IMG/VR virus record: IMGVR_UViG_3300026518_000006
Span: 124,001-188,000 of that record
Length of the DNA: 64,000 nt
Source of the DNA: a virus
Direction: 5' to 3' (one strand)
The position numbers and the translations under genes were made by a program. Shown one piece after another: positions 1 through 64,000 of the stretch. Each line of letters opens with the position of its first letter. Position 1 is the stretch's first letter. The notes beneath the pieces were generated by a model. That model was not told the origin of the DNA. It did not search any database and saw only the letters and a list, made by a program, of their open reading frames with translations.

Positions 1-395
1 TTTTTCTTAAATCCATCTAAAATAGCGTCTGAAATCAATTTTATAGTCGTTAATTCAGGATTAATATTAACTTCCATTGAAACACCTGTATCTGTCCATT
101 TCTGTATTCTTCGTGTAACATTTATCATACTATGAGCACCGTATTGGAATTTCCCTTTATAGTACCAATATCTTGTCTTAATATAGCGTGGCAAAATCGG
201 TACACTAATATCAGCTAAAGTTTGGTAATTTAGTTTGGAGTGTGGGGGTTGCCAAGAAGCAGTAGCCCCCATCAGAATACCGCTTGATGTGTTGTGACTT
301 GCACACCCATTATCTAAGAAGTAATGGTGGTCTACCTCGACTTCAAAATCATAGGTGGGAATGGGGTCTTTTTTTGTTATTTTCTTAATTTTCAT
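1..395 (-). CDS. nrdA: NrdA C-terminal fragment with C-intein (partial, runs off window)
   Basis: Second half of a fractured class I ribonucleotide reductase large subunit. The ATG at 395 overlaps the TGA of the endonuclease gene (ATGA). Residues 1-35 form a typical C-intein ending NGCASHN. The C-extein then begins at Thr36 with TSSGILMGATASWQPP, which matches the NrdA C-terminal domain and continues directly from the ATAPN end of the N-extein in the gene at 1343-4573. Trans-splicing would restore ATAPN-TSSG. The C-terminus and redox-active cysteines lie beyond the window edge. Seen: intein end and extein continuity. Inferred: active splicing. Confidence 0.88.
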   Translation of the reverse strand, partial: MKIKKITKKDPIPTYDFEVEVDHHYFLDNGCASHNTSSGILMGATASWQPPHSKLNYQTLADISVPILPRYIKTRYWYYKGKFQYGAHSMINVTRRIQKWTDTGVSMEVNINPELTTIKLISDAILDGFKK

Positions 396-1312
396 AATAA
401 TTCCTTTAATTTATTGATTATATTTTTTAAATCTGAATTTTTGTTTATTCTGATTAATTTGTAGCCTTTTTCTAAGGCAACTTTCTCTTTCGCTTCATCA
501 TTATCGATAATTGATTGTTTATCAATTAGAAAATGGTTTACTCCTATTTCATCCTCATTATAATGATACATATACCCGTCATATTCTATTATAATTTTTT
601 TGTCCAATATTACAAAATCATAATAATATTTTCGGTCTGCTTCAACATAAAACTCTTCCATATCTTTATACCCAAAAGCGACATTCAACCCCATCCCCAA
701 ACAAAACCCCCATATAGGCAATAGAAGCTCAAGAGACTCTTTTGATGCACTCCCTTTTAATTTATTTAAAGGTGTGTATTTCCCATTATAATGTCTCAAT
801 AAAATCTCTTCATCTGATATATCAATATCATATTTTTTTCTAAAATGACTAATTATCATCTTATTGGATTGTTCGAAGTTATTTTTATAATACTTCTCGG
901 TACCTTTTTCGACACCATATCTATCGATATAACCATCTAATGTATTAGCTAATGAAACTTTTTTAGCCTTTTCAAGATATTTTTTAGTTCCTATTTCTTC
1001 ACCATACCTTGAGACGAAAGATTTCAAATCACTTGAAATTTTTCCTTTTAGTTCATTAACTTTTTCAATAGCTTCATCTTCAGAAAGATTATATCTCTCC
1101 ATTTGCTGATTAATATCATATGGATTAAACTTTCTTTTAGATTGTTTAAGGTTAAATTGTTTTCTCCCCTCTACTTCACCTAATCTGTAAATATAACTTT
1201 CTAAACTATGTCCTGTTTTTAATTTTAGTTCATTAACTTTTTCAATAGCTTCATCTTCAGAAAGATTATATCTCTCCATTTGCTGATTAATATCATATGG
1301 ATTAAATCTCAT
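392..1312 (-). CDS. Free-standing EDxHD (Vsr-like) homing endonuclease
   Basis: A 306-aa protein sitting between the two halves of the nrdA split intein. The C-terminal domain (about residues 225-306) has the Vsr-like pattern IIEYDGYMYH, then a downstream Asp, KEKVALEKGYKLIRI, consistent with the EDxHD endonuclease family found in fractured genes. The N-terminal half consists of DNA-binding-type repeats with the core Y/F-I/V-x-R-Y/L-G-x-x-x-G. Two copies of a 28-residue unit starting FNPYDINQQMERYN are encoded by an exact 84-bp direct repeat. The gene probably spreads by cutting unsplit nrdA alleles. The catalytic assignment is by motif only. Confidence 0.8.
   Translation of the reverse strand: MRFNPYDINQQMERYNLSEDEAIEKVNELKLKTGHSLESYIYRLGEVEGRKQFNLKQSKRKFNPYDINQQMERYNLSEDEAIEKVNELKGKISSDLKSFVSRYGEEIGTKKYLEKAKKVSLANTLDGYIDRYGVEKGTEKYYKNNFEQSNKMIISHFRKKYDIDISDEEILLRHYNGKYTPLNKLKGSASKESLELLLPIWGFCLGMGLNVAFGYKDMEEFYVEADRKYYYDFVILDKKIIIEYDGYMYHYNEDEIGVNHFLIDKQSIIDNDEAKEKVALEKGYKLIRINKNSDLKNIINKLKELL
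1046..1306 (-). repeat. Exact 84-bp direct repeat inside the endonuclease gene
   Basis: Positions 1046-1129 and 1223-1306 are identical over 84 bp. They encode residues 62-89 and 3-30 of the nrdA-associated endonuclease. Perfect nucleotide identity, synonymous sites included, indicates a very recent internal duplication of a DNA-recognition module rather than an old protein repeat. Confidence 0.95.
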
Positions 1313-1342
1313 AGCTAAATCTCCCTATATATTTAATGAGAG

Positions 1343-4300
1343 CTATTGCTTCTCATTGATATTTATAATATCATCACCCTCTTTCAATTCATCACAACGA
1401 ATCCAAATCTCTTCGCCATTTCTATAGACAAGTAATTTGTGATTGTAGGTGAATTCATAAGTATTTCCATCTTCAAATTCAATTTCTATAACAGGTTGTT
1501 TTCCGTTATACCAAATGCGGTTTACTTCACTTTCTCCGTTTAATGTAGGTACTTTTATTGCGTCTATACCTATCCATTGCGGAACATTCAACTCTTCTAT
1601 TTTTCTGTAGTCTATATTTTGTTCTTCAAGAATATCATAAATAGATTTATTGCCGTCTGTTGTTTTCATTTTATTATGACCACTTTGACAGTTTGGTGCA
1701 GTAGCCAATAATAGGAAATTTCTAATCCCTTTTTCTTGAATTTTTTTAGACATTTCAGACCACTTGAAACCATTTAGGCTCTCTTTATCAAGTTGTTTGG
1801 TATTTTTTCCGAACATTTTAGAATAATCGGCTTTATCAAATAAAGGATAAGCACCTTTTTTCTCTGCAAGTTGAACACTTCTCTCATAACAATACCAAGC
1901 GATTTTTTCGTAAACCTTTTCAAGCTCGTCTAAGTCTTCAGGCTTCTCATAAGATAATTTATTATAAGCCATCCAATCACCTGTGCCCAACACTCCAATA
2001 CCAACATTTCTAAGAAGTTTTGATGAATTTTCAGCTTCTTTTACGGGCATTGTTCCTGTTTCAATACTTGCATCCATCATATCAACAGCGTTGTAGCAAA
2101 CTCTCTTCAATAGTTTATCTTCAGGGTCGTTTACAATTAATCCCAAATTGATACTCAAAAGATTACAACTGTGGTATAGCCCATCACTTTCTGTACTCAT
2201 AACTCCATTTTTGTAGCTTTGAACCCACTCGGTAGGTGCTTTAGTAACACTAAACGACTCCGTACAATTCATAGTCATAACACCATTAAACATTAATGTA
2301 TGGTTTTTTGGTTCATTACCACAATAAGTTGCTCCTCTCAACCCTGTTCTATCTATATTTTTAACGGTAACAAATCTAATTGCACTTCTATTATATTCTC
2401 TCATAGTAGGCATAACTCTATAAGCTTTATATCCTAAATCTAATAGTTTGATGCACTCAGAACCTGCAATTAATAATCTATATAGAGGTTTAACCGTGTA
2501 TTCTTTTTTATCAGAAGACCCGTTATTTAGAGGCAATTTTCTTTCGCCTCCATTATGTACTTTTTGTACTTTAGAATTAATACCCATTTCTTGTAAGAAT
2601 AACATTAAATTATTAATGAAAATTTCATTAACAGATGCAAATTGGATGCTTTCACTGCCTTTATCGTTTGTTAGAGTACCATCACTATCCATAATACCTG
2701 CTAACCATTTTAACCGACTTTCTAAAGTGTAATCAGAAGTAGGAATAAAAAATCTATCTTTTAATAATCTTGTGTAACTAATGGTAGTTCTATTTTGGGC
2801 TTCATCTTCATTAAATGAAGTATAACCACTAAAGTTATTCACTAAAGCTCTTTTCTCGTGATACAAATAAATTCTTTGTATTCCATTGTTATCTTGAGAC
2901 CCATCCCCTGAAAAAAACCCATTCTCATAAGCCAAAGGTAGCACCTTGTCCCCACTTAAAACAGGCAAATCGAATTTGGCAAGTCTGTCACCTACACTCA
3001 ATTCTTCAGTTCTCTTAATAATTGGAGCTTTTCTGCTGTCATCCTGTACGACTAACCAACGGTGCGCTAATGTGGCATTTATCGTTTGATTATTTGATAA
3101 AGAAACTGTGACTAATTCATCATCATCACTTGTTTTGAAAAGCTCACTCATAGACCATTCGGTACCGTTCCATACTTCAATAGTTTGACCCGATACAGAT
3201 TCAATGTCCACATAACCTTGTTTGGTAAGAATTTTGGTATCACCTGATACACAAAGGTTGGCACTATTAGCGATTAAATCTTCACCTTTCAGGTAGTTAC
3301 ATAGATTTAGATTGTCTTTATGTGTAATATAAAAGTCGCCTGTTTCAACCCAAATTCTCAGAAACTCTTTCCAAAGTGCTTTTGCATTTTCCTTTTTGCA
3401 GTTTGTTAGTGTGCCTTTTTCGCATAAATCATAGATGGTTTCTTGTGCTTTATACAGCTCTTCATCAATCAAAGAAACAATATCAATCCCTGTTTTTGTT
3501 TTCACTTCATAACTATCAAAGAGATATACATCTTTGTTTTTTAAAACAGCATCCACAAAATAATCATCCACTACTACTTGTGGGAACAAGTCAAAACACT
3601 TATTTCTCAAGTCACCTTGTGTTTCGGATTTCATTTCAATAAAGCTATGAATATCACCGTGCCACCAATCCAAAGCAGGAGTAATAGCACCTTTTCGGAT
3701 TCCTCTTTGGTTTACCGCTACTGCAATATCATTGATTATTTTAGCCCATCTGATGATATTGTTGGCATTTGGGATATTGTCTGAGTACGAACCTTCAGGT
3801 CTTAAACCACCTAAATAAACTCCAATTCCGCCACCCTCTTTGGAGATTTTAGCCATATCCTGCCAAGTTTTTGTAATACTCTCAATATTGTCTAAGGTAG
3901 GAACAATAAAACAGCTACCTACATTACCACCTTCTCTTCTGAGATTTGATTTAAATGGTGTTGCTAATGAGATATACATTCTCTGTAGCATAGTGAAATA
4001 TTCTTTTGTCTTTTTAACTCTTTCACTTTCATCTTCAATGCCACCTAAAATCATAGACGAAGCCATATCAGAAAATTGAGGGTATTCAATAACTCCTCTT
4101 GAATTTTTTAGAATATACTTTGAGCGAAGACTTAACACCTGAGCAATATTCATATCAAAGTCGTACTTCGGGTTAATAGCCTTTTTGATTGTCTTTATAT
4201 CCTCTTCTGAAAAAGGCTTCATAATATCTTTTCTGTAATGATTTGTTCTGACCGCATATTTAATATACTCATCAAATTGGTCATATTCAAATTTTGTATT

Positions 4301-4573
4301 TTTATATACTTGTCTATGGAGTTGGTACATTGATAATCTACCTGCGACAATAGACATCTCAGGATGGTCTTGGTCTATCATTGATGTAGCTGTAGAAACT
4401 AATAAATCTTGAATATCAGAGGTTTTCATATTGTTTTTAAAATTCAGCGTTAGCTTTGCTTCCAACTCAAGTTGATTTTCTTTTAATCCTGTGTATGCGA
4501 ATTCAAGTTGTTTTTTAATTTTACTATTATCAAACGGTTTTTTTGAACCATCTCTTTTAATTACTGTTTTCAT
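1343..4573 (-). CDS. nrdA: Ribonucleoside-diphosphate reductase large subunit NrdA, N-fragment, with one contiguous intein and an N-intein
   Basis: Reduces ribonucleotides to deoxyribonucleotides for phage DNA synthesis, together with an NrdB not seen here. Residues 1-90 are an ATP-cone (VIKRDGSKKPFD). The catalytic barrel follows, with GGNVGSCFIV and WWHGDIHSFIE. A contiguous intein occupies residues 441-769, between SANL and CTESF. The extein resumes at 770-961 and ends LLLATAPN, after which a split N-intein (962-1076) runs to the stop. The C-half is encoded at 1-395. The mature enzyme therefore needs one cis- and one trans-splicing event. A middle-type promoter lies upstream at 4604-4628. 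Confidence 0.93.
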   Translation of the reverse strand: MKTVIKRDGSKKPFDNSKIKKQLEFAYTGLKENQLELEAKLTLNFKNNMKTSDIQDLLVSTATSMIDQDHPEMSIVAGRLSMYQLHRQVYKNTKFEYDQFDEYIKYAVRTNHYRKDIMKPFSEEDIKTIKKAINPKYDFDMNIAQVLSLRSKYILKNSRGVIEYPQFSDMASSMILGGIEDESERVKKTKEYFTMLQRMYISLATPFKSNLRREGGNVGSCFIVPTLDNIESITKTWQDMAKISKEGGGIGVYLGGLRPEGSYSDNIPNANNIIRWAKIINDIAVAVNQRGIRKGAITPALDWWHGDIHSFIEMKSETQGDLRNKCFDLFPQVVVDDYFVDAVLKNKDVYLFDSYEVKTKTGIDIVSLIDEELYKAQETIYDLCEKGTLTNCKKENAKALWKEFLRIWVETGDFYITHKDNLNLCNYLKGEDLIANSANLCVSGDTKILTKQGYVDIESVSGQTIEVWNGTEWSMSELFKTSDDDELVTVSLSNNQTINATLAHRWLVVQDDSRKAPIIKRTEELSVGDRLAKFDLPVLSGDKVLPLAYENGFFSGDGSQDNNGIQRIYLYHEKRALVNNFSGYTSFNEDEAQNRTTISYTRLLKDRFFIPTSDYTLESRLKWLAGIMDSDGTLTNDKGSESIQFASVNEIFINNLMLFLQEMGINSKVQKVHNGGERKLPLNNGSSDKKEYTVKPLYRLLIAGSECIKLLDLGYKAYRVMPTMREYNRSAIRFVTVKNIDRTGLRGATYCGNEPKNHTLMFNGVMTMNCTESFSVTKAPTEWVQSYKNGVMSTESDGLYHSCNLLSINLGLIVNDPEDKLLKRVCYNAVDMMDASIETGTMPVKEAENSSKLLRNVGIGVLGTGDWMAYNKLSYEKPEDLDELEKVYEKIAWYCYERSVQLAEKKGAYPLFDKADYSKMFGKNTKQLDKESLNGFKWSEMSKKIQEKGIRNFLLLATAPNCQSGHNKMKTTDGNKSIYDILEEQNIDYRKIEELNVPQWIGIDAIKVPTLNGESEVNRIWYNGKQPVIEIEFEDGNTYEFTYNHKLLVYRNGEEIWIRCDELKEGDDIININEKQ
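2267..3253 (-). mobile_element. Contiguous LAGLIDADG-type intein in nrdA
   Basis: This 329-residue intein starts at Cys441 (CVSGDTKIL) and ends FNGVMTMN before Cys770. That resembles the ends of other RIR1 inteins, which use FNGxxTxxC rather than HN-C. The N3-type motif TLAHRWLV is present. Two LAGLIDADG-like helices, LAYENGFFSGDGS and LKWLAGIMDSDGT, indicate an embedded homing endonuclease. The asymmetry with the nearby split intein shows two independent invasions of the same gene. Confidence 0.9.
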
Positions 4574-4603
4574 ATAGCCTCTTTAGTTAAGTATTTTGAT
4601 TGT

Positions 4604-4628
4604 ATTATATAGTGGTAATTTGAAGCAA
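4604..4628 (-). promoter_or_regulatory. T4 middle-type promoter for nrdA
   Basis: On the minus strand, TTGCTTCA lies 11 nt upstream of TATAAT. This matches the T4 MotA box ((t/a)(t/a)TGCTT(t/c)A) and its spacing, about 31 bp before the nrdA start. It is the only strictly T4-like MotA box I found; other putative middle promoters here use a TTTAAG box. Confidence 0.6.
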
Positions 4629-4670
4629 GTCTTAAAACCTATACTTTAGTACATCAAAAAGAAAGAAAAC

Positions 4671-5360
4671 CTAAACCTTTTTTAATCTGTCTACTATTAT
4701 ATTATCCATTTTGATTTTATTGTACTTCTTCATCTCATCAAAATATATATTTATTTTTTCTTTTTCAGCGGGATTGTCTATATTAGTGTATATCTCTTTT
4801 AATATATTATATTTTTCTTCCAATTTTTTATCATACTGCATCATAAAATACATAAAACTATAGCTCGTTTTCTTTTCCAGTAAAAATTTTTCTATTCTTT
4901 CTCTTAATTCAAGCGGAGTATTTTTTGAGCCGTACTCTCCGAATATATAATTTAACAGTATAGCACTATCACTGACATATCTCTTAGGTTTAGTTAGAAA
5001 GTATTCTATGTCTTTAGTGAGCTGTGTTTTTTCTTCTTCTGTGAGTTTATCTTGATTTCTTGTTTTGATGTTCATAGTCATCTCAAACACTGCATTTGGG
5101 TACAACTTCTCTATTTGTTCTTTGTGTTCTTCTATGAATTTCAGAGCATCTTCGTAGGTATTTCTTGCCTGTTCTACAACATATTCGATAGTGAAATTTT
5201 CTTTTAGCTCTTCAGTTTCGTGGTTACACTTGTTGTCAAAAGGATTAAATGGGTTGTGAATACCTATTTTTTTAAGAAAACAGTCATATTTGGCTATCAG
5301 TGGTTTAAAAGGAGTTAATAAAAATTTTGTAATTTGTATAATCTGTTCAAGCATAATCAC
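4671..5360 (-). CDS. Unknown protein, 229 aa
   Basis: I do not recognise this protein. It is soluble-looking, rich in Lys, Glu, Tyr and Phe, and probably helical throughout. Residues 60-110 (VEQARNTYEDALKFIEEHKE) and the C-terminal third look amphipathic. No signal peptide or clear membrane segment is visible, though the first 20 residues are hydrophobic. It is transcribed toward nrdA and preceded by the terminator of the SPFH gene, so it may have its own promoter. Confidence 0.65.
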   Translation of the reverse strand: MIMLEQIIQITKFLLTPFKPLIAKYDCFLKKIGIHNPFNPFDNKCNHETEELKENFTIEYVVEQARNTYEDALKFIEEHKEQIEKLYPNAVFEMTMNIKTRNQDKLTEEEKTQLTKDIEYFLTKPKRYVSDSAILLNYIFGEYGSKNTPLELRERIEKFLLEKKTSYSFMYFMMQYDKKLEEKYNILKEIYTNIDNPAEKEKINIYFDEMKKYNKIKMDNIIVDRLKKV

Positions 5361-5392
5361 TCTGTTTTTGATTACTTATAAAAGTTAGAAAT

Positions 5393-5408
5393 GGGTGCCG
5401 AAGCACCC
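5393..5408 (-). terminator. Rho-independent terminator after the SPFH gene
   Basis: GC-rich hairpin GGGTGC-TTCG-GCACCC on the minus strand just after the stop at 5420, with a stable UUCG-type tetraloop and a T-rich tail. It is by far the most GC-rich hairpin in this AT-rich region. Confidence 0.75.
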
Positions 5409-5419
5409 CAAACTAACCT

Positions 5420-6802
5420 TTACAGGTCATTCATTAATTTAAGGTTTGCTAAATCTTCAAGGGTTGTTTTTCCTTTGGAATCTACACCATTGTTGATGAT
5501 GACTTTATCAGGCATTTGAACAAGACCTTTTCCGTTTTTCATAGCCTCATATTTAGCTAAGTTCGTGATTTTCTTAACCTCAAGCTCCAAAATATCTTTA
5601 CGAACAGCTTCATATTTAGCTTTTTTGATTTGCGCTTCAGCAAGTCCGATATGTAGTTTGGCTTCAGCTTGATATTTAGTCGCAATTTCATTTGCCTTTT
5701 GAATAGCTTGGTTGTCTTTGGCAATCTGAAGCTCTTTCTTTTTATCAATAACCGCAAGTTTAGCCAATTTTTGTCGGTCTACAATCTCCTTTTCAGCTTT
5801 TAGTTTTGCTACTTTGACCTCTTTTTTACGCTCAATGATTTCAGCATCCGCTTTGATAAGTCTTTCTTGTTCTGCCTTTTCACGCATAGCTTGACCTTTT
5901 AGTTTAGCGGTCTTGATGTCTTCTTTTGCGTTATCTTGCTCTTGTACACTCAAGATTTTTTTAGCAACTGCTGACTTTTTAGCCACAAGAAGCTTTTCAA
6001 GAAGTGGCTCAGGAATAGGGTCAGCAAGATTTACCTGAAGTACCTTAATGCCATATTTTTCGAAAGGATTTGATGTTCTGATGATTTTGCCGTCCTTATC
6101 ACGCTTTGGCACAGCTTTCCATACCGTTACAGCTTGCTCTACAGGTTTTCCTGTAGTTTTGTCAACACCAATATCAAGTCGCCCTTTTGTAGCTTGTTCA
6201 ACCACTACTCTCTTACGCTCAGTTACATAAACGCCATTATTAACTTGGTCTTCGATTGCAGATTTAAGACCGTTTAAACCACCTTGAGTTACTTCTTCAG
6301 CTGTAAATTGTTGAGCAGTGTTGGTCGCAACATCAATCATTGTTTTTTGGTAAAGTGAATTTACCAAGTTTCTATATGAGCGAAATGATTTATCAACCAT
6401 CAAAATATGCTCGTCATCGGTAGGAAGCACAAATCTTGCTGTTAGTGGAAGTTTTGCTTCGTATGTATCTGCAAATCTAATATCGATAGGTGTATTGACC
6501 GATGTAAATTTCCCTTTATCGCCACCGTCATTTGTAAACGCTACAGTAGTATCATCCTTATAAGTTCTTTCTGTACCAATCAGAATTGGACTAAAATACC
6601 AATCAGGACCGTGATATACTGTTGTTGTACCTGTAGCTTTGTTTTGATAAACATCTGTATACCCTAGTTCTACGGTACGAAACATCGATGACACTATCAG
6701 CACCGCTATTACACTCAATATACCGTAAATACTATACTTGATGTATTTTTTAAGCGATGATAGCTTTCCTTGTGTTCTACTGTTGTTTAGAATTTCTTCC
6801 AT
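5420..6802 (-). CDS. SPFH/prohibitin-domain membrane protein
   Basis: This 460-aa protein resembles prohibitin, stomatin or HflK/C proteins, which form large membrane-anchored rings that modulate membrane proteases. Residues 21-42 form one N-terminal transmembrane helix (YGILSVIAVLIVSSMF). About 48-230 is the SPFH fold, including VELGYTDVYQN and a YRNLVNSLYQKTM-like helix. About 280-410 is a long Lys/Glu/Ala-rich coiled coil typical of flotillin-type oligomers. It ends with a terminator, so it is probably monocistronic. Its role in the phage is unknown; influencing host FtsH/HflKC or the membrane is inference. Confidence 0.82.
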   Translation of the reverse strand: MEEILNNSRTQGKLSSLKKYIKYSIYGILSVIAVLIVSSMFRTVELGYTDVYQNKATGTTTVYHGPDWYFSPILIGTERTYKDDTTVAFTNDGGDKGKFTSVNTPIDIRFADTYEAKLPLTARFVLPTDDEHILMVDKSFRSYRNLVNSLYQKTMIDVATNTAQQFTAEEVTQGGLNGLKSAIEDQVNNGVYVTERKRVVVEQATKGRLDIGVDKTTGKPVEQAVTVWKAVPKRDKDGKIIRTSNPFEKYGIKVLQVNLADPIPEPLLEKLLVAKKSAVAKKILSVQEQDNAKEDIKTAKLKGQAMREKAEQERLIKADAEIIERKKEVKVAKLKAEKEIVDRQKLAKLAVIDKKKELQIAKDNQAIQKANEIATKYQAEAKLHIGLAEAQIKKAKYEAVRKDILELEVKKITNLAKYEAMKNGKGLVQMPDKVIINNGVDSKGKTTLEDLANLKLMNDL

Positions 6803-6826
6803 TAGTTTTTTCCTTTGATTTTATCG

Positions 6827-7124
6827 GTACTATATGTACTCATAGAGATGTGACAGCAGAGCGGTACAGTAAACTCACCGACAAGTATAAAACCGTTTCC
6901 CCCTGATTTTATCTATCTTTAAACTTTAAGTCTTGACCTTTAAAATTTTAAACTTTAAGCTTTGAACTTTGAACTTTCATCTTTAAGCTTTAAAGGTTGG
7001 CACATCGCCTATTATTCCTATTTGCTGTAGAATGGATTCAAGTCCATAGATAAGTTCATAATATAGCTTATGAGGGCTGTCGATGTCTTATGTTTCGTCA
7101 CACCTCTATGAGTACATATAGTAC
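6827..7124. repeat. 298-bp element bounded by 28-bp inverted repeats
   Basis: The arms 6827-6854 and 7097-7124 are reverse complements over 28 bp with a single mismatch. The 242-bp interior has no convincing ORF. It holds a run of near-repeats built on CTTTAA(G) and CTTTGAA, and a small hairpin (ATGGA-TTCAAG-TCCAT). No target-site duplication is evident. It could be a miniature inverted-repeat element, a long-range structured RNA leader for the SPFH gene, or a remnant. This fills the gap between the genes at 6802 and 7135. Confidence 0.75.
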
Positions 7125-7134
7125 TCTTAGAAGC

Positions 7135-7743
7135 TTATAGCTTGATAGTAGTCGTAGCGTTTGATGTACTTAGTACATAATCGACTTCGTTTTGAAACTC
7201 CATAATCTCGTTTTCAAGGTTATTGATGTATTCACCTAAATTGATTTTATCAAGAAGTTCAGGAGTTCTGAGTTTTAGGTATGTTTCTGTGAAATCTTTG
7301 ATTTTATTCTTGTCCTCAATTCCCTTGAGTTGGTCATCAAGAGCTTCTTGAATCTCATTTTTCAACATTTCAACTTCATTATTAGCACTAGCAAAGTCGT
7401 GCGACAATTTTTGCAGAAGTTGGTCTTTATAATCCATTGTGTCTTTGGTTATAATGGCTTCCGCAACTGTATACTTCTTTCCGCCAATCACCACTTTTGT
7501 TTTCATATTAGAAGCGTTTATGGCACCTTTAATTTTTTCTCTTTGAGCAATGAGGTCTTCAACAGACTGTAAAGAAGATTTAGCCTCATCGGGGTCAAAA
7601 TTTCTTCGTGGTTTACCTGCTACTTGCACACCAACAAAAACATTTTGTCTGATTTTTTTGTTGATTTTTTTGTCAAGAAGTTTAAGTTCATTTAGAGCTT
7701 GTGCGACAGTGATTTCTTTTTCTTTAGTCTTTGATTTACTCAT
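7135..7743 (-). CDS. Predicted coiled-coil protein, weak resemblance to the DIP1984/septicolysin family
   Basis: About 202 aa. The first in-frame ATG (7776) overlaps a TATAAT -10 element, while the ATG at 7743 has AAAGGAAC ahead of it, so I chose the latter. The helical heptad regions and the central segment VEDLIAQREKIKGAINASN...GGKKYTVAEAI recall DIP1984-like proteins (R..IN.tN....G.T..EAI). The function of that family is not known to me. The C-terminus is acidic and helical. The family link is tentative. Confidence 0.55.
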   Translation of the reverse strand: MSKSKTKEKEITVAQALNELKLLDKKINKKIRQNVFVGVQVAGKPRRNFDPDEAKSSLQSVEDLIAQREKIKGAINASNMKTKVVIGGKKYTVAEAIITKDTMDYKDQLLQKLSHDFASANNEVEMLKNEIQEALDDQLKGIEDKNKIKDFTETYLKLRTPELLDKINLGEYINNLENEIMEFQNEVDYVLSTSNATTTIKL

Positions 7744-7774
7744 AAAAAGTTCCTTTGTTTTGTTTATAACAGAC

Positions 7775-7797
7775 ATTATACAAAATAAAAGCTTTCA
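7775..7797 (-). promoter_or_regulatory. Candidate middle-type promoter
   Basis: TATAAT (7775-7780) is preceded by TGAAAG at the 11-nt spacing seen in the TTTAAG-box promoter family of this window. The -10 overlaps the first in-frame ATG of the downstream gene, supporting the internal start at 7743. Confidence 0.4.
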
Positions 7798-7906
7798 TAC
7801 AGCTTAATACAACTTACTTTAGAAGTTTTTAGTTCCAACCAATGACTATATCCTATATCAAGGACACCACCACTAAACTTCCACATATTTAAACCTGAAA
7901 CTACTT

Positions 7907-8326
7907 TTAGGCAATCTTTCTTGCACAATTCTTCGAATTGTTTTTTTGTGATTTATATTTATCTATAGATTGTCTTATGATATTCCCACCAACCATATGC
8001 AACAAATAAAAGACACCAAGTACATTATAACCAAAATATACTAGTGTAAATAAAACAATACCGTCAAAAACATTATCTAATGTTTTTGGAACACCACCAA
8101 ACTCAAAATCTTCATCTTCTTCGATAATTTTTTTACTTAGGTAATCACCAAAGAAAATAAATAATGTTCCGATAAGTGAAATAGTCCAATAGAAAAATAT
8201 TGCGATATTATTCAAACCGTTGATGTTATATACTTCGCTGATTAAAAAAATCACAAATATTCCTATATTAACAATAATCCATTTTGCGCTTTTTAGTTGT
8301 TTTTTCGTAAAACTCGGTGCCTTCAT
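7907..8326 (-). CDS. Small integral membrane protein, 139 aa
   Basis: Not recognised. Three hydrophobic helices at about residues 15-32, 37-58 and 95-118, with an acidic loop (EEDEDFEFGG) between the second and third and a basic tail (KNNSKNCARK). The stop of the upstream gene at 8326 overlaps its ATG, so the two are translationally coupled. It heads a run of five small membrane proteins, possibly acting at the host envelope; that is inference. Confidence 0.7.
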   Translation of the reverse strand: MKAPSFTKKQLKSAKWIIVNIGIFVIFLISEVYNINGLNNIAIFFYWTISLIGTLFIFFGDYLSKKIIEEDEDFEFGGVPKTLDNVFDGIVLFTLVYFGYNVLGVFYLLHMVGGNIIRQSIDKYKSQKNNSKNCARKIA

Positions 8327-8598
8327 TATTTAACTCCTGCTTTGATACTGTTTTCACAATCTTTTAATGTTTTTGTGTGGTAGATTGTTTGGATTACCTT
8401 ATACATAAAAGGTTTATCAACAATCTCCCAACAACAATCATCGAACTGATACTTGTGGTCTCTTCTGATGTTTTTATTCGCTCTCATTTTACCTAAAAAC
8501 TTGAATACATAAACATCTTTTTTGCCTCTTGATGTATTGTGCAAAATTTTACCGTTATTATACGCTTCTACAATTTCAGGCTGTGTTAATTTTTTCAT
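8326..8598 (-). CDS. Unknown basic protein, 90 aa
   Basis: Not recognised. A compact, basic, soluble protein with KFLGKMRANKNIRRDHKYQF and a paired Cys-Cys before WEIVDKP. No membrane segment. Good ribosome site (AGGAGAA). It is preceded by a near-consensus sigma70-type promoter at 8624-8653, so it is likely the first gene of an early transcript that continues into the 139-aa membrane protein. Confidence 0.6.
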   Translation of the reverse strand: MKKLTQPEIVEAYNNGKILHNTSRGKKDVYVFKFLGKMRANKNIRRDHKYQFDDCCWEIVDKPFMYKVIQTIYHTKTLKDCENSIKAGVK

Positions 8599-8623
8599 TA
8601 TTTCTCCTATTATAATTTAGACT

Positions 8624-8653
8624 ATTATATCAAATATTCTTGGTTTTTGTCAA
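8624..8653 (-). promoter_or_regulatory. Consensus sigma70-type early promoter
   Basis: TTGACA, an 18-nt spacer and TATAAT on the minus strand, overlapping the 3' end of the preceding gene, about 25 bp before the start at 8598. Both hexamers are perfect, consistent with immediate-early transcription by unmodified host RNA polymerase. Confidence 0.75.
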
Positions 8654-8912
8654 GATATTTTTTGATATGCCATTTTTCCATAAAAAATAAAAATGAACCC
8701 AAAGGGATAACAATAATCCAAAAATAAGATTCAATTTCATCCAACATCTCAAGCATAAAGTCGCTATAAGTTGTATTTTGTGCTAATTTTAATTCATCGA
8801 TTATATACTTTTTATCAGTCCCCCACTCATCAAAAATATCATACTTAATAAACCCAAAAATATTAAATGAAGTAAAATTATTTATCAAAGACTCTGCTCT
8901 ATTTTTAATCAT
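8625..8912 (-). CDS. Small membrane protein with C-terminal QEYLI motif
   Basis: 95 aa, not recognised. One strong hydrophobic segment at about 67-85 (WIIVIPLGSFLFFMEKW) follows a polar N-terminal domain. The protein ends NQEYLI, a variant of the (P/x)E(Y/F)x(I/V) ending shared by many small proteins of this phage. Confidence 0.6.
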   Translation of the reverse strand: MIKNRAESLINNFTSFNIFGFIKYDIFDEWGTDKKYIIDELKLAQNTTYSDFMLEMLDEIESYFWIIVIPLGSFLFFMEKWHIKKYLDKNQEYLI

Positions 8913-8921
8913 TATAGTCCT

Positions 8922-9413
8922 TTATTTTATTATAGATATTTTTTTGGTTGGTGATTGTGATAATTTTGTATTATAGTATTCTATTTTAATATCTACAGTA
9001 TCTTTTTTTATAACCGAAATATCATCGTCAGATACAACATATAAAACCTCTTTTGTTTTTGGGTCAAAAACATAAAATTTTAAAATATTATCCTGTTTTT
9101 TATATGTGAAGGGTAGATTTTTAATTGTTATGGGCTCTTTATTTACAGGGGTAAACACTGTATAGTTTATAATAGATACTCCAAAAAACCCCAATATAAA
9201 ATAAAACCTAGCCATATTAGCCGTAAGCCCTTCAGAATCTGTTCTGTGTAGAACAATTACTAAAGATAAAATTAACAGCCCTATTAAAAAAATACCAATA
9301 TCAAAGTCAAAAAAAGAATACACTACCAATACAATAGTAGAGAAGATAAAAAATACCCCTCTCTCTTTAAAAAATAGTAGCCATAAATTTTTCTTATAAC
9401 TTATCCTGTTCAT
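8922..9413 (-). CDS. Membrane protein, 163 aa
   Basis: Not recognised. Three transmembrane helices at about 19-36, 39-57 and 66-86, followed by an extramembrane beta-rich domain of some 75 residues (DNILKFYVFDPKTKEVLYVV). The start overlaps the upstream stop by 4 nt (ATGA), so it is co-translated with the 80-aa membrane protein. Confidence 0.65.
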   Translation of the reverse strand: MNRISYKKNLWLLFFKERGVFFIFSTIVLVVYSFFDFDIGIFLIGLLILSLVIVLHRTDSEGLTANMARFYFILGFFGVSIINYTVFTPVNKEPITIKNLPFTYKKQDNILKFYVFDPKTKEVLYVVSDDDISVIKKDTVDIKIEYYNTKLSQSPTKKISIIK

Positions 9414-9652
9414 TTTACTTTCCTTGTTTGGGGATATTTAATATGAATCCAATTGAAAAATCTTCTTACAAAATAACTTCTCACAAAAGAAACAGCTGTG
9501 AAAATTACCGCTATTTGCGTGTTTCCTGCTACACCGAAATCTACATCATACATAGCAAATACTATAGGTTGTACGACAAATATAGACAACAACAGCCCAA
9601 ATATAAGCCCGAATGTTATCTCGATTATTGACCATTTTTTAGTTTGCACCAT
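9410..9652 (-). CDS. Two-TM phage membrane protein with RSYxxRRxFN motif
   Basis: 80 aa with two hydrophobic helices (about 10-36 and 48-64). The second ends in SFVRSYFVRRFFNW. This arrangement is common to a family of small phage membrane proteins (DUF7220-like, from memory). Function unknown. It is the second gene of a membrane-protein operon and overlaps the next gene. Confidence 0.65.
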   Translation of the reverse strand: MVQTKKWSIIEITFGLIFGLLLSIFVVQPIVFAMYDVDFGVAGNTQIAVIFTAVSFVRSYFVRRFFNWIHIKYPQTRKVK

Positions 9653-9658
9653 AACCCC

Positions 9659-9883
9659 TTATATAAAAAATTCTGAGTTTTCTTTTTTAAATTTCTTTAC
9701 AACATAATTGGAATGCTCTACCCAAATATAAATGAAAGGAAATAGTACTATAAAGATAAATACTCGGATTAAACCGTTTTCTAAATACAACTCTTTTGTT
9801 AGTTTTAAATAACTAAAGTCTTTGTTTAATTTTTTTATATCTTTAGCAATTTTAATTTTAGCTTCTATGGGTAAATTATTCAT
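9659..9883 (-). CDS. Single-TM protein ending NSEFFI
   Basis: 74 aa, not recognised. A basic, helical N-terminus (KIKIAKDIKKLNKD), then one transmembrane helix at about 46-63 (RVFIFIVLFPFIYIWV) and a short charged tail. The C-terminal NSEFFI belongs to the shared C-terminal motif family. Six bases separate it from the next gene. Confidence 0.6.
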   Translation of the reverse strand: MNNLPIEAKIKIAKDIKKLNKDFSYLKLTKELYLENGLIRVFIFIVLFPFIYIWVEHSNYVVKKFKKENSEFFI

Positions 9884-9919
9884 TTTTTGTAATCAAAGAA
9901 AATTCTATATTTAAAAATA

Positions 9920-10228
9920 TCATAACTCATCATTTTCGTACATTTCCTGAAGCAACTCTTCATTAAAAGATTGACTCTTTAAAGATGCTGTTATTCGTGC
10001 TGTATCACTTTCCATCAGTGGAGCTTTAAGAAGTTCACCAACAAGCTCTTTGCTCATTGCTATCTTCAGTTTTAAAGCGTCCTCATACCCAATTTTAGAG
10101 AGCCCCTTAATGCGTTTTCCATATAAGTACACCCCTTTTGGCATAATATCTTTATTTCGGAGATACATTTCATTGATATCATCATATGAGCTTCCATCTA
10201 TCGCATAGTATTTTTTTTGAGGTTCCAT
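9920..10228 (-). CDS. Unknown protein, 102 aa
   Basis: Not recognised. Soluble; begins with a likely beta segment (KKYYAIDGSSYDDINEMY), then Lys-rich helices, and ends acidic (YENDEL). It is preceded by a TTTAAG-box middle-type promoter at 10254-10276, suggesting it heads the membrane-protein operon downstream. Confidence 0.6.
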   Translation of the reverse strand: MEPQKKYYAIDGSSYDDINEMYLRNKDIMPKGVYLYGKRIKGLSKIGYEDALKLKIAMSKELVGELLKAPLMESDTARITASLKSQSFNEELLQEMYENDEL

Positions 10229-10253
10229 ATTTTATCCTATTCTAAATTTAAAT

Positions 10254-10276
10254 ATTATATAGAAAATAAACTTAAA
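10254..10276 (-). promoter_or_regulatory. Middle-type promoter (TTTAAG box)
   Basis: Minus strand TTTAAGTTT with TATAAT exactly 11 nt after the TTTAAG hexamer, about 25 bp before the gene at 10228. Same spacing as at 27797, 39383, 54212, 59438 and 60126. Confidence 0.55.
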
Positions 10277-10324
10277 TGTAGGTAAATACAGATAAATATA
10301 GTGGTTTTGAATGAGTTTGAGGGG

Positions 10325-10345
10325 CGGGGTTAGGCGATAACCCCG
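10325..10345 (-). terminator. Terminator hairpin overlapping a stop codon
   Basis: CGGGGTTA-TCGCC-TAACCCCG on the minus strand; the TAA stop of the 160-aa gene lies in the 3' arm. Strong GC stem in an AT-rich context. The T-run is poor, so termination strength is uncertain. Confidence 0.6.
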
Positions 10346-10812
10346 ATTCTTTTTGCTTCGAGTTTGATATAACTATTAACCACATAAGGATATTGTTTAT
10401 AACTAAAAGGAGTGTCGTAGTTGTTTTCTCCTATTAGCCACTTGTCAAGTTGTGCTCTCAATGATTTTCTAAATGGATTTTTAAAGGACTTTTGTTTGAG
10501 AAGTTTTACCATTCCTAATCTTAGTGCACCATCTTGAATAGCGGTAATTTTGAAAAATGCTTCTCTTCCGAGGTCTTCGCTTCCGCCAATTTTTAGGTAC
10601 CACTTCCAATTATGAGTATTAGCCAAATACTCTTCGGGGGTCATCCACTCAGGAATTTCAATTTCCTGAACATCATAAAGTGGAGTTGGGCAAGGTCTCC
10701 AATCAGAGCTTGAGAGGATGGTATTTGCTTGAGCATCAAAATCAACATCTTGCCCGTTGTAAACAGCCTCCACACTCACAGGAGAGTAAGAATACTCACC
10801 GTACTGCTTCAT
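10330..10812 (-). CDS. Unknown protein, 160 aa
   Basis: Not recognised. A globular, aromatic-rich protein (SSSDWRPCPTPLYD, HNWKWYLKIGG) with a basic C-terminal helical region (KSFKNPFRKSLRAQLDKW). A perfect early promoter (10862-10890) drives it and a hairpin terminator overlaps its stop, so it forms a single-gene early unit, typical of host-takeover proteins. That role is inference. Confidence 0.6.
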   Translation of the reverse strand: MKQYGEYSYSPVSVEAVYNGQDVDFDAQANTILSSSDWRPCPTPLYDVQEIEIPEWMTPEEYLANTHNWKWYLKIGGSEDLGREAFFKITAIQDGALRLGMVKLLKQKSFKNPFRKSLRAQLDKWLIGENNYDTPFSYKQYPYVVNSYIKLEAKRIGVIA

Positions 10813-10861
10813 AAGAAACTTAACTTTTTCATTTTCAATCCTTTATCTCTTTTTATACCCT

Positions 10862-10890
10862 ATTATACAATAATCTTTAATAGAAGTCAA
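10862..10890 (-). promoter_or_regulatory. Consensus early promoter, duplicated in the window
   Basis: TTGACT-17 nt-TATAAT on the minus strand. About 110 bp comprising this promoter and the adjacent palindrome recur almost identically at 63561-63669, so the pair is a duplicated terminator-promoter cassette. Confidence 0.8.
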
Positions 10891-10943
10891 GGATTTTTGT
10901 GTATTTTTGAGTATTTTTTTGAGGACTTTTTGAGGACTTTTAA

Positions 10944-10970
10944 AGATTTTACTTTTAAAAAGTAAAATCT
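10944..10970 (-). terminator. Dispersed AT-rich palindromic terminator, copy 1
   Basis: Perfect 13-bp arms (AGATTTTACTTTT and its complement) around a single base, immediately 3' of the gene at 10983. Near-identical copies occur at 22534, 26980, 52581 and 63630. A short second palindrome (CTCTTGAAGAG) adjoins. Confidence 0.7.
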
Positions 10971-10982
10971 CTTGAAGAGGTG

Positions 10983-11309
10983 TTATTTTGAAGCAGGTGT
11001 CACTTTCACTTTCTTTTTAATTTTTACTTCGGTGGATTTTTCATCTTGGGAATTATCCTCACCATCTCCACCCTCCATATCGCCATCGTTTTCAATTCCG
11101 GGGTTATCAAGCTCTTTTGCGGGGGTATTCTTTTTCGGCTCATTAGGTTCTGTATCTTGTTTTTCTATTTCAGAAGCCTTTTTGTCCTTTTGGATTTTTA
11201 GCTTATCACCGTCTTTTCTTTCTTTATCTTCGCGCTCTTTTTCACTGTCGCTTTGCTTGATAGCTTTTGAAAGTTCGCTTTCTTTTAAAATGTCTGAAAG
11301 TGTCATCAT
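10983..11309 (-). CDS. Charged low-complexity protein, 108 aa
   Basis: Not recognised. Almost entirely Lys/Glu/Asp/Ser with acidic stretches (ENDGDMEGGDGEDN) and a basic tail (KIKKKVKVTP), so probably disordered. It precedes the neck and structural block, and such composition is seen in prohead core or scaffold proteins. That is only a compositional analogy. Confidence 0.55.
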   Translation of the reverse strand: MMTLSDILKESELSKAIKQSDSEKEREDKERKDGDKLKIQKDKKASEIEKQDTEPNEPKKNTPAKELDNPGIENDGDMEGGDGEDNSQDEKSTEVKIKKKVKVTPASK

Positions 11310-11317
11310 ATATTCCT

Positions 11318-11599
11318 TTAAATGGCTACAAAAACTGAGTTGTTTTTGACTTTATTTGTTTTTATGATTTTACTCGCACTAATTGCGTCATCTTTGTTGA
11401 ATAGTATCACTTCCACTCCAAAGTTAGTCGGAATGATGTTCTTTATTTTTATGTTATTGTCTCTTAGGTCTTTCTTGATTTTTTCAAGTTTTGTTTCAGC
11501 TTCATTAAGCTCCGCTAAAATCTCCTGCTCTCTTTCAGAGCTAATTTCAGTTTCGATTGTAAGCTTTTCTGTAGCTTGTTTAAATTCATCTCTAAACAT
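11318..11599 (-). CDS. Unknown protein, 93 aa
   Basis: Not recognised. An N-terminal coiled coil (about 8-48, SEREQEILAELNEAETKLEK) followed by a small alpha/beta segment with hydrophobic strands (GVEVILFN, NSVFVAI). A late promoter at 11624-11631 precedes it, so it is expressed with virion genes and may be an assembly factor. Confidence 0.6.
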   Translation of the reverse strand: MFRDEFKQATEKLTIETEISSEREQEILAELNEAETKLEKIKKDLRDNNIKIKNIIPTNFGVEVILFNKDDAISASKIIKTNKVKNNSVFVAI

Positions 11600-11623
11600 A
11601 GTTATCCTTTTAATGTATTGTTG

Positions 11624-11631
11624 TATTTATA
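11624..11631 (-). promoter_or_regulatory. Late promoter TATAAATA
   Basis: Exact T4 late promoter octamer on the minus strand, 25 bp upstream of the gene at 11599. Confidence 0.7.
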
Positions 11632-11638
11632 ATGGGTA

Positions 11639-12136
11639 TTATACCAAAAATTCAGGGGCAAATTCTATAATATGAGATTTTAGTTTATCCATAGTTTTCA
11701 TTATCCCTTCGACATCTACACGACTGTTTGCCAAAGAAAATGATTTAAATTTTCCTCTTTTGTGTTTAAAATCAAAATAAATCCTAAAATCAACACTTGT
11801 AAAGTTAATTATATCACAATTTTCTAAAAAAGTAGGTATTTCCTCATTGACACCTTTTATAAAATTATGTATAGGTTTGTCTTTAAACTCAAGCTCATAC
11901 AATTCAAAACTATCAATTTCATCTCTACCACTAAACTTGAGCTCTATCGCATTTATTTTTACGCTTTCATTAGTGATAAATGTCACTATTTCTTTTATTA
12001 CAGGCTGATTTTTAGTCTTTATTATGAGTTTTTCTTTTGGATTTAAAGAGGATATTTCATCATCAATCACATCTTTGACAATATCCTCAATAATAGGTTT
12101 TAATGTTTTATGTAGTATTTGTTTAAATATATTCAT
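11639..12136 (-). CDS. Unknown protein, 165 aa, C-terminus APEFLV
   Basis: Not recognised. Mixed alpha/beta; an N-terminal amphipathic helix (FKQILHKTLKPIIEDIVKDV) precedes alternating strands (IYFDFKHKRGKFKSFSL). It ends APEFLV, a member of the shared C-terminal motif group and one of the few near structural genes. The AT-rich leader has no clear promoter. Confidence 0.6.
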   Translation of the reverse strand: MNIFKQILHKTLKPIIEDIVKDVIDDEISSLNPKEKLIIKTKNQPVIKEIVTFITNESVKINAIELKFSGRDEIDSFELYELEFKDKPIHNFIKGVNEEIPTFLENCDIINFTSVDFRIYFDFKHKRGKFKSFSLANSRVDVEGIMKTMDKLKSHIIEFAPEFLV

Positions 12137-12171
12137 AAGCGTATAATACCATAAAAAGCAAATATTATCCT

Positions 12172-12419
12172 TTAATTTACTTCTATTTCTAATGCTCTAA
12201 ACACTTCATTAAAAGGTATAATATTAAAGATATCAACATCCACCATTGTGAATTCTTTTGTGTCTTTGTTGTACATAAAATTTCGGGTGGTTGCATCTAC
12301 AGGACAAAAACATAAGTCCATTCCATCACGCTGTATTTTTTTCGGAGTTCTTTTGTTTTAATATATTTTTTATTGTTGTGTAAATACACAATAGGAGTTT
12401 TGTTATTTAATAATAACAT
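12172..12419 (-). pseudogene. Frameshifted small ORF (possible -1 frameshift at A7)
   Basis: The ATG at 12419 directly follows the TAA of the neck-like gene. Frame 0 gives 40 aa and stops at 12297. At CGA AAA AAA T, a heptamer of the A-AAA-AAA slippery type, a -1 shift continues to 12172 and yields a sensible C-terminus (RDGMDLCFCPVD, then MVDVDIFNIIPF). So this is either a programmed frameshift, a decayed gene, or a one-base homopolymer error. Product unknown; the MVDVD segment is faintly kinase-like. Confidence 0.55.
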
Positions 12420-13061
12420 TTATCCCAAACTCCCAAATACACTATCACTATTTGAGATTCCCACAGATTCTTCGTCTTGGGTTCGCTTTGTTTCTTCAAG
12501 ACTATTAAAATATGAGTCTAAATCTTCGAATGTTTCTTGAACTTCTTCACTTTGTTCGGCTTCTTCGTCTACAGTATCTTGTTGGCTAACATAATAATTA
12601 CGCATAGATAATCTATAAACACTTTCTTCATCTTGATATGTGAAGAGATTGTTTATACCTTCTCCTGTAGTGGTTATATCAGCTATTTCCATTATAGCAC
12701 CACTTGGAAATAGCACAAGACTGTTTATAATATCTTTAGCGTGTTTGTCAAAACTCCAATCTTCAAACAACTTATACATAGTTTTTTTAGATATATATAG
12801 GTGCATTGTACGCATATTATTTAACCCAAATAAATCCCAGTTCAGGTCTTCTTCGAAACTAACCATTTCTTCGGGTAAAAGCATAACTTTTTTGGAATCA
12901 CCCTTTTTAAAGTGTGTGAAATCTCTTAAAATTTTGTCTTGATTTTCTTTTGAAGTATATATGTAATCACACTCTACCCCGTATATATTGATTACTTCTT
13001 CTATATGGTTTTGTTTTAAAATATAGTCAGGGTTTTTACTTCTATTGAGGTTGAATGCCAT
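12420..13061 (-). CDS. Putative gp14-like neck (head closure) protein
   Basis: 213 aa. The pattern IYGVECDYI, then a FGLNNM-type loop, then NSLVLFPSGAIMEIADI and a late NYYVS segment parallels T4 gp14 (RGVECYYVPRE, LIYFPMDNSLFEI). gp14 closes the capsid portal with gp13 before tail joining. The last 50 residues are acidic and probably disordered. It lies in a cluster of structural genes close to gp17, as in T4. Assignment from remembered sequence pattern only. Confidence 0.5.
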   Translation of the reverse strand: MAFNLNRSKNPDYILKQNHIEEVINIYGVECDYIYTSKENQDKILRDFTHFKKGDSKKVMLLPEEMVSFEEDLNWDLFGLNNMRTMHLYISKKTMYKLFEDWSFDKHAKDIINSLVLFPSGAIMEIADITTTGEGINNLFTYQDEESVYRLSMRNYYVSQQDTVDEEAEQSEEVQETFEDLDSYFNSLEETKRTQDEESVGISNSDSVFGSLG

Positions 13062-13069
13062 TATATGTC

Positions 13070-13222
13070 CTATATTTCAGGTGTAATATCTATCTCTTTT
13101 CCTGCACAATTAGTTTTGGATTTGAGCTCTTTACAATTACATTCTGTGTCCATACTAAATTTCGTAGCTGCACATCCCGCAAGTATGCCTAAACAAATTA
13201 AAACAGTTATAAAGAGTTTCAT
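13070..13222 (-). CDS. Small lipoprotein, 50 aa
   Basis: Begins MKLFITVLICLGILAGCAAT, a signal peptide with a textbook lipobox (LAGC) and predicted lipidation at Cys17. The remaining 33 residues are Cys-rich (CNCKELKSKTNC). Such a protein would sit in the inner or outer membrane of a Gram-negative host. Outer spanin or superinfection exclusion factor are possibilities; no inner spanin partner is visible nearby. Confidence 0.7.
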   Translation of the reverse strand: MKLFITVLICLGILAGCAATKFSMDTECNCKELKSKTNCAGKEIDITPEI

Positions 13223-13244
13223 AATATTTCCTTTAAAGTTTTAG

Positions 13245-13265
13245 AGTGCCCTCTAAGAGGACACT
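13245..13265 (-). terminator. Hairpin terminator after the Ig-like protein gene
   Basis: Arms AGTGTCCTC and GAGGGCACT (one G-T pair) around a TTA loop, just after the stop at 13277 and followed by a moderately T-rich tract. Confidence 0.6.
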
Positions 13266-13276
13266 AAAAACCTTAT

Positions 13277-13804
13277 TTACGAAACTGTAATAGTGAAAGT
13301 AACTGTGTTAGAAACAACACCATCAACAGAAGCGGTAATATCAACTGTACTACCATCGGTAGCGGTTCCCACTGCAATTTCAACAACGCCTTTGCTACTT
13401 GCATCATTCGAAACAGTTGCTTGAGTTGTATCGCTTGAAGTAAATGTTAAAATACTATGGTCGTTAGATACACTACCATCACTATATGTGATAGTTGCGC
13501 TTTCTAGTACTTCGGAATCTTTACTACCATTAATTAAAGTGGGGTCAGCATAACTAATAGTAATGCTCGCTATTGTAACGGGTGTCGGAATGCTATCGAT
13601 GTATTTCTTTGCATAATATGCTTCGTATGGGTCTCCTACGACTTTTCCACTTCCGTCTTTGTATGAACCTCCTGAAGCAATATCATAAGTGGTTCCAATC
13701 GTGTTACCGTCTTTGTCTTTTGCAGGGTATTCTGCAATGATATCTGTTTTATTGTCAGTTGTTTGTAAATCCAATACAGCTTGTGCTTGTTCTTTTGTCA
13801 CCAT
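13277..13804 (-). CDS. Virion protein with C-terminal Ig-like (BIG2-type) domain
   Basis: 175 aa. The N-terminal part (about 1-75) shares AEYP...DPYE..YAKK with the adjacent 187-aa protein, so the two are related by a common head or attachment module. Residues about 80-175 form a bacterial Ig-like domain (ITISYADPTLINGS, LTFTSSDTTQATVS). Preceded by a late promoter. Likely a capsid decoration or surface protein that binds weakly to cells or glycans; that role is inferred from similar domains on tailed phages. Confidence 0.6.
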   Translation of the reverse strand: MVTKEQAQAVLDLQTTDNKTDIIAEYPAKDKDGNTIGTTYDIASGGSYKDGSGKVVGDPYEAYYAKKYIDSIPTPVTIASITISYADPTLINGSKDSEVLESATITYSDGSVSNDHSILTFTSSDTTQATVSNDASSKGVVEIAVGTATDGSTVDITASVDGVVSNTVTFTITVS

Positions 13805-13820
13805 TATATATCCTTTACTT

Positions 13821-13828
13821 TATTTATA
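13821..13828 (-). promoter_or_regulatory. Late promoter TATAAATA
   Basis: Exact octamer on the minus strand 17 bp before the ATG at 13804, inside the 3' end of the upstream gene. Confidence 0.7.
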
Positions 13829-14387
13829 TTGTCAGGGTAATAGTCACATCTTGTGTTGAGCCATCAGGTACACTATTAAAATCGCTAATAGCTGTTGCGT
13901 CTTGAGTTTGATAAAAAGGTGTATTTCCTGTTGTTGGTGCAAATGTTAGTGGATAATCATTTCCATTAATAGTGATTACTAAATCTCCATCAACTTTACT
14001 ATTTACTCCATCGACATTAAACGATACTCTCAAAAAGGCTCCGACTTGTGCAAGTTGAGAAGATAGTGTAAAGATTTCATATTTACCTATCATTTTTGGA
14101 GCTAAGTCACCATATCCTGAAGCTTGGGATGTTCCCGATTTATATCCTCTTTGTTGTCCTGAGTCAGATGTTCCCATTGTTAATGTTGCGATTAATGAAG
14201 CACTTGCAGTACCTCCGTTTTTCTTCGCAAACATTAACTCATAAGGGTCTCTGTGGTCAATTTGATAAGAAGTTTTGCCCGATACAATTACGCCATTTTC
14301 ATAAAATGGATATTCAGCTTGAATTTCATCTCCTAAGCTAAATCCGTGTAGTTTTGTAACAGCGTTAGTTTGAGATTGAGTAGCCAT
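13824..14387 (-). CDS. Putative virion decoration protein, 187 aa
   Basis: Not assigned to a family. Ser/Thr/Gly-rich and beta-strand-dominated. Its N-terminal module (GDEIQAEYPFYENG, DPYELMFAKK) is shared with the 175-aa Ig-like protein. The C-terminal half (VSFNVDGVNSKVDGDLVI) looks like a jelly-roll or Ig-type sandwich. Driven by a late promoter at 14410-14417. Confidence 0.55.
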   Translation of the reverse strand: MATQSQTNAVTKLHGFSLGDEIQAEYPFYENGVIVSGKTSYQIDHRDPYELMFAKKNGGTASASLIATLTMGTSDSGQQRGYKSGTSQASGYGDLAPKMIGKYEIFTLSSQLAQVGAFLRVSFNVDGVNSKVDGDLVITINGNDYPLTFAPTTGNTPFYQTQDATAISDFNSVPDGSTQDVTITLTI

Positions 14388-14409
14388 TTCTATTCCTTTT
14401 GTTTTTCTT

Positions 14410-14423
14410 TATTTATATAAATA
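14410..14423. promoter_or_regulatory. Overlapping divergent late promoters
   Basis: TATTTATATAAATA contains a minus-strand TATAAATA (14410-14417) facing the gene at 14387 and a plus-strand TATAAATA (14416-14423) facing the decayed lipoprotein at 14441. The two octamers share two bases, a compact bidirectional late promoter. Confidence 0.65.
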
Positions 14424-14440
14424 TCAAAAAGGAAATATCT

Positions 14441-14601
14441 ATGAAAAAATCAAAACACTATCTGCTATTATTCTATTAGTTTATACAACAGGATTATTTT
14501 TAATTTCATGATGTGCCCTTATAAAGGTAAAAATAACACAAAAAACTATCACTGATGATACCCATAAGCCTGTGACAAAAACAAAAGTTAAAGTAAAATA
14601 A
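14441..14601 (+). pseudogene. Decayed lipoprotein gene
   Basis: Late promoter and AAGGAAA ribosome site precede an ATG. Frame 0 ends after 12 codons. Adding one A to the A-run gives MKKIKTLSAIILLVYTTG..., then LIS-TGA-CALIKVK and a Thr/Lys-rich tail to TAA at 14601. With Gly in place of the TGA the lipobox would be perfect (ISGC). Two lesions, one indel and one stop, argue for a real pseudogene rather than only a sequencing error. Confidence 0.6.
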
Positions 14602-14619
14602 TGGATTTAATAGGGAGAC

Positions 14620-14859
14620 TTAGAATTTATATTTTAATAACACTCTTATATTACTAATCTCAGCCTCTTTTATTACTTTCCGATTAATTTTAATACCATA
14701 TGTTATTTTTAAAGGTATGTTTTCACTTAATATACCGATATTTTTATCATCTATACTTATCTTTGATATATGAGATGTTCGGAATTTTTTTTGAATAATT
14801 TGGGAGTTATATGCCGTCAGTTTAGTGAAGATTAATATCAAATATAAGAATTTTTTCAT
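14620..14859 (-). CDS. Predicted secreted or periplasmic protein, 79 aa
   Basis: Not recognised. The N-terminus MKKFLYLILIFTKLTAYNS is a signal peptide or anchor, followed by a small basic beta-rich domain (KNIGILSENIPLKITYG). Its start codon lies in a hairpin whose loop carries the Shine-Dalgarno sequence, directly downstream of a late promoter. It sits beside two lipoprotein genes, so a small envelope-directed set may be encoded here. Confidence 0.6.
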   Translation of the reverse strand: MKKFLYLILIFTKLTAYNSQIIQKKFRTSHISKISIDDKNIGILSENIPLKITYGIKINRKVIKEAEISNIRVLLKYKF

Positions 14860-14888
14860 ACCCTCTTCTCCTTTTGAGGGTATTTATA
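14859..14888 (-). promoter_or_regulatory. Late promoter followed by a hairpin presenting the ribosome site
   Basis: TATAAATA (14881-14888) overlaps a palindrome TACCCTC-AAAAGGAGAA-GAGGGTA (14859-14882). AAGGAG lies in the loop and the A of ATG is the last base of the stem. Only part of the 5' arm would be transcribed if initiation is 6-8 nt after the octamer, so RNA regulation depends on the true start site. Confidence 0.5.
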
Positions 14889-14907
14889 AAAAGTATATGT
14901 CTTATGT

Positions 14908-15309
14908 TTAGATGGTGCCTAAGATTTCTCTAATTTTTCGAAGCTGTTCTCTCGCTCTTCTAACGGCAAACGGGTCATTCGGGTCTAGTTTGGAGCCTTT
15001 ATGAAATCCGGGAAGAAGTCTAATAGGAACCTCATCGATTGGTATTCCTACTGTTTCAGGATTTTCTGTGATGTTGTGTTTTGAAGCTCTTTGATTTTCT
15101 TCTAAAATTTCTTTATTTTTCTTAACAACTTCCTTAGTTCTAACAGGTTTTTTGGGTTCTTTTACCTCTTCTTTGACCTCTTCTTTGACCTCTTCTTTGA
15201 CCTTTTTAGGTCTCCCTCTACGCTTTGGTTTAGTTTCTGTTTTTTCAGTCGCCTCAATACTCTCTTCAGATTGTATTGAAGACTCTGTTTTTTTGGTTGT
15301 TTCGGACAT
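14908..15309 (-). CDS. AT-hook-containing protein, 133 aa
   Basis: N-terminal 35 residues are Ser/Thr/Glu-rich, then an AT-hook-like core KPKRRGRPKK at about 28-37. Tandem KEEV units (a 12-bp repeat, three times) and a Lys-rich helix follow. The C-terminal 60 residues are more ordered (LPGFHKGSKLDPNDPFAVRRARE). Likely binds AT-rich DNA or scaffolds it. Late promoter at 15329-15336; its ATG abuts the Hsp20 stop. Confidence 0.6.
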   Translation of the reverse strand: MSETTKKTESSIQSEESIEATEKTETKPKRRGRPKKVKEEVKEEVKEEVKEPKKPVRTKEVVKKNKEILEENQRASKHNITENPETVGIPIDEVPIRLLPGFHKGSKLDPNDPFAVRRAREQLRKIREILGTI

Positions 15310-15782
15310 TAAAATACCTTTTTGGTTTTATTTATAGGTTCAGCAAGTATAAACGAAATAGTCAAGATTCCATTTTCAAGTGTTACATCTACTTCCCCAT
15401 CATATGCTTCTTTTGGGATTAACACCTTTGTTTCAAATGGTTTTTTTTCAAACTGTTTTATGGCGTATACTTCATTCATATCATTTTGTGGCTGTTCGGG
15501 GGTTCCGACAATATATGTGATATAAGAATTATCCTCAGCTTTTAACTCAACACTAATTTCATCTTTTGTAAAACCTGTTGCTTGAACCTCAATAAACATA
15601 TTTTTTTCGCCAATTTTTGAAACATTTATAGACGGCATATTTTTTCTCCATTTTGTTTTATCTAAAGTTTCATCTATGATTTCATCTAATGATTTGTATC
15701 TTTTTGCAGGCAATCCATCTTGGTCTTCGAATATTTTTATACCCCAAGTGTCGAAGAAATCTTCAATAAACTTATCTCTCAT
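15309..15782 (-). CDS. hsp20: Hsp20/alpha-crystallin small heat-shock protein
   Basis: 157 aa. The alpha-crystallin domain spans about 48-150, with VEVQATGFTKDEISVELKAE, a YAIKQFEKKPF strand and the hallmark NGILTISF near the end. A holdase chaperone that prevents aggregation of unfolded proteins. T4-like cyanophages also carry Hsp20, where a role in virion scaffolding or assembly has been suggested. It lies among structural genes, but its immediate promoter is of the TTTAAG type (15815-15836). Confidence 0.85.
   Translation of the reverse strand: MRDKFIEDFFDTWGIKIFEDQDGLPAKRYKSLDEIIDETLDKTKWRKNMPSINVSKIGEKNMFIEVQATGFTKDEISVELKAEDNSYITYIVGTPEQPQNDMNEVYAIKQFEKKPFETKVLIPKEAYDGEVDVTLENGILTISFILAEPINKTKKVF
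15329..15336 (-). promoter_or_regulatory. Late promoter TATAAATA
   Basis: Exact octamer on the minus strand inside the last codons of hsp20, 20 bp before the ATG at 15309. Confidence 0.65.
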
Positions 15783-15814
15783 ATGCTTTCCTTTTAATAT
15801 TTTTATAATTAAGA

Positions 15815-15836
15815 ATTATAACATTAAAAACTTAAA
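15815..15836 (-). promoter_or_regulatory. Middle-type promoter for hsp20
   Basis: TTTAAG box, 10-nt spacer, TATAAT on the minus strand, about 33 bp before the ATG at 15782. Spacing is one base shorter than in the other members of this promoter family. Confidence 0.45.
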
Positions 15837-15863
15837 CAAACTTTAAAATATTTAGTAGAGCTA

Positions 15864-17321
15864 TTAATACCAATAAAATACTTTATTGCCACTATCAAAA
15901 ATTTGTCTATACCCATTATCGAACATATTTTGAAGTGCTGTTTTGTTTTCATCGAAATCAAAATCCTTAATATCTTTTAATTTATGCTTTTGAAACTTTT
16001 GTCTGCTATACAAGATATATGAATTGTGTTTAAAGAAAAAGAAATTTTTATCAGAATTATGACTAAAGAAAAACCCAAGAGTCTGATATAAATTTCCATC
16101 TGACCATCTTCGATTAGCATATGAAATTAAACTTCGTCCAATATGTTTTTTAAATCTATTTAATAGCTTGGAGGCACCACCTATAACAACTGTGTTCAAT
16201 TTTGTGCAAAACCTAACCAACTCATAATCTGCTTTTTTGTTAAATCTATTTTTAGAAAAAGTCATCACTGAAACCAACTTATTATTATAGAACAGCCCGT
16301 AATTTATCGAAGAGTGACTTCCGCCTTGCAGGTGATTATCTTCACAAAAATAAAAAGCATCTTTAGAACTAATCTCTTTAATTTCTGTATCTCTTGCATA
16401 TATTCTGTTATCAGTCTTATTTAGTCTATTTTTTATTACACTCTTCCACTTTTCTTTATTAAGAATCCACTCATTTTCAAAAATGTGTAAAAGTTGTATT
16501 CCGTTTTCTTCACAGACATCAGTTTTATGTTTATGTTTATTGGGGTTGAAATGATTTAAATTGTTCGGAAATGTTGACCCTTTTGAATGAAAGGTCAATC
16601 CATCGTATTCGATGGCTAAATTATATTCAGGTATGTATATGTCCAACTCAAAACCCAAGTGCATATCTCTTTCTATAATATTCTCTACCCCTATATCGGA
16701 TAGAAAGGATATAATCTCTTTCTCTGCATTAGATTGTTTATTGGAACATTTTGAACATCCTTGACCATTTAGATGAGCGTTTGGTTCCATTAAAAACTTT
16801 CCGTGAGTTGGACACAATATCTCAATTTTTTCTTTGCTATGTTTATATTCACTCACATATTGGTATTTGTACTGATGTTTTTTATTAAAATCTTCTACTG
16901 CTTGATTGTGGTCTTTTTTTGAATGATTGTTTCTTATAAGGTTGGCACATTTTGGACACCCAGACCCATTTTTATGGTTTTTGGGTGTCGGAAAAAAACT
17001 ACCGTGTATTTTACAAGTTACTTCGACAGGTGTTTTCATATTAATAAAATTTACTTTATCGTATGAGTATTTTTCACCGTGTACTTTTTTAAATTGTTCG
17101 ATTACGGTTTCAGTGGTGTACTTAGAGGATTTGTTGCATTTGCTACAACCTGCTCCTCTCATATGATGGTTTGGAGTCTGAGGAAACTCCCCGTGTATAG
17201 GACATATTATAATCATTGGGGTGCGGGTGTCCACTATACTATCTTCAATATATGTGTATTTATTATTGTGCTTTTCATGACACTTATTTAGTATTTCGGT
17301 TTTTGATAATTTCTTACTCAT
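15864..17321 (-). CDS. Free-standing homing endonuclease with three zinc-ribbon repeats
   Basis: 485 aa. Three repeats of C-x2-HG-x-F-x2-P-x2-H-x2-G-x-GC-x-KC cover residues 1-195 and should bind zinc and DNA. A Vsr/EDxHD-like nuclease core follows (ELDIYIPEYNLAIEYDGLTF, then KHKTDVCEENGIQLLHIFE). The last 170 residues look like the GNAT-like domain often appended in this class. It lies directly 3' of gp17, a common landing place for homing endonucleases protecting or invading the terminase locus. No intein halves flank it. Confidence 0.75.
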   Translation of the reverse strand: MSKKLSKTEILNKCHEKHNNKYTYIEDSIVDTRTPMIIICPIHGEFPQTPNHHMRGAGCSKCNKSSKYTTETVIEQFKKVHGEKYSYDKVNFINMKTPVEVTCKIHGSFFPTPKNHKNGSGCPKCANLIRNNHSKKDHNQAVEDFNKKHQYKYQYVSEYKHSKEKIEILCPTHGKFLMEPNAHLNGQGCSKCSNKQSNAEKEIISFLSDIGVENIIERDMHLGFELDIYIPEYNLAIEYDGLTFHSKGSTFPNNLNHFNPNKHKHKTDVCEENGIQLLHIFENEWILNKEKWKSVIKNRLNKTDNRIYARDTEIKEISSKDAFYFCEDNHLQGGSHSSINYGLFYNNKLVSVMTFSKNRFNKKADYELVRFCTKLNTVVIGGASKLLNRFKKHIGRSLISYANRRWSDGNLYQTLGFFFSHNSDKNFFFFKHNSYILYSRQKFQKHKLKDIKDFDFDENKTALQNMFDNGYRQIFDSGNKVFYWY

Positions 17322-17355
17322 TTTATATTATAGCATTATTGATATTAATTCAAAA

Positions 17356-18477
17356 TTAATCAAAAGCACCACTATTAATTTTTCGCATAGCATCAAAAGC
17401 TACATCAGGGTCATATGAACTCATATTTTGAAGCATACGGTCTTTCGTATAATCATCACTGCCATCATCAAACCCACCATCTGTGTCTAATAATGAATAA
17501 TAATCTGCTGTTTTTACACCATCTTCATCTTCTTCAGTATCTAAATCTATATTCTTTCTTAATACATCTAAAAATAAATCAAAATCATCAAACGCTTTTA
17601 TGTGCATAAATGGGGCAAAAATAATAGCTAAACTCATTATCATATCATCGTGATAGCCCTCTTCAGCTTCATATTTTTTCTTCACATTATCGCTTTTAAT
17701 GAAGTTAAAAAATTCGTTGATAGTATCTCTGTCTTGAACTATTAATTTCCCCTCTTCTATAAAAATCTTCAACATATTGATAATAAGAGGTCTTGATTTT
17801 ACAGTAGTTCTAAATCCGTAATATTTTTTATATTTTTTGTCTCCGTCATCTCTATCCCGATACATATTTGGATATTCGTAGTTGAGGTATAAAATATCGG
17901 CTACACTTTGTCCTGCACCTTCATTATTTTCGATAACTAAAAAAGCTTCATTATAATAAAGCCCTAATGTTTCAATATATTCAGGCATAACAAGATAATC
18001 TACATCTAATTTAGCTGAAGCAACCTGTATAAATGGAAATTTTGTAATATCAACCACTTGAATACTAAAACTATCTATCCCTTCTTTTGATGGGTCAATA
18101 CCAATGATGTAATTATGTCCTTTTATAGGTTTTTCATAAATATTAATCCCGCTGAATATGGTATCTTTAGCGACAGGTTCTTGTGGCACCATTAACTTCA
18201 ATCTTTCTGTACTAATCAGTGTTGAGGCAGAGCCAAGAAATTCACACGCCTCTGTTTGTGCGAAGAATTGTGCTCCATTTCTTGCTATTGTTTGTTTCTT
18301 GTACTCTTGAGGGGATAAAGGATTTCCTTTTTTATCAAAATGAGGAACTTCAGTCCAACTCGCTGTTACCAATCGGTGCCCGCTTTTGGACTTAAAAATA
18401 TTATATTTTACTGTATATGTCCCGTCAGGGTTTTTAATTATCTCTTTAATATCATTTATAGATTTTATTTTAAGCAT
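17356..18477 (-). CDS. gp17: Large terminase gp17, C-terminal fragment (nuclease domain)
   Basis: 373 aa. Begins in the late ATPase region: SWTEVPHFD, then EACEFLGSASTLIS corresponds to T4 FEGTSGTLIS. The RNase H-fold headful nuclease follows, with likely metal ligands in IIGIDPSKEG (Asp128), VIENNEGAG (Glu183) and GYHDDMIM (Asp277/278). It cuts concatemeric DNA during packaging. Its start overlaps the previous fragment's stop (TAATG), so the two are coupled. Residues 1-32 do not look like a functional C-intein (no terminal HN), leaving open whether this chain is ever joined or works as a separate subunit. Confidence 0.88.
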   Translation of the reverse strand: MLKIKSINDIKEIIKNPDGTYTVKYNIFKSKSGHRLVTASWTEVPHFDKKGNPLSPQEYKKQTIARNGAQFFAQTEACEFLGSASTLISTERLKLMVPQEPVAKDTIFSGINIYEKPIKGHNYIIGIDPSKEGIDSFSIQVVDITKFPFIQVASAKLDVDYLVMPEYIETLGLYYNEAFLVIENNEGAGQSVADILYLNYEYPNMYRDRDDGDKKYKKYYGFRTTVKSRPLIINMLKIFIEEGKLIVQDRDTINEFFNFIKSDNVKKKYEAEEGYHDDMIMSLAIIFAPFMHIKAFDDFDLFLDVLRKNIDLDTEEDEDGVKTADYYSLLDTDGGFDDGSDDYTKDRMLQNMSSYDPDVAFDAMRKINSGAFD

Positions 18478-19100
18478 TATTCAACATCCATTATAATAGG
18501 GTGACGCTCTATAGTATGAAATTCTTTATAAATTTCTTCCAACGAAAATTCACCTAAAGCATCAATTTCGATTGTATCATCTTCAGACAACACAACTTCT
18601 TCGTCTTTAAAATTGATATTTTTAGCACCCTCCACTAGTTGAAAAAAGTGGTTCATACCATTAGCTGTAGAAGTGTTTATAACCTGTTTAAATATCAATG
18701 AGTTCATAGTAGGTATTACAGCATCGATAAAGTCATCCCAATCTTTTGATTTTATATAACCCGCTTCGTCAGTGTAGATAATATTGCAATTATGAGACTC
18801 AATCATATTTGTTGTATATGTGTGCCCCCTTACACCCACAACATCATAAAACTCAAAAGCCCCCTCTTTGTGAGTAATATTTTTTATTACACCATTGGAT
18901 ATTTTATCACCAACTTTTAAATTTTTGGCTTGTCTAAAAATTTTTCCTGATTTTGATTTTCCTACTAATAATCTATGGTCTTCGGTACATTTTAAACTAC
19001 TATTGTCAGTTTCAATATAGTAAAGTATTTTTTTATTAATTCGTCTAACTGTTTCAAAATCTTCATACCCTCTCTCAGTTTTTATCATATAATCGTTCAT
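18477..19100 (-). CDS. gp17: Large terminase gp17, third fragment with C-intein (Walker B and coupling motif)
   Basis: 207 aa. Residues 1-104 are a long C-intein with a block-B-like CTEDHRLLV and ending MIESHN. The extein starts at Cys105 with CNIIYTDEAGYIK (Walker B and catalytic Glu) and includes the ATPase coupling motif INTSTANGMNHFF. The final 45 residues (SEDDTIEIDALGEFSLEEIY) have no place in T4 gp17 and resemble the N-terminus of the second intein here, but lack the catalytic Cys1. Overlaps the endonuclease gene by 26 bp and the next fragment by TAATG. Confidence 0.87.
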   Translation of the reverse strand: MNDYMIKTERGYEDFETVRRINKKILYYIETDNSSLKCTEDHRLLVGKSKSGKIFRQAKNLKVGDKISNGVIKNITHKEGAFEFYDVVGVRGHTYTTNMIESHNCNIIYTDEAGYIKSKDWDDFIDAVIPTMNSLIFKQVINTSTANGMNHFFQLVEGAKNINFKDEEVVLSEDDTIEIDALGEFSLEEIYKEFHTIERHPIIMDVE

Positions 19101-20050
19101 AAAAAGCTCCTATTAGATTTTCTTTTGTTATAGATGATTTCCAATTTTTAGATGAATTTAATTCTGATGGCAACATCTCTAAATTAATGATATTTCCTAT
19201 TATATAAGGAGGGATACCTTCCTTAAACCCCATAATTTTTGAAAATTTATGGTCTATATTATAAAAACCTTTTCCTCTCCCTCTTTTGTTATAGTTCGTC
19301 AAGGTATATAAATCTTGAGCTTTAGTTACTTTATCCACTTCTCTACAGTATAATTCATAATCTGAGAGTTCACTTTCTTTTACCCAAAGTCCGTTAATTT
19401 CCTTTAATTTTCTATAATTTTTTACTCTACATTTTATTTTCCCACAAGTAGGTCTATACCCTTGTCCATATGATAAATATTTTCTTGGTTTACAACAATA
19501 TTCACATTTTGGCTCTTCTTTCATATCATTCATAAATAAATATATATTTTTAGATATATTATTTGTTATTTTAGGTATAGAACCATAGATATCCATTATT
19601 AACTGATTTTTATTATGGTAGTTATCGGGTTTTATTTTGGATATGTAATTTTTAAGGTCATTTACGGATTTATCGAGTTTATTTTCAAGTTTCGGTGCAT
19701 TTAAATCATCCATTTGGCATTTGTGTGAGCAATATTTAGCATAACCATCTGATATATTTTTAAATTTTGTTTTTGCACCACATTTACATATTGGGGGTAT
19801 TAAAATGTTATGTTTTATAATATATAGCAACTCATTCAATTTATTTGTAGTTGGTGGAATTTTTGCATTTTCTAATAATTTTTGATAGTGAATTTTATAG
19901 AACTCAGATTTTGATGTTAATTTTCCAAAGCTTTCAAACTCTAACAACTCAATAATTGACAGTTCTTTCATATAACTCTTTTATAGTAATTTTTTCTTCT
20001 TTTAATGTTTTTTTATTTATAACTTCTACCGTAGTATCAGGAGATACACA
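18789..20050 (-). mobile_element. Atypical split intein 2 in gp17 with enclosed HNH endonuclease gene
   Basis: N-intein of 33 aa (19949-20050), starting CVSPDTTVEV after extein RGYT. C-intein of 104 aa (18789-19100), ending ESHN before Cys. The very short N-part and long C-part match the atypical split of the AceL-TerL intein, also from a terminase, and the N-parts look alike (CVxxDTxVE, then IKxLY). The 298-aa endonuclease gene lies between. Insertion is just ahead of Walker B. Confidence 0.85.
19075..19971 (-). CDS. Free-standing HNH-type homing endonuclease
   Basis: 298 aa between the halves of gp17 intein 2. Two zinc-knuckle pairs (CKCGAKTKF...CSHKCQ and CEYCCKPR...CGKIKC) precede a C-terminal HNH-like core: FYNIDHKFSKIMGF, NIINLEMLPSELNSSKNWKS. 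These resemble phage HNH endonucleases with Asp-His and Asn-Leu...Asn-x2-K motifs. It overlaps both neighbours (22 and 26 bp), so it is tightly integrated in the gp17 operon. Confidence 0.75.
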   Translation of the reverse strand: MKELSIIELLEFESFGKLTSKSEFYKIHYQKLLENAKIPPTTNKLNELLYIIKHNILIPPICKCGAKTKFKNISDGYAKYCSHKCQMDDLNAPKLENKLDKSVNDLKNYISKIKPDNYHNKNQLIMDIYGSIPKITNNISKNIYLFMNDMKEEPKCEYCCKPRKYLSYGQGYRPTCGKIKCRVKNYRKLKEINGLWVKESELSDYELYCREVDKVTKAQDLYTLTNYNKRGRGKGFYNIDHKFSKIMGFKEGIPPYIIGNIINLEMLPSELNSSKNWKSSITKENLIGAFYERLYDKN

Positions 20051-20659
20051 AGTATATCCACGAAAGCTGTCACTTGATGGGCTGTCTGTCATAATCCTTG
20101 TGCCGTTTTCAAACTCGATATTTGATTTGTTCCACACCGATATCCCATTCATAAGCCATATTGGAAGCTCTAAGAAAACCTTTTTAATTTTATCCAATAC
20201 TTCACGGGCTGTGGACGGTTTATTGGCTACAATCCCAATATTTATAGCAGTATCGTGAAACATAGCTCTCCACAACAGATAGTTGCCCACTGTAACCGTA
20301 TTATGGCTAAGAATATCATTAGTGTAATAAAGATTATCCCCACTAACACTTAAATCATACATTTCTTCTGAGTACCCTAAATCTATTACTTTCGTTACTT
20401 TTGAATCGCCTTTTTTTGTATTTAAGATTTTTCCTAAACTATTTTTTGCAAATACTTCTTGAAAGTCATTAGTAATTAAAATATGGTCATCAGCACACTT
20501 TATTTTTAGTCCATTTTGCAGGTGCACTTCATATAATCTGTATTTAACAGTTTTATTAGTTTTAGTTATATCTCTCCAACCATCGTGGCTTTCGACTTGC
20601 CAATCATTGACATCAAATTGTTCTGTAAATTTTCGGTTTATTTTATCTGATAGTTTCAT
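19949..20659 (-). CDS. gp17: Large terminase gp17, second fragment between two inteins
   Basis: 236 aa in three parts. Residues 1-120 are the C-intein of intein 1 (block-B ADDHILI, ending NDILSHN). Residues 121-203 are the gp17 extein following Walker A (TVTVGNYLLWRAMFHD to SFRGYT). Residues 204-236 are the N-intein of intein 2 (CVSPDTTVEV). Its first base overlaps the end of the GIY-YIG endonuclease gene. The extein aligns with the T4 gp17 ATPase between Walker A and Walker B. This piece must be spliced at both ends. Confidence 0.9.
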   Translation of the reverse strand: MKLSDKINRKFTEQFDVNDWQVESHDGWRDITKTNKTVKYRLYEVHLQNGLKIKCADDHILITNDFQEVFAKNSLGKILNTKKGDSKVTKVIDLGYSEEMYDLSVSGDNLYYTNDILSHNTVTVGNYLLWRAMFHDTAINIGIVANKPSTAREVLDKIKKVFLELPIWLMNGISVWNKSNIEFENGTRIMTDSPSSDSFRGYTCVSPDTTVEVINKKTLKEEKITIKELYERTVNY

Positions 20660-22009
20660 TATTTTAGCCCATATTTATTTTTAAAATTTGTAGTGAAATT
20701 TTCCAAATCTTTTTTATTTATTTTTAATATGTTTTGTAATATATCTTCATCAAAACATTCAGTAGAAGAAAAATGATTATACTTCTTCGTTACTCTATTA
20801 TTCTTCGATAAAATATATTGCTCTTTATAGAAAGCTTTATCGTAAGGCATTTTCTCTGTATAGATAACATTATATGATAATCCGTTTTTGACTTCAAATA
20901 TTGACTGACTCCCCCACCTTGATATAATTCCTTGAGATGTTATGCCTATTTTATAAAAAACATCTCTTGAATTATAAAACTTAATATAATAAAGAATAGT
21001 TTCTGTATTTTTTGCCCAATAGTTTTTCTTTCTTATCAAATCTATACTCCATCCTATGTGCTCACCTTTCCCTTTATCTCTATTAATTCTCTCTAATTCT
21101 TCTTTTGGTTTTGATTGTAGAGTTTTTTGCCACTTTTGTTGTCTTTGATTAAATATAATTAATCCTTCTTCACCATATCTCTCAATACATTTCTCTAAAG
21201 AAAAAGTGCTTTGTCGTTCTGATAATAATCTTTTAGCTTCATTTTCATTATAACCTCGTTTTAAATAATACTCTAAAGTACAATCATTATTACCATTTTC
21301 CTTATTCGATTTCGATATTTTAGAATGAACTTCATTTATTTTTTGCTGTTTTTCTTCCTCTGTTAAACCTTGATATTTTATAAAGTTTTTAGAGCCACTT
21401 GAATACTTTCCACCGTGATTTTTGGCAGGATTATTATCTGAAGTGAACCCCTTTACTTGTTTGTCAATATTATGTAGTCCATATCGTACAATAGTTCCTA
21501 ATAGTCCATTTGATTTCTTTACATTTAATATATATCGTTGTCTTTCAAGGAACTTTGTTTTCATCCCATCAGATATAAACTTAGCAAAATTATCTATCTT
21601 CATATATTCGCCTTTATTTAAATAATATAGGCACTTTTTTAACTCTCTGAATTGAGATAATGTAGGAAATTTATTTAAGTTACTATAAAAGGATTTTTGA
21701 TTGAATAACCACCTTAAATCTTTTTCTTTATATGGTTTACCTTTGTTATCCAATTTAATTTTCAATTTAATTTTCAATTTATCTATTTCATTTTTATGAA
21801 CTAAATTAGTTGTTTTATTATAAGGAATGTATTCAACTTCTGAAAAGTCTATATATGGTATTTTTGAAACTCTTATATAGTTTGGCGAATAATGAAGTCT
21901 TCTGTTTACTTTGCTCATTTATCATTTCGTGGAATTCACCAATCGGCATTTTCACTAATTCTCCTGTGTGTTTGTTTTTTATATTTATAATAGTTGAAAA
22001 GTCGTTGCA
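20300..22009 (-). mobile_element. Split intein 1 in gp17 Walker A with enclosed GIY-YIG endonuclease gene
   Basis: The N-intein is 58 aa (21833-22009) starting CNDFSTIINI right after extein PRQSGK. The C-intein is 120 aa (20300-20659) ending LSHN before Thr, which completes the Walker A GKT. The short N-part and long C-part again indicate an atypical split point. The 419-aa endonuclease ORF lies between and overlaps the N-fragment by 86 bp. Confidence 0.87.
20659..21918 (-). CDS. Free-standing homing endonuclease, GIY-YIG superfamily (T5orf172-like)
   Basis: 419 aa between the halves of gp17 intein 1. Residues about 305-390 have the degenerate GIY-YIG signature of the T5orf172/MUG113 group: ILYYIKFYN...VFYKIGITSQGIISRWGSQ. 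Upstream helical repeats (YYLKRGYNENEAKRLLSERQ, LEKCIERYGEEG) are DNA-binding modules like those of the nrdA endonuclease. It starts inside the N-fragment reading frame. Catalytic assignment by motif. Confidence 0.75.
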   Translation of the reverse strand: MSKVNRRLHYSPNYIRVSKIPYIDFSEVEYIPYNKTTNLVHKNEIDKLKIKLKIKLDNKGKPYKEKDLRWLFNQKSFYSNLNKFPTLSQFRELKKCLYYLNKGEYMKIDNFAKFISDGMKTKFLERQRYILNVKKSNGLLGTIVRYGLHNIDKQVKGFTSDNNPAKNHGGKYSSGSKNFIKYQGLTEEEKQQKINEVHSKISKSNKENGNNDCTLEYYLKRGYNENEAKRLLSERQSTFSLEKCIERYGEEGLIIFNQRQQKWQKTLQSKPKEELERINRDKGKGEHIGWSIDLIRKKNYWAKNTETILYYIKFYNSRDVFYKIGITSQGIISRWGSQSIFEVKNGLSYNVIYTEKMPYDKAFYKEQYILSKNNRVTKKYNHFSSTECFDEDILQNILKINKKDLENFTTNFKNKYGLK

Positions 22010-22480
22010 TTTACCGCTCTGTCTCGGATAAAGTACAACTAAATCCTCTAAACTCAGGAGCTCATCTTCTAAAAATACTTGGTATCTTCTTGGTTCAGGT
22101 CTTGCCAATCCTGTTTTTGTAGTGATGAAACAATAATTACTTCTGAAATATTTAAATGATTTCTTACACTTTTCTATTTCTATTTTGTGCAGAGTATTTA
22201 AATCTAATTCAGTTTTTTCACGCTTTAAAACACGAATACCATTGTATGATATTTTATTGCCGTATTTATCGGTATAATAACCATTTTCATTTCTTGGAGG
22301 TGTTAATAATAACAACAAGCCATCGTGTTCTTCAGGAGTCCAATCATAGGTATTCTGCACAAATTTTAAAAATGTTTTTTCCTCTAATAATTGGTCTAAT
22401 AAATCATAGATGTATTCATCTTCAGTGAGGTCTTTTACTTTAGTCAGTAGTTTTCTGTATTTTTTATCTAAATTAGTCAT
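21833..22480 (-). CDS. gp17: Large terminase gp17, N-terminal fragment with N-intein
   Basis: 215 aa. Residues 1-157 are the N-terminal part of the packaging ATPase ending in LYPRQSGK, the first part of Walker A (T4: SRQLGKT). At Cys158 an N-intein of 58 aa begins and runs to the stop. The ATPase is thus cut exactly through its ATP-binding loop and inactive until trans-splicing restores SGK-T. A late promoter (22485-22492) directs it, as expected for gp17. Confidence 0.9.
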   Translation of the reverse strand: MTNLDKKYRKLLTKVKDLTEDEYIYDLLDQLLEEKTFLKFVQNTYDWTPEEHDGLLLLLTPPRNENGYYTDKYGNKISYNGIRVLKREKTELDLNTLHKIEIEKCKKSFKYFRSNYCFITTKTGLARPEPRRYQVFLEDELLSLEDLVVLYPRQSGKCNDFSTIINIKNKHTGELVKMPIGEFHEMINEQSKQKTSLFAKLYKSFKNTIYRLFRS

Positions 22481-22484
22481 ATAT

Positions 22485-22492
22485 TATTTATA
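22485..22492 (-). promoter_or_regulatory. Late promoter for the fractured gp17 operon
   Basis: TATAAATA on the minus strand only 4 bp before the ATG at 22480, so the leader would be nearly absent unless initiation uses a downstream start. A poor ribosome site is noted. Confidence 0.55.
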
Positions 22493-22533
22493 TTGTAATG
22501 GATATTCTATATCATAAAGTAAAATAGGAGTAG

Positions 22534-22574
22534 TTTAAAAGATTTTACTTTTTAAAAAAGTAAAATCTTTTAAA
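22534..22574 (-). terminator. Dispersed AT-rich palindromic terminator, copy 2
   Basis: Perfect 20-bp arms (TTTAAAAGATTTTACTTTTT) around one base, just 3' of the gene at 22586 and ahead of the gp17 promoter. Confidence 0.7.
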
Positions 22575-22585
22575 GAGGTTGTATA

Positions 22586-22933
22586 TTAGAATTTGTTTGT
22601 GGTTTTTTCAAGCTTTTTGATTGTAGTTTTTAAGCTCTTTTCAAAAGCACTTAATGCTTGGGCTATTTCTGATGAAGCTTTTTTCATAATCTCAGTGTAT
22701 TGCTTTTCGATTTCAAGCCAATCTTTTTCATCATACTCAGCTTTGGTAGCTTCTACCGATTTTATTTTCGGTAAAAGCGAACTACCTGATACTCTGAAGC
22801 CCATAAGATTGTTGTTGGCTTCTTTTTCTATGAATACATTTACTAACTCACCGAATACAGACAGCCCATTATAATTACCATCAGCCTCTATTCTTTCATT
22901 TAGTACTGCTTCAAATATCTCTCTAAATTCCAT
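22586..22933 (-). CDS. Unknown late protein, 115 aa, upstream of gp17
   Basis: Not recognised. An N-terminal alpha/beta part (NYNGLSVFGELVNVFIEKEA) and a C-terminal coiled coil (about 70-112, LEIEKQYTEIMKKASSEIAQ). Late promoter upstream and terminator downstream make it a single-gene late unit. Its place just before gp17 is where T4 has the small terminase gp16, which is also coiled-coil rich, but I see no specific sequence support. Confidence 0.6.
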   Translation of the reverse strand: MEFREIFEAVLNERIEADGNYNGLSVFGELVNVFIEKEANNNLMGFRVSGSSLLPKIKSVEATKAEYDEKDWLEIEKQYTEIMKKASSEIAQALSAFEKSLKTTIKKLEKTTNKF

Positions 22934-22955
22934 AGTACGCCTTATATGTTTTAAT

Positions 22956-22963
22956 TATTTATA
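22956..22963 (-). promoter_or_regulatory. Late promoter TATAAATA
   Basis: Exact octamer on the minus strand, 23 bp before the ATG at 22933. Confidence 0.7.
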
Positions 22964-22989
22964 AAACAAGCGTTCTATTGTAAAATCTG

Positions 22990-23328
22990 TTATCTATATC
23001 GAACTAACCCGTCTTCCAACATTTCATTAAGATAGGTGCCACCATTATAAAATATTGAAATGAAATCAATAGAGCCGTCATCATTCTCCACAATACTATT
23101 ATAATATGATGGGTCGAATTTTTCAACATCTTCTTTTTGATATAAAATATCATCAATAACAATATACTCATCACTATTTTCTCTGATATCTTCTACATAT
23201 GTTGCACTATACTCACTTTTCTCAATACTATTTTCTTCGTAAATTCTTTTACAAGTTTCTTCGATATCTTCATAACCGTCCACTTCTACAGGAACCAATC
23301 TACCTTTATATCCTACTGTTTCGCTCAT
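22990..23328 (-). CDS. Unknown acidic protein, 112 aa
   Basis: Not recognised. Strongly acidic (DGYEDIEETCKRIYEENS, VENDDGSIDF) with no membrane segment. Such acidic phage proteins often mimic DNA or bind host factors, which is only a compositional remark. Good ribosome site (AAGGAGATTATAATG). Followed by the late gene at 22933. Confidence 0.6.
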   Translation of the reverse strand: MSETVGYKGRLVPVEVDGYEDIEETCKRIYEENSIEKSEYSATYVEDIRENSDEYIVIDDILYQKEDVEKFDPSYYNSIVENDDGSIDFISIFYNGGTYLNEMLEDGLVRYR

Positions 23329-23345
23329 TATAATCTCCTTTTTAT

Positions 23346-23522
23346 TTAAGCTTTATATCCATCAGCAGTTTTTACACCAAAAGAAGTAAAAACTCTGTAT
23401 AGAACCTCTTTGCATTCACTACATTTTTCTTCTTTTGAACTCTCAGTAACAGGTTTTACAATTTCAACTGTTTTATTATAGTTATTACACTTATCATTTC
23501 TACATTCATATAGATATGTCAT
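23346..23522 (-). CDS. FmdB-like zinc-ribbon protein, 58 aa
   Basis: Begins MTYLYECRNDKC and has a second pair KCSECKEVLYRVF, giving a C-x4-C ... C-x2-C four-cysteine zinc ribbon. The N-terminal MxxYxYxC pattern resembles FmdB/zinc-ribbon regulators. Ribosome site AAGGAAAATAAATG. It lies between two small genes in the same direction. Function unknown. Confidence 0.6.
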   Translation of the reverse strand: MTYLYECRNDKCNNYNKTVEIVKPVTESSKEEKCSECKEVLYRVFTSFGVKTADGYKA

Positions 23523-23546
23523 TTATTTTCCTTATTTAAAAATTTT

Positions 23547-23783
23547 TTAGTCATAGTCTTCTCCTTTTGATTTCGGGGTGTGATGAAAAATCTTTTTATC
23601 TATAAACCAAAATATAATACCACCAAAAAATGAACCCACCATAAGATTAGTCCATAATGGTAAGTGTGCTTCAAGAAAAGCCATAAACGGAAACATAACA
23701 AAACCGCTTATTTGCCATCTTGCCATATAAATTAACCACTTCTTGTTTATCTTCATTTTTTTAAAACTCAATTGTTCCCCCAT
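23547..23783 (-). CDS. Two-TM membrane protein with ARWQxS motif, 78 aa
   Basis: Two hydrophobic helices (about 24-39 and 47-63) with KWLIYMARWQISGF before the first and GGIIFWFIDKKIFH around the second. This ARWQ...FIGGxIFFWVDxxIF pattern recurs in small phage and prokaryotic membrane proteins of unknown role. A start at the second Met (MKINKK) is possible. Overlaps the nuclease gene by 23 bp. Confidence 0.6.
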   Translation of the reverse strand: MGEQLSFKKMKINKKWLIYMARWQISGFVMFPFMAFLEAHLPLWTNLMVGSFFGGIIFWFIDKKIFHHTPKSKGEDYD

Positions 23784-24534
23784 CTACATCCCCATTACAA
23801 ACATCTCTGAACTCACAATAATCACACAGTGGACTTGTTATCTTTTCAAACACTTCGTCTTTTTCTGCTTTGATAATAGGCAGTAAAAGAGCCTTTTTGT
23901 AATCTTGTACTCTTTCTCTTGTAAGAGTGTACTCAAGTGTCGTGTTGTGCTCAACAAAAACGTAGACTATTTTTATTTTATCCACAGGAAATTTAGCAAA
24001 GTACCAACTTCCATAGTGCATAAGTTGGTCAGGTGTCTGTTTTATACCACTACTGCCACTTTTATCTTTGCCAGTCTTCCAATCAATAATTCTAACTAAA
24101 TCTGTGGTTTTATCAACAACAACACGGTCTATCAACCCTCTAAATAGAGTATCTTTATCAAGGTATTCACAAGGCTCTAATTTCTTGTTGAGTGCTACCT
24201 TTAATTCGGTTCCTAATTCAAAATCACCAAAGATACTTTTGGCTATATCTGTTTCTACAAATTTTCTATAAACTTGAATACACTCTTTTATTACTTCTTT
24301 CGTGAAATAAGGGCTTGTATTGATGTCGTCATCAAATTTCAGCTTATCTATACTTTCTTTGAGTGTTAATTTGTTATGGTATTCTAATAGGTGGTGTATG
24401 ATTTTACCTCTTGTCAACGCCAAACTATGTTCTTCAAAAGGAAGCTTTATTTTATCTACATATTTGTATTTGAATTTCCTTGGACATTGCTCATAAGTTG
24501 CCAATCTTGAGGCACTATACGGGGCATATTTCAT
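23761..24534 (-). CDS. RecB/Cas4-family PD-(D/E)XK nuclease with likely Fe-S cluster
   Basis: About 257 aa. I chose the ATG at 24534 because AAGGAAA precedes it; the ATG at 24570 has no ribosome site. The nuclease core has RGKIIHHLLEYH, GLIDRVVVDK (Asp) and VRIIDWKTGK (D-x-K), the PDDEXK_1 signature. An N-terminal Cys (TYEQCPRKF) plus a C-terminal C-x2-C-x5-C (CDYCEFRDVC) fits the 4Fe-4S clamp of AddB/Cas4 exonucleases. Probably processes DNA ends in recombination or host DNA breakdown. Confidence 0.82.
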   Translation of the reverse strand: MKYAPYSASRLATYEQCPRKFKYKYVDKIKLPFEEHSLALTRGKIIHHLLEYHNKLTLKESIDKLKFDDDINTSPYFTKEVIKECIQVYRKFVETDIAKSIFGDFELGTELKVALNKKLEPCEYLDKDTLFRGLIDRVVVDKTTDLVRIIDWKTGKDKSGSSGIKQTPDQLMHYGSWYFAKFPVDKIKIVYVFVEHNTTLEYTLTRERVQDYKKALLLPIIKAEKDEVFEKITSPLCDYCEFRDVCNGDVDGGTIEF

Positions 24535-24578
24535 TATTATTTTCCTTGATTTGATTTTATATGGTACCATAAAAATCT

Positions 24579-24586
24579 TATAAATA
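24579..24586 (+). promoter_or_regulatory. Late promoter TATAAATA, plus strand
   Basis: Exact octamer 19 bp before the ATG at 24605. It directs the only plus-strand gene in this otherwise minus-strand block. Confidence 0.7.
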
Positions 24587-24604
24587 ACTAAAAAGGTAAA
24601 ATTT

Positions 24605-24895
24605 ATGCTTGGGAATATTTTAGAAGAATTGAGAGAGGAATATAAAACCTACGATATAGAGAAGATAGACGAATATGTTTCTGATAAAGTGATGAATAAA
24701 GTGTATGGTATTTTAAAAGCGTATGGGTTTGACTGCTCTTCAACAGAAGATTATATTATTGATTTTTTGGTCAAAACATCTAAAAAGCTCAGATATCACG
24801 AAATAGAAGAATTGGCTAAAGATTTTTTCGATGGTAATTGTGATAGACATTTATTATTCAAAATATTATCACCAAAAAAGAAATTAGTCCTTTAA
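24605..24895 (+). CDS. Unknown late protein, 96 aa
   Basis: Not recognised. Helical and charged (ILEELREEYKTYDIEKIDEY), ending in a hydrophobic strand and KKKLVL. An isolated plus-strand gene with its own late promoter, converging with the gene at 24884 and overlapping it by 12 bp. The wiring suggests a virion or assembly protein. Confidence 0.6.
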   Translation: MLGNILEELREEYKTYDIEKIDEYVSDKVMNKVYGILKAYGFDCSSTEDYIIDFLVKTSKKLRYHEIEELAKDFFDGNCDRHLLFKILSPKKKLVL

Positions 24896-25177
24896 ATCTT
24901 CTTCATAGGGAGGGAGTTCTTGAACTCTCTTCATAACTTCAGTTACTTCAAAATGAGTCAAATACCCCATAACATCATTAGTAATATCTGTATTGTAACA
25001 TATTTCATCCCCTTTAAATATAGCTAACTCGTATGTATCAACACCATTGCTATAAAACATATCGCCAAATACAACACTTACCGAGTAACCATTGTCAAAT
25101 TCACAAAATGCTTTTTTGGCATTTTTATCAAGAGTATTAAAATGTGGTTTAAATATTAATGAGCGAAAAGTTTTCAT
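24884..25177 (-). CDS. Unknown protein, 97 aa
   Basis: Not recognised. Mixed alpha/beta (SVSVVFGDMFYSNGVDTYEL) with an acidic C-terminus (PPYEEDLKD). Fourth in a minus-strand run of small genes starting at 25955. Confidence 0.55.
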   Translation of the reverse strand: MKTFRSLIFKPHFNTLDKNAKKAFCEFDNGYSVSVVFGDMFYSNGVDTYELAIFKGDEICYNTDITNDVMGYLTHFEVTEVMKRVQELPPYEEDLKD

Positions 25178-25186
25178 TGATTTCCT

Positions 25187-25459
25187 TTAGACCATATATT
25201 CAGGGTAAGCCTTACTAAGCAACTCTTCCATTTCTATATAATTTTTCTTTTTATCGGCTTTTCTTATTTTCTTGACAAGTTCATTTGGAAGAACTTCAAC
25301 TATTATTATTTCTGTTTCATCTTCAACAGGTATATTATCTTCCAATAGACCTAAATCGAAACCATACACATCAGATATTATGTTTGGTTCAGCAATCTTT
25401 TCAGCTATAAATATACCTCCATCATCAGGGTTTGATGGTTTGTAAAAATATATCACCAT
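25187..25459 (-). CDS. Unknown protein, 90 aa, C-terminus YPEYMV
   Basis: Not recognised. Likely alpha/beta (IIIVEVLPNELVKKIRKADK) with a terminal helix MEELLSKAYPEYMV. The last six residues match the consensus of the shared C-terminal motif almost exactly. Confidence 0.58.
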   Translation of the reverse strand: MVIYFYKPSNPDDGGIFIAEKIAEPNIISDVYGFDLGLLEDNIPVEDETEIIIVEVLPNELVKKIRKADKKKNYIEMEELLSKAYPEYMV

Positions 25460-25493
25460 ACCCCAACACTAATGTCTTTAACAAAAGCCTTAT

Positions 25494-25712
25494 TCAACAA
25501 AAATATGCTCCTCCAAGTTTGCTTAAAAAAATTCCACTCTCATATACTACATTATAAAATGAGAAGAAATAATCAGCAGCGGTTTTAGTTTCTAAAATAA
25601 AAAGCTTTTCTCTTTTAGGGTCGTGTATATCTATGTATGCTTTCGCCTTATTTCTTTCATAAAATTGAGCTTCTAAGCCACAACTATTTACATCAATTAC
25701 ATTAAAAATCAT
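25494..25712 (-). CDS. Unknown protein, 72 aa
   Basis: Not recognised. Begins MIFNVIDVNSCGLEAQFYE, likely a small alpha/beta fold, ending GGAYFC. Its ATG directly follows the stop of the Phd-like antitoxin gene, the position normally taken by a toxin, but it does not resemble RelE, Doc or YoeB. Confidence 0.55.
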   Translation of the reverse strand: MIFNVIDVNSCGLEAQFYERNKAKAYIDIHDPKREKLFILETKTAADYFFSFYNVVYESGIFLSKLGGAYFC

Positions 25713-25955
25713 CTAATTCTTCTTTAAATTATTTTTTATTGCTTCAAGTTTTTCGTATTCTTCTATGGATAACAGTACCCCTTTAGGCTCTCCATTTTCT
25801 AATAGGGTAATACTTCCCAATATAGGCAGAGCTTCAAAGATTTTTTCAAACTCTGATTCAGACACTTTATTAAAATCTTCCACATTTATCATAACAATAG
25901 GAGTGCTAAGTGTATTATTTGATGTGTTGTTTGGTGTTTTGAAATCAGAACTCAT
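25713..25955 (-). CDS. Phd/YefM-like antitoxin domain protein
   Basis: 80 aa. After a Ser/Asn/Thr-rich leader, residues 24-75 follow the Phd/YefM layout: VEDFNKVSESEFEKIFEAL, then ITLLENGEPKGVLLSIEEYE, ending in a Lys-rich helix. Phd proteins bind operator DNA as dimers and neutralise Doc or RelE-type toxins with their C-terminal tail. The tail here is very short. No recognisable toxin is adjacent, so it may block a host toxin-antitoxin system or act only as a repressor. Confidence 0.6.
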   Translation of the reverse strand: MSSDFKTPNNTSNNTLSTPIVMINVEDFNKVSESEFEKIFEALPILGSITLLENGEPKGVLLSIEEYEKLEAIKNNLKKN

Positions 25956-26061
25956 TTATTTCTCCATCTATTGGCTTAGAAAATTTTTTAATAACTTTTT
26001 TCATAAATACTAATTTGTTTTTATCTTTAAAGACTTCCTCTTTTATAGCGTATTTCCACAT
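25945..26061 (-). CDS. Small basic ORF, 38 aa
   Basis: MWKYAIKEEVFKDKNKLVF, then a Lys-rich helix, ending INEF at 25945. It overlaps the antitoxin start by 11 bp, with AAGGATGAT ahead of its ATG. It may be a leader or coupling peptide for the antitoxin gene. Too short to assign. Confidence 0.4.
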   Translation of the reverse strand: MWKYAIKEEVFKDKNKLVFMKKVIKKFSKPIDGEINEF

Positions 26062-26140
26062 AGTATCATCCTTATTTTATAATTATAGCATATAAAACTT
26101 ATTTATACCTTAATAAACAAAATGCTTCTACATAATATGT

Positions 26141-26405
26141 TCATATAAAATATTCTCCAAAAGTACTCAAAATAATATCCATAAGAGCTTCTTTTGGTAT
26201 AGGCTCATTTATATTTTGATTAATGAGCAAATTACACCATACTCCTTGTCCATCGTTGGTAAATTGTTTTTATATGTGAAAGTTTGTAGAACCAAATCTG
26301 TTTATCCTCATCACCAAAATCCTTGTATGCTTCTGTGCACTCAAACATATTTAAATTTGATGATAAAAAACCATCTGAACAAGTTATTGAAATTATACTA
26401 TACAT
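26141..26405 (-). pseudogene. Frameshifted ORF ending GEYFI
   Basis: Frame 0 from the ATG at 26405 reads MYSIISITCSDGFLSSNLNM to FYKLSHIK. Removing one A from an A5 run restores a frame continuing QFTNDGQGVWCNLLINQN to LSTFGEYFI-stop at 26141. The restored protein ends with the shared C-terminal motif, supporting that it was a real gene. A homopolymer sequencing error is an alternative. Confidence 0.55.
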
Positions 26406-26422
26406 TTTGCTATGCCTGTTAG

Positions 26423-26733
26423 TTAAAATGGCATTTCGTGGAGTTCATAAAAATCAGGAACAGATATCAAGTGTTCAGGAAATTGTCGTTCAAATTCTGC
26501 CATAAGGTGCTCTGTGTTCAAATTAATCTCCTGTATAATCTTTTCGCCATCTTCAGTATCCACTTTAACATCTACTATAAGATGGTTATTACCACCGTAA
26601 TGTTGCCTGTATGTAACACATACAATATTTTCACTTGTAAAGTTGAATAATATACCTTATAATCATAAGGCGTTGTGAATTTTGCGGGCTTTGCTCTATC
26701 AATTACTTCTTTATATCACTCAACCATAACCAT
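26423..26733 (-). pseudogene. Decayed ORF with an in-frame stop and a frameshift
   Basis: Starts MVMVE, then TGA where Trp (TGG) would fit EWYKEVIDRAKPAKF. A one-base shift near VYY joins FTSENIVCVTYRQHYGGNNH to a conserved-looking tail that contains FPEHLI before MPF-stop. FPEHLI resembles the shared C-terminal motif but is now internal by 14 residues. Together with the neighbouring pseudogene it fills the otherwise empty 26.1-26.7 kb interval. Confidence 0.5.
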
Positions 26734-26751
26734 CCTCTATTCTATATGGTG

Positions 26752-26919
26752 TTAATAATCTGAAGGATTATCAATAAATCCAACTAAAGCGATGGCTCCA
26801 ATGATTGCACCAAATACTACCACAGTCTTTAAAACTTTATCTTTGGTATCTTTATCTTCTGCATTAAGCCACTCAAACCCATCATCAATTTTGTTTTCAA
26901 TTTTAACTATTAGTTCCAT
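26752..26919 (-). CDS. Small C-tail-anchored membrane protein, 55 aa
   Basis: MELIVKIENKIDDGFEWLN, a charged N-terminal helix, then one transmembrane helix (VLKTVVVFGAIIGAIALVGF) and a short tail NPSDY. A perfect TTGACA-17-TATAAT promoter at 26951-26979 drives it, so it is probably made immediately early. Function unknown; the size and topology suit a membrane-disturbing or exclusion protein. Confidence 0.6.
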   Translation of the reverse strand: MELIVKIENKIDDGFEWLNAEDKDTKDKVLKTVVVFGAIIGAIALVGFIDNPSDY

Positions 26920-26950
26920 TTTCAAATCCTTTTCACTCTAAATATACTGT

Positions 26951-26979
26951 ATTATAGTGTAATAATTTTAAAATGTCAA
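26951..26979 (-). promoter_or_regulatory. Perfect-consensus sigma70 promoter
   Basis: TTGACA, 17 nt, TATAAT on the minus strand, about 32 bp before the ATG at 26919 and abutting the palindromic terminator at 26980. The strongest promoter match in the window. Confidence 0.82.
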
Positions 26980-27028
26980 GCTCTTTTAAATATTTTACTT
27001 TTTTAAAAAGTAAAATATTTAAAAGAGC
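26980..27028 (-). terminator. Dispersed AT-rich palindromic terminator, copy 3
   Basis: Perfect 24-bp arms beginning GCTCTTTTAAATATTTTACT around one base, downstream of the gene at 27046. The longest copy of the family; ATTTTACTTTTT is the shared core. It ends transcription just before the consensus promoter. Confidence 0.72.
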
Positions 27029-27045
27029 CCATAAAGGCTCCTCTG

Positions 27046-27771
27046 TTATATAAATACTTCAGGAAACGCTTCTTTGATATACTTGTAAATAGCATTTGTC
27101 ATCTGAAGTTTAAGGAAAGCACTTGAAGACTTTCTTCCCGCTTTGAGTTCAATGTTACCTGTCTTTTTGCTTTTCAGTTTTACAAAATAATCACCTTCTT
27201 CGTATTTTTTAATCATTGCATTGGTGTAGTCGTAAACATTTTTATAAATCTCACTCACATTCCAATCGACCAACTCAACAAAGTTATCTTTTGACATAGG
27301 TTGCTTGAATACAATATCTCTCACAGCAATCTTAAAATCATCTCTCACAGGGGTATGTTTAAGTTTTTCAACAGCCGATTTTGCGTTTTCAATAGCATCA
27401 ATAAGCTCATCTTTATTTACTGAAATGTTGTCTACAATAATTTTTGCTTGCTCTCCAATATGAAGCTTTCTGTTTAGATTTAGTGGGATAATAAAACCAT
27501 TATCGTTGTATTTAAAACTAAACGCACGAGAACGGTCATAAGAGTTTTCAATTGAAATTGTAGCCCCTTTGTAATCTAAATATACAGAGTGAGCTGAGTT
27601 AAAGTTGTAGTACTTTACTCCATACTTAAAACTAAACTCAGGCTCAAGATGTTCAATGATTTCGCTTGTATAGATAGGGACATACTTTTCCGATACATTC
27701 TCATCGATAATTTCGAGTGCCTTTACTTCTTCTTTTGTATTAAGAATTTGAATCTTTCCTGCCATTTGCAA
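27046..27771 (-). CDS. Unknown protein, 241 aa, C-terminus FPEVFI
   Basis: Not recognised. Central region looks alpha/beta (YLDYKGATISIENSYDRSRA); the C-terminal third is helical and basic (KLKSKKTGNIELKAGRKSSS). Ends KEAFPEVFI, the largest member of the C-terminal motif group. It lies in the replication block just 3' of RNase H and gp32, with its own middle-type promoter, suggesting a DNA-metabolism role. That is inference. Confidence 0.65.
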   Translation of the reverse strand: MQMAGKIQILNTKEEVKALEIIDENVSEKYVPIYTSEIIEHLEPEFSFKYGVKYYNFNSAHSVYLDYKGATISIENSYDRSRAFSFKYNDNGFIIPLNLNRKLHIGEQAKIIVDNISVNKDELIDAIENAKSAVEKLKHTPVRDDFKIAVRDIVFKQPMSKDNFVELVDWNVSEIYKNVYDYTNAMIKKYEEGDYFVKLKSKKTGNIELKAGRKSSSAFLKLQMTNAIYKYIKEAFPEVFI

Positions 27772-27796
27772 TCCTTTTTAATAATATGGTAGAGAA

Positions 27797-27819
27797 AGTA
27801 TAAGACAAAAAGCCTTTAA
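27797..27819 (-). promoter_or_regulatory. Middle-type promoter (TTAAAGG box)
   Basis: TTAAAGGCTTT with TATACT at the standard 11-nt offset, about 25 bp before the ATG at 27771. Confidence 0.5.
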
Positions 27820-27880
27820 TATACCTTAATAGAATAATATTTTAAAGGGATTTTTAGATTGTTTGTAGATTATTGGATAA

Positions 27881-27908
27881 GATTAGTGAACACAATGGCT
27901 CACTAATC
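27881..27908 (-). terminator. Hairpin terminator after RNase H
   Basis: Arms GATTAGTGA and TCACTAATC (9 bp) with a 10-nt loop, starting at the stop codon of the RNase H gene and followed by TTAT. Confidence 0.55.
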
Positions 27909-28923
27909 AGAAGAGTGGTAAAAGCCCAATTAAATCAACAGCACCATACTTCATAAAGTAGTCTATAAGTGCTTGCTCATTCTTTTTGGAAGAGGCATTA
28001 TCGTATTCGTTTATTATGGCTTGTTTTATTTCATCAGGTATTCCGCTTGGAAGTGCTAATTTTTTATTAAGCTCATAATTTAACTTATATATCGGGTTTC
28101 TTGATAAAAACTCATCAATAGTAAACCCCTCTTTTTCCATCTTCTTTTTGAAAGTTTTGGCTCCCATTCGTGGGTGTTTGTATGCACTTTTCCCTGTTTT
28201 TTTACGAAAAGCTAAATCAATTTCGTGTCGCTTTGGGTAAGCTTTAAGTTCTGTTACATCAGGGTACATAGCCTTAAATTCATCGGAAAATTGACTATAA
28301 TAAACAACAGGAAACAGGTAGTCCCCTCTATCTCCAAACATACAATGCTCAAATTTAAGGTTTTCTATTTCTGCTTCATTAAACTCCACCCAACCACATT
28401 GCTTGTCCTTTACATTGTGTTTGGTTTCCCAATATTTTACATTAGGGTGTACCAAATTGTAAATCCAATCGTGGTCTAAAGACTTAATTATAACCTCGTG
28501 ACCTCTTTTGGACAATTCTTCAGACAATACAAATCCGACATCATCACCCTCCGCACCTTTTAGTTTTATAATTTTGAAAGAAGAGTGATTTCTTAAAAGT
28601 TCCACAATCTCAGATTGTGTCTGTTTCACTTTTTTCCAATCAATTCCACTTTTATCTTCTGTCTGTCTACCGTATTTGTAACCACTCCAAAGCTTTTCAC
28701 GCCAGTATGGTTTAGCATCAATAGCGAGTACAAGTTCGTCATATTCAAATTTGTATTTGAACTTTGCTATGTAGTCCAAAACTTTATAGATGAAGATATC
28801 TTTATATTCATCAAAATTATAAAGACCGTCATCGCCTACATTTAAAGTTTTTGAAGCTTCAGTAGTAGTACTAAAAGCCCATCTGTAAAAGATTGGGCTC
28901 ATATCAACGATTAAGGTCTTCAT
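27907..28923 (-). CDS. rnh: T4-type RNase H (FEN-1-like 5' to 3' exonuclease)
   Basis: 338 aa. Removes RNA primers of Okazaki fragments. The metal-binding acidic residues of the FEN/RNase H fold are visible: TLIVDMSPI (Asp7), LVLAIDAKPYWR, LKGAEGDDVGFVL and IIKSLDHDWIYN. Regions follow the same order as T4 RNase H (about 305 aa), including the second domain with PRMGAKTFKK. It lies 8 bp downstream of gp32, with which it is co-transcribed and functionally coupled in T4 replication. Confidence 0.85.
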   Translation of the reverse strand: MKTLIVDMSPIFYRWAFSTTTEASKTLNVGDDGLYNFDEYKDIFIYKVLDYIAKFKYKFEYDELVLAIDAKPYWREKLWSGYKYGRQTEDKSGIDWKKVKQTQSEIVELLRNHSSFKIIKLKGAEGDDVGFVLSEELSKRGHEVIIKSLDHDWIYNLVHPNVKYWETKHNVKDKQCGWVEFNEAEIENLKFEHCMFGDRGDYLFPVVYYSQFSDEFKAMYPDVTELKAYPKRHEIDLAFRKKTGKSAYKHPRMGAKTFKKKMEKEGFTIDEFLSRNPIYKLNYELNKKLALPSGIPDEIKQAIINEYDNASSKKNEQALIDYFMKYGAVDLIGLLPLF

Positions 28924-28931
28924 ATGGTGCC

Positions 28932-29864
28932 TTATGCGATTTCCGCTAAGAGGTCGTCAATTTCACTGTCAACATCAGCTTTAGGCTGTTCTTTAGGAGC
29001 TTCAGCTTTTGGTTGTTCTTTGGTTTCAGGTTTTTTATCTCCCAAATCCAATCCTGTGTTGAGTGAAGCTTGCACCTCAGCGTCTTGAATTGCTTTTTCT
29101 TCAGAGCCACTTTCTGCTTGTGGGGCATATTTGCCTCTTTGGAGGAATCTATCAAGCTTATCCGAAAGCTCTTCATATGATAGGAATTTCTCAGGGCTTA
29201 GGAACTCTGAAAGCACATAAGTATTCTCCATAATGTCTTTTTCTGCTTCTTCTTTTGAAGAGTAGATTGAAGTCACTTTATCCGAGAATTTTGAAGATGA
29301 ATAGGTTGGAATACCATTATCACCATCTTTTACTTTGATGAGGTAGTTATTACCCTCAAGAGGGTTGTAAACAGCGATAGGTTCTTCTTCGAGTGCCTTC
29401 ATAGCCTCTGTCTGAATCATAACCTCTTTAATGCTATCCATCATAGTGCTTGACATCTCATATAAGAAAATCTTGCCTTCGTTTTCAGGATTTGCAGGGT
29501 CTTTGATAACCTTGATGTTTGTAATGAAACGGAATTGTCTTCCAAGTGTTTTAGCAGTTTCTTTATCTCCTGCTTTCCACAACTTGCTAAACTCATCATT
29601 AAACGGGCACTTCATACCAATAGTCTGTGGAGACCAGTCGTTTACGAAATAACCTTTATTGCCTTTTCTTGCATTGATTTTAATCATCTTTACAAAAGGC
29701 ACACCGTTCTTGTCAGGTAAGAAGCGAATAATCGCACCACCATTACCATTTTCATCACGAGAGAGTTTCCAAAAACGAGAGTCTTCTTCTTTCTCATAAG
29801 TTTTCTTGTCATTAAATGCGTTCTCTTGCAGTTTTCCTGCCATTGCTTCCCAACTAAAATCCAT
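28932..29864 (-). CDS. gp32: Single-stranded DNA-binding protein gp32
   Basis: 310 aa. The N-terminal basic stretch (DKKTYEKEEDSRFWKLSRDE) and OB-fold (GAIIRFLPDKNGVPFVKM, GRQFRFITNIKVIKDP, KIFLYEMSSTMM) match gp32. The C-terminal 60 residues are a disordered linker with an acidic tip (DVDSEIDDLLAEIA), used in T4 to recruit replication partners. T4 binds zinc through His64, Cys77, Cys87 and Cys90; here the region reads GMKCPFNDEF, with a single Cys in place of CPVC, so the zinc site seems lost. A structured 242-nt leader precedes it. Confidence 0.9.
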   Translation of the reverse strand: MDFSWEAMAGKLQENAFNDKKTYEKEEDSRFWKLSRDENGNGGAIIRFLPDKNGVPFVKMIKINARKGNKGYFVNDWSPQTIGMKCPFNDEFSKLWKAGDKETAKTLGRQFRFITNIKVIKDPANPENEGKIFLYEMSSTMMDSIKEVMIQTEAMKALEEEPIAVYNPLEGNNYLIKVKDGDNGIPTYSSSKFSDKVTSIYSSKEEAEKDIMENTYVLSEFLSPEKFLSYEELSDKLDRFLQRGKYAPQAESGSEEKAIQDAEVQASLNTGLDLGDKKPETKEQPKAEAPKEQPKADVDSEIDDLLAEIA

Positions 29865-30106
29865 AACTTTTCCTTTAAGTCTTTTTACTGTGAGTAGTAC
29901 CCTACTCTAATTTTAAGTGCTTATACCTAAACACTACAAAATTGTTACCATAGTTCGAACCCGAACTAACCAAAATGTTTACGCCTGTCTTGTTGAAAGA
30001 CATCTGTATTCTATGACAATACTCTTAAAATTTTCTTAGGATTTCAAGAGCAATCTTTAGGTTTTACAAAGCCAACAAATACAATATTGACTTCAACTAT
30101 TTTCGC
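29865..30106 (-). promoter_or_regulatory. Structured leader of gp32
   Basis: A 242-nt non-coding stretch with three short hairpins: 29986-30002 (TGTCTT/AAGACA), 29951-29968 (TAGTTCG/CGAACTA, tetraloop) and 29892-29907 (GAGTAG/CTACTC), the last about 30 nt before the ribosome site AAAGGAA. T4 gp32 represses its own translation by binding a leader pseudoknot and unstructured RNA; this leader is a candidate equivalent. No clear promoter stands out. Confidence 0.45.
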
Positions 30107-30802
30107 TTACGCTCTAATAGAAAGTACAAATTTAAAAATAGCATTTTCCATAGTAACACGGTAACTATCTCTTCTTTCGTTATACTTAATTTTAAGTGCG
30201 CTTTCCATTGTTGGAAGAGACAGAAAGTTGTTAATAGGAATAGCGATTTCAAAATTTTTGCCTGTAGATTTTTCAGGGTCTAATTTAATCATATAGCTAT
30301 TATCTCTTGAAGCAAAGGACTCTTTATTTCCTGTTTTTAAAAACACACCTTCATCATTTTTGATAATAAACAGGTCTTTTAATGTCTTAAAAACAGAAGC
30401 CCCTTTTCTAATTTTGGCAATAAGGTCTTTATCAACCTTGACTTCTACAACAGATGGTGCATCTATAATACTCGTGATATTAATCATATCTGTGGTAAAA
30501 TCACTCAAGGAAATAGGAGAAGATGTAATAAAGCTAATTTGAGAAGTGTCATCTTTAGCTATAATCTCTTTGTTTTCGAGAGTAATTGTAGGTTCCTCAA
30601 GCACATCAATAGCGTTTAAAAAACTACCCAAATCCATAATACCAAACTCTTCAAATTCATCAGGGTCAATTACACTAAAATCAATTGTGCCCAATACATC
30701 AGCATCAGCATTGATAATTGTAGTTACAGGGTAAGATATAATTGCAGAGTTGGTGATTGATGTCACACTTTGCAAGACTTTGATAGACTCTTTATTTAAC
30801 AT
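30107..30802 (-). CDS. gp45: Sliding clamp gp45
   Basis: 231 aa, close to T4 gp45 (228). Two-domain PCNA-like fold: LNKESIKVLQSVTSITNSAI at the start as in T4 (LSKDTTALLKNFATINSGIM), FGIMDLGSFLNAI as the clamp's DLNGFL segment, and a second domain from about 115 (VVEVKVDKDLIAKIRKGASV). It tethers DNA polymerase and, in T4, also activates late transcription with gp33/gp55. Situated between uvsW and gp32. Confidence 0.8.
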   Translation of the reverse strand: MLNKESIKVLQSVTSITNSAIISYPVTTIINADADVLGTIDFSVIDPDEFEEFGIMDLGSFLNAIDVLEEPTITLENKEIIAKDDTSQISFITSSPISLSDFTTDMINITSIIDAPSVVEVKVDKDLIAKIRKGASVFKTLKDLFIIKNDEGVFLKTGNKESFASRDNSYMIKLDPEKSTGKNFEIAIPINNFLSLPTMESALKIKYNERRDSYRVTMENAIFKFVLSIRA

Positions 30803-30865
30803 TTTTGCTCCTAAATTCGTACATTAATTTTTGTATATTACAGGTTTATATTGAAACTAATCTTA

Positions 30866-30887
30866 AAACTATACCAAAGTATAGTTT
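30866..30887 (-). terminator. Hairpin terminator after uvsW
   Basis: Arms AAACTATAC and GTATAGTTT (9 bp) with a 4-nt loop, starting at the uvsW stop and continuing into TTTTAAG. AT-rich but with a T-rich tail. Confidence 0.55.
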
Positions 30888-31800
30888 AAATATTGGGTAG
30901 AGTGACTTCTTTAGTTAAAATGGGGTGTCCTTCTGATACATAGTACATTTCTCTTTCATAAAAGTGTTTTAAACTATAGGTGTCTTTAACATAAGTGAAC
31001 ACATCTACTAAATCAAAAACATATACATTATCACCTTTTTCTTTATGTAACCTCATAATTCTACCCATAGCTTGAAGTACTAGAGTATATGATTTTGTTG
31101 AGCTCAAAAACACAAGGTTCTTTAGTCTTGGGATGTTGATACCTGTACTCAAAACATTATATTGTCCTATTACAATAGCATTCTCACAAGTATTAAGGTA
31201 AAGTCTAATCTGCTCTCTAACACTTGATTTTGTGTTTCCACTCATAAAGAAAACATTGTGTTTTTTCATAAACTCAAAGTCAGATTTTCTTTTATTGGTA
31301 AGCTTCTCACCTGTTAAACTTTCAAAAGTATCTTCCCCGTGTGCAGTGACAGCGTATAAGGCTACTGTAACCCCTTTAAGTTTTTCTAAAAACTGTTTTA
31401 CAAACAACTGTCTTGATTTGCTTTCTCTTATGAATTTTGTTTCTTCCTGATACTTCATACCACTTTTGGTTTGGTTTCGTGGATGTGTTAAGAAAATAGC
31501 CATAATAGTTGTGTCTGTTAATAAGCCCATCTCAATTAGTTGTCTTGCATTAACAATTCTTTCGGGTTTTCCCAATGCTTGCTCTAATAACATAGCATCT
31601 TCTTCTATGATAGGCATAGAGCCAGTCATACCCAATTTTATCTCACAAGGTTGCTTTAATATAGACTGAAGTACTTCAGCTTTAGCTTGGTGACAATTAG
31701 ACACTAAAATGTTATTGGCATAATAATTGTGGTTGTTTTCTATATGTAAATTATAAGTATCACCTTGAAACTCAACCTTTTTTATGGACTTTATCTTCAT
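30886..31800 (-). CDS. uvsW: UvsW helicase C-terminal fragment with C-intein
   Basis: 304 aa. Residues 1-35 are a canonical C-intein (NNHNYYANNILVSN). The extein starts Cys36-HQAKAEVLQS, completing the DECH box begun by the N-fragment. KLGMTGSM, then VIGQYNVLSTGINIPRLKNL and LQAMGRIMRLHKEKG are helicase motifs III-VI as in T4 UvsW. UvsW unwinds branched DNA and R-loops, shifting the phage from origin-dependent to recombination-dependent replication. Start overlaps the nuclease gene by 29 bp. Confidence 0.9.
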   Translation of the reverse strand: MKIKSIKKVEFQGDTYNLHIENNHNYYANNILVSNCHQAKAEVLQSILKQPCEIKLGMTGSMPIIEEDAMLLEQALGKPERIVNARQLIEMGLLTDTTIMAIFLTHPRNQTKSGMKYQEETKFIRESKSRQLFVKQFLEKLKGVTVALYAVTAHGEDTFESLTGEKLTNKRKSDFEFMKKHNVFFMSGNTKSSVREQIRLYLNTCENAIVIGQYNVLSTGINIPRLKNLVFLSSTKSYTLVLQAMGRIMRLHKEKGDNVYVFDLVDVFTYVKDTYSLKHFYEREMYYVSEGHPILTKEVTLPNI

Positions 31801-33142
31801 TCTTACCCTTTAGTTTTTCCAATTTTTGTATCGCATTTGTTACTTTATCGGTATTTTCATCATCCAATTTAATATTAGCGAATAACTCTTTTATATTGCT
31901 TAAATTTTTAATCAGATAATCCTCTGTTATAATTTTATATGAGTAATTATTTTCTTCACACCAAACCAAAGCACTATCTTCTTTTGCTATATTTCGAGCA
32001 TTGAGTATTAGTGATTTTGGTTTTATTTCGAATATTATATTATGTTTGTTATCTGTAAAATCCACAATATATGTGTGTATACTATCTTCAAATAAATATG
32101 GTATTCTAGTGGTTTCATATAGTGTATTTGGGTTCAACAAATAAAACATAAATTCCCAAGAGCTCCTAAAATTAAAATTGCCAAATTTTATTCTGCTTCT
32201 CGACCAAGAGTTGGTAATACACGGGGTAAATTCTCCGCTTGCAATTTTTGATTTCATTATTATAGAGTTATGTTTGGCTATCTTCTTTTTTGTCTCTTTT
32301 GACATTTTATGAGCAGGGTTGTTTTTTCTCATCCGCTCAGAACATAATAATTGTCTACATTTTTCATTACAGGTTTTTCTATTCAATGATGAAGATTGTG
32401 CCCTTTTAATTTTATTACCACAATAATCGCAATATAGTGGGTCTATTTCATCAATATATTCTATTCTTGACAATCTAAGCAAGTTCGGAAATTTTAAATC
32501 TGCTCCAACAAAAAGTAAATATTTCATATAATTATCATTATCATCTATAAATGAATATTTAGGGGTAGTTGTTGATTTATACTTTGGTAAATTATTTTTT
32601 AATGTTTCGTATGTAACATTTTCTACAATCCTACCACTATAATCCCAATTTCCAAGAACTAGCTTTAAGTCATAAATGTCATCTTTAAAAGCATTGAATA
32701 TAAAGGCATATTTTATCGTTTTGTTGCCTTTATATTCATAAAAGAGCGTCCTTAAATCTTCACGATATATTAAAATTTGTTTTATTATTTTTGATTTTAA
32801 TGGTTTTGACAGCTTGTTTGGATTAAGTGTTTTTAAATATTTTTTATAATCATCCATATCTTATTTATAGGGCAGAAGCTCATCAGTTAACACCAACTCG
32901 TCTACTCTAACATAACCTCGTTGTGTAAATACCTTATGATTACCTGTGATATATAGCTTTCCGTTATCTGTTTCTATCTCATACATCTGTTCGTTTGATA
33001 TATTTTTATGTGTTTTTAGTACTTGATTGTATTCATTTTGTTTGGTAGTTTCATTGTATGTCATAACTAAATCTCCTTCAGTTATACTGCCGATTGGCAC
33101 ATCTCCATTAATAGTTTTAATCAAAGTATCACCTCTTAGACA
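31696..33142 (-). mobile_element. Split intein in the uvsW DECH box with enclosed PD-(D/E)XK nuclease gene
   Basis: N-intein of 93 aa (32861-33142), starting CLRGDTLIKT after extein ILVDE and including the TGNHKVF block-B motif. C-intein of 35 aa (31696-31800), ending LVSN before Cys. The canonical 93/35 split differs from the atypical gp17 inteins. A 361-aa nuclease ORF separates the halves. Confidence 0.88.
31772..32857 (-). CDS. Free-standing homing endonuclease, TnsA-like PD-(D/E)XK type
   Basis: 361 aa between the uvsW intein halves. The nuclease core at about 230-310 reads FRSSWEFMFYLL, a Y...PYLFE segment, HTYIVDFTDNKHNIIFEIKP and a C-terminal IITEDYL, the E...D...ExK layout of TnsA-like phage homing enzymes. 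A zinc knuckle (CDYCGNK...CNEKCRQ) and a NUMOD-like basic linker (KMSKETKKKIAKHNS) precede it. Spaced 3 bp from the N-fragment. Confidence 0.78.
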   Translation of the reverse strand: MDDYKKYLKTLNPNKLSKPLKSKIIKQILIYREDLRTLFYEYKGNKTIKYAFIFNAFKDDIYDLKLVLGNWDYSGRIVENVTYETLKNNLPKYKSTTTPKYSFIDDNDNYMKYLLFVGADLKFPNLLRLSRIEYIDEIDPLYCDYCGNKIKRAQSSSLNRKTCNEKCRQLLCSERMRKNNPAHKMSKETKKKIAKHNSIIMKSKIASGEFTPCITNSWSRSRIKFGNFNFRSSWEFMFYLLNPNTLYETTRIPYLFEDSIHTYIVDFTDNKHNIIFEIKPKSLILNARNIAKEDSALVWCEENNYSYKIITEDYLIKNLSNIKELFANIKLDDENTDKVTNAIQKLEKLKGKNEDKVHKKG

Positions 33143-33817
33143 CTCATCAACCAAGATAGCGTCATATAGTCTTACATCTTTCATAACTTTGTTCAAGCTT
33201 TGCCAAGTGGTGATTATATAGGGTTTATCCAACGCTTTATCATCATTCTCACCACCAATTAGTTTAATACTGTCAAGCATCTCTTTTGGGGCATTGTAAT
33301 CTTTAAAATCTTGGAACATTTGAGATGTTAATCCGATTGTGGGGACTACTAATATAGTCGGGATATCGTGGTCGAAAAAGTATTTTAAAACCAAATAAGC
33401 AACCATTGACTTGCCACCACCTGTGGCAATAATATCCAATTTATTTCTACTTCTAATAAGGCTTAGAAAGCCTTTTAGTTGGTGTTTATAGGGGGTAAAG
33501 GGTAGGGTAGGGATAACGCTTTTCAAGAAGTCTATAGCATCATCACGCTCTAATGGCGGTAATAATTCAACTTTATCGAATTCAATATTTTCTATAAGAC
33601 GCTCTTTAAAACCTTTTTCAACTTTGAAATATTTACCATCTTTATAATTCTGAGCTTGATAAAATCGAGTATATCCATCATCTTTGCCCATTTGAACTCT
33701 AGGTTCGTGCTCTGAATTTAGTCTTTTGGCTCTAAGTAGCTTATCAATCTTGAATACAGTGTCTCTATTATTAGTGAATAGGTTAAGATGATGTTTCGCC
33801 TCATTTAATATTGTCAT
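32861..33817 (-). CDS. uvsW: UvsW helicase N-terminal fragment with N-intein
   Basis: About 318 aa. I start at the ATG at 33817, preceded by GGAAA; the ATG 39 bp further upstream lies inside the preceding gene. The extein carries the UvsW N-domain, TPYKHQLKGFLSLI (Q-like motif), Walker A DIIATGGGKS and motif Ia/Ib, then stops at YDAILVDE, halfway through the DECH box. The N-intein follows to the stop. The fragment lacks the catalytic Cys-His of the box, so it cannot hydrolyse ATP before splicing. Confidence 0.9.
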   Translation of the reverse strand: MTILNEAKHHLNLFTNNRDTVFKIDKLLRAKRLNSEHEPRVQMGKDDGYTRFYQAQNYKDGKYFKVEKGFKERLIENIEFDKVELLPPLERDDAIDFLKSVIPTLPFTPYKHQLKGFLSLIRSRNKLDIIATGGGKSMVAYLVLKYFFDHDIPTILVVPTIGLTSQMFQDFKDYNAPKEMLDSIKLIGGENDDKALDKPYIITTWQSLNKVMKDVRLYDAILVDECLRGDTLIKTINGDVPIGSITEGDLVMTYNETTKQNEYNQVLKTHKNISNEQMYEIETDNGKLYITGNHKVFTQRGYVRVDELVLTDELLPYK

Positions 33818-33827
33818 ATAGTTTCCA

Positions 33828-34040
33828 TTATATTGTGTATTCGGGATTATCCTCAAGCCATTTAATATAAGGCTTTTTTAGTACGATTTCGGTAGACCCT
33901 CTTTTTCGTATATTTCCTTTGATTTTTACTTTATTGTCGATAACATCAGTAACTACACCTTCATTAAACCAGTAGCCGTCTTTGCCTGTGTATAAAACAG
34001 TATCGCCAATCTTTACATTAATCCCGAAATAGTCTTTCAT
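33828..34040 (-). CDS. Small SH3/KOW-like protein, 70 aa, C-terminus NPEYTI
   Basis: VKIGDTVLYTGKDGYWFNEG, VVTDVIDNKVKIKG looks like a small beta-barrel of SH3 or KOW type, followed by a helix ending WLEDNPEYTI. First of a run of tiny genes (34-38 kb) that share the C-terminal motif. Overlaps its upstream neighbour by ATGA. Confidence 0.58.
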   Translation of the reverse strand: MKDYFGINVKIGDTVLYTGKDGYWFNEGVVTDVIDNKVKIKGNIRKRGSTEIVLKKPYIKWLEDNPEYTI

Positions 34041-34420
34041 TCACAACCCTTTACAATTGATTCTAATTTCTTATATAACTTTAGTTGTTTCATATAAGGA
34101 GTTATGTTGAAATATTGTTGGGCATCATCATCACTCCAACCATCTTTTATTAATGACATACAAGATACCGTTTGTGCCTCAATTATATTTTCCAATCTTT
34201 CTTTGACAGATAAAGTGTCTATATCTACTTCATCTTCATCACAGTATTCCTCTATGCAAAAGAACATACCCTCTCTATAAAGTTTGATGGCGTTATGGTC
34301 GTCTCTTTCGACAAACATATATAAACCTTTTGGAGTGTACTCATTTTCATACTTTTCATCAATTCTAACCAAACAACCGTTCAACCAAATCAAATCTTTA
34401 AGGGTTATCTTTTTATACAT
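34037..34420 (-). CDS. Unknown protein, 127 aa
   Basis: Not recognised. N-terminal beta-rich part with DLIWLNGCLVRIDEKYENEY resembling a small barrel; acidic middle (EEYCDEDEVDIDTL); helical C-terminus. Lacks the C-terminal motif of its neighbours. Ribosome site AGGAGAG. Confidence 0.55.
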   Translation of the reverse strand: MYKKITLKDLIWLNGCLVRIDEKYENEYTPKGLYMFVERDDHNAIKLYREGMFFCIEEYCDEDEVDIDTLSVKERLENIIEAQTVSCMSLIKDGWSDDDAQQYFNITPYMKQLKLYKKLESIVKGCE

Positions 34421-34447
34421 AAACTCTCCTATTATAGTTAATGTGTA

Positions 34448-34663
34448 TTATATTAGACTTTCAGGATAGTGCTTTTCTAATATTTCATCGATGTCTATAT
34501 TAATACCTTTGTTTGACAGATATTGATTTGCAAACAATTTTATCATTTCTTCAGTATTATTAGGCACAACACCATTCAAAATAACATTCATAGACATCTG
34601 ATGGTGTTTTTTATTGTTAATATCGTACTGCAAACTTACATCATCTATCGCTATAATCACCAT
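34448..34663 (-). CDS. Unknown protein, 71 aa, C-terminus YPESLI
   Basis: Not recognised. Begins MVIIAIDDVSLQYDINNKK, a beta-rich start, then a helix and INIDIDEILEKHYPESLI. The terminal helix plus YPESLI resembles the ends of the pseudogene at 34676 and the gene at 25187. Confidence 0.55.
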   Translation of the reverse strand: MVIIAIDDVSLQYDINNKKHHQMSMNVILNGVVPNNTEEMIKLFANQYLSNKGINIDIDEILEKHYPESLI

Positions 34664-34675
34664 ACTAATCCTTTT

Positions 34676-34913
34676 TTATATTAAGTTTTGCGGGTATTTC
34701 TCTTTTAAGATACTATCTATATCTTCCTTAATTCCCAATAAATTGAGATATTTTTGAGCCTTTTAACGCTTAATATCTTTTGGGCTACGATTTGCAGTCC
34801 CTTCAGAAATTATTTGCCATTCATTGCCATTAAAAAACCAATACATTATCGTTTTGTAGTGCTATTTCACCAACATTTGGGTTAATGGGTTGATTTGTCT
34901 TAATAGTAATCAT
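34676..34913 (-). pseudogene. Decayed ORF ending YPQNLI
   Basis: Good ribosome site (AAGGAGAATTTTATG). Frame 0 stops after about 27 codons; removing one T from a T6 run gives NDNVLVFNGNEWQIISEGTA, then an in-frame TAA, then KAQKYLNLLGIKEDIDSILK and YPQNLI-stop. Two lesions suggest true decay. The tail again carries the shared C-terminal motif. Explains the gap between 34663 and 34924. Confidence 0.55.
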
Positions 34914-34923
34914 AAAATTCTCC

Positions 34924-35184
34924 TTATATCAATACTTCGGGACAACACTTTTCTGCTTCTTCTAAACTTATTTTTTCTTCATACATAAAGTCGAATAATA
35001 CCATCTCAGGGTCATTTTCTATAAAAGAGATTCCCTTTTTGTTTTTATAAACAAGGCGATAATTACCACACCAAAATGGATACTTTTCGAGGAGTCTGAA
35101 CCCCATAGCAAAATTACCATCAATAAAGTATTGTTTTGGTTGTATTTTTATCACAAATGATGGTTTAGCGTCTTTATTATTCAT
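34924..35184 (-). CDS. Unknown protein, 86 aa, C-terminus CPEVLI
   Basis: Not recognised. Beta-rich core (YRLVYKNKKGISFIENDPEM) then a helix SLEEAEKCCPEVLI with the shared ending. Overlaps the upstream gene by 8 bp. Confidence 0.55.
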   Translation of the reverse strand: MNNKDAKPSFVIKIQPKQYFIDGNFAMGFRLLEKYPFWCGNYRLVYKNKKGISFIENDPEMVLFDFMYEEKISLEEAEKCCPEVLI

Positions 35185-35374
35185 TGTTGAGTATTGATTT
35201 TACTTCTGATGTCAGTTCTTCTATATTCACAAATTTTTTAGAATTAACTACTGCAAAAAATTTAGAGTATTCAAAATTTCTGTTGAAATCTGTAAGTTCT
35301 GCACAATTTGAAACATTATAATACATTCCTGTAGGATTATTTGTTTCTTTTGAGTGTTCGATAATTGTTACCAT
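35177..35374 (-). CDS. Unknown protein, 65 aa
   Basis: Starts at the ATG at 35374 (MVTIIEHSKETNN), preceded by AAAGGATTGAT. Longer in-frame starts upstream lie inside another gene in a different frame and were rejected. Small alpha/beta (FEYSKFFAVVNSKKFVNIEE), ending SILNNE. Not recognised. Confidence 0.52.
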   Translation of the reverse strand: MVTIIEHSKETNNPTGMYYNVSNCAELTDFNRNFEYSKFFAVVNSKKFVNIEELTSEVKSILNNE

Positions 35375-35375
35375 A

Positions 35376-35858
35376 TCAATCCTTTGGTTGTAAATCTTCA
35401 ATAATTTTCTCAAGAGTGGTAATAATTGCTTTTTGTTTATAATACAACTCACGCCAATAACTATCTTCATTTTTTGGTATGGATTTTGGTATGCTTTTTG
35501 GTATAAATGTAGAGCTTTTGTTAGGAGCAACACCAACGCTATAGTTTGTCAAATCTCTATTTTGAATAGGTGTATCAACCTCAACCTCTTTTCCATCACT
35601 ACCATATACTTTTGGTTTTAGTGCTTCGTTGTCCGCCTGTTTTAGGTCAAACCCATCAGAAACCAATTCTTCATTTCGCTTCAAAGCTTGCTTTATTTCT
35701 TCAGGTGAGCCACCAAATGAAAAATCATCGCCTTTATCTGCGCTTTTGTCCAATCCTTCATCTAAGTTTTTCAAGAAGTCGAAATTCGGTGCGTCATTTT
35801 CAGATATAGATGGAAAGTCATCTGATGGTTTTGGTTCTAGTTTATAATCTGTACTCAT
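35376..35858 (-). CDS. Acidic disordered protein, 160 aa
   Basis: Not recognised. Asp/Ser/Pro-rich N-terminus (KPSDDFPSISENDAPNFDF), Lys/Glu segments, an IPKS repeat (IPKSIPKSIPK) and a C-terminal helix (YYKQKAIITTLEKIIEDLQ). Mostly disordered, perhaps an adaptor or inhibitor. Overlaps the upstream gene by 4 bp. Confidence 0.58.
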   Translation of the reverse strand: MSTDYKLEPKPSDDFPSISENDAPNFDFLKNLDEGLDKSADKGDDFSFGGSPEEIKQALKRNEELVSDGFDLKQADNEALKPKVYGSDGKEVEVDTPIQNRDLTNYSVGVAPNKSSTFIPKSIPKSIPKNEDSYWRELYYKQKAIITTLEKIIEDLQPKD

Positions 35859-36145
35859 ATAGTTTCCTTTTTGTTTTCTTTGCCTAATCTTGTTATTTTA
35901 CCATAATTAACAGCTTCAATCAAGTCAAAATCTTTGTTTAATATAGTTTTAAACTGTTTTTCTATTTCTATAATGTAGTGGTCGTGTTTTTCTTCTAAGA
36001 CTTGGAACACAAAACTTTTGGAGAACATATCCTCATCGGAAGATTTATAATAGTAGAATACATCTGCTTCTAAATTTTGAATAGGTAATATAGATGGCTC
36101 TTTGAATACTTCATTAGCCAACAATTGTAAGCCTAAGTTTTTCAT
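35855..36145 (-). CDS. Unknown protein, 96 aa
   Basis: Not recognised. Alpha/beta (DVFYYYKSSDEDMFSKSFVF, DHYIIEIEKQFKTIL), polar C-terminus. One of the coupled tiny genes upstream of the 160-aa acidic protein. Confidence 0.52.
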   Translation of the reverse strand: MKNLGLQLLANEVFKEPSILPIQNLEADVFYYYKSSDEDMFSKSFVFQVLEEKHDHYIIEIEKQFKTILNKDFDLIEAVNYGKITRLGKENKKETI

Positions 36146-36160
36146 AGCACCTCTATTACT

Positions 36161-36325
36161 TTATCTGTATTTTGCATTACTTTCTTCTTCTAATATTTGC
36201 TCTATAAGATATTGCTTTTGTTCTTTTAATTCAGCAACCTCTTCTTGGTGTTTAGGGTCATATTTAAATTTTTCTATGAACCCTTGAACCACTGCCAACT
36301 CAGTTAGTAATTCTTGGTATGTCAT
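36161..36325 (-). CDS. Small coiled-coil protein, 54 aa
   Basis: MTYQELLTELAVVQGFIEKF, then Lys/Glu-rich helix to SNAKYR. A single amphipathic helix with heptad spacing, so probably an oligomeric adaptor. Short but in the same direction and spacing as its neighbours. Not recognised. Confidence 0.5.
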   Translation of the reverse strand: MTYQELLTELAVVQGFIEKFKYDPKHQEEVAELKEQKQYLIEQILEEESNAKYR

Positions 36326-36366
36326 TTGTAATCCTAAAATTATACTACTGAAATATTAGATTAAAC

Positions 36367-36573
36367 TTATACGAAATATTCAGCGTATTGTTTTCGTATT
36401 GGTTCAATACCTACAACATTATCCAAGAAATATACATTGCCACTTTTTGTTTTAACGGTTTTATCGACTATATCAACTATGACTTCAATTTTTCTGTCGA
36501 TGCCCGACAACCCAAGAATAACATCACCTTTCTTAATTGGTACACCTAGTAAGTCTTTTGGGTCATTCGTCAT
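36367..36573 (-). CDS. Small beta-barrel-like protein, 68 aa, C-terminus YAEYFV
   Basis: Sequence PIKKGDVILGLSGIDRKIEV, VDKTVKTKSGNVYFLDNVVG suggests an SH3-like barrel, like the 70-aa protein at 33828. Ends KQYAEYFV (shared motif). The two may be distant paralogues. Confidence 0.55.
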   Translation of the reverse strand: MTNDPKDLLGVPIKKGDVILGLSGIDRKIEVIVDIVDKTVKTKSGNVYFLDNVVGIEPIRKQYAEYFV

Positions 36574-36598
36574 TTATTTTCCTACAATAATATATTAA

Positions 36599-36985
36599 TC
36601 AGATACTGTGCTCAGGTCTGAAAATACTATTATATTTATTGAAATCAAAAACTTCATAATTTGCCCTCAAAATAATACTTCCATTGAGGTCTTTGTGTGT
36701 ACTAATATTTGGGATAAAGAATTGTTTGCCATTGTGATTTCTCAAGATATCATCTTTGATTTGGGTAGAAAAGTGCGATTTAAAATCTTCTTCAAGTCCA
36801 TCATTATAAGTGTGTACATCTACTCTCATTTCAGAAATCATATTCACAACAAAGTCATTTATAATAGCTTTTACATCATCAATATCCAATTCATACTTTT
36901 CCATAAATGGCTTGTATCTTAACATCGGCTCTGTTTCATTTCGGTTAATGATACTTTTAGTTTTATGGTAGATATATTTTTTCAT
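36599..36985 (-). CDS. Unknown protein, 128 aa, C-terminus RPEHSI
   Basis: Start chosen at 36985 (MKKYIYHKTKS), which has GAGGAAA; the ATG at 37027 lies inside the upstream gene. Helical with VKAIINDFVVNMISEMRVDV and a beta C-terminus. Ends FRPEHSI, a loose version of the shared motif. Confidence 0.52.
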   Translation of the reverse strand: MKKYIYHKTKSIINRNETEPMLRYKPFMEKYELDIDDVKAIINDFVVNMISEMRVDVHTYNDGLEEDFKSHFSTQIKDDILRNHNGKQFFIPNISTHKDLNGSIILRANYEVFDFNKYNSIFRPEHSI

Positions 36986-36998
36986 ATTTTCCTCCGAG

Positions 36999-37256
36999 TT
37001 ATATAAAATATTCAGGTTTATTATCATACAGTAATTCTACCATATCTCCGACTATATCGCAAGCCGATACTCTGAAATCCTGTATGGTTATAATAAAAGG
37101 GTACCCTCTACTATTAATGTCTTTAATTTCTTTGTGTATAATTTTGTCTTTTTCTTGAGCTAAACAAACTATGCTTCTTATTATTTTTGTTGTTCCCATT
37201 TCTAACCCTGTTTCAAAAGAGTATGTAATGATATATGCTTTAACTGCTGTTGGCAT
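36999..37256 (-). CDS. Unknown protein, 85 aa, C-terminus KPEYFI
   Basis: Not recognised. Beta-rich (VKAYIITYSFETGLEMGTTK, YPFIITIQDFRVSACD) then helix VELLYDNKPEYFI. Ribosome site AAGGATAAAT. Confidence 0.55.
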   Translation of the reverse strand: MPTAVKAYIITYSFETGLEMGTTKIIRSIVCLAQEKDKIIHKEIKDINSRGYPFIITIQDFRVSACDIVGDMVELLYDNKPEYFI

Positions 37257-37264
37257 ATTTATCC

Positions 37265-37564
37265 TTATATTAAATACGGTGTCAATTCTGTATATACTCT
37301 TTCCTCTAACAACTTAAAGAAAGCTATACCACCTTTTGTCTTGTGCTTAAACTCATCCATTTTGATTTCTATCTTTTTGGTAGGCTTGATATAATATAAA
37401 GGCTTATCAGGCACGCCTTTTTGTAAATTGAAATCAATAACTACAAACAAAATTCCTCCGTTATATCCGTGAGAAAAATTTATAGATGTTATGTTGAATT
37501 TTTTCAAAAAGTTGTAAAATGTGTCTAAGTTTTTAGCACAAAAAATCTCATCATAATAATTCAT
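37265..37564 (-). CDS. Unknown protein, 99 aa, C-terminus TPYLI
   Basis: Not recognised. Alpha/beta (NYYDEIFCAKNLDTFYNFLK, GGILFVVIDFNL), terminal helix FKLLEERVYTELTPYLI. The ending lacks the Glu of the main consensus but matches the PYII variant of the next two genes. Confidence 0.55.
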   Translation of the reverse strand: MNYYDEIFCAKNLDTFYNFLKKFNITSINFSHGYNGGILFVVIDFNLQKGVPDKPLYYIKPTKKIEIKMDEFKHKTKGGIAFFKLLEERVYTELTPYLI

Positions 37565-37573
37565 TACTTTCCT

Positions 37574-37891
37574 TTATATAATATAGGGTTGAATTTCGGT
37601 GTCTATCTCACTGAGGATATTTTTGAAAATATCTTCTATAGAGTTTCCCATTCTAAATTTAACTTTTATATCCCTTTTTGTAGCCCGTTTACCTGTGCTA
37701 TCAACTGTTAAAGCATCTACTTCTTCTTTATCTTTCTGTGTATTAAAAAACAAAAAAAGCTCATATTCATTATCAAAAAAATCTCTACCATATTGATAAT
37801 AAAGTTGAGAATCATATATCTTATACTTGCGCTCCAATATGTGTTTCAACTCATTCAAATGATTGTTTAAATATAAATTGTTTGTAGCCAT
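37574..37891 (-). CDS. Unknown protein, 105 aa, C-terminus QPYII, paralogue of next gene
   Basis: Not recognised. Shares layout and tail (IxNIFKEI/IFKNILSEI...AEIQPYII) with the gene at 37898, so the pair arose by tandem duplication. Central beta strands YELFLFFNTQ and IKVKFRMGNS. Confidence 0.55.
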   Translation of the reverse strand: MATNNLYLNNHLNELKHILERKYKIYDSQLYYQYGRDFFDNEYELFLFFNTQKDKEEVDALTVDSTGKRATKRDIKVKFRMGNSIEDIFKNILSEIDTEIQPYII

Positions 37892-37897
37892 AATATA

Positions 37898-38158
37898 TCA
37901 TATAATATAGGGTTGGATTTCTGCATTTATTTCTTTGAAAATATTGCCAATATCATATGCGGAATTCATTTTTACTAAAATTGAAATTGAATATTTTTTA
38001 TCAGAATCTTTTAATTTAAAAGATAGTTTAAATGGATATGTGCCTTTTGTTTTAGAGTTCTGTTGATAGACTTTTGTATTTTTTAGCTTGTACTTATTTG
38101 CTACAACACCTGATATATTGTGTAGCGTTTGGTCTGTAAGAATACAATCATCTTTCAT
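37898..38158 (-). CDS. Unknown protein, 86 aa, C-terminus QPYII, paralogue of previous gene
   Basis: Start taken at 38158 (MKDDCILTDQTLHN) with AAAGGAA ahead of it; the ATG 33 bp upstream lacks a ribosome site. Beta strands YPFKLSFKLKDSDKKYSISI, then helix IGNIFKEINAEIQPYII. Tandem paralogue of the 105-aa protein. Confidence 0.55.
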   Translation of the reverse strand: MKDDCILTDQTLHNISGVVANKYKLKNTKVYQQNSKTKGTYPFKLSFKLKDSDKKYSISILVKMNSAYDIGNIFKEINAEIQPYII

Positions 38159-38215
38159 AAAAATTCCTTTGAGTTTTATTAAGTCTTTCAATTACAATAA
38201 AGAATCAATAAAGCC

Positions 38216-38233
38216 CAAAGCCTAATGGCTTTG
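38216..38233 (-). terminator. Hairpin terminator after the MoxR gene
   Basis: CAAAGCC-ATTA-GGCTTTG on the minus strand, 10 bp after the stop at 38243, followed by GGCTTTATT. Confidence 0.6.
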
Positions 38234-38242
38234 AGTTTGGTC

Positions 38243-39349
38243 TTAAAAGACCTTTTCTGTTACGATACGGAATACCCAACGGTCAGGCACATTTCTTGCC
38301 CACTCGTAATAGAACTCTTCAGTATCGGGGTCTTCTTTCCAAGTTTTGTAGATACTCTGCATAATCTCCATATTGAGAGAGGCAAGGTATGTTGTCAGAA
38401 CATCATATGTTACTTTTGGGTTTTCACCACTTTCGATTTCCGCTTTGATTTTTTGTGCAAGTTCAGAAGCCGAAATTTGCTCCATTTCTTTGGTCATTTT
38501 TCCGATTTTTTCAGCCACTTTTTCTTGTTGTTCACGAGTCTCGATTTTAGCTTTTCCGATAGCTTTGAGGACATCTTCAACTTTCATAACTTTTGCATAG
38601 TCCACATAGAATTGGAAAAATGAAGCCCCAACAGTTTGACCAATTTTTGACTCAATCACTGAGAGTTGCATATTCTCAGGAATAAGGTTAAAGTTCTTCA
38701 TAATATCAGAAAGTTTAGCCCAAGCACGAGGCGTAGCCCCTTTATCTTCAGATTGGTCTTCCGCCATCCAATGGAGTTTGTCAGGGAAATCAGCCAAGAA
38801 GTCGGTGATTACACTTTCAATATTGTTTGCTCGTGCCCACTTCAGCCAACCTTTTACATCTGTCTCGACTTTATAGGTCATAAAACGGTCAAGTAGAGCG
38901 GGGTCAAGCTCATCAGTCTGATATTCGTCAGATGGGTTATCTGCACCAATTACAAGTGTTTCAAGTCCCATTGTATCGACAGGCAGGTGGTGTTCGTGAA
39001 TACGGTGGTCAAGTACCAACTGAAGTGCTGATTGCCGAACTTCAAGCGGTGCTCTTGCAAGCTCATCAAGGAACAGACAACATTGTTTGCCCTGTGCTGA
39101 AGCGTCTTCCATTCTCTTCAACCAAACAGGTTTTGACCAATAAGTTACGCCATCTTTTTCGACTGGCATACCGATAAGGTCTGCTACCTCATTCTGTGAA
39201 AGCATCAAAATTTCAAGGTGGATATCGTTCTCTTTGCAGTACTGTTCGACAACTTTTGATTTACCAATACCGTGAAGTCCAACCATATGTACGGAGTCAC
39301 CTGAAGCCTGTGCCAATTTGAAGATTTTTGTCATATTTGAAATTTTCAT
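38243..39349 (-). CDS. MoxR/CobS-type AAA+ ATPase
   Basis: 368 aa. Walker A VGLHGIGKSKVV (about 23-34), Walker B CCLFLDELARAP (about 88-99), sensor 1 LVIGADNPSDE and an arginine-finger region ALLDRF. The C-terminal 120 residues are helical. MoxR ATPases act as chaperones with VWA-domain partners to insert cofactors or remodel complexes. The likely partner is the VWA/peptidase at 52620-54179, which has the same class of middle promoter. Target unknown. Confidence 0.85.
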   Translation of the reverse strand: MKISNMTKIFKLAQASGDSVHMVGLHGIGKSKVVEQYCKENDIHLEILMLSQNEVADLIGMPVEKDGVTYWSKPVWLKRMEDASAQGKQCCLFLDELARAPLEVRQSALQLVLDHRIHEHHLPVDTMGLETLVIGADNPSDEYQTDELDPALLDRFMTYKVETDVKGWLKWARANNIESVITDFLADFPDKLHWMAEDQSEDKGATPRAWAKLSDIMKNFNLIPENMQLSVIESKIGQTVGASFFQFYVDYAKVMKVEDVLKAIGKAKIETREQQEKVAEKIGKMTKEMEQISASELAQKIKAEIESGENPKVTYDVLTTYLASLNMEIMQSIYKTWKEDPDTEEFYYEWARNVPDRWVFRIVTEKVF

Positions 39350-39382
39350 CTCAATCCTTTTCTTTTGTGTTTTGGTATTAGC

Positions 39383-39405
39383 AGTATAACAGTTTAAACC
39401 TTAAA
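39383..39405 (-). promoter_or_regulatory. Middle-type promoter for the MoxR gene
   Basis: TTTAAGGTTT with TATACT at the 11-nt offset, about 34 bp before the ATG at 39349. Box and spacing match the promoter of the VWA partner gene. Confidence 0.6.
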
Positions 39406-39591
39406 TCTACTTAAAGCTCGTCTAAATATTATTCAAAAGAACTAAGCAGAAGGTCAAAACCTCTCTTGCTATGTGCTATTATAATAAGAATAATCTTTTA
39501 AAGAGCTTAAATTTTAAGTAAATTTCAAAATTTTCTAAAATATTTCGAAATATTCGATAAAACCGATACCAAAAGGAGTTCCTACCTTTAA

Positions 39592-39608
39592 TATAAATAC
39601 TATAAATA
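39592..39608 (+). promoter_or_regulatory. Tandem late promoters for the capsid gene
   Basis: Two TATAAATA octamers (39592-39599, 39601-39608) one base apart, about 30 bp before the ATG at 39639. Doubling fits a need for very high expression. The 288-bp divergent gap to the MoxR gene otherwise holds only the MoxR promoter. Confidence 0.75.
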
Positions 39609-39638
39609 AATAAACCTAAATACTCAAAGGAAAATTAG

Positions 39639-40844
39639 ATGAGTGAAAAAATACTTTTTGAAAATCTTTTAACACAAGTACCTGTATCAGAAACACCCCT
39701 AACTGAAGCAGAACCAAATCACGGCTCAAGCACACAAGATACAGGATATAATATCGATGGTAATACTGATGGCAAAAAATTGGGATTTGCTCGAAGTGTA
39801 GTTTCTAAAACATTACCTGCTCTCCTTTCTTATATCCAACCTATTGAATACCCATCAGGATATATTTTCGGTTTGAGAGCAAGAGGCGGAGTTGATAGCC
39901 CTATTGTTATGAACCCTGATAATATTGAATATCAAGGGACAGCATTACAAACAACTGTTTCTGTAGATGACCCATATGGAGCTAATACAAGCGGTATTAT
40001 GGAACACGGTATAGGTCACAACACAAGACAAGAAATAACAGTAGCCCGTAAATCTATTAACACAGGTATTCGTGAGGTTGTAATCAACACCACTAATGAA
40101 GTAGAGCAGGATATTAAGGCTCTTTTTGGAAGTGATTATACTAAAGCATATGAAGAAATTGAAATAGCAGGCTCAGGTGAAAAGAAATCAGTGGCTAAAT
40201 TTTTCAATGAATTTGCATTTTCTGAAATGGTTAAAAAGACAAATGCAGAGTTTACAAACTTCTTAGAAACTTATGCAAGAAATTTAGGTACTGCTACTTT
40301 AAGTGGAGATGAATCCGAAAAACTTTTGGGTATTATAGGTGAACTTCAAGCGGGTCTTATGAAAGGCAGAAAGAAATTTGGCGGTAGAGTGTGGATGATT
40401 GCCACTCCTATTATTGCGGGTATTCTTTCAGGGTTAAAAGGGGCGTATGACAACACACAAAGTGAATTCAGTGTTGTTAAAAAACCAAATTCGTATGATA
40501 ATACTTATGTGACTACTTTAGGAAACATAGATGTTTATGTATCCCCTTATTTCTCCACTGTTTCGGCAGGAGAAGAAAAAATTATTATGGGCATAGTGGG
40601 CGGACCTAACTCGTCTTCTATCTATTACACCCCTTATAAAGAATATGTTGTGGTTGGTGGTTCAGATATCAATACAGGTCACAACAATTTCTTTTATCGT
40701 GTTAGAGATGATTGGCAGACAAATCCATTAGATACATATGGTGATACACAACCTATACCACCATCAACAGAGGTTCAGCCTGTGCCAAATCAGTCTGATT
40801 TTTTAGTATCTGCAACAATAACATACAATAAACTGCTGTCGTAA
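39639..40844 (+). CDS. gp23-like major capsid protein candidate
   Basis: 401 aa. The segment LPALLSYIQPIEYPSGYIFGLRARG corresponds to the gp23 pattern VQPMxGPTGxIFALR; near the C-terminus YYTPYKEYVV then FFYRVRDDWQTNPLD matches gp23/24 (PYxx...RxRYxxxxNPL). HK97-fold shell protein. Shorter than T4 gp23 (521 aa); an N-terminal propeptide cleavage site is not obvious. Strongest late promoter of the window. It may be gp23 or, less likely, the gp24-type vertex protein. Confidence 0.72.
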   Translation: MSEKILFENLLTQVPVSETPLTEAEPNHGSSTQDTGYNIDGNTDGKKLGFARSVVSKTLPALLSYIQPIEYPSGYIFGLRARGGVDSPIVMNPDNIEYQGTALQTTVSVDDPYGANTSGIMEHGIGHNTRQEITVARKSINTGIREVVINTTNEVEQDIKALFGSDYTKAYEEIEIAGSGEKKSVAKFFNEFAFSEMVKKTNAEFTNFLETYARNLGTATLSGDESEKLLGIIGELQAGLMKGRKKFGGRVWMIATPIIAGILSGLKGAYDNTQSEFSVVKKPNSYDNTYVTTLGNIDVYVSPYFSTVSAGEEKIIMGIVGGPNSSSIYYTPYKEYVVVGGSDINTGHNNFFYRVRDDWQTNPLDTYGDTQPIPPSTEVQPVPNQSDFLVSATITYNKLLS

Positions 40845-40853
40845 GGGGTCGCT

Positions 40854-41813
40854 ATGGACTCTTTGGTTTTAGCACAGATAAAAGAAAATTCAAACATAAA
40901 TGAAAACAGTAATAGTGGCGATATAGCCACTATTCAAGGTTTTATTGGTAAGCTGATAGATGAAAAATACAACACCTCATTAATGTATCAGGTTGCTGAA
41001 GTGTTGCCGATACAAAGTAGCTTTGGTAGTGTATATGCCTCAAAACGAAATTATGGAACAAGTAGTTTTGAAATAGTTAGAAAAGATATACACACAAAAA
41101 CTTACACTATTGACACAGGGTACACACAAGAAGTTTGGCAGGATATACAAAAACTTTTTGGAAAAAGAGCTATTCAACAATCTTCAAATATTTTAGGTGG
41201 ATTGAGTGCCGAAGAAGAAAATTACACACTTATAAACTTTTTATTTAATGAAAGTTTAAACAAGCCCGACTTAGAAGTAAATGTAAATAATAGTGCTTGG
41301 GTTACTTCACAAATATCAATGAGAGTTGCTGAGAGTGTTATCGAAATGAATAGATTCGGGTTTAAGTCTTTAGATAGTTTTTGTATTCTATCACCTAAAT
41401 GGGCTTCAGCTTTTTTAGGAACCGCCTCTTATGTCAAAAGTGACAAAGAAAGTGCAGGAGGTAATAGCACATTATTTGTCGGTAGATATGGAAGAACCGA
41501 CTTCTATGTAAATCCTTTCAGAAACGAAAGTAAAATGTTCAACAGTGATTTCAATGATGATTATGCAAACCCAAATGGTGATAGTGGTAATAGAGATGAC
41601 TATTGTTATGTGGGTCTTAAAAGTAGTGTAAGTGGCGAGAGTTCTGTGGTATTTTCACCTTATTTGTATGAAGGTAATATGGTGCCTGACCCTGAAACTG
41701 GAGCAAATAAATTGTTTATATATAATCGATATGGGTTGACTACAAATCCCCTGCATACACCCATAGAAGGGAAGAGTATGCTTCATAAATTTTTAATTAA
41801 GGAAGCACCGTAA
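40854..41813 (+). CDS. Second gp23/gp24-like capsid protein
   Basis: 319 aa. Shares the late HK97-type pattern with the preceding gene: SSVVFSPYLYEGNMV, then KLFIYNRYGLTTNPLHTP. Middle region LDSFCILSPKWASAFLGTAS resembles the gp23 A-domain segment. Candidate vertex (gp24-like) or minor capsid paralogue. Follows by 9 bp with AAGGGG ribosome site; its TAA overlaps the ATG of the next gene. Confidence 0.6.
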   Translation: MDSLVLAQIKENSNINENSNSGDIATIQGFIGKLIDEKYNTSLMYQVAEVLPIQSSFGSVYASKRNYGTSSFEIVRKDIHTKTYTIDTGYTQEVWQDIQKLFGKRAIQQSSNILGGLSAEEENYTLINFLFNESLNKPDLEVNVNNSAWVTSQISMRVAESVIEMNRFGFKSLDSFCILSPKWASAFLGTASYVKSDKESAGGNSTLFVGRYGRTDFYVNPFRNESKMFNSDFNDDYANPNGDSGNRDDYCYVGLKSSVSGESSVVFSPYLYEGNMVPDPETGANKLFIYNRYGLTTNPLHTPIEGKSMLHKFLIKEAP

Positions 41814-42283
41814 TGTCAAGTAATAATAACCTGAAAGACCAAGTATTAGCTTTATTTCCTGATAATAATAATTTCGAAATAACTGCTCAAGATATGCGGT
41901 TATATATTGAAGCAATATTTGGTGATAAAGAAGTTGTGATAATTAAAATAAAACAAATGTCGGATTTAGCCTTTAATAATTCAAGAATATATGAAGGTTC
42001 AATGGTGGTAATATATAATGATGCTAATCCTGATAGGGTGGGTATATATCTGAGTAAAGTAAATCAGCCCACTGTAGAAACTGACCTTATTCAAGTAACA
42101 AGAATAGGACAGGGGACATCATTTAGAGGTCATTGGGATGCTTCTACAAATATACCCACTCTATCAGATGGAATAGGAGTGAACGGGGATTATTACATTG
42201 TTTCTGTGGCAGGTACTCAAGATTTAGGTTCAGGTGCTATTGACTTTCAACTTGGAGTAGTGATGTTTGGACATCAGCTATAA
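41813..42283 (+). CDS. Virion protein with shared LFPDNNNxEIT N-terminal module, 156 aa
   Basis: N-terminus DQVLALFPDNNNFEITAQDM...EAIFGDKE is shared with the proteins at 42431 and 47984 and is probably a common attachment module. The rest (GTSFRGHWDASTNIPTLSDG) resembles carbohydrate-binding or fibre-type modules often found in phage tail proteins. Likely part of the tail or neck fibre apparatus, or a capsid decoration. Confidence 0.6.
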   Translation: MSSNNNLKDQVLALFPDNNNFEITAQDMRLYIEAIFGDKEVVIIKIKQMSDLAFNNSRIYEGSMVVIYNDANPDRVGIYLSKVNQPTVETDLIQVTRIGQGTSFRGHWDASTNIPTLSDGIGVNGDYYIVSVAGTQDLGSGAIDFQLGVVMFGHQL

Positions 42284-42396
42284 CGGTTATGCAAGACATC
42301 AAAAATGGGTTAGAGCCATTCCCCACTCACGAAGAGCTGATACAAAAAATACCCCCTGCCCTTTAGGTGATATCCCAACCTAAAAACTCACGCCCT

Positions 42397-42404
42397 TATA
42401 AATA
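42397..42404 (+). promoter_or_regulatory. Late promoter TATAAATA
   Basis: Exact octamer 26 bp before the ATG at 42431. A weak hairpin (TTTAGG...CCTAAA, 42362-42384) just upstream may terminate the preceding transcript. Confidence 0.68.
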
Positions 42405-42430
42405 AGATAATTAAACTTATAAGGGTTTCT

Positions 42431-42964
42431 ATGACTAATAATAACAATAAACAACGACTACTTAATCTGTTTGCTGATAATATCAATGGAGAGATTACAG
42501 CGGGAACTTTGAGAGATTTTATCGAAACCATCTTTGATGACAAAGAAGAAAATATCATATTGTTCGACAGCTTAGAAGCTTTTGAGTATGCCCCTGCTGA
42601 ACAAAGAGAAAAAATTTATGAAGGCTCTTTTGTAGCTATAACAAACTCTTCAGACGAAGAAAATGGTTTATATCTTTCTCTTATGAATCAACCTCAACAA
42701 AGAGAATTCTTAAAGCAAATTTCAAGTAATTCAAAATTATCAAAAGCTACCGTTAATTATGTAGAGTACACAGCTCAAGACGGTCAGTATCTTTTCAATG
42801 TTGAATATTCAGACAATCTTGTTGAAGTATATGTAGATGGCAATAAGCGTCCTGCCTCAAGAGTTCAATTAAATAGTACTCCTACAAATAATGGGACAAG
42901 TGTAATTCTTTTAGACCCTGCTTTTGCGGGTCAATTAGTAGAGATAAGAGCTACTGTATTATAA
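42431..42964 (+). CDS. Virion protein with shared N-terminal module, 177 aa
   Basis: N-terminus RLLNLFADNINGEITAGTLR...ETIFDDKE is the shared module. The C-terminal 70 residues (TAQDGQYLFNVEYSDNLVEV, VDGNKRPASRVQLNST) form a small beta domain seen in phage fibre proteins (xxFxVxYxxxxVxVYxNG). A similar domain appears at the end of the 603-aa protein (VYLNGVMKVSP). Confidence 0.6.
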   Translation: MTNNNNKQRLLNLFADNINGEITAGTLRDFIETIFDDKEENIILFDSLEAFEYAPAEQREKIYEGSFVAITNSSDEENGLYLSLMNQPQQREFLKQISSNSKLSKATVNYVEYTAQDGQYLFNVEYSDNLVEVYVDGNKRPASRVQLNSTPTNNGTSVILLDPAFAGQLVEIRATVL

Positions 42965-42973
42965 GGATTACTT

Positions 42974-43552
42974 ATGCAAATTGTAAAGAGCAACGGTATA
43001 GGTGTAGACTATGAAAAAAGCATAGAACAAGGCGCAATTTTTATTAGTGGCGGTACTTTTTCGGGTATGAGTTTTGTAGGAAATTTTGAGCCTGTTATTA
43101 CTGATATTGATTGTGTTTCAGAGGGAGAACATTACATACAAGTCTATGTGAATCCGAAAACAGGTCAGGTTTTTTTAGAGGACAAGCCTGTATCTGAAAG
43201 CTATATTCCTCAAACATTGCACATTGGTGGGTTGTCTGTGATTTGTGATGGATGTGGTAATTACAAAATCAAAGAAGAAATACTACCTGAAAATCCCTGC
43301 ATAGTATATGCAAGACCATTCTCAAGTGCTTTTGATATCAGCTTTAATAAAAAACAAGCACAATATGACATCTGCTCAATTATGGTCGGTGAAAAGGAAT
43401 TCAGTAAAGACTATAATTGTGACTATGCTATCCAAGGTACAGATACTATTTGTCCTGAAGAGTTTGCGTTATTTAATGGCAATACTTCGCTAATTAATGG
43501 TAATACAGAATTAGATGATGGAAATAGACCAAACCCAAACCAAAACCCATAA
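42974..43552 (+). CDS. Putative structural protein, 192 aa
   Basis: Not recognised. Beta-rich, with FISGGTFSGMSFVGNFEPVI and a Cys-containing segment (VICDGCGNYKIKEE). The C-terminus has Asn/Gly/Leu-rich short repeats (FNGNTSLINGNTELDDGN). Lies in the late operon between module proteins and a long fibre gene. Confidence 0.55.
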   Translation: MQIVKSNGIGVDYEKSIEQGAIFISGGTFSGMSFVGNFEPVITDIDCVSEGEHYIQVYVNPKTGQVFLEDKPVSESYIPQTLHIGGLSVICDGCGNYKIKEEILPENPCIVYARPFSSAFDISFNKKQAQYDICSIMVGEKEFSKDYNCDYAIQGTDTICPEEFALFNGNTSLINGNTELDDGNRPNPNQNP

Positions 43553-43563
43553 AGGAAATAAAA

Positions 43564-45375
43564 ATGGCTATGACAGGAATTATCCAAAGATATGGAACCA
43601 AACAAGAGTTAACTGATGCAAATCACGGAAATGACAGACCAAGACAGGGAGAACTTGTATTTGCAACCGATACAGGTGAATTTGGATATTTAGACGAGTA
43701 TTCAAATCTTACTTGGATTAACTTTAAAGAGTATTTTAAAAAAGATGATTTTGTTAGTGTAGGTGGTGATGCTTCAGACGCAGGAAAACCAGTAAAGCTT
43801 AATAGCAGTGGTTACATTGATGAGAGTATGGTGAAAAAACACGCATACCAATTAATAGACGAGTTTACACCAGTTGTAGGAATGGGAACTGAATACCCCG
43901 ATACAACAGGTCAAGAAGTGGGCTCTTTTTGGGTTATCAAGGGTGTAGATTCTATTGATGGATTTAGATTTAGTTATGGTGATTTAAATGGAGAAACGGT
44001 TTACAACGGAGATAATATTATTATCGCAGAACAAGGGTGGCTGATTGTAAGAGGAGCAGTAAACCCTGAAGCATATTATAAACTCGATGGTAGTAAAGCG
44101 ATTATTGCGGATTTTAATGCAGGTGGCTTTAAAGTGTCAAATATGGCTGATGGAGTTGCTTTAGATGATGGGGTTACAGTCGCTCAATGGAATACGAAGT
44201 TCGATGGTCTTTCTTCAAGTGGTATGATGAAAATAGAGGAGGGTGCTGATTTTGTAGTCAGTGGCTCAAACGATAACTTGTTTGGGTATGGGATAGTATC
44301 TGCAACAGACCCTTTATTTCCAAACGGAGTGGTTATTAATATCGGTACAAGTACATCTGCTATTGATATACACAGTACACTATTTAAACCACTTAAACTC
44401 AAAAATGATACTGCTATTCAGGCTTGGGACAATACTTACAATAGTGTAAAGAATTTGGTGAGTAGAACTCCGCAAGACCCCAATATATCAGGCGATTATA
44501 ATAATGATATTCATATAGGTGATTCAGATGTCTTAACAGCCATTAGAGCTACTTCAGGTTTTGACCCTGTTGTAAGAAAAGGTGTATATGGTGATACAAT
44601 TGACTATAAACTTTATACTACTGAGCATTTTGATATAGCAGACTATTATACAAAATCTGAAATTAACACCAATAACTATACAAAACTTGAGACAGATAAT
44701 AAATTTGCAGCGAAGGTTGCGCTTACAGCAGGATTGAATACAAAATTGGATTTACCACAAGGAACGCAACAACCTCTATATGCCGTTACATCTAATTCAG
44801 CCAATAATGGTATTGTGTGGACATTGATAGATAAAACTTTTGTTGGGCTTGGTAATGTAGAAAACCTATCTCCTGCCGATATGCCGATTTCAACACAACA
44901 AAAATCATATGTTGATGGTCACGCATTAGATATAAATAACCCTCACGGTGTAACAAAAGCCCAAATTGGTTTAGACCAAGTTGATAACACATCTGATATC
45001 AATAAACCTATTTCTACAGCTACACAAACAGCTTTAGATGGCAAAGAGGATAGTCTTGGAAATCCATCTGTTGATGGCGCATACCTAACCTCTTTGAGTG
45101 ACGGCAATAGAGTTTGGCAAGAAGTAACAAAAGCACATTTTGGTGGCGATGGGACTAACAATACATTCACAATCACAGGAGTTAATTTAGAGGGTATTGA
45201 AATAAATGTATATCTAAATGGAGTTATGAAAGTGTCACCTCAAGCCGAAAGTGCAGTATCTTCGCTTACAGCTGAGTATACAGCATCTAATAATGGGGCT
45301 GATACCAATATTACAATTTCAGCAGTTCCTTCCAATGGTGATTGGATTATGGTCGAATATAAAGCAAATGCTTAA
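43564..45375 (+). CDS. Tail-fibre or adhesin-type protein, 603 aa
   Basis: N-terminal module TGIIQRYGTKQELTDAN, GELVFATDTGEFGYLD is the phage fibre attachment type also present at 45405. Long beta-rich body, a short coiled-coil stretch (YTKSEINTNNYTKLETDNKF), the fibre linker VDGHALDINNPHGVTKAQIG, and a C-terminal domain with TFTITGVNLEGIEINVYLNG. The NPHxVTKAQ(I/V)GL linker is frequent in receptor-binding fibres of Gram-negative phages. Confidence 0.75.
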   Translation: MAMTGIIQRYGTKQELTDANHGNDRPRQGELVFATDTGEFGYLDEYSNLTWINFKEYFKKDDFVSVGGDASDAGKPVKLNSSGYIDESMVKKHAYQLIDEFTPVVGMGTEYPDTTGQEVGSFWVIKGVDSIDGFRFSYGDLNGETVYNGDNIIIAEQGWLIVRGAVNPEAYYKLDGSKAIIADFNAGGFKVSNMADGVALDDGVTVAQWNTKFDGLSSSGMMKIEEGADFVVSGSNDNLFGYGIVSATDPLFPNGVVINIGTSTSAIDIHSTLFKPLKLKNDTAIQAWDNTYNSVKNLVSRTPQDPNISGDYNNDIHIGDSDVLTAIRATSGFDPVVRKGVYGDTIDYKLYTTEHFDIADYYTKSEINTNNYTKLETDNKFAAKVALTAGLNTKLDLPQGTQQPLYAVTSNSANNGIVWTLIDKTFVGLGNVENLSPADMPISTQQKSYVDGHALDINNPHGVTKAQIGLDQVDNTSDINKPISTATQTALDGKEDSLGNPSVDGAYLTSLSDGNRVWQEVTKAHFGGDGTNNTFTITGVNLEGIEINVYLNGVMKVSPQAESAVSSLTAEYTASNNGADTNITISAVPSNGDWIMVEYKANA

Positions 45376-45376
45376 T

Positions 45377-45384
45377 TATAAATA
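45377..45384 (+). promoter_or_regulatory. Late promoter TATAAATA
   Basis: Exact octamer directly after the stop of the 603-aa gene and 20 bp before the ATG at 45405. Confidence 0.68.
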
Positions 45385-45404
45385 ATAAATAAAAGGAAAT
45401 AAAT

Positions 45405-45932
45405 ATGGCTCAAACAGGAATTTTACAACGAAGAGATATAAAGGCTAATTTAATAGCTAATCCTCCCATTGATGGGGAGATAGTATACGCAACCGATACA
45501 GATGAGCACGGTTTTGTAAATAACGGAACTTTGTATTGGAAAAAATTCGATATGCTTCAACCTATTGTAACTGTGGATGCTCCACCTACGGGTCTTGAAA
45601 ATGACCCTATAGGAACTGTTTATCTTGTTGTGTCCAACATAAGAAGCATACAAATTACTCCAAGAAATCCTGAAATGAATACAGATAAAGGAGTTGCTGA
45701 GCCTATACAATTTACAGCCACGGCTACTTATGGTGATGGAAGTAATAGTGATGTCACTACTGATGTCTCTTGGACTTCAAGTGATACAAACATTGTAACT
45801 ATTAATCAAACAGGGTTGGCTGAGTTTGTTTATGGAGATAGATATGGTGGTGTCGTTACAATAACTGCAAGTATCAATGGTATTGTAGATTCAGTAGATA
45901 TTAACATATGGTATAATAGAATAATATTATAA
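45405..45932 (+). CDS. Short fibre-like protein with Ig-like (BIG2) domain, 175 aa
   Basis: Residues 1-50 are the TGILQRRDIKANL...GEIVYATDTDEHGF module shared with the 603-aa protein. Residues about 80-170 are a BIG2 Ig-like domain (IQFTATATYGDGSNSDVTTD, WTSSDTNIVTINQTGLA). Likely a virion surface protein. Confidence 0.65.
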   Translation: MAQTGILQRRDIKANLIANPPIDGEIVYATDTDEHGFVNNGTLYWKKFDMLQPIVTVDAPPTGLENDPIGTVYLVVSNIRSIQITPRNPEMNTDKGVAEPIQFTATATYGDGSNSDVTTDVSWTSSDTNIVTINQTGLAEFVYGDRYGGVVTITASINGIVDSVDINIWYNRIIL

Positions 45933-45950
45933 AGAACAAAAGGAATCAAT

Positions 45951-46145
45951 ATGCCAAAAATACCAAATAGTTATATAAAATCAGAAGACGGTAGCATTAA
46001 AAGAGTTATTGAAATATATCAAAAAGATAGTGATTCAACAGTTGTAAAAATGATGGACGGGTTTACGAAGATTTCGGAAAGAGAAGTGAAATCGTTTTGT
46101 ATTGAAACTAAGCCTAAATTTTATTTAGAATTAACAATAAATTAA
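45951..46145 (+). CDS. Unknown small late protein, 64 aa
   Basis: Not recognised. MPKIPNSYIKSEDGSIKRVI, EIYQKDSDSTVVKMMDGFTK looks like a small beta-rich chaperone or connector. Lies within the late plus-strand operon with AAAAGGAATCAAT ribosome site. Confidence 0.52.
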   Translation: MPKIPNSYIKSEDGSIKRVIEIYQKDSDSTVVKMMDGFTKISEREVKSFCIETKPKFYLELTIN

Positions 46146-46154
46146 GGATTGAAT

Positions 46155-46424
46155 ATGAACAATAACACTTCTTACCAGTTACCATCTACTGGTGAAATAG
46201 GAATACATTTTTTTGTTGTATACCCTGACGGTAGTACCGATTATATTACAAACTCTCAAGATTTAGTAAATTTGAGTATCGACAAAGGAGATGGTGTTTT
46301 TATTGAATATAGAGATGTGTCCTATGTTAATTTTACTCCTGTTGGACAAAAAGTAATTATAAAAAGCAATTCTGATATTCAAAATTTTAAACTAATTGAA
46401 CCATTTGATAAAAAAGGACAGTGA
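46155..46424 (+). CDS. Unknown late protein, 89 aa
   Basis: ATG at 46155 has AAGGATTGA ahead of it; a TTG six bases upstream is also open. Beta-rich: LPSTGEIGIHFFVVYPDGST, VFIEYRDVSYVNFTPVGQKV. Its TGA overlaps the ATG of the leucine-rich-repeat-like gene, so the two are coupled; it may be its attachment subunit or chaperone. Not recognised. Confidence 0.55.
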   Translation: MNNNTSYQLPSTGEIGIHFFVVYPDGSTDYITNSQDLVNLSIDKGDGVFIEYRDVSYVNFTPVGQKVIIKSNSDIQNFKLIEPFDKKGQ

Positions 46425-47489
46425 ATGATTATAGAAGCAAAACTATTAAATGGTTCGACTCTGCAATCTTTAGAGAGCAGTTTTGAGCGATTATCAGATA
46501 TAAATAGTATTGTTATCACCAATACTCCGAATGTAAAATTTTTATCACATTGCTTTTATTTCGATACAAATTTATCAGATATATTTATTGATTATAAGAG
46601 TATTCCAAAAATATCAGGTAATGGACTTGACGGTACTTTTTTTAATACACGGTCTTTATATGAGGGGTTTTTTGATGATTTTATATCCAATAGAGACACA
46701 AGTGAGCTGAATAGTTTAAAAGAAACCTTTAAATATTCAAATCTTATCATATCTCCTTTTGATACTTCCAATGTTGAAGACATACAGAGTTGTTTTTATG
46801 GTGCAAGAGAGATAAAAGGAGGGTGGAATTTTGATAATGTAATAGACGCTTCCTACGCCTTTTCTAATTGCAATAGCTCTACTTTTCCTGTTATAAATTT
46901 TCCAAATTGTACCAATTTCTATTCCACTTGGGCTTATTCGCAATTCACAAGTTTCCCTACTATTGATGTGTCTAACGGTGTGGATTTTGGAAGAGCTTGG
47001 GGCGATTCAACATTAAATAGTTTCCCATCTGATACCAACGGTGTATGTACTCTTGATTTTGGCAATGCTACAAATATGGATAATTGTTTTATAAGAGTAG
47101 GTGTAGCTAATATGCCAAAATTAAACATTAACACCAACAAATATTGTAGTATAGATAATATATTTTATTCATCAAATATGATAACTTTTGGTGGGTTTAA
47201 TAGTGATGCTAAAATAGTTGGTTATAAAGGTGTATTCGTATATTCAGAGTTATTAGAGTGTATAGACGGGGATTTGCCAAGATGCTCAACAGGTGTATAT
47301 TGGCAAGCGTTTGACGGTTGTGAAAGACTAAGAAGTATTAGAAGTATAGACACAACAGGGTTAACTAGTTCAGATTATATGTTTAATGGTTGTACTTCAC
47401 TAGTAGCACCAAACACTACAGAGCAACAGCAATTGACGGTAGCAGGCGGTGCAGTTTATTTTTCAGGAATTGATTGTTCTGCAAAATAA
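46425..47489 (+). CDS. BspA-like leucine-rich-repeat (DUF285-type) adhesin, 354 aa
   Basis: Irregular LRR repeats with recurring SLKETFKYSNLIISPFDTSN, DASYAFSNCNSSTFPVINF, SSDYMFNGCTSLVAPNT: the F.(N/G)C..L and FDTSNV patterns of BspA/DUF285 surface proteins. Such repeats usually make a right-handed solenoid that binds proteins or cells. In a phage it is a plausible receptor-binding tip. Coupled by overlap to the 89-aa gene. Confidence 0.68.
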   Translation: MIIEAKLLNGSTLQSLESSFERLSDINSIVITNTPNVKFLSHCFYFDTNLSDIFIDYKSIPKISGNGLDGTFFNTRSLYEGFFDDFISNRDTSELNSLKETFKYSNLIISPFDTSNVEDIQSCFYGAREIKGGWNFDNVIDASYAFSNCNSSTFPVINFPNCTNFYSTWAYSQFTSFPTIDVSNGVDFGRAWGDSTLNSFPSDTNGVCTLDFGNATNMDNCFIRVGVANMPKLNINTNKYCSIDNIFYSSNMITFGGFNSDAKIVGYKGVFVYSELLECIDGDLPRCSTGVYWQAFDGCERLRSIRSIDTTGLTSSDYMFNGCTSLVAPNTTEQQQLTVAGGAVYFSGIDCSAK

Positions 47490-47506
47490 GTTAAATAAGG
47501 ATAGAA

Positions 47507-47920
47507 ATGATAACCTTTGAAGAAATTACTAAAGAAGAATATGTCGAGATGTCAAAAAAAAGAGGGGTAAAGCCAAATATACACCCAAAAGCTACTTATC
47601 AAAAAGTGATTCGTGATGGCGATTTTGTAGCAATAAGAGCGTCTATTATTTTATCTCACATTGAAACCTCAAGACAATTCATAATTAACCCTGAATATAA
47701 AGGAAATGGAGGGTATATAATGAAACAAACCATAAAGACCATTCTTGATTCAGGAAAAACCTATCAATCTTTTTGGAATAGTAAAGTATTGACAATACTT
47801 AACGGATTTTTCAAGAATATGACAATTACTAAAATAAATAGTAAACTTAATTATATCGTTATATTTGATGGTGAATTAAACCCAAAAGAAACAATAAAGT
47901 ATAATAGAAATATTGCATAG
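47507..47920 (+). CDS. Putative GNAT-like protein or fibre chaperone, 137 aa
   Basis: IASIILSH-like strand followed by RQFIINPEYKGNGGYIMKQT matches the acetyl-CoA loop of GNAT enzymes (xNPxYRGxGxGxxL) only loosely. Short GNAT-like proteins are found next to fibre genes. Function tentative; could modify or help fold the adhesin encoded upstream. Confidence 0.45.
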   Translation: MITFEEITKEEYVEMSKKRGVKPNIHPKATYQKVIRDGDFVAIRASIILSHIETSRQFIINPEYKGNGGYIMKQTIKTILDSGKTYQSFWNSKVLTILNGFFKNMTITKINSKLNYIVIFDGELNPKETIKYNRNIA

Positions 47921-47950
47921 CAGTTTCATTATGCCCCTTATGGTTAAATT

Positions 47951-47958
47951 TATAAATA
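47951..47958 (+). promoter_or_regulatory. Late promoter TATAAATA
   Basis: Exact octamer 25 bp before the ATG at 47984, between an inverted pair CCTTATGG and CCATAAGG. Confidence 0.68.
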
Positions 47959-47983
47959 AGATAAATACCATAAGGATTATTGA

Positions 47984-50245
47984 ATGGCTAACTCAAAAGA
48001 TACTATACTTAATCTATTTCCTGATAACAATAATAATGAGATTACAGCTTCTAAAATAAGACAATTTGTAAGCTCAATTTTTGATGAGAAAATAGATATT
48101 AATGAAATCCAAAACCGCTTAACATCTACTGACACAGATAAACCACTATCTGCCAATATGGGTAGAGTTTTATCAGAAAGAGATGATAACCTACAACAAC
48201 AAATAGACGGCAAAGAAAACTCTTTACCAAACGGAAATGCAGGGGATATTCTAGTATTAGACCCAAATGGGAATAAAGTATGGGAAGCCCCTACTGTTTA
48301 TAACGAAACTATCGTATATGATGGACTTGATTCTTCATCTTCTATAGAAGCTTTGTCTGCTAATATGGGTAGAGAACTTGATAATAAAATTCAAATTCAA
48401 GCTAATATAAACACAGCCCAAGACACACTCATCTCAGCCCTTGAAAATAGAGCTACTGTTAATGAAGCCGATATTCTTCAAAATAAAACCGATATTTCAC
48501 AAAATGCGTCTGATATAGCTCAGAATAGAACCGATATAAACCAAAATATTATCAGAATTAATGACAACAGAGCTGATATAGTATCAGCTAATCAACGAAT
48601 TTCTCAAAACATCACGGACATCACACAAAATGCTTCTGATATTACAGCTTTGAGAAGTAGCTTAGATGCAACCAATATAAATGTTAGCACAAATACTTCA
48701 AATATTGCTCAAAACACAGCAAATATTTCCCAAAACATAGGAGACATATCAACCCTACAAACACTTGTTGGCTGGGTAAATATTCCGAACCTTCAAGCAC
48801 AAGTATCCGCAAATACAGCAGATATCAGTGGTCTACAGGGGATAGTAAGTGGTTACACAGGAATGATTAATGCGAATACATCAGCAATTCAAGCCAACAC
48901 AAATGCTATTCAAGTAAATAAAGACGCAATTGTAGTGCTTGATACAAGAGTTACTTCAAATGACAGCGATATAACGAATCTACAAAATGTAGACGCTCAA
49001 CAACAAACGGAGATTGATGATTTAGAAAGTCGTGTTACACAAAATGAAAATGACATAGCCGTAAATGCGACTAATATAACAGCTAATGCAAATGCTATAT
49101 CAATCAACACTAATAATATCAATTCTAATGTCACGAATATAGCCAATAACCGCTCTGATATAGTCAATTTGAGAACAGACCTTGACACACAGGGTATTAG
49201 AATTACAACAAATGAAACGAATATTGCGGATAATGTGGCGGATATCGAAAGCAACAGACTCAATATTCTAAGACTTGGACAAGACCTTGAAAATACTGAT
49301 ACTACCGTTGCTCAAATGCAGGTGCAGATTAACAGCAAAGAAGCATTTTTGGGACTCCCACCTGAAGACGGTATGGTGTTAGCTTCGATGACTAACGGCA
49401 CAAGAATGTGGGTAGAAAATCAAGGCAGTGGCAGTGGTAATATCACTGTTATTGACCACTTAAATGGTGTTGGTCTTGCAGATGATGCCTTATCAGCGAA
49501 TCAGGGTTACATATTAAACCAAAAGGTAATCTCTAAAGAAGAATATTTGGGACTTCCATATATGGATAATATGGTCTTAACAAGCACATCTTCAGGGAAT
49601 AGAATTTGGAAAGACCCAAGAATACTTAAAATTGATTATGGGGTATTCTATGGTGCAGGAAATAGAATTGTTAGCGCAACAATTACACCATCAGATGCTA
49701 CATATTTTGAGAGTTCACAACCTGTTCAACTTATAGCGATAGCGACAAGAGCAGGAGGACAAGTTGAGGACATAACAACAAGAGCCGTTTGGAGTACAAA
49801 CAACACGGCTATTCTAACGGTTAGTGATACGGGGGTTATTGTTCCTACAGGTACGGCATATGGTACAGCCATAGTCACAGCAGAAATTGATGATGGTTCA
49901 GGAAGCAATGTTATCGTAGCTACAGCCAATATTACAATAGAACAGGTGCTTATAACTGATTTAACCCTTACCCCTGCTGATGCTGTTGTTGGACAAAATG
50001 TGACAATCCATTATGTAGCCACCGCTACAAATAATGACGGTTCGACTGAAGATGTTACACAACTTTGTGATTGGTCGATAAATGACCCAAGTATAGCGAC
50101 TATACTAAATGCGTATCCTGATAAAGGAACGGTTATCACTAATAATAGTTTTGTTACAGGCACAGCCCATATTTCAGCGACAATTGATAATGGGGCAGGC
50201 ACAGATATTTTAGGCACTACGAGTTTAAGTGTAACAACTTCTTAA
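47984..50245 (+). CDS. Long coiled-coil tail fibre with C-terminal Ig-like domains, 753 aa
   Basis: N-terminal module TILNLFPDNNNNEITASKIR...SSIFDEK is shared with 41813 and 42431. About 130-460 is a trimeric coiled coil with hendecad/heptad repeats of the NxxDIxxN type (DISQNASDIAQNRTDINQNI). The last 200 residues hold two BIG2 Ig-like domains (ITPSDATYFESSQPVQLIAI and LTLTPADAVVGQNVTIHYVA). A long flexible fibre, likely with cell-binding tip domains. Confidence 0.78.
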   Translation: MANSKDTILNLFPDNNNNEITASKIRQFVSSIFDEKIDINEIQNRLTSTDTDKPLSANMGRVLSERDDNLQQQIDGKENSLPNGNAGDILVLDPNGNKVWEAPTVYNETIVYDGLDSSSSIEALSANMGRELDNKIQIQANINTAQDTLISALENRATVNEADILQNKTDISQNASDIAQNRTDINQNIIRINDNRADIVSANQRISQNITDITQNASDITALRSSLDATNINVSTNTSNIAQNTANISQNIGDISTLQTLVGWVNIPNLQAQVSANTADISGLQGIVSGYTGMINANTSAIQANTNAIQVNKDAIVVLDTRVTSNDSDITNLQNVDAQQQTEIDDLESRVTQNENDIAVNATNITANANAISINTNNINSNVTNIANNRSDIVNLRTDLDTQGIRITTNETNIADNVADIESNRLNILRLGQDLENTDTTVAQMQVQINSKEAFLGLPPEDGMVLASMTNGTRMWVENQGSGSGNITVIDHLNGVGLADDALSANQGYILNQKVISKEEYLGLPYMDNMVLTSTSSGNRIWKDPRILKIDYGVFYGAGNRIVSATITPSDATYFESSQPVQLIAIATRAGGQVEDITTRAVWSTNNTAILTVSDTGVIVPTGTAYGTAIVTAEIDDGSGSNVIVATANITIEQVLITDLTLTPADAVVGQNVTIHYVATATNNDGSTEDVTQLCDWSINDPSIATILNAYPDKGTVITNNSFVTGTAHISATIDNGAGTDILGTTSLSVTTS

Positions 50246-50268
50246 TAAATAAATTAAAAGGAAAATAA

Positions 50269-52554
50269 ATGGCTATTCAATTTAAAGGTTCAAATATATC
50301 AGGTGTAGTTCCTGATATGTCTGAATTAGCAGAAAGAGAAATCGGGATAAACACTGCTGATGGTAAACTCTTCACCAATGACGGCTCAGGCATAATTGAA
50401 ATTGATGCTTCAAAAACAAACACAGGTTTAGAATTAATCAATGGTGTTGTTAGTTGGAGATTAGTTGGTCAAAATGTTGGTCAAAGTATTGGGGTTAGTG
50501 CTATTGAATTATGTACAGATAATCCAAGTACAGGAGCGATTGGAAATTTTTCTATCGCAATAGGAGATAAAGCGACAGCATTAAATACAAGAGATATCGC
50601 TATTGGTAATGATGTTGCCGTTGGAAGTCCCGATAGTCTTAGTATTGGTTATGATAATGTTGTTGGCTCAACAAATTCATCAGGCAATATAGTTATTGGT
50701 ATTCATAACACCGCAACAAATTCGAATCCATCAAACAACAACACTATAATTTATGGCAATAATAATGATATTAGTGGATTTAACTCTATTGCGGTGGGAT
50801 ATAACAATACAAATGGAAGCTCAACAAATGAAAATAGTGTACTGTTTGGTGTAGGTTTGTCGGGGGGGGATAAGAAAACTGTAATTGGTATGTATAATGA
50901 CACAACAGCTATTCCAAATAGTGTATTTGAAGTTGGTGCGGGAAATCTTGCAGGAACAAAAACAGTATTCGGTATCAATAATGATGGGGTTGCTATAGTA
51001 CCTACCGCTACACCTGCAAACATCACTAATGCAGGCGCATATGCAATAGTAACATCAGGATATCTTGCAGACCCCGCTACACTTGGTGTTTCTAAGGTAA
51101 ATAATCAAACAGGTGAAGTATTCCTATACACTAATGATGTACCTACTTCGAATGATAAACTTTATATTAGTCAATCGAAACTTGATTTGATAGATACAAA
51201 TGCCTCAAATATCTCAACACTTGATTCAACAAAACAGGATAATATTATATACGGCAACGCAGGTCAAATTATGACCACAAACGGTGCTTCTGATGGATAT
51301 AATTGGATTGATTTCTCTATTCTAAATAATATCGATGTTGTTGACACAATGGGTTCAGCGGGTCAATATATGAGAGTCAACACAGCAGGCACTCAAATTA
51401 TATTTGAAGATATGACTGCTACTGTTATCGGACTTGATAAAGTTGAAAATATGTCGCCATTAGAATTGGCTACTTCTGAGTTTCTACCTGATGGAACCAC
51501 AAGAAACCCTATAGACCAACGATTTGATGGATTGGATGAAAACAAAATAAATGCTCCGGGAGTTCCTGACACAGACCAAGTTGGGGCGGTTTTACAGGTA
51601 GAGTCTACAAATGGCGTGGACGCCTATACTACAAGATGGACGGATTTCACATTTTATGAGCTTGGTGATGTTACTCAATATGTCCCGACAACAGATGACG
51701 GCAAATTTTTGAGATTAGCAACTCCTTTGGTAAATGGTAGCCCTGCTGTTGTTTACGATAACATAGACCTCTCATATACAGCTTCTCCTACTGATGGTAG
51801 TGTAGATATCAATAGCGGTACAAGTGCTGTTATCCCATTAGCTGATGGTACTAATGCGGGGCTTTTGGCACCTGCGGACTTTAATAAACTTAGCTACATC
51901 ACTGTGACTGGAAATGTTGATTTAGATAATGTTGTAAGTGATACTTTAAGTTATGGTACAGCGGGGCAGGTATTAGCCACTAATGCTTCGGGTGATGGGT
52001 ATGCTTGGGGCACAATTCCGAACACAGATTTATCTTACACTGCTTCGCCTACAGATGGTAAAGTAACAAGTTCAACAGGTACAGATGCTACATTGCCTTT
52101 AGCTGATAGTACTAATGCAGGACTTTTATCGCCTGTTGGTTTTGATAAGCTTGGGTATATTAGTGTAACACAGGCTGTTGATTTAGATACAATGGAAACG
52201 GATATAGCCACTAATGCAACCAACATAGCAAACAATACGACAGCAATCAACACAAAAGCGGAAAAGATTACCTACACAAGCCTTACCTCTAATGGGATGG
52301 CTTCCGCTAATAATTACTATTTTGCTGATACTTCAGGGGGAGCAATTACATTAACCCTACCAAACGGTAATGCAGGTGATGTGGTTTATGTGCTTGATGT
52401 TGCAAACAGTTTTGCTACAAATAACTTAACTGTTGCGGTTCAAACTGGCGACTCAATAATGGGTGTTACAGATGGAACTGTTACACTATCTACAGGAAAT
52501 GAAGAAGCGAAAATGATTTACGCAGGTTCTGATTGGAGAGTAATAGAGTACTAA
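50269..52554 (+). CDS. Tail fibre/adhesin with YadA-like head repeats, 761 aa
   Basis: N-terminal fibre module (MSELAEREIGINTADGKLFT). Residues about 85-200 contain YadA/Hia-like head repeats: FSIAIGDKATALNTRDIAIG, DSLSIGYDNVVG, NSIAVGYNNT, the left-handed beta-roll of trimeric autotransporter adhesins. Two near-repeats (LSYTASPTDGSVDI, LSYTASPTDGKVTS) lie in the C-terminal half. Ends with a common fibre tip-like domain (GGAITLTLPNGNAGDVVYVL). Likely receptor-binding. Confidence 0.75.
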   Translation: MAIQFKGSNISGVVPDMSELAEREIGINTADGKLFTNDGSGIIEIDASKTNTGLELINGVVSWRLVGQNVGQSIGVSAIELCTDNPSTGAIGNFSIAIGDKATALNTRDIAIGNDVAVGSPDSLSIGYDNVVGSTNSSGNIVIGIHNTATNSNPSNNNTIIYGNNNDISGFNSIAVGYNNTNGSSTNENSVLFGVGLSGGDKKTVIGMYNDTTAIPNSVFEVGAGNLAGTKTVFGINNDGVAIVPTATPANITNAGAYAIVTSGYLADPATLGVSKVNNQTGEVFLYTNDVPTSNDKLYISQSKLDLIDTNASNISTLDSTKQDNIIYGNAGQIMTTNGASDGYNWIDFSILNNIDVVDTMGSAGQYMRVNTAGTQIIFEDMTATVIGLDKVENMSPLELATSEFLPDGTTRNPIDQRFDGLDENKINAPGVPDTDQVGAVLQVESTNGVDAYTTRWTDFTFYELGDVTQYVPTTDDGKFLRLATPLVNGSPAVVYDNIDLSYTASPTDGSVDINSGTSAVIPLADGTNAGLLAPADFNKLSYITVTGNVDLDNVVSDTLSYGTAGQVLATNASGDGYAWGTIPNTDLSYTASPTDGKVTSSTGTDATLPLADSTNAGLLSPVGFDKLGYISVTQAVDLDTMETDIATNATNIANNTTAINTKAEKITYTSLTSNGMASANNYYFADTSGGAITLTLPNGNAGDVVYVLDVANSFATNNLTVAVQTGDSIMGVTDGTVTLSTGNEEAKMIYAGSDWRVIEY

Positions 52555-52580
52555 CCTCTATTACTTGATAGTAGTTTTGA

Positions 52581-52609
52581 AGATTTTACTTTTCAAAAAA
52601 GTAAAATCT
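52581..52609. terminator. Dispersed AT-rich palindromic terminator, copy 4 (bidirectional)
   Basis: 13-bp arms AGATTTTACTTTT with a 3-nt loop, between the convergent fibre gene (stop 52554) and VWA gene (stop 52620), so it can serve both strands. Confidence 0.72.
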
Positions 52610-52619
52610 CTCAAAGAGC

Positions 52620-54179
52620 CTACATATCCTCAAAGTTAATTTTTTTGTGATTCTTGAGAGTAGGTGTTACACCATCACCATTTTCTGTAGTATTGAGCCA
52701 CAGAACTTTAGGTTTAAATTTCAACCAATTTTCATCAGTATCCACATCTTCAATATACATATCAGAAATCATAATCAGCACATCGGGCTTCGCATTTTTG
52801 CTTTCAAGGAACGGCACAATAGCACCCATATATGTACCTCCATACCCTCTTCGTTTAAAGTGCTTATTTTTTTCTCCAAATTCTTCAATGCTTTTAATTT
52901 CTGTATCAATTTGAATAACCTTCAAATCGGTACCGTTAAGTTTAGCTACTTCCAAAATCTCAACAAGACCGTCCAAAATTTGTTCATCACTCATAGACCC
53001 TGAAGTATCAACTCCAACATAAATTTCGTGTTTATCTTTTGTGACCTTTTTACCTCTTAGGTCAGTTCTTCTTGGAAATCTTCTATCTCTTCGTTTGATA
53101 GTAGGCTCTCTCTTTCCTGTTTTTGAGCTGAGTATTCTTCTCAGTTCTTTTTTCCAAGAAACTTTTGGTTTTCGTCTAAGGATATCCAAAATCTGCTCAA
53201 TATCTCCCGGAAGATGACCTCTTTGGGTAGAACTCATAGAATCTTTAACCATTTTTTCTGCAACAGAGCGAGCGAGTTCTTCTGAGTCTTCATCACTTTC
53301 ACACCAAGTAGAATGATTGTCGATTGTATAACTTTTGTCGAGATTTGTTAAGTTAGGGTGTCCGTTAGAAGGCTCCCATTTACCACCATCTTGTTTTCCT
53401 GAGCCACCACAGGATTCACAAGGCTCTTTACCTCCATCTTCATTAGCTTGACTTTGACCATTTTCGTCTTTATTTCCATCTTCTTGACTTTGACCATTTT
53501 CGTCTTTATTTCCATCTTCTTGACTTTGACCATTTTCGTCTTTATTTCCATCTTCCTTATTTTGACCATTTTCGTCTTTATTTCCATCTTCCTGATTTTG
53601 ACCTTGGTTATTCTTGTCTTGTTCTCCTGAGCCACCACAACTTGAACAAGAGCTCTGATTTTTCATAAACTCACTTTTCTCTTTTTCTTGTTGTTTTTTT
53701 TCTTCTAAAAGGAGTTCATAGTATTGTTCAGCGGTAAGGTTTTGGGGGAAATCAAAATCTTCAGGATAAAGGGCTCCACCAACTTTTTTGCCTGTCACAG
53801 GGTCTTTTGTTCCTTGGGGAAGGTTTTTGATAAGTTGATTCATAGCGATATCAGAAGCGTAATTGAACAACTGATGGTCACGCTCACCCTGTCTGAAAAT
53901 GTGTCCTGAAATAATATGGCGACTTTCGTGGACAAGAACTGCAATTCTTTCGAGCAAAGACCATTTTTTAAACTCATCCCCAATTGCAAGATTGTATGAG
54001 TTTCCTGAAAATGATACGCCTGCTGTTTTGATTTCGGGAATGAATTTAATGCGACATTTTGCAATAATAAAAGAGTAGAAAGACACATCAAGCATCTCAG
54101 GGTTAGTCATCATATTCGCCAATGCTTCTTCGAAAGCGTCTCTGTCGGGCTGAATGTTATATTTCTTGTTTTCGGTCAT
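52620..54179 (-). CDS. VWA-domain protein with metallopeptidase-like domain (DUF2201-type)
   Basis: 519 aa. The N-terminal domain has LVHESRHIISGH, an HExxH zinc-peptidase motif (about 89-100). The centre has two CxxCGGSG knuckles (CSSCGGSGEQ, CESCGGSGKQ) around an Asn/Gln/Asp/Glu repeat. The C-terminal VWA domain carries the MIDAS DTSGSMSDEQ and GYGGTYMGAI. This architecture pairs genetically with MoxR ATPases, and a MoxR is encoded at 38243. Possibly a metal-dependent activator or protease used against a host target. It has its own middle promoter. Confidence 0.82.
   Translation of the reverse strand: MTENKKYNIQPDRDAFEEALANMMTNPEMLDVSFYSFIIAKCRIKFIPEIKTAGVSFSGNSYNLAIGDEFKKWSLLERIAVLVHESRHIISGHIFRQGERDHQLFNYASDIAMNQLIKNLPQGTKDPVTGKKVGGALYPEDFDFPQNLTAEQYYELLLEEKKQQEKEKSEFMKNQSSCSSCGGSGEQDKNNQGQNQEDGNKDENGQNKEDGNKDENGQSQEDGNKDENGQSQEDGNKDENGQSQANEDGGKEPCESCGGSGKQDGGKWEPSNGHPNLTNLDKSYTIDNHSTWCESDEDSEELARSVAEKMVKDSMSSTQRGHLPGDIEQILDILRRKPKVSWKKELRRILSSKTGKREPTIKRRDRRFPRRTDLRGKKVTKDKHEIYVGVDTSGSMSDEQILDGLVEILEVAKLNGTDLKVIQIDTEIKSIEEFGEKNKHFKRRGYGGTYMGAIVPFLESKNAKPDVLIMISDMYIEDVDTDENWLKFKPKVLWLNTTENGDGVTPTLKNHKKINFEDM
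53450..53600 (-). repeat. 36-bp tandem repeats in the VWA gene
   Basis: Four to five copies of a 36-bp unit, three nearly identical, encoding NGQSQEDGNKDE-type 12-residue repeats in the disordered linker between the peptidase-like and VWA domains. Copy number is likely variable between isolates. Confidence 0.85.
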
Positions 54180-54211
54180 TTTTTTACCTCTCTTTGGTTT
54201 TTATATAAGTA

Positions 54212-54234
54212 ATTATAGTGTATAAAACCTTAAA
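54212..54234 (-). promoter_or_regulatory. Middle-type promoter for the VWA gene
   Basis: TTTAAGGTTTT with TATAAT 11 nt after the box, about 33 bp before the ATG at 54179. Very close match to the MoxR gene promoter. Confidence 0.62.
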
Positions 54235-54272
54235 GAGAGGTAAAAACTCATTTAAATATTATTTAAATGAAG

Positions 54273-54623
54273 TTATGCGAGTGGAATTTCTTCTTCATTA
54301 ATATCATCTGTATCGTCAGATTTACACTCTTCATTTTCTTGGATAAAGTCATCAACCACAGTTTCAATAAGACGCTCTATTGTTTGGGTGAGGTCTGCAT
54401 TAGGAAACAGCTTTGAAAATAATTCATTAAAATCATCTGCAATTTCAATTGTAATGCCACCTTCTTGTGTAAGTTCTGTATCTTCAGGAATTTTGATAGG
54501 TTCTTCACCATTCATAGCATACTCAGCCATTACCTGTACAAATAAACCCATATCAATGACCTGATTTGTGTCGAGTGGTTTTACTTCTGTTTCGGGTTGT
54601 TTGGTGTTTTTGTCTTTACTCAT
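54273..54623 (-). CDS. Unknown acidic protein, 116 aa
   Basis: Start at 54623 (MSKDKNTKQPETEVKPLD) has AAAGGACTCTT; the longer upstream frame crosses a divergent promoter and gene and was rejected. Acidic (ADDFNELFSKLFPNADLTQT, EECKSDDTDDINEEE). Divergent from the basic/acidic protein at 54687; 63 bp separate the starts. Not recognised. Confidence 0.6.
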   Translation of the reverse strand: MSKDKNTKQPETEVKPLDTNQVIDMGLFVQVMAEYAMNGEEPIKIPEDTELTQEGGITIEIADDFNELFSKLFPNADLTQTIERLIETVVDDFIQENEECKSDDTDDINEEEIPLA

Positions 54624-54643
54624 AAGAGTCCTTTTTTTGTTTT

Positions 54644-54651
54644 TATAAATA
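54644..54651 (+). promoter_or_regulatory. Late promoter TATAAATA
   Basis: Exact octamer 35 bp before the ATG at 54687, in a divergent intergenic region. Confidence 0.68.
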
Positions 54652-54686
54652 TAGTAATAATACAATACCAAAATTAAAGGAAGCTT

Positions 54687-55331
54687 ATGGCAACTTATAA
54701 AACACCCGATTTCGGAAAATATTTTATGGAAAAAATCAACGAAAAACTCAGAGAGGAAAAATCTGATACCATTGATAAAGTTGATGAGGTTGGTACGAAC
54801 CAAACAGAGGACATTATAGAGAGTTCTGTTACAGATGATGTTGCTTCAACTTATCAAGAAGGTGATGGTGATGCTACATATGGTGATTTAGTAGAACTAA
54901 TCGGAGTCCTTGATGAAGAAGACTACAATGAAATTGCCGATTGTCTACTTGATTTTATGGACGAAAAATACGGTGATTTAGACGATGAAGATATGGAATT
55001 TGACGATGAAGATATGGAAGAAGCCGTAGACGCTTTTGTTGAAACATTGATTATATCTGAGGAAAACCTTGATAATCTTACTGAAGATGAGCTTATTGAA
55101 ATTGCCAAAAGATTTAAAAACTTCAACAAATCCCGTACATTTTTCACAAAAACTGCTTCTAAAATGAAAGTCGATAGACTTAAAAACAGAACAGTAAATC
55201 GTATCAAGAGAATTAAAGGCAGAGTTCAAAGAAAAAGAACTAGATTTGCCCGTAAAAAATACCAAAAATCAAGAAATCAAGCTATAAAGATAGGTAAGCA
55301 TATCGTTAAAAAACACAGAGGTTTAAAATAA
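54687..55331 (+). CDS. Putative prohead-core or internal DNA-binding protein, 214 aa
   Basis: N-terminal two thirds acidic (DDEDMEFDDEDMEEAVDAF), C-terminal 60 residues extremely basic (RIKGRVQRKRTRFARKKYQK). This polarity resembles T4 prohead core or internal proteins that are processed and bind packaged DNA (gp67/gp68 type). Isolated plus-strand gene with its own late promoter and a bidirectional terminator. Assignment by composition and context only. Confidence 0.55.
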   Translation: MATYKTPDFGKYFMEKINEKLREEKSDTIDKVDEVGTNQTEDIIESSVTDDVASTYQEGDGDATYGDLVELIGVLDEEDYNEIADCLLDFMDEKYGDLDDEDMEFDDEDMEEAVDAFVETLIISEENLDNLTEDELIEIAKRFKNFNKSRTFFTKTASKMKVDRLKNRTVNRIKRIKGRVQRKRTRFARKKYQKSRNQAIKIGKHIVKKHRGLK

Positions 55332-55338
55332 CCTCTGT
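55315..55338. terminator. Bidirectional terminator between convergent genes
   Basis: Arms ACAGAGGTT and AACCTCTGT (9 bp) with a 6-nt loop spanning the two stop codons of the 214-aa gene and gp41. Confidence 0.68.
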
Positions 55339-56957
55339 TAAGCGATTTCTATGTCATCGAATAAGCCCTCTAGTTCTTTATCGAGGGCTTCATCAAGACT
55401 TGATTTAGCTTCTTTTTTTGTGGGGTTTGATGGGTTATTTGTCTCAATTGATGTATCATCTCCTACAGTTACATTTGCATTTTGAGATTTACCACCAAAC
55501 ACACCTATATCCATATTTGGTATAGGCTGTGTTATATTCTCACCTTTTAAGTCTTCTGCTGTTTTAGGTGTTGTTTTAGGCGTTGTTTTTTGGTTGCTGT
55601 ATATAACATTACCTCCATATTTAGACATATTTTCTTCATAATATCTATCTACAAATCTCATTTTGTTATAATCAAAACCCATTTCAACAGGAAATGTTTT
55701 ACCAGTCATACGGTTTTTTTCAAAGTTTACCTTTAATGTGCCTGTTTCTTTCATCTCTTTGGTTTGGAGTAACATAATCATACTATCACTAAACATAGAG
55801 ATACCCGCTGAATCTGATACTGTTTCTTGTCCTGCTTCAACATTCCCGATAGCCTGTCTGTTAAGTTGATGTGCTGTTAAAATAGGAATATATAATTTTT
55901 GGGCAACTCCTCTTAATTCTGCCGTGACCGACTTCATATACTCATATGATGATGTTCCTGTAGCCATTCTTGATGAACTCAATAACCCCAAATAATCAAC
56001 GAATACAACCATATTTGAAAAGATGTCTTCAGGCGTTACTTCTTTTTCAGGGGTGCTTCTATCTTTTGCCAACTTAACAGCATATTTCTCCAAGTAGTTT
56101 TGAATCTGAATAGGAGACACACTGTATGATGGGTATTCTTTTACCACAAGAGTTCCAAGGTCGTGTTTAATATTGTCGAATATATTTTTTGTATTGGTTT
56201 TATTCTCGGTATCAAGAGTTGTTATATCCATATTTAAAATATTAGCATATATACGCTTCATCCACTCAGCTTCATCCATCTCAAGAGTAAACACAACAAC
56301 ATCTAATTGTTGTGTTAGAAATTGACAAGCAAAAGCACTCAACGAAGCCGATTTTCCAACCCCAGGAGGTGCAAGAAATGTGTGTAAAGTTTTCGGCAAA
56401 AACCCTCTTCCAAGCATAAAATCAAAAGTTCCTATGTTTGGCAAAAATCCTTGTGTATCGTCTTGATAATAGTCCAAGCAATAATCTAAATCTTCAACTG
56501 ATGTTCCAAAATCATTATCAAGAGTTACTTTTTGAGCAATTTCAGCTATTGCAAAACTTTCAGCCAATTTCTCATTGTTATTTTCACTCATTGCTTCCGC
56601 ACCCAATATGAGTGATTCTGTATGTATTGCTTTACGAATAAAATCCTCAGTCTTTTCCAAAAGTAGCTTTTCGTTTATGTGGGTGTCGGAATTTTTTATT
56701 TTTTTGAGGGCTTCTACTTCTACTGCTTGAGTTGATTTAGGGTCATCTTTAATCATAACCACCAAATCTTTAAATGTTGGCTTATCTCCTGTTTGAGTGT
56801 AAAAGTTCTTCATCTTTTCAAAGAGAGCACTATTTCCCACATCACTAAAAAATCGTGGCTTCATTAAAGGGACTACACTACCAAAATAAGACCCATCATT
56901 TAATAATTTGTGTAAAATCTCTTCTTCAAACAATCCCCGTGCGTTTATATCTTCCAT
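55338..56957 (-). CDS. gp41: Replicative DNA helicase gp41 (DnaB-like)
   Basis: 539 aa. N-terminal helical domain, then RecA-like core from about 180: Walker A LAPPGVGKSASLSA, Walker B VVFVDYLGLLSSSR, motif TAHQLNRQAIG and a C-terminal FEKNRMTGKTF. Unwinds the fork 5' to 3' and, with a primase not seen here, forms the T4 primosome. The last 110 residues are a long disordered acidic extension not present in T4 gp41 (475 aa). Unlike nrdA, gp17 and uvsW it carries no intein. Confidence 0.9.
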   Translation of the reverse strand: MEDINARGLFEEEILHKLLNDGSYFGSVVPLMKPRFFSDVGNSALFEKMKNFYTQTGDKPTFKDLVVMIKDDPKSTQAVEVEALKKIKNSDTHINEKLLLEKTEDFIRKAIHTESLILGAEAMSENNNEKLAESFAIAEIAQKVTLDNDFGTSVEDLDYCLDYYQDDTQGFLPNIGTFDFMLGRGFLPKTLHTFLAPPGVGKSASLSAFACQFLTQQLDVVVFTLEMDEAEWMKRIYANILNMDITTLDTENKTNTKNIFDNIKHDLGTLVVKEYPSYSVSPIQIQNYLEKYAVKLAKDRSTPEKEVTPEDIFSNMVVFVDYLGLLSSSRMATGTSSYEYMKSVTAELRGVAQKLYIPILTAHQLNRQAIGNVEAGQETVSDSAGISMFSDSMIMLLQTKEMKETGTLKVNFEKNRMTGKTFPVEMGFDYNKMRFVDRYYEENMSKYGGNVIYSNQKTTPKTTPKTAEDLKGENITQPIPNMDIGVFGGKSQNANVTVGDDTSIETNNPSNPTKKEAKSSLDEALDKELEGLFDDIEIA

Positions 56958-56972
56958 AATATTCCTTTTATT

Positions 56973-57350
56973 TTAATCATAAAGAGTTTTGAACTCTTCA
57001 ATTTGTGGGTCTTTCATAAGCTCAAGATATTCTATTGCCGTTTCTATATTAATATTATAATATCTGCTTATATTTTCTAATAGTTTATTGTTCAACTTTT
57101 CTTTTTTCTGAGGTTGAATAAATTTTATCTTGCCCTTGAGTAGCTGTTTGGCAATATCATACTGAATGTTCAATGGAATTTCATTATAATATCTATTAAT
57201 AATATTCCCTACAAATACCGACTGTGGATTATTACTCAAATATCTACAAAAGAAAAAAGAATTTATACTCATCTTTTCTTCATATGTTGGTTGATAATCA
57301 CTAAGAATAGATGTCATAATCTTGTATGGGTTTGGTTTTTTTGCCATCAC
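56973..57350 (-). CDS. gp62: Clamp loader small subunit gp62
   Basis: 125 aa. Pattern NPYKIMTSILSDY, then EEKMSINSFFFCRYLSNNPQ, NIINRYYNEIPLNIQYDIA and a C-terminal YYNINIETAIEYLELM follows the divergent gp62 (phage clamp loader subunit A) family: NPFxF, INRxLSxxPDxxxxANxMN, QYxxL, IKxYYxxSxxxAxExL. Works with gp44 to load gp45. Lies just upstream of gp41 in the same operon. gp44 is not in the window. Confidence 0.75.
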   Translation of the reverse strand: MMAKKPNPYKIMTSILSDYQPTYEEKMSINSFFFCRYLSNNPQSVFVGNIINRYYNEIPLNIQYDIAKQLLKGKIKFIQPQKKEKLNNKLLENISRYYNINIETAIEYLELMKDPQIEEFKTLYD

Positions 57351-57400
57351 ATTCCTTTTTTAAAATTAATGTATTTTACTATCTTAAAATCAAGATAACC

Positions 57401-57737
57401 TTAAAAGGTTTCTTCAATAAATATCACATCTGTATATATAGTATTATTTGGAAATTTCATAACTATCAGATTGTTTTTATCAAAATTCCCAATATAGTTA
57501 TCTACTTCTTCCCCATATATAAGGTAGTTTTGTTCTTAATTTAAGTTCATTTTCAATATCTTTATATTCTATTTTCTTCACTTTACAAAATCCTTTTCTG
57601 AAATATGTTTGAGCGAGTTTTGATTCGGGCGAAGTGCCTATAAACGCCTCTTCTTTAGTTTTAATACTTATGGCTCTAATTAAATAGTAATTATTAGTCA
57701 TATATGGACTTTCCATAAGCTTTAACGCACATATCAT
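57401..57737 (-). pseudogene. Frameshifted ORF, originally about 112 aa
   Basis: Frame 0 from the ATG at 57737 (MICALKLMESPYMTNNYYLI) ends early at 57498 with LPYIWGRSR-stop. Removing one G from the G4 run at 57511-57514 gives LPYIWEEVDNYIGNFDKNNL and continues to IFIEETF-stop at 57401, filling an otherwise empty 100 bp. Unknown function. Overlaps the upstream gene by ATGA. May be functional with the truncated C-terminus or be an indel error. Confidence 0.55.
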
Positions 57738-57970
57738 ATTAAAAACTCCGCATTTTCATTTTTAAAATTTTCCAACCTCTCTTTAAGTATCTCCAACATT
57801 TTATTTTCATAACTCCACTGTTTTTTTGCTTGGTTTAACCTTTCTTCATCAGAAGTATATCTCATTATGCTATCATAATATTCCAATGCACTATATGTCT
57901 GATTTATAGAATTTTCTATATCAGCTAAAGTCTTGTTAAAATCTGCTTTAGTGAGTGGTCTTGTACTCAT
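57734..57970 (-). CDS. Unknown coiled-coil protein, 78 aa, C-terminus NAEFLI
   Basis: Not recognised. A helical protein (NKTLADIENSINQTYSALEY, KKQWSYENKMLEILKERLEN) ending FKNENAEFLI, the shared motif. Downstream gene overlaps by 4 bp. Confidence 0.55.
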   Translation of the reverse strand: MSTRPLTKADFNKTLADIENSINQTYSALEYYDSIMRYTSDEERLNQAKKQWSYENKMLEILKERLENFKNENAEFLI

Positions 57971-57983
57971 TTTAATCCCTTTA

Positions 57984-58331
57984 TTATACCCAATATTCAG
58001 GAAACTTTTTTATGTGTGCTTTTATTTCCCTTTTTATTTGTTCGGGAACTTTGGCGTTTTTGTTTGCTGTTATAATATTATGGTAATATTTAAACAAATC
58101 CACTTTATTAGTGTATAAATTTTCCATATCAGTATTAAAAGTCATATAAAATATCTTTTCAGAGCGTCTATTTAAATCCCTAAAGCCATATCTATATGAA
58201 TATGGTTTAGGGTAAGTACTAATATTCTCAATATCTTCGACTATATATATTCTATATCCAACTTTAGTTTGAGAACTTCGTATAGCATATATTTTTTGCC
58301 CAAGCTCCAATTTTTCATCGGCTTTTATCAT
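57984..58331 (-). CDS. Unknown protein, 115 aa, C-terminus FPEYWV
   Basis: Not recognised. Beta-rich N-terminus (KLELGQKIYAIRSSQTKVGY, RIYIVEDIENIST) then helices ending KAHIKKFPEYWV. One of the clearest examples of the shared C-terminal motif. Confidence 0.56.
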   Translation of the reverse strand: MIKADEKLELGQKIYAIRSSQTKVGYRIYIVEDIENISTYPKPYSYRYGFRDLNRRSEKIFYMTFNTDMENLYTNKVDLFKYYHNIITANKNAKVPEQIKREIKAHIKKFPEYWV

Positions 58332-58340
58332 AACAAATCC

Positions 58341-58613
58341 TTATACAAATAATTCAGGAAATATCTCTTGATATCTCATACAACTCTCTTCTAAAAATTT
58401 TAGGTTCGATGGATTTTCTGTGAGTGTAAATCCAAAAACCTTGTATGCAATATACTCTTCCAAAACATCTAAAAATAAACTTTGGGATATAGTTAATTTT
58501 TTAGAGTGTGACAGCATACCTTCACTTATGTATTGCTCTACCTGCTTTTTAACTTCAGGGTCATAACAAAACTCATCTCCAAGAGGGTCATTCATTTCGT
58601 TTTGATAATCCAT
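58341..58613 (-). CDS. Unknown protein, 90 aa, C-terminus FPELFV
   Basis: Not recognised. Helical (KKLTISQSLFLDVLEEYIAY), with KFLEESCMRYQEIFPELFV at the end. Its ATG abuts the stop of the upstream 190-aa gene. Confidence 0.55.
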   Translation of the reverse strand: MDYQNEMNDPLGDEFCYDPEVKKQVEQYISEGMLSHSKKLTISQSLFLDVLEEYIAYKVFGFTLTENPSNLKFLEESCMRYQEIFPELFV

Positions 58614-59186
58614 TTATTCGAGTCCAAGATAAGATAGTCTTTCCTCTGCATCAATGAGCTTAATGTAATCTTCTTGAGATAACTTATAGTCATTCAAAGT
58701 GGAAATTAACTTTCTCTTTTCCTCTTCAGATTTACCAACAACATTTATTTCGTCTAATTTCCTACAAAAATAATTGTAATCTTTTGACAACTTTGAAGTA
58801 ATATTTTTAAGCTTGTTATATTCGGCTATAACCGCTCTCCCTGTCATTGGGTTATCTTCTATTTTTAAAAACAGTCTAATGTTAATATCTCCTGTTCTAT
58901 CGAAATCATTACTATAATCTATATAGTATTTTCCTAAGAAGTACTCTCTACTTTCTTGAGAGATATCATCAAAATCATACCAATTGTAATACATTTCACC
59001 ATCAGCTTCATCATATCCTTCATCAACAATATTTCTAATATCTCTATAATCACCGTGGTTATTTGAAAACCCAAAATCAGTGAGAATATTAAAAAAATGC
59101 CCCTTATGACCATAGTGTAGGTCTGCCAAAAACTCAATAACTGCTTTAAAATCCTCTTGCTTGGTTAAATCATATGTTCCTACCAT
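58614..59186 (-). CDS. Unknown protein, 190 aa
   Basis: Not recognised. N-terminal VIEFLADLHYGHKGHFFNIL and an acidic, Tyr-rich middle (GYDEADGEMYYNWYDFDDIS), then a Lys-rich helical C-terminus (NKLKNITSKLSKDYNYFCRK). Lacks the C-terminal motif of its downstream neighbours. In an operon that starts at the HicA-like gene. Confidence 0.58.
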   Translation of the reverse strand: MVGTYDLTKQEDFKAVIEFLADLHYGHKGHFFNILTDFGFSNNHGDYRDIRNIVDEGYDEADGEMYYNWYDFDDISQESREYFLGKYYIDYSNDFDRTGDINIRLFLKIEDNPMTGRAVIAEYNKLKNITSKLSKDYNYFCRKLDEINVVGKSEEEKRKLISTLNDYKLSQEDYIKLIDAEERLSYLGLE

Positions 59187-59198
59187 AATACATCTCCT

Positions 59199-59417
59199 TT
59201 ATTCATCTATATAATCTGCATCGTGTCCGTGTCTTCGCATATCCCGCACTACTTTTCTGTGAAAGTTTGGGTCTGTTGAAGTACAACCAAAATTGATTGT
59301 GTTTCCATTTTCATCACGCCACAAATCACCGTGTTTAGCGTGCCTTACCTTTTTATACCCGTGTTTAGTGGATAGTGCCTCTAATTTTTTGATGGCTGTT
59401 GAGAGTTTCAAATGCAA
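59199..59417 (-). CDS. HicA-like protein, 72 aa
   Basis: Fits the small dsRBD-like HicA fold: LEALSTKHGYKKVRHAKHGD, then LWRDENGNTINFGCTSTDPN and HRKVVRDMRRHG. HicA toxins are mRNA interferases with a catalytic His before the strand (G-x-H). The His in KHGDLW is in roughly that place. No HicB antitoxin is adjacent. Related stand-alone HicA-like proteins occur in many phages and may bind RNA without being toxic. Confidence 0.6.
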   Translation of the reverse strand: MHLKLSTAIKKLEALSTKHGYKKVRHAKHGDLWRDENGNTINFGCTSTDPNFHRKVVRDMRRHGHDADYIDE

Positions 59418-59437
59418 CCCTTTTGTGGTAATATAAT

Positions 59438-59460
59438 AGTATAGTGTAAAATTATTTAAA
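59438..59460 (-). promoter_or_regulatory. Middle-type promoter for the HicA-like operon
   Basis: TTTAAATAATTTT with TATACT at the 11-nt offset, about 20 bp before the ATG at 59417. Box less conserved (TTTAAA). Confidence 0.45.
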
Positions 59461-59510
59461 ATAAACTTAAATTATAGAGGGGATGTTGGGATTGGGAAAA
59501 GCCGATTGGC

Positions 59511-59801
59511 TTAACCCAAGATAATTTCTTGTTTTGGTACTTCAATACCTGAGATTTGTTGTAGATAGCCCTGAAGAAGGTCGTTATTTTCAGCTTCAAC
59601 AGAACATAAAATATGTTCGTTTTTCAGCTCTAATTCAGGCACATTTTGACCGATATGTGCTTCCAAGAATGGAGTTAAAAGGAATGGATTTCCATTACCA
59701 CCTTGGATGCTGTACGGTTTTTTAATAACAATGCCACTATTGGTCTGCTCTGTGTCGCCTATTAAGATTACATTGTTTGTTAAAACAGTGATTTTATTCA
59801 T
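59511..59801 (-). CDS. Conserved-type phage protein of unknown function, 96 aa
   Basis: VLTNNVILIGDTEQTNSGIV, KKPYSIQGGNGNPFLLTPFL, then IGQNVPELELKNEHILCSVE. Resembles small beta-barrel proteins seen near replication genes in other T4-like phages (ILIGD...PYSIQ...PF). I cannot assign a function. Overlaps its upstream neighbour by one base. Confidence 0.58.
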   Translation of the reverse strand: MNKITVLTNNVILIGDTEQTNSGIVIKKPYSIQGGNGNPFLLTPFLEAHIGQNVPELELKNEHILCSVEAENNDLLQGYLQQISGIEVPKQEIILG

Positions 59802-60088
59802 TATCTTATAGCTTTTTCTTCTTTTTCTTCTTTTTCTTCTTCATACTCAGGAGTAACTTCAGTAAATGTGCCTGTTCTTGACAACAGAAAATTAACAAGA
59901 TACTGTACAGCATAAGTTAAATCCCGTATTTCAAGTTTTTTTGCTCCAATTTTATCATTGATTTCAATGGCTTGAGTAAAAGCATTTTTACTTTCTTCGT
60001 CAAGTGAATTAAATAAATATTGTTTATTATCAATATTTACAATTTTTTGTTCTGCTTCTTGCTCAGTTTGTGGATTTGGTAGTGTCAT
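59801..60088 (-). CDS. Conserved-type coiled-coil protein, 95 aa
   Basis: NIDNKQYLFNSLDEESKNAF, then a helix IEINDKIGAKKLEIRDLTYA and an acidic tail (EEEKEEKEEKAIR). Similar short proteins (I.G..Y....L..E.K..L) occur in marine T4-like phages without known function. A middle-type promoter lies upstream. Confidence 0.56.
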   Translation of the reverse strand: MTLPNPQTEQEAEQKIVNIDNKQYLFNSLDEESKNAFTQAIEINDKIGAKKLEIRDLTYAVQYLVNFLLSRTGTFTEVTPEYEEEKEEKEEKAIR

Positions 60089-60125
60089 AACTTTCCTTTT
60101 ATTTTATTTTATTTTATTTTATACC

Positions 60126-60148
60126 ATTATCTTTAATATAAACTTAAA
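60126..60148 (-). promoter_or_regulatory. Middle-type promoter (TTTAAG box)
   Basis: TTTAAGTTTAT with GATAAT 11 nt after the box, about 38 bp before the ATG at 60088. A pure TAAAA run follows. Confidence 0.5.
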
Positions 60149-60223
60149 TCATATTTTAAAACATAATAGTTTAAGTTATAATTAAATCCTTTAAGGTAAA
60201 ATAGCAGATAAAAAAGGATGTAA

Positions 60224-61030
60224 GTGATAGAGAAAAGTGAAAAACAATATCTCGATATTATGAGAGATATTCTTGATAATGGTGAGATAAAAGACACTAG
60301 AAACGGCAGAACCAAATCTATATTTGGCGCACAAATTCGTGTCACAGAGTTAAAAGAGGGTAGATTCCCCCTTATGACTTCACGAAAAAACTTCTATAAA
60401 GGCATTGCGGGTGAGTGGAGTGCTTTCCTAAATCAACCAAAAACAATCGAAGACTTCAGAAGCAGAGGGTGTAATTATTGGGATTTATGGGGTAATGAAG
60501 ATGGGTCTATAAACATTGATTATGGCAACGCTTGGTCGGCTTTTGATGGTGATGAAAACTATAATCAAATTGAGTATGTGTTAAATCTGTTGAAAAATGA
60601 CCCGAATTCAAGACGAATTATTTTTACAGGTTGGAACCCAAAGAACATTATAGATGATACTTTAAATTTACCTTGCTGTCATCATACATATCAATTTGTA
60701 GTTTCTGAGGGAAAATACCTAAATTTAAAATGGATTCAAAGAAGTGTTGATTGGGCGTTAGGCAACAATTTAACCTTAGCTTCACTGATGTTATTGAGTT
60801 TTGCACGGGCTTCAGGTTATGAAGTTGGGGAAATTCTAATGGATTATACAGATGTACACATTTACGAAGAACATTGGGAAAATGCTCGAAAACAAATTGA
60901 AGCCGAAACATTTAGATTTCCAACTTTCGCCGATACTATATCTAACGATATTTATGCTTTTAATAAAGATATGATAAATCTTCAAAACTATCAATATAGT
61001 GATAGTATCAAATATACACTAAAGGCTTAA
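60224..61030 (+). CDS. Thymidylate synthase family protein with altered substrate pocket
   Basis: 268 aa from a GTG with AAGGATGTAA before it. ThyA-fold motifs: RFPLMTSRKNFYKG, DPNSRRIIFTGWNP, catalytic LPCCHHTYQF (Cys152), IQRSVDWALG and DVHIYEEHWE. The Asn of the PFNIAS motif (E. coli Asn177, which selects dUMP over dCMP) is Thr184 here (NNLTLAS). dCMP hydroxymethylases have Asp there. So the enzyme may be a TS with relaxed specificity or a base-modifying hydroxymethylase. First gene of a nucleotide-metabolism operon. Confidence 0.82.
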   Translation: MIEKSEKQYLDIMRDILDNGEIKDTRNGRTKSIFGAQIRVTELKEGRFPLMTSRKNFYKGIAGEWSAFLNQPKTIEDFRSRGCNYWDLWGNEDGSINIDYGNAWSAFDGDENYNQIEYVLNLLKNDPNSRRIIFTGWNPKNIIDDTLNLPCCHHTYQFVVSEGKYLNLKWIQRSVDWALGNNLTLASLMLLSFARASGYEVGEILMDYTDVHIYEEHWENARKQIEAETFRFPTFADTISNDIYAFNKDMINLQNYQYSDSIKYTLKA

Positions 61031-61031
61031 A

Positions 61032-61409
61032 ATGATTGTAGGAATGTTACTTATAGACCAAGACGATATATATGTTAGAGAGGATGGCTCTTTACCAAAA
61101 AGACCCGCTTTTGATAAAGGCTTATTATTGGGTGTTGCTACTAATCAAGTTGGTATTTGTAGTGATAACACAAAAAAGGATTTTCCCCCATCACTATTAA
61201 AGGTTATGAAAGATATAACAAATTCAGACAAAGGTGATTTGGCAATGAGTCCTGACAAGATAGATAAAAATGCCCATCTATTAATAATTAGTAGAAGTAG
61301 CGACAGTGGACTTGGGGGTAAGAAATTTCGTTTTGATAAATTCAAACGATTAGTATCTATGTATAGCCTTGAAATTTGGGTTAGAGATTATGAGAAGGAG
61401 ATAAAATGA
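61032..61409 (+). CDS. Unknown protein, possibly degenerate dihydrofolate reductase-like, 125 aa
   Basis: IVGMLLIDQDDIYVREDGSL, PKRPAFDKGLLLGV, and SDNTKKDFPPSLLKVMKDIT recall a DHFR N-terminal half (G.LP...P.DK.., S..T...mP.S), and the gene follows the thymidylate synthase-like gene by one base, the usual partner. It is much shorter than DHFR and lacks a clear C-terminal half, so the link is weak. Confidence 0.42.
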   Translation: MIVGMLLIDQDDIYVREDGSLPKRPAFDKGLLLGVATNQVGICSDNTKKDFPPSLLKVMKDITNSDKGDLAMSPDKIDKNAHLLIISRSSDSGLGGKKFRFDKFKRLVSMYSLEIWVRDYEKEIK

Positions 61410-61630
61410 CACCACCTATAAATGCCCCTGAAGATAAGAATATCGAGTATGATGATTTAAGCTCTGATGGGAAAATGATTGTAAGTATTTTTGAAGAGAG
61501 TAGAAAAATAGACACATATATGAGCCAATCAGAATATGGTAGATTTATTAAACATATGTCGTTTTCAGAGCGTGAAAAACTAATTACAGAAATGTTATTT
61601 AAAATAAAACTTGAAAAGGAAAGTAGATGA
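61406..61630 (+). CDS. Unknown small protein, 74 aa
   Basis: Not recognised. Polar with helical C-terminus (FSEREKLITEMLFKIKLEKE). AAGGAG ribosome site; overlaps both neighbours by 4 bp (ATGA), so firmly part of the nucleotide operon. Confidence 0.58.
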   Translation: MTPPINAPEDKNIEYDDLSSDGKMIVSIFEESRKIDTYMSQSEYGRFIKHMSFSEREKLITEMLFKIKLEKESR

Positions 61631-62187
61631 ATTTTACAACAAAAGAACTTGAAGAACTAACAGAAATGTGGCTTAGAGATAGAAAGATTACAATCAATGG
61701 GGTCACTAATAGCCAAATTATTAAATTTTTAGAAGAATTTGGGGAAACTGCGTTAGGTATTTTACAAAAAGATAGTAATGAAATTAAAGATGGTTTAGGG
61801 GATATGGCTGTTGTTATGACTGCTATTACAGGGCTTATTATCCGTGATACTCCTGAATTGTCTAAAAATGGTGTGCCGAACATTTTAGATGTATATATAG
61901 AAAAAGACTATAGAAACCACTCTATTGAAACACCCGAAAGACAAGTGTTAAAGCTCATTGTATCGCTTGGAAAGACTTGTGGGTATATTGCACGGGGTAA
62001 GAACGAAGAAGCCTTTAAAATGCTTTCTGAGAACTTTGACAATATTGCACTGTTGGCTATCGCAAACGGATTTGATATTAATGAGAGTTGGAATATTGCT
62101 TATAATGAAATAAAAGACCGAAAGGGATTTTTAAACGAAGATGGGATTTTTATCAAACAGTCTGATATTGATGAAGGAAAAGCATAA
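61627..62187 (+). CDS. MazG-like nucleotide pyrophosphohydrolase, 186 aa
   Basis: All-alpha NTP-PPase motif FLEEFGETALGILQKDSNEI followed by KDGLGDMAVVM (ExxE...ExxD metal site), and the C-terminal AYNEIKDRKGFLNEDGIFIK typical of MazG-like phage enzymes. Hydrolyses (d)NTPs to NMPs; proposed to clean modified or host nucleotides or lower ppGpp. Lies between the TS-like and dNMP kinase genes. Confidence 0.8.
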   Translation: MNFTTKELEELTEMWLRDRKITINGVTNSQIIKFLEEFGETALGILQKDSNEIKDGLGDMAVVMTAITGLIIRDTPELSKNGVPNILDVYIEKDYRNHSIETPERQVLKLIVSLGKTCGYIARGKNEEAFKMLSENFDNIALLAIANGFDINESWNIAYNEIKDRKGFLNEDGIFIKQSDIDEGKA

Positions 62188-62801
62188 TGGAAAAGACTAT
62201 CATTTTAATCAACGGAAAAAAACGAAGTGGTAAAGATTTTAGTGCGGATATACTGCAAGATAAGTTGAGTAGTTTAGGAGGAGCAGATAAGATTTCTTTT
62301 GCTACTCCACTTAAACAAATTATAGCTGATACATTCAATATACCTATGGAAGACTTAGAAACCTTTAAAAATGATGTGAATGGTTATGGTATTGAGTGTA
62401 AAGCCTACCCGAACAATCAGCCTGAAGTGACATTTTTATACACAAATTTCAGAACTATTTTGCAAAGATTTGGTACAGAAGGTATGAAGCCTGTGTTCGG
62501 GAAAAGTGTTTGGGCGGATATCACCTATAAGAACTCCATTGAAAGTGACAGTAAATATATCATTATACCTGATTTTAGATTTTATGTAGAACACGATGTT
62601 TTTTATAAACCATTTAAAGAGGGGAAAATAAAGCTTGTCACCCTAAAAATAGAAAACAGTGATGTGGAGGTTGATGATGCTCACGCTTCTGAAAAAGAAC
62701 TTGATGATTTCCACTTTGATTATATTATAGATAATACAGGATATACAGAGCATCTGCCTGAGTATTTGGACAGCTTTATAGATACCCATTTAAAAGATTA
62801 A
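62187..62801 (+). CDS. Deoxynucleoside monophosphate kinase (gp1-like)
   Basis: 204 aa. P-loop INGKKRSGKDFSADIL (about 7-22), DKISFATPLKQIIADTF, a LQRFGTEGMKPVFG segment and C-terminal IIDNTG. Matches T4 gene 1 dNMP kinase family in order and size. Phosphorylates dTMP, dGMP and hydroxymethyl-dCMP in T4, so if the upstream enzyme makes a modified dCMP this kinase would feed it forward. Overlaps the MazG stop by one base (TAATG). Confidence 0.85.
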   Translation: MEKTIILINGKKRSGKDFSADILQDKLSSLGGADKISFATPLKQIIADTFNIPMEDLETFKNDVNGYGIECKAYPNNQPEVTFLYTNFRTILQRFGTEGMKPVFGKSVWADITYKNSIESDSKYIIIPDFRFYVEHDVFYKPFKEGKIKLVTLKIENSDVEVDDAHASEKELDDFHFDYIIDNTGYTEHLPEYLDSFIDTHLKD

Positions 62802-62812
62802 TTTTTAATTTT

Positions 62813-62820
62813 TATAAATA
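62813..62820 (+). promoter_or_regulatory. Late promoter TATAAATA
   Basis: Exact octamer 27 bp before the GTG start at 62848, separating the ferritin-like gene from the preceding nucleotide operon. Confidence 0.7.
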
Positions 62821-62847
62821 ACATAATAACCTTATAAGGGGACTACA

Positions 62848-63333
62848 GTGGGTATCAAGTACCAATTAAAATTAAATGAAATGCTTGGAAAATTATTGAC
62901 TAATGAGATTTCAGCAAGTTCAATGTATGTTGAGGCTTCAGGATATATAACGGATATTACTCTTTCAAAAGAAATTTTGACACACGCTGAAGAAGAATTT
63001 GGTCATTTTCAAAAACTTATGAAATTTTGTATTAATCACGGACTAAAAACAAATTATGATTTTGACAGAACTGTGATTAAGAAAGTTCCAAAGAATAAAA
63101 AGCAGATAATCAAGTTGATTCAAAATCTTGAGCAACAAGCAATACAAGATTATAAAGAGGCTACTATTTTTGCAAGACAAAATAATGATATCGAAGCTGA
63201 AGCATTATTTACTGAAATAATGAATGATGAGATAGAGCACTTTGATGATTTAGCACAAGAAACAGGTCAAACAAGAAGATTGGGCGAAGGTTTTAAAAAC
63301 TTTAAAGCTCAATTTGAAAAGATTGAGGACTAA
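62848..63333 (+). CDS. Ferritin-like diiron protein, 161 aa, late-expressed
   Basis: GTG start with AAGGGG. Four-helix pattern with ferritin-type ligands: LLTNEISASSMYVEASGYIT (Glu), ILTHAEEEFGHFQKLMKF (ExxH), QNLEQQAIQDYKEATIFARQ (Glu) and EIMNDEIEHFDDLAQ (ExxH). Bacterioferritin/DUF-type ferritin-like fold. Could store iron, detoxify, or donate iron to tail proteins. Late promoter and strong terminator imply a virion or late function, unusual for a ferritin. Confidence 0.8.
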   Translation: MGIKYQLKLNEMLGKLLTNEISASSMYVEASGYITDITLSKEILTHAEEEFGHFQKLMKFCINHGLKTNYDFDRTVIKKVPKNKKQIIKLIQNLEQQAIQDYKEATIFARQNNDIEAEALFTEIMNDEIEHFDDLAQETGQTRRLGEGFKNFKAQFEKIED

Positions 63334-63359
63334 TCAATTACCTTCGGTTAGTCCTTTTT
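63326..63359 (+). terminator. Rho-independent terminator of the ferritin-like gene
   Basis: AGGACTAA (63326-63333) pairs with TTAGTCCT (63348-63355) and is followed by TTTTT. The stop codon lies in the 5' arm. Confidence 0.78.
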
Positions 63360-63371
63360 AGTACTTAATTA

Positions 63372-63530
63372 TTAGTCGTAGTGCTCAACCTTTTTCATCT
63401 TCTTTCTGTTGTATCTCTTTTTGTTTTGTGTGTTTCGGATAGTCCCTATCTGACACTCACCACGAATACCTGCTAAAATATTCAAATCCCTTGGTTTAAC
63501 AGTCTTTTTATTTTTCTTTTTCTTAGCCAT
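63372..63530 (-). CDS. Small basic protein, 52 aa
   Basis: MAKKKKNKKTVKPRDLNILA, then CQIGTIRNTQNKKRYNRKKM. Start at 63530 chosen because AAAGGATT precedes it and the early promoter lies upstream; longer frames run back through the promoter. Strongly basic, likely binds nucleic acid. Driven by a duplicated early promoter. Confidence 0.6.
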   Translation of the reverse strand: MAKKKKNKKTVKPRDLNILAGIRGECQIGTIRNTQNKKRYNRKKMKKVEHYD

Positions 63531-63560
63531 TTTCAATCCTTTTATAATATTTATAAGACT

Positions 63561-63589
63561 ATTATACAATAATCTTTGAAAGAAGTCAA
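63561..63589 (-). promoter_or_regulatory. Consensus early promoter, second copy
   Basis: TTGACT-17-TATAAT, nearly identical over about 110 bp (with the adjacent palindrome) to 10862-10970. About 30 bp before the ATG at 63530. Confidence 0.8.
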
Positions 63590-63629
63590 GGATTTTTGTG
63601 TATTTTTTGAGTATTTTGAGGACTTTTAA

Positions 63630-63658
63630 AGATTTTACTTTTTTAAAAAGTAAAATCT
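63630..63658 (-). terminator. Dispersed AT-rich palindromic terminator, copy 5
   Basis: 14-bp arms AGATTTTACTTTTT around one base, 20 bp after the stop at 63679. Same CTCTTGAAGAGG flank as copy 1. Confidence 0.7.
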
Positions 63659-63678
63659 CTTGAAGAGGTGAGAAAAGG

Positions 63679-63987
63679 TTATATCCCGCACTCAGGGTAA
63701 CGCTCATATATACTTAGTAGTTTTTCATTTAGGGTATCGACACTTTTTTGTAGGCTTTCGTTTTCTTTCTGTAGAGATTCTATTATGTCTTGAGAATATT
63801 CCACCTCTCCATTTAAATCTTTAATTTCATTGATAGCCACATCTATCTGAAGTTCAAATTCTTTAATTTCTTCATTTGTTTTTTCGATAATAGAACAAAG
63901 TGGACATTCCATACCGTATCCGATAATGGGGTTATGTCTATTGGCAAAATCACCAACACACACCCACAAAAATTCTTCATCTTCCAC
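63679..63987 (-). CDS. Unknown coiled-coil protein, C-terminus YPECGI (start near window edge)
   Basis: Not recognised. Residues about 35-95 form a long coiled coil (IEKTNEEIKEFELQIDVAIN, IIESLQKENESLQKSVDTL). A CPLC pair and WVCVGDFANRHNP precede it. Ends YERYPECGI, another instance of the shared C-terminal motif. The ATG at 63987 lies 14 bp from the window end and its ribosome site is poor, so the true start may lie outside. Confidence 0.55.
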   Translation of the reverse strand: MEDEEFLWVCVGDFANRHNPIIGYGMECPLCSIIEKTNEEIKEFELQIDVAINEIKDLNGEVEYSQDIIESLQKENESLQKSVDTLNEKLLSIYERYPECGI

Positions 63988-64000
63988 GATAGAATGTAGG

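What the first reader, a model, noticed from the sequence alone, without database searches (positions are those of the whole stretch)
17356..22480. Packaging ATPase gp17 shattered into four ORFs by two atypical split inteins, each enclosing a different endonuclease gene
Reading the minus strand in order gives gp17-N + N-intein 1 (58 aa), GIY-YIG-type gene, C-intein 1 (120 aa) + gp17 middle + N-intein 2 (33 aa), HNH gene, C-intein 2 (104 aa) + gp17 Walker B part, gp17 nuclease part. Intein 1 cuts Walker A between GK and T; intein 2 sits just before Walker B. Short N-parts and long C-parts match the atypical split known from the AceL-TerL intein, and the N-intein starts look alike. Two successive trans-splices in one essential late enzyme, with unrelated endonuclease families, seems to be an extreme case of a fractured gene.
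Basis: partly seen in the sequence, partly recalled or inferred. Interest (0 to 1): 0.9.

Follow-up and report, generated by a model that had tools for sequence, protein, structure and literature searches.

The report
Phage DNA-packaging motor split by inteins
A virus of bacteria carries the gene for its DNA-packaging motor in four pieces: two breaks are held by self-splicing protein elements (split inteins) that should weld the pieces together after translation, each sheltering a DNA-cutting gene, and the third break is a plain gene split.

Summary
On the minus strand of 17356-22480 a T4-type large terminase (gp17/TerL) lies in four ORFs with two endonuclease-like genes between them. Two breaks are atypically split inteins. 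One sits inside Walker A (PRQSGK|T), the other before Walker B (FRGYT|C). The evidence: hold-out profiles from other phages single out exactly these four fragments in a six-frame scan of the window; both C-parts match solved split inteins; removing the fragments gives a gp17 that aligns gap-free with relatives; and an intein-free relative reads straight through both sites. The third break (ORF5/ORF6) is not an intein. It is a plain gene fission, also present in intein-free relatives, so the predicted product is a two-chain motor made by two trans-splices. The arrangement is not unique. Relatives carry the same double fracture, one carries three, and cultivated phages carry single or multiple TerL inteins (Campylobacter CP21, IBB_35 and F379, coliphage HY03, Delftia PhiW-14). 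Endonuclease families look locked to their intein site, with a catalytic-domain swap in one. Published kinds are fractured genes, AceL-TerL and GOS-TerL, and a 2012 report of IBB_35's TerL. Splicing and cleavage are untested. New variant of a known kind.

The parts
22010..22480 (-). ORF1 extein: gp17 N-terminal part, residues 1-157, ending ...LYPRQSGK (Walker A without its Thr)
   Evidence: phrog_5989 terminase large subunit 7.6e-17; gap-free alignment with intact gp17s
21836..22009 (-). IntN1: N-intein 1, 58 aa, starts CNDFSTIINI
   Evidence: hold-out N-intein profile, E=0.008 against the six-frame window; 62% identical in L005
20659..21918 (-). HE1 gene (419 aa), endonuclease-like with probable GIY-YIG/T5orf172-type C-terminal domain; overlaps the end of ORF1
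   Evidence: phrog_681 endonuclease 9.2e-10; family found inside Walker-A-site inteins of L005, L066, L073, L084 and F379
20300..20659 (-). IntC1: C-intein 1, 120 aa, ends ...YYTNDILSHN|T
   Evidence: Pfam Intein_splicing 1.2e-7; TIGR01443 over cut-off; solved gp41-1 intein 6qaz 4.9e-9
20051..20299 (-). ORF3 extein: gp17 middle, 83 aa, TVTVGNYLLW...DSFRGYT
   Evidence: phrog_5989 1.3e-26
19952..20050 (-). IntN2: N-intein 2, 33 aa, starts CVSPDTTVEV
   Evidence: hold-out N-intein profile, E=1e-6
19075..19971 (-). HE2 gene (298 aa): two zinc-finger-like Cys clusters plus an HNH-like C-terminus (DHKFS...NLEMLPSELN)
   Evidence: phrog_5104 5.3e-12, phrog_3339 homing endonuclease 3.2e-5; N-terminal part shared with endonucleases inside the same intein site elsewhere
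18789..19100 (-). IntC2: C-intein 2, 104 aa, ends ...YTTNMIESHN|C
   Evidence: Pfam Intein_splicing 4.4e-6; solved CatC intein 6dsl, E=1.6e-18 with a 5-row profile and 3.4e-5 alone
18480..18788 (-). ORF5 extein: gp17 Walker B (CNIIYTDEAGY) and coupling motif, plus a poorly conserved tail
   Evidence: tail scores like its own shuffles with the N-intein profile
17356..18477 (-). ORF6: remainder of the gp17 ATPase domain plus RNase H-like nuclease (373 aa); separated from ORF5 by a plain fission, stop/start overlap TAATG
   Evidence: Pfam Terminase_6C 8.6e-6 over cut-off; fission also in L005, L006, L024, L041, L057

Best explanation
gp17 is a fractured gene. ORF1, ORF3 and ORF5 are translated as three precursors. 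Split intein 1 (IntN1 on ORF1 + IntC1 on ORF3) joins ...PRQSGK to TVTVG... and so creates the Walker A motif. Split intein 2 (IntN2 on ORF3 + IntC2 on ORF5) joins ...SFRGYT to CNIIYTDE... just before Walker B. The product is a 343-residue ATPase chain. It works with a separately translated 373-residue chain (ORF6: last part of the ATPase domain plus nuclease), made by an older intein-free gene fission. Each split intein encloses its own endonuclease gene, which probably spreads the intein to intein-free terL alleles by homing. Shown by sequence: anatomy, intein homology, empty-site homologues, recurrence, association of endonuclease family with intein site. Inferred: that splicing happens, that the endonucleases cut empty terL, that the two chains assemble.
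For: Hold-out profiles pick exactly these fragments. Pfam Intein_splicing hits both N+C concatenations, 2.2e-8 and 3.1e-7 (just under the curated 35.8 bits). TIGR01443 is over cut-off for IntC1. Solved split inteins match. Cys1, block-B His, terminal His-Asn and a Thr or Cys at +1 are present. In-silico spliced exteins align gap-free across both junctions with 6 gp17s. L024 is intein-free and reads PRQSGKTVT and SFRGYTCNIIYTDEA. L005 keeps both inteins at the same codons with the same ORF order. HE1 homologues in sequenced relatives lie in Walker-A-site inteins; HE2-type N-terminal domains lie in site-B1 inteins of 6 other loci. Cultivated phages propagate with TerL in intein-split pieces. No intron matches Rfam.
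Against: No splicing, expression or cleavage data for this phage. The block-B motif of intein 1 is A-D-D-H, without the usual Thr. IntN1 (58 aa) is longer than the 15-37 aa reported for atypical N-inteins. HE1 and HE2 do not reach curated Pfam cut-offs, both AlphaFold models are weak (pLDDT 56-57), and Foldseek of HE1 found nothing. A test of whether the inteins are younger than the exteins was not robust.
Confidence: 0.88

Rival explanations
1. RNA introns: the endonuclease-containing stretches are removed from the mRNA, as in the terL of Vibrio phage ICP1.
For: ICP1 terL is interrupted by an RNA-spliced intron with a T5orf172 homing gene next to it (PMC10448857), and the authors of IBB_35 proposed an intein plus an intron in its terminase (PMC3322345).
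Against: No group I or II intron match in the 8.5-kb region even at E up to 1. The coding sequence runs past the extein edges into recognisable N- and C-intein sequence on both sides, in frame. The interrupted sequence restores gp17 at protein level with Cys/His-Asn/+1 residues in place.
Confidence: 0.04
2. Inteins are dead relics: the pieces are no longer ligated and gp17 works as four non-covalent chains, or is non-functional.
For: One break (ORF5/ORF6) is already a working-looking plain fission in several phages. Genes-in-pieces are known for phage RNR (cited in PMC3322345 and PMC10448857).
Against: All splice-site residues are kept in both inteins and in L005. IntC1 is 68% and IntC2 46% identical between the two phages. 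A P-loop broken between Lys and Thr by folded appendages is unlikely to bind ATP (inference). No second terL copy in the record: a protein search with ORF6 finds one place.
Confidence: 0.06
3. Assembly or sequencing artefact breaks intact ORFs.
For: Metagenomic virus record.
Against: Same ORF breaks, order and overlaps in L005 from a different dataset, and analogous ones in complete cultivated phages.
Confidence: 0.01

Closest known systems
AceL-TerL, GOS-TerL and the consensus Cat-TerL atypically split inteins (Thiel 2014, Bachmann & Mootz 2015; reviewed in PMC11766414)
   Same: Split inteins of phage TerL with short N-part and about 104-115 aa C-part; IntC2's best solved match is CatC (6dsl), E=1.6e-18 with its family profile.
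   Different: Reported as single metagenomic inteins. Here two different ones sit in one gene at GK|T and FRGYT|C with endonuclease genes in place. The Cat construct's C-extein starts Cys-Glu, which would fit the third TerL site (CEFLGS), empty in this window; not proven.
Fractured genes with split inteins and an inserted endonuclease gene (Dassa et al. 2009, NAR gkp095; not held, known from citations)
   Same: N-intein / free-standing endonuclease / C-intein order in an essential phage gene.
   Different: Two (three in L005) such units in series in one TerL, atypical split, HNH-like and GIY-YIG-like endonucleases rather than that paper's new family (recalled, not checked), plus an extra intein-free break.
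TerL of Campylobacter phages IBB_35 (PMC3322345), CP21 and F379
   Same: TerL inteins at neighbouring or identical sites. CP21 has site B1 split around a related endonuclease plus two cis inteins; F379 has the Walker-A intein split around an HE1 relative.
   Different: Walker-A intein is three residues upstream (PRQ|S). IBB_35 was described as an intein plus an intron, which by sequence looks like split inteins.
Coliphage HY03 and Krischvirus JK32 gp17; Delftia phage PhiW-14 and Ackermannviridae TerL
   Same: HY03 and JK32: atypically split intein at Walker B (DE|C). PhiW-14: split intein at GK|T. P46FS4: unsplit intein at GK|T.
   Different: One intein each at these sites.
Mycobacteriophage TerL inteins (PMC5050341)
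   Same: Inteins cluster in the TerL ATPase motifs.
   Different: The search of that paper's text found no mention of split inteins.

Membership tests
Class 1 split intein | Intein N- and C-domain homology on separate polypeptides | tested here: met
Class 1 split intein | Cys/Ser at position 1, C-terminal His-Asn, Cys/Ser/Thr at +1, block-B His | tested here: met
   C158 and SHN|T (intein 1), C204 and SHN|C (intein 2), block-B His in both; block-B Thr missing in intein 1
Class 1 split intein | Empty-site homologue gives the exact joined sequence | tested here: met
   L024 reads through both sites; gap-free alignment
Class 1 split intein | Trans-splicing activity | not testable with these tools
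   needs expression
Atypically split intein (short N-part) | N-part 15-37 aa, long C-part (PMC13014065) | tested here: inconclusive
   IntN2 33/104 aa fits; IntN1 58/120 aa has a longer N-part, its tail kept in L005 and similar in L040
Fractured gene | Endonuclease gene between the split intein halves | tested here: met
   HE1 and HE2 lie exactly there
Fractured gene | Endonuclease cleaves intein-free target | not testable with these tools
   needs cleavage assay
GIY-YIG / T5orf172 endonuclease (HE1) | Curated domain match | tested here: inconclusive
   no Pfam hit for the window protein, T5orf172 E=0.026 in one relative; phrog_681 endonuclease 9e-10; Foldseek negative
HNH endonuclease (HE2) | Curated domain match | tested here: inconclusive
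   phrog_5104 and phrog_3339 match, HNH phrog_1271 only E=0.069; model weak
T4-type TerL (gp17) | Walker A, Walker B, coupling motif, RNase H-like nuclease | tested here: met
   order and motifs intact after in-silico joining
Group I/II intron | Conserved RNA structure | tested here: not met
   no match at E up to 1

The most novel reading that the evidence does not exclude
In this phage lineage terL is a stable multi-piece gene: the packaging motor's P-loop and Walker B exist in one chain only after two (up to three) orthogonal trans-splices, the finished motor ATPase is made of two chains, and each intein site has its own endonuclease family whose catalytic domain can be exchanged while the DNA-recognising part stays with the site. 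Serial splicing would then act as an assembly gate for DNA packaging.
Probability: 0.35. Interest if true: 0.75.

Novelty: new variant of a known kind. Interest (0 to 1): 0.55.

Why it matters
It is a natural three-fragment tandem trans-splicing system in an essential motor enzyme, with two inteins from separate clades that must not cross-react if both work. That is what protein engineers build artificially. It shows terL as a hotspot where atypically split inteins pile up (at least five insertion sites in this clade). Cultivated phages with the same kind of split TerL (HY03 on E. coli; F379, CP21 and IBB_35 on Campylobacter) make it possible to ask whether packaging waits for protein splicing. 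Current annotations call such pieces 'terminase', 'hypothetical protein' or 'intron-associated endonuclease'.

Tried and rejected
(1) Third split-intein relic at the ORF5/ORF6 break: the ORF5 tail looks intein-like by eye (EDDTIEI...FSLEEIYKEF), but it scores 0.2 bits, and 971 of 2000 shuffles do as well; one relative (L041) is weakly positive, 6/2000. Rejected for the window. (2) Programmed frameshift joining ORF5 and ORF6: frame relation and overlap differ between relatives, with a gap of about 200 nt in L041. Rejected. (3) RNA intron: no Rfam match. (4) Inteins younger than exteins: NG86 dS is lower for intein 1, but with two-fold amino acids alone the difference vanishes, p=0.32. Not claimed. 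(5) Structure of HE1 and HE2: models weak, Foldseek of HE1 empty. (6) PDB profile searches for HE1 and HE2 gave nothing useful. (7) Dassa 2009 could not be read.
Full report
The window is part of a 235,593-base virus record (G000, window = 124001-188000). On the minus strand between 22480 and 17356 six ORFs follow one another with overlaps: ORF1, HE1, ORF3, HE2, ORF5, ORF6. ORF1/HE1 overlap by 86 bases, HE1/ORF3 and ORF5/ORF6 share a TAATG stop/start, and ORF3/HE2 and HE2/ORF5 overlap by 23 and 26 bases. PHROG and Pfam place ORF1, ORF3, ORF5 and ORF6 in the large terminase; the nuclease part is over Pfam's cut-off for Terminase_6C.

Intein identity. Pfam Intein_splicing matches the two C-parts (1.2e-7, 4.4e-6) and, somewhat better, the N+C concatenations (2.2e-8, 3.1e-7), all just under the curated 35.8 bits. 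The NCBIfam C-terminal splicing model is over its cut-off for IntC1. Profiles of N- and C-inteins from other phages, without the window and L005 (and, for N, without any GK|T-site row), were run over all six-frame segments of the window: the two best N hits are the tails of ORF3 and ORF1, the two best C hits the heads of ORF3 and ORF5. Solved relatives are the gp41-1 intein, VidaL and CatC for the IntC1 family and CatC for IntC2. CatC is the C-part of the engineered consensus of the TerL atypical inteins (PMC11766414).

Splice sites. Intein 1 runs from C158 of ORF1 to SHN of ORF3 with Thr+1. Intein 2 runs from C204 of ORF3 to SHN of ORF5 with Cys+1. Joining the exteins gives a protein that aligns without gaps over both junctions with six other gp17s. 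The relative L024 has no intein and reads YPRQSGKTVTAATYLLW and SFRGYTCNIIYTDEAAYIK without interruption, the sequence predicted by splicing.

Relatives. A survey of viral contigs with a nuclease profile shows that TerL in this clade carries inteins at no fewer than five places: PRQ|S (A1), PRQSGK|T (A2), FRGx(S/T)|C (B1), Walker B DE|C (B2) and the start of the nuclease region, x|CxFLGS (C). L005, from another dataset, has the window's two inteins plus a split intein at site C, each with one or two endonuclease genes. L073 and L084 have site A1 split around an HE1 relative and site B1 split around an HE2-type relative. L035 and L051 have both sites split. So the double fracture is a recurrent architecture.

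Cultivated phages. CP21 TerL has A1 in cis, B1 split around an endonuclease and B2 in cis. F379 has A1 split around an HE1 relative. IBB_35 TerL was described in 2012 as interrupted by an intein and an intron with a homing endonuclease (PMC3322345); the sequence shows intein sequence at A1, B1 and B2, so 'intron' is probably split intein. Coliphage HY03 has gp17 split at Walker B with an endonuclease ORF between the halves, and JK32 has the same site with an endonuclease-like extension on the N-part. PhiW-14 has a split intein at GK|T without an endonuclease. Ackermannvirus P46FS4 has an unsplit one there. A tblastn of IntC1 finds 306 phage records, of IntC2 33.

Endonucleases. HE1 relatives in L005, L066, L073, L084 and F379 all lie inside A-site inteins, with the caveat that shorter partial matches occur elsewhere (L047, Cr30). 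The N-terminal zinc-finger-like part of HE2 is shared with the endonucleases inside the B1 intein of L005, L032, L051, L073, L084 and CP21. The C-terminal domain differs: HNH-like in the window and L005, T5orf172/MUG113 (best 4.9e-12) in five others. This suggests that target recognition stays with the site while the cutter is exchanged. Neither HE1 nor HE2 reaches a curated Pfam cut-off, and their models are weak, so the labels are probable only.

Two intein clades. In a tree of C-inteins the A-site inteins form one supported group (100/99) and the B1/B2 inteins another (100/97). A1 and A2 are one family at positions three residues apart. With more A2 members, A1 sits as one group among A2 rows with moderate support (73% of bootstrap trees), which fits one shift of the insertion point; this is a lead, not a result.

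The fourth piece. The break between ORF5 and ORF6 lies in the ATPase domain after the coupling motif and before the nuclease. The same break, without an intein, is in L005, L006, L024, L041 and L057, while L025 and L026 are unbroken. The tail of ORF5 is no better than its shuffles with the N-intein profile. Frame relations vary, so a conserved frameshift is excluded. The best reading is an older gene fission with two chains that assemble.

Mechanism. Shown: gene anatomy, homology, splice-site residues, empty-site relatives, recurrence. Inferred: translation of three precursors from one transcript, two trans-splices that create Walker A and join Walker B, assembly with the ORF6 chain, and homing of each endonuclease into intein-free terL. 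The main rival, RNA introns, has a real precedent in ICP1 terL (PMC10448857) but no support here.

Novelty. Atypically split TerL inteins and fractured genes are known kinds. Two different split inteins with their own endonuclease genes in one TerL, on top of a plain fission, I found described in no paper that could be searched here. Subscription papers and preprints were not searchable, and Dassa 2009 could not be read, so priority is not certain. I file it as a new variant of a known kind.

Noticed in passing
window 3-4573, minus strand: A ribonucleotide-reductase-like (NrdA) gene, named by eye, carries a cis intein with an apparent LAGLIDADG domain and a second, canonically split intein near its end (N-part about 105 aa, endonuclease-like ORF 392-1312, C-part ending CASHN|TSSG).
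   Followed up: partly
window 30886-33856, minus strand: A helicase-like gene (UvsW-like by eye) is split by a canonical split intein at DE|CHQ with an endonuclease-like ORF (31772-32857) between the halves.
   Followed up: partly
window 17356-19100 and L005, L006, L024, L041, L057: Intein-free fission of TerL inside the ATPase domain, conserved in several phages, giving a predicted two-chain motor; the tail in L041 is weakly N-intein-like (6 of 2000 shuffles), so some cases might be intein fossils.
   Followed up: partly
L005 2772-5098: The site-B intein holds two endonuclease genes; the second (GIY-YIG-like) starts MEIIKS and ends DFYGNN like the C-intein start and the first endonuclease's end, suggesting insertion with a duplicated target.
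   Followed up: no
Walker A of TerL across loci: One intein family occupies PRQ|S in some phages and PRQSGK|T in others, three residues apart; tree fits a single shift of insertion point with moderate support.
   Followed up: partly
L106 (HY03) 1019-3871, L107 (JK32) 754-3865, L108 (IBB_35) 2392-7665: Cultivated phages with TerL split by inteins, annotated as terminase pieces, endonuclease or misc_feature; by sequence these are split inteins at Walker B and neighbouring sites.
   Followed up: partly
window 22485-22492 and whole window: TATAAATA (T4-type late promoter box) occurs 27 times against 14.5 expected (0 of 100 shuffles). One copy ends 4 bases before the ATG of gp17-N, with the same spacing in L005 and L024, which leaves no room for a leader.
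   Followed up: no
window 15864-17321, minus strand: A DUF723/zinc-finger-rich homing-endonuclease-like gene (phrog_559, 6.9e-138) lies directly downstream of the last gp17 piece.
   Followed up: no

What the first reader, a model, noticed from the sequence alone, without database searches (positions are those of the whole stretch)
30886..33817. UvsW helicase split inside its DECH box
The N-extein ends ILVDE and the C-extein starts CHQAKA, so the intein divides the Walker B/DECH motif itself. A TnsA-like nuclease gene lies between. Neither piece can be an ATPase alone; UvsW activity is therefore strictly dependent on splicing, which could act as a timing delay for the switch from origin- to recombination-dependent replication.
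Basis: partly seen in the sequence, partly recalled or inferred. Interest (0 to 1): 0.75.

Follow-up and report, generated by a model that had tools for sequence, protein, structure and literature searches.

The report
Helicase gene broken by mobile element
In this large virus of bacteria, a selfish DNA element has cut the gene for a DNA-repair helicase in two at its ATP-burning site, and the protein halves must stitch themselves together; the same kind of element breaks at least four other unrelated virus ATPases at exactly the same three-amino-acid motif.

Summary
On the minus strand, uvsW is split into an N-half ending LVDE plus a 93-aa intein N-fragment (33856/33817-32861), a TnsA-like nuclease ORF (32857-31772) and a 35-aa intein C-fragment plus the C-half starting CHQAKA (31800-30886). 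The joined exteins match T4 UvsW (PDB 2oca, E 1e-35), and no second copy was found in the 235-kb record. The arrangement is not unique: plaque-isolated phages (Salmonella S16, STP4-a; Proteus PM2) carry it, while S16's near-identical relatives STML-198, CGG4-1 and Melville have an uninterrupted gene. The element is identical (0-1 differences in 1227 nt) where flanking uvsW differs at 60-70 positions, and S16's flanks show a co-conversion tract. This is a homing "fractured gene", not a dedicated timer. New here: the same nuclease family sits in split inteins at Walker-B DE|C in five ATPase families (UvsW, TerL, PhoH, gp44 clamp loader, CobS/MoxR) in 51 of 52 assessable independent loci. Two different split positions occur, and the nuclease's tree disagrees with the host genes. 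Fourteen of 51 elements, this one included, carry a T4-type late promoter just before the nuclease.

The parts
33143..33856 (-). UvsW N-extein (238 aa from TTG 33856; 225 aa from ATG 33817): motif I GGGKS, Ia, and D-E of motif II; ends LVDE
32864..33142 (-). intein N-fragment, 93 aa (Cys1, block B ITGNH), stop 32863-32861
32857..32869 (-). TATAAATAAGATA, T4-type late promoter motif over the intein-N stop codon, ending on the A of the nuclease ATG
   Evidence: 13-mer 3 copies in the window against 0.01 expected
31772..32857 (-). 361-aa TnsA-like PD-(D/E)XK presumed homing endonuclease: N-terminal region with Cys-x2-Cys pair, nuclease core 220-330 (E235, D266, E277, K279)
31696..31800 (-). intein C-fragment, 35 aa (block F YNLHIENNHNYYANN, ends VSN); start codon overlaps the nuclease 3' end, AAAGGG upstream
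30886..31695 (-). UvsW C-extein, 269 aa plus stop: C-H of motif II and the rest of the helicase incl. Helicase_C domain

Best explanation
A selfish composite element (split intein + TnsA-like homing endonuclease gene + embedded late promoter) has inserted into uvsW exactly between the Walker-B codons GAT GAG (DE) and TGT (C). The nuclease is thought to cut intein-free alleles at the DNA encoding ...hhDE|C, and recombination repair copies the whole element in (inferred; insertion without duplication or loss, co-conversion and recent spread are shown in Salmonella phages). The damage is neutralised at protein level: the two halves are translated separately, the intein fragments associate and trans-splice using Cys1, the C-terminal Asn and the host's own Cys as +1 nucleophile, giving intact ...LVDECHQAKA... 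UvsW (inferred from conserved residues and from viable isolates lacking an intact uvsW). Elements of this nuclease family use the same DE|C target in several unrelated phage ATPases, and the nuclease moves between inteins independently of them.
For: Anatomy. Nuclease core modelled at pLDDT about 97, nearest TnsA (Z 9.7, rmsd 3.0 over 120 residues) with conserved E235/D266/E277/K279. Same arrangement in S16, STP4-a, PM2, Lak and IMG/VR contigs. Empty sites in STML-198, CGG4-1, Melville, with clean junctions. Co-conversion: S16 vs STML-198 37 mismatches in the 600 nt around the site, 3 in the next 850. Element with 0-1 of 1227 nt changed while exteins differ at 60-70 positions (p about 1e-16). 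DE|C at 51 of 52 assessable independent loci over five ATPase families. The phage's own gp44 reads VLDEAD, without Cys, and has no element. Nuclease tree rejects monophyly by host gene (AU 1.6e-4 for UvsW, 9e-4 for TerL) whereas the intein tree nearly follows it.
Against: No splicing or cleavage assay exists for this element. The penultimate intein residue is Ser, not the usual His (His in S16/PM2). The nuclease N-terminal region is poorly modelled, and its DNA target was not determined; DE|C preference is inferred from insertion sites. Exchange by co-conversion was shown in relatives, not in this phage. The nuclease tree has long branches.
Confidence: 0.87

Rival explanations
1. Splicing is an evolved timer: slow assembly of UvsW delays R-loop unwinding and so the switch to recombination-dependent replication.
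For: UvsW does shut off T4 origins at late times (PMC3016281); the cut makes activity dependent on assembly.
Against: Presence/absence among very close relatives; same elements in TerL, PhoH, gp44, CobS/MoxR; recent homing; related split inteins splice fast; T4 times UvsW by promoter.
Confidence: 0.06
2. Transcriptional AND-gate: the N-half comes from the replication operon, while the element's embedded late promoter drives nuclease + C-half, so complete UvsW accumulates late. Complementary to the best explanation.
For: TATAAATA within 50 nt upstream of the nuclease ATG in 14 of 51 independent loci against 0.27 expected, in 10 the only copy on that strand; 13-mer shared with two window sites 33-34 nt before late-type genes; no TATAAATA upstream of the N-half on that strand as far as 63548.
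Against: By a PWM of the phage's late promoters the site ranks only 35th; in several loci it lies 12-13 nt before the ATG, leaving no leader; T4 intron endonucleases carry such promoters for themselves (PMC2988022); read-through from the operon would also make the C-half.
Confidence: 0.2
3. The halves work as a non-covalent two-chain enzyme without splicing, as reported for split NrdA of phage Aeh1.
For: Precedent of a functional genes-in-pieces enzyme (PMC2988022).
Against: Intein catalytic residues are kept at both ends and the element is inside motif II, so unspliced chains would hold a 128-residue Hint fold in the active site.
Confidence: 0.05
4. Dead gene or assembly artefact.
For: None found.
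Against: All three frames open and the arrangement recurs in isolates and in dozens of contigs; C-extein change in relatives is almost all synonymous (11:1 and 8:0).
Confidence: 0.02

Closest known systems
'Fractured genes' of metagenomic phages (Dassa et al. 2009, NAR 37:2560; paper not held, recalled, cited in PMC3653736 and PMC6892783)
   Same: conserved enzyme gene broken by a split intein with a free-standing endonuclease gene between the halves; recalled abstract also mentions control elements brought in with the endonuclease
   Different: their newly described nuclease family is Vsr-like; here it is TnsA-like and locked to Walker-B DE|C in five ATPase families
Split uvsW of Salmonella phages S16/STP4-a/SEA1/CF-SP2 and Proteus phage PM2
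   Same: same gene, same insertion point, same intein and nuclease families
   Different: annotated only as 'DNA helicase / hypothetical protein / DNA helicase'; nuclease about 31-34% identical overall; TATAAATA lies inside the nuclease, not before it
Split PolB intein with HNH endonuclease of Pseudomonas phage MIJ3 (PMC6892783)
   Same: two ORFs of one enzyme with intein blocks and an endonuclease ORF between
   Different: DNA polymerase B, Ser1 intein, HNH nuclease
Atypically split TerL inteins (GOS-TerL cited in PMC7090010; AceL-TerL recalled)
   Same: TerL members of the nuclease family sit in inteins with short N (31-43 aa) and long C (106-115 aa) fragments at YIDE|CAF
   Different: UvsW intein is split at the canonical position (93 + 35 aa)
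TnsA of Tn7
   Same: nuclease core fold and PD-(D/E)XK residues
   Different: no transposase genes; presumed homing role; about 12% identity
I-Bth0305I / Vsr-type homing endonuclease
   Same: PD-(D/E)XK-like core, Z 7.1
   Different: weaker match than TnsA

Membership tests
UvsW helicase | full-length similarity to T4 UvsW with SF2 motifs including DECH | tested here: met
   2oca 1.4e-35 over query 119-485; DECH aligned. The N-terminal 118 aa were not aligned
Fractured gene (split intein + endonuclease) | enzyme gene broken by two intein fragments with an endonuclease ORF between | tested here: met
Fractured gene (split intein + endonuclease) | trans-splicing restores the enzyme | not testable with these tools
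   needs expression or mass spectrometry
Class 1 split intein | Cys1, block B T-x-x-H, C-terminal Asn, +1 Cys/Ser/Thr | tested here: met
   Cys1, ITGNH...VSN|C; similarity to NrdJ-1, gp41-1, Spl DnaX
Class 1 split intein | penultimate His in block G (usual but variable, so not treated as strictly defining) | tested here: not met
   Ser here; other loci vary (Ser, His, Ala, Lys). That the position is variable among active inteins is own knowledge
TnsA-like PD-(D/E)XK nuclease | core fold and catalytic E/D/ExK | tested here: met
   Pfam PF08722 1.2e-5 (slightly under cut-off); TnsA Z 9.7; E235, D266, E277, K279 conserved
Homing endonuclease | occupied and empty alleles, precise insertion, co-conversion | tested here: met
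   met in Salmonella phage relatives, not in this phage itself
Homing endonuclease | cleaves the element-free allele | not testable with these tools
   needs purified protein
Vsr-like homing endonuclease (I-Bth0305I) | Vsr fold and motif | tested here: inconclusive
   Z 7.1 against 9.7 for TnsA

The most novel reading that the evidence does not exclude
One TnsA-like homing endonuclease lineage reads the DNA that encodes the Walker-B motif hhDE|C, which unrelated ATPases (SF2 helicase, terminase, PhoH, clamp loader, CobS/MoxR AAA+) share, and so jumps between non-homologous genes and between differently split inteins, bringing its own late promoter.
Probability: 0.5. Interest if true: 0.75.

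Novelty: new variant of a known kind. Interest (0 to 1): 0.6.

Why it matters
It shows how one selfish element family can occupy many essential genes by aiming at a catalytic motif shared by unrelated ATPases, where only perfect protein splicing is tolerated. It predicts dozens of new natural split intein pairs, of two split types. It also offers a clean system (S16 against STML-198) in which homing, co-conversion and any timing cost of a split UvsW can be tested in cultivable phages. Many 'DNA helicase / hypothetical / DNA helicase' annotations should be corrected.

Tried and rejected
Single-sequence scan of IMG/VR with the nuclease found nothing; the 12-row profile found 177 relatives and returned 80 loci. 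Second uvsW in the genome: none. Dassa 2009 not held; no held paper joins 'split intein' with UvsW and the two that join TnsA, homing endonuclease and intein are not about this. PWM of late promoters ranked the window site only 35th, so the promoter claim rests on recurrence over loci. Sigma-70 scan was near the shuffle level and uninformative. Nuclease against PDB by sequence: chance matches only. 'Window + PhoH' as intein sisters: neither found nor rejected (AU 0.16), so co-transfer of intein and nuclease there is open. The co-conversion boundaries were chosen after seeing the mismatches.

Full report
1. Observation. The window is bases 124001-188000 of a 235,593-base virus record. On its minus strand uvsW is in two ORFs with a nuclease ORF between. 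The N-half ends YDAILVDE followed by a 93-residue intein N-fragment and a stop. The nuclease ORF begins 3 nt after that stop. The C-half begins inside the nuclease 3' end with a 35-residue intein C-fragment ending VSN, followed by CHQAKA. Pfam and PHROGs support each piece. Joined exteins match T4 UvsW and joined intein halves match NrdJ-1, gp41-1 and Spl DnaX inteins. No other UvsW-like helicase was found in the record.

2. The same thing elsewhere. Proteus phage PM2 and Salmonella phages S16, STP4-a, SEA1 and CF-SP2 carry the same split uvsW, annotated without mention of inteins; so do Prevotella Lak phages and IMG/VR contigs. These are plaque isolates in several cases, so phages live with the split gene.

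3. It is mobile. S16 relatives STML-198, CGG4-1 and Melville have uninterrupted uvsW. The 1227-nt element of S16 lies between GAC GAG and TGC CAC, the empty site reads GAT GAA TGY CAC, with nothing duplicated or lost. Against STML-198, 37 of 600 nt around the site differ but only 3 of the next 850 (boundaries chosen by eye): a co-conversion tract. Between S16 and CF-SP2 or SEA1 the element has 1 or 0 differences while flanking uvsW has 70 or 60. That is the mark of recent homing.

4. The nuclease. AlphaFold2 models residues 220-350 at pLDDT above 90. The closest solved fold is TnsA of Tn7 (Z 9.7; I-Bth0305I and Vsr at 7.1). E235, D266, E277 and K279 are conserved across the family. The poorly modelled N-terminal region with its Cys pair is presumably the DNA reader (inference).

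5. The site. A profile scan with the nuclease alone returned 80 loci. Host genes fall into five ATPase families, checked with Pfam and PHROGs: UvsW, TerL, PhoH, gp44-like clamp loader and a CobS/MoxR-like AAA+. In 51 of 52 assessable loci (nuclease below 95% identity) the N-extein ends in DE and the next host residue, where visible, is Cys: LVDE|CH, YIDE|CAF, IVDE|CQN, ILDE|CD, LLDE|CD. The exception (L072) is a TerL inserted at IDEMAFIE|C with Thr at +1. So the cut inside the DECH box is no accident of UvsW. This phage's own clamp loader reads VLDEAD and is free. TerL inteins in the same window, with other nucleases, sit at other places.

6. Two split types, moving nuclease. TerL inteins are split 31-43 + 106-115 aa, all others 93-109 (a few longer) + 35-46 aa. 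The intein tree almost follows host genes (TerL one clade, 100/99), but the nuclease tree needs nine host changes and rejects UvsW (AU 1.6e-4) and TerL (9e-4) as single clades. The window's nuclease is sister to that in PhoH of Campylobacter phage CPt10 (96/81). The simplest reading is that the nuclease is exchanged between inteins that share the target. Long branches call for care.

7. Late promoter. TATAAATA, over-represented in the window and placed before capsid genes, lies within 50 nt upstream of the nuclease ATG in 14 of 51 loci against 0.27 expected (8 of 214 other large ORFs). In this window it is TATAAATAAGATA, a 13-mer found three times against 0.01 expected, overlapping the intein-N stop. 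T4 intron endonucleases have such promoters (PMC2988022), and T4 UvsW is itself late (PMC3016281). Counter-evidence: PWM rank 35 and very short spacing to the ATG.

8. Mechanism. Shown: anatomy, precise insertion and recent spread in relatives, site specificity by insertion, promoter enrichment. Inferred: cleavage at DE|C DNA, trans-splicing, function of the promoter.

9. Novelty. Fractured genes with split inteins are known since 2009 (recalled; cited), and inteins in Walker motifs are common (PMC5050341). UvsW as host, the TnsA-like nuclease family, its fixation on DE|C across five ATPase families and the recurrent late promoter were not found described in the held library; absence there is not proof.

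Noticed in passing
window 17356-22480 (-): TerL looks broken at least twice by split inteins with other nuclease ORFs: one cut in the P-loop (RQSGK|C ... N|TVTVGNYL) and one just before Walker B (RGYT|C ... N|CNIIYTDEAG), so terminase would need at least two trans-splicing events.
   Followed up: partly
window 3-4573 (-): NrdA carries a LAGLIDADG cis-intein and is also fractured (TAPN|CQSG ... N|TSSG) with a nuclease ORF (392-1312) between; with UvsW and TerL several split-intein pairs must avoid cross-splicing in one cell.
   Followed up: partly
window 18477-19100 / 17356-18477 (-): A further break in TerL between VEGAKN and HRLVTASW without recognisable Cys1 intein ends; possible decayed or unusual third split.
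   Followed up: no
G000:C1:6294-6527 (-), outside window: A second, stronger TnsA-like domain (PF08722, 2e-24); PHROG 'head closure' families also match the homing nuclease, hinting that it may derive from a phage head-completion nuclease.
   Followed up: no
L020, L024 (TerL of Escherichia phage TB34 and Shewanella phage Thanatos-2): Here the nuclease is fused to the intein N-fragment in one ORF, an intermediate between free-standing and embedded nuclease.
   Followed up: partly
L021/L022 (Campylobacter phages CP21, CPt10): phoH annotated as disrupted or as several putative genes is a split-intein element at IVDE|CQN.
   Followed up: partly
L038 4860-6068: Downstream of the TerL element a second Hint-containing ORF (SHN|CDADF) lies nearby: probably another intein in the same terminase.
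   Followed up: no
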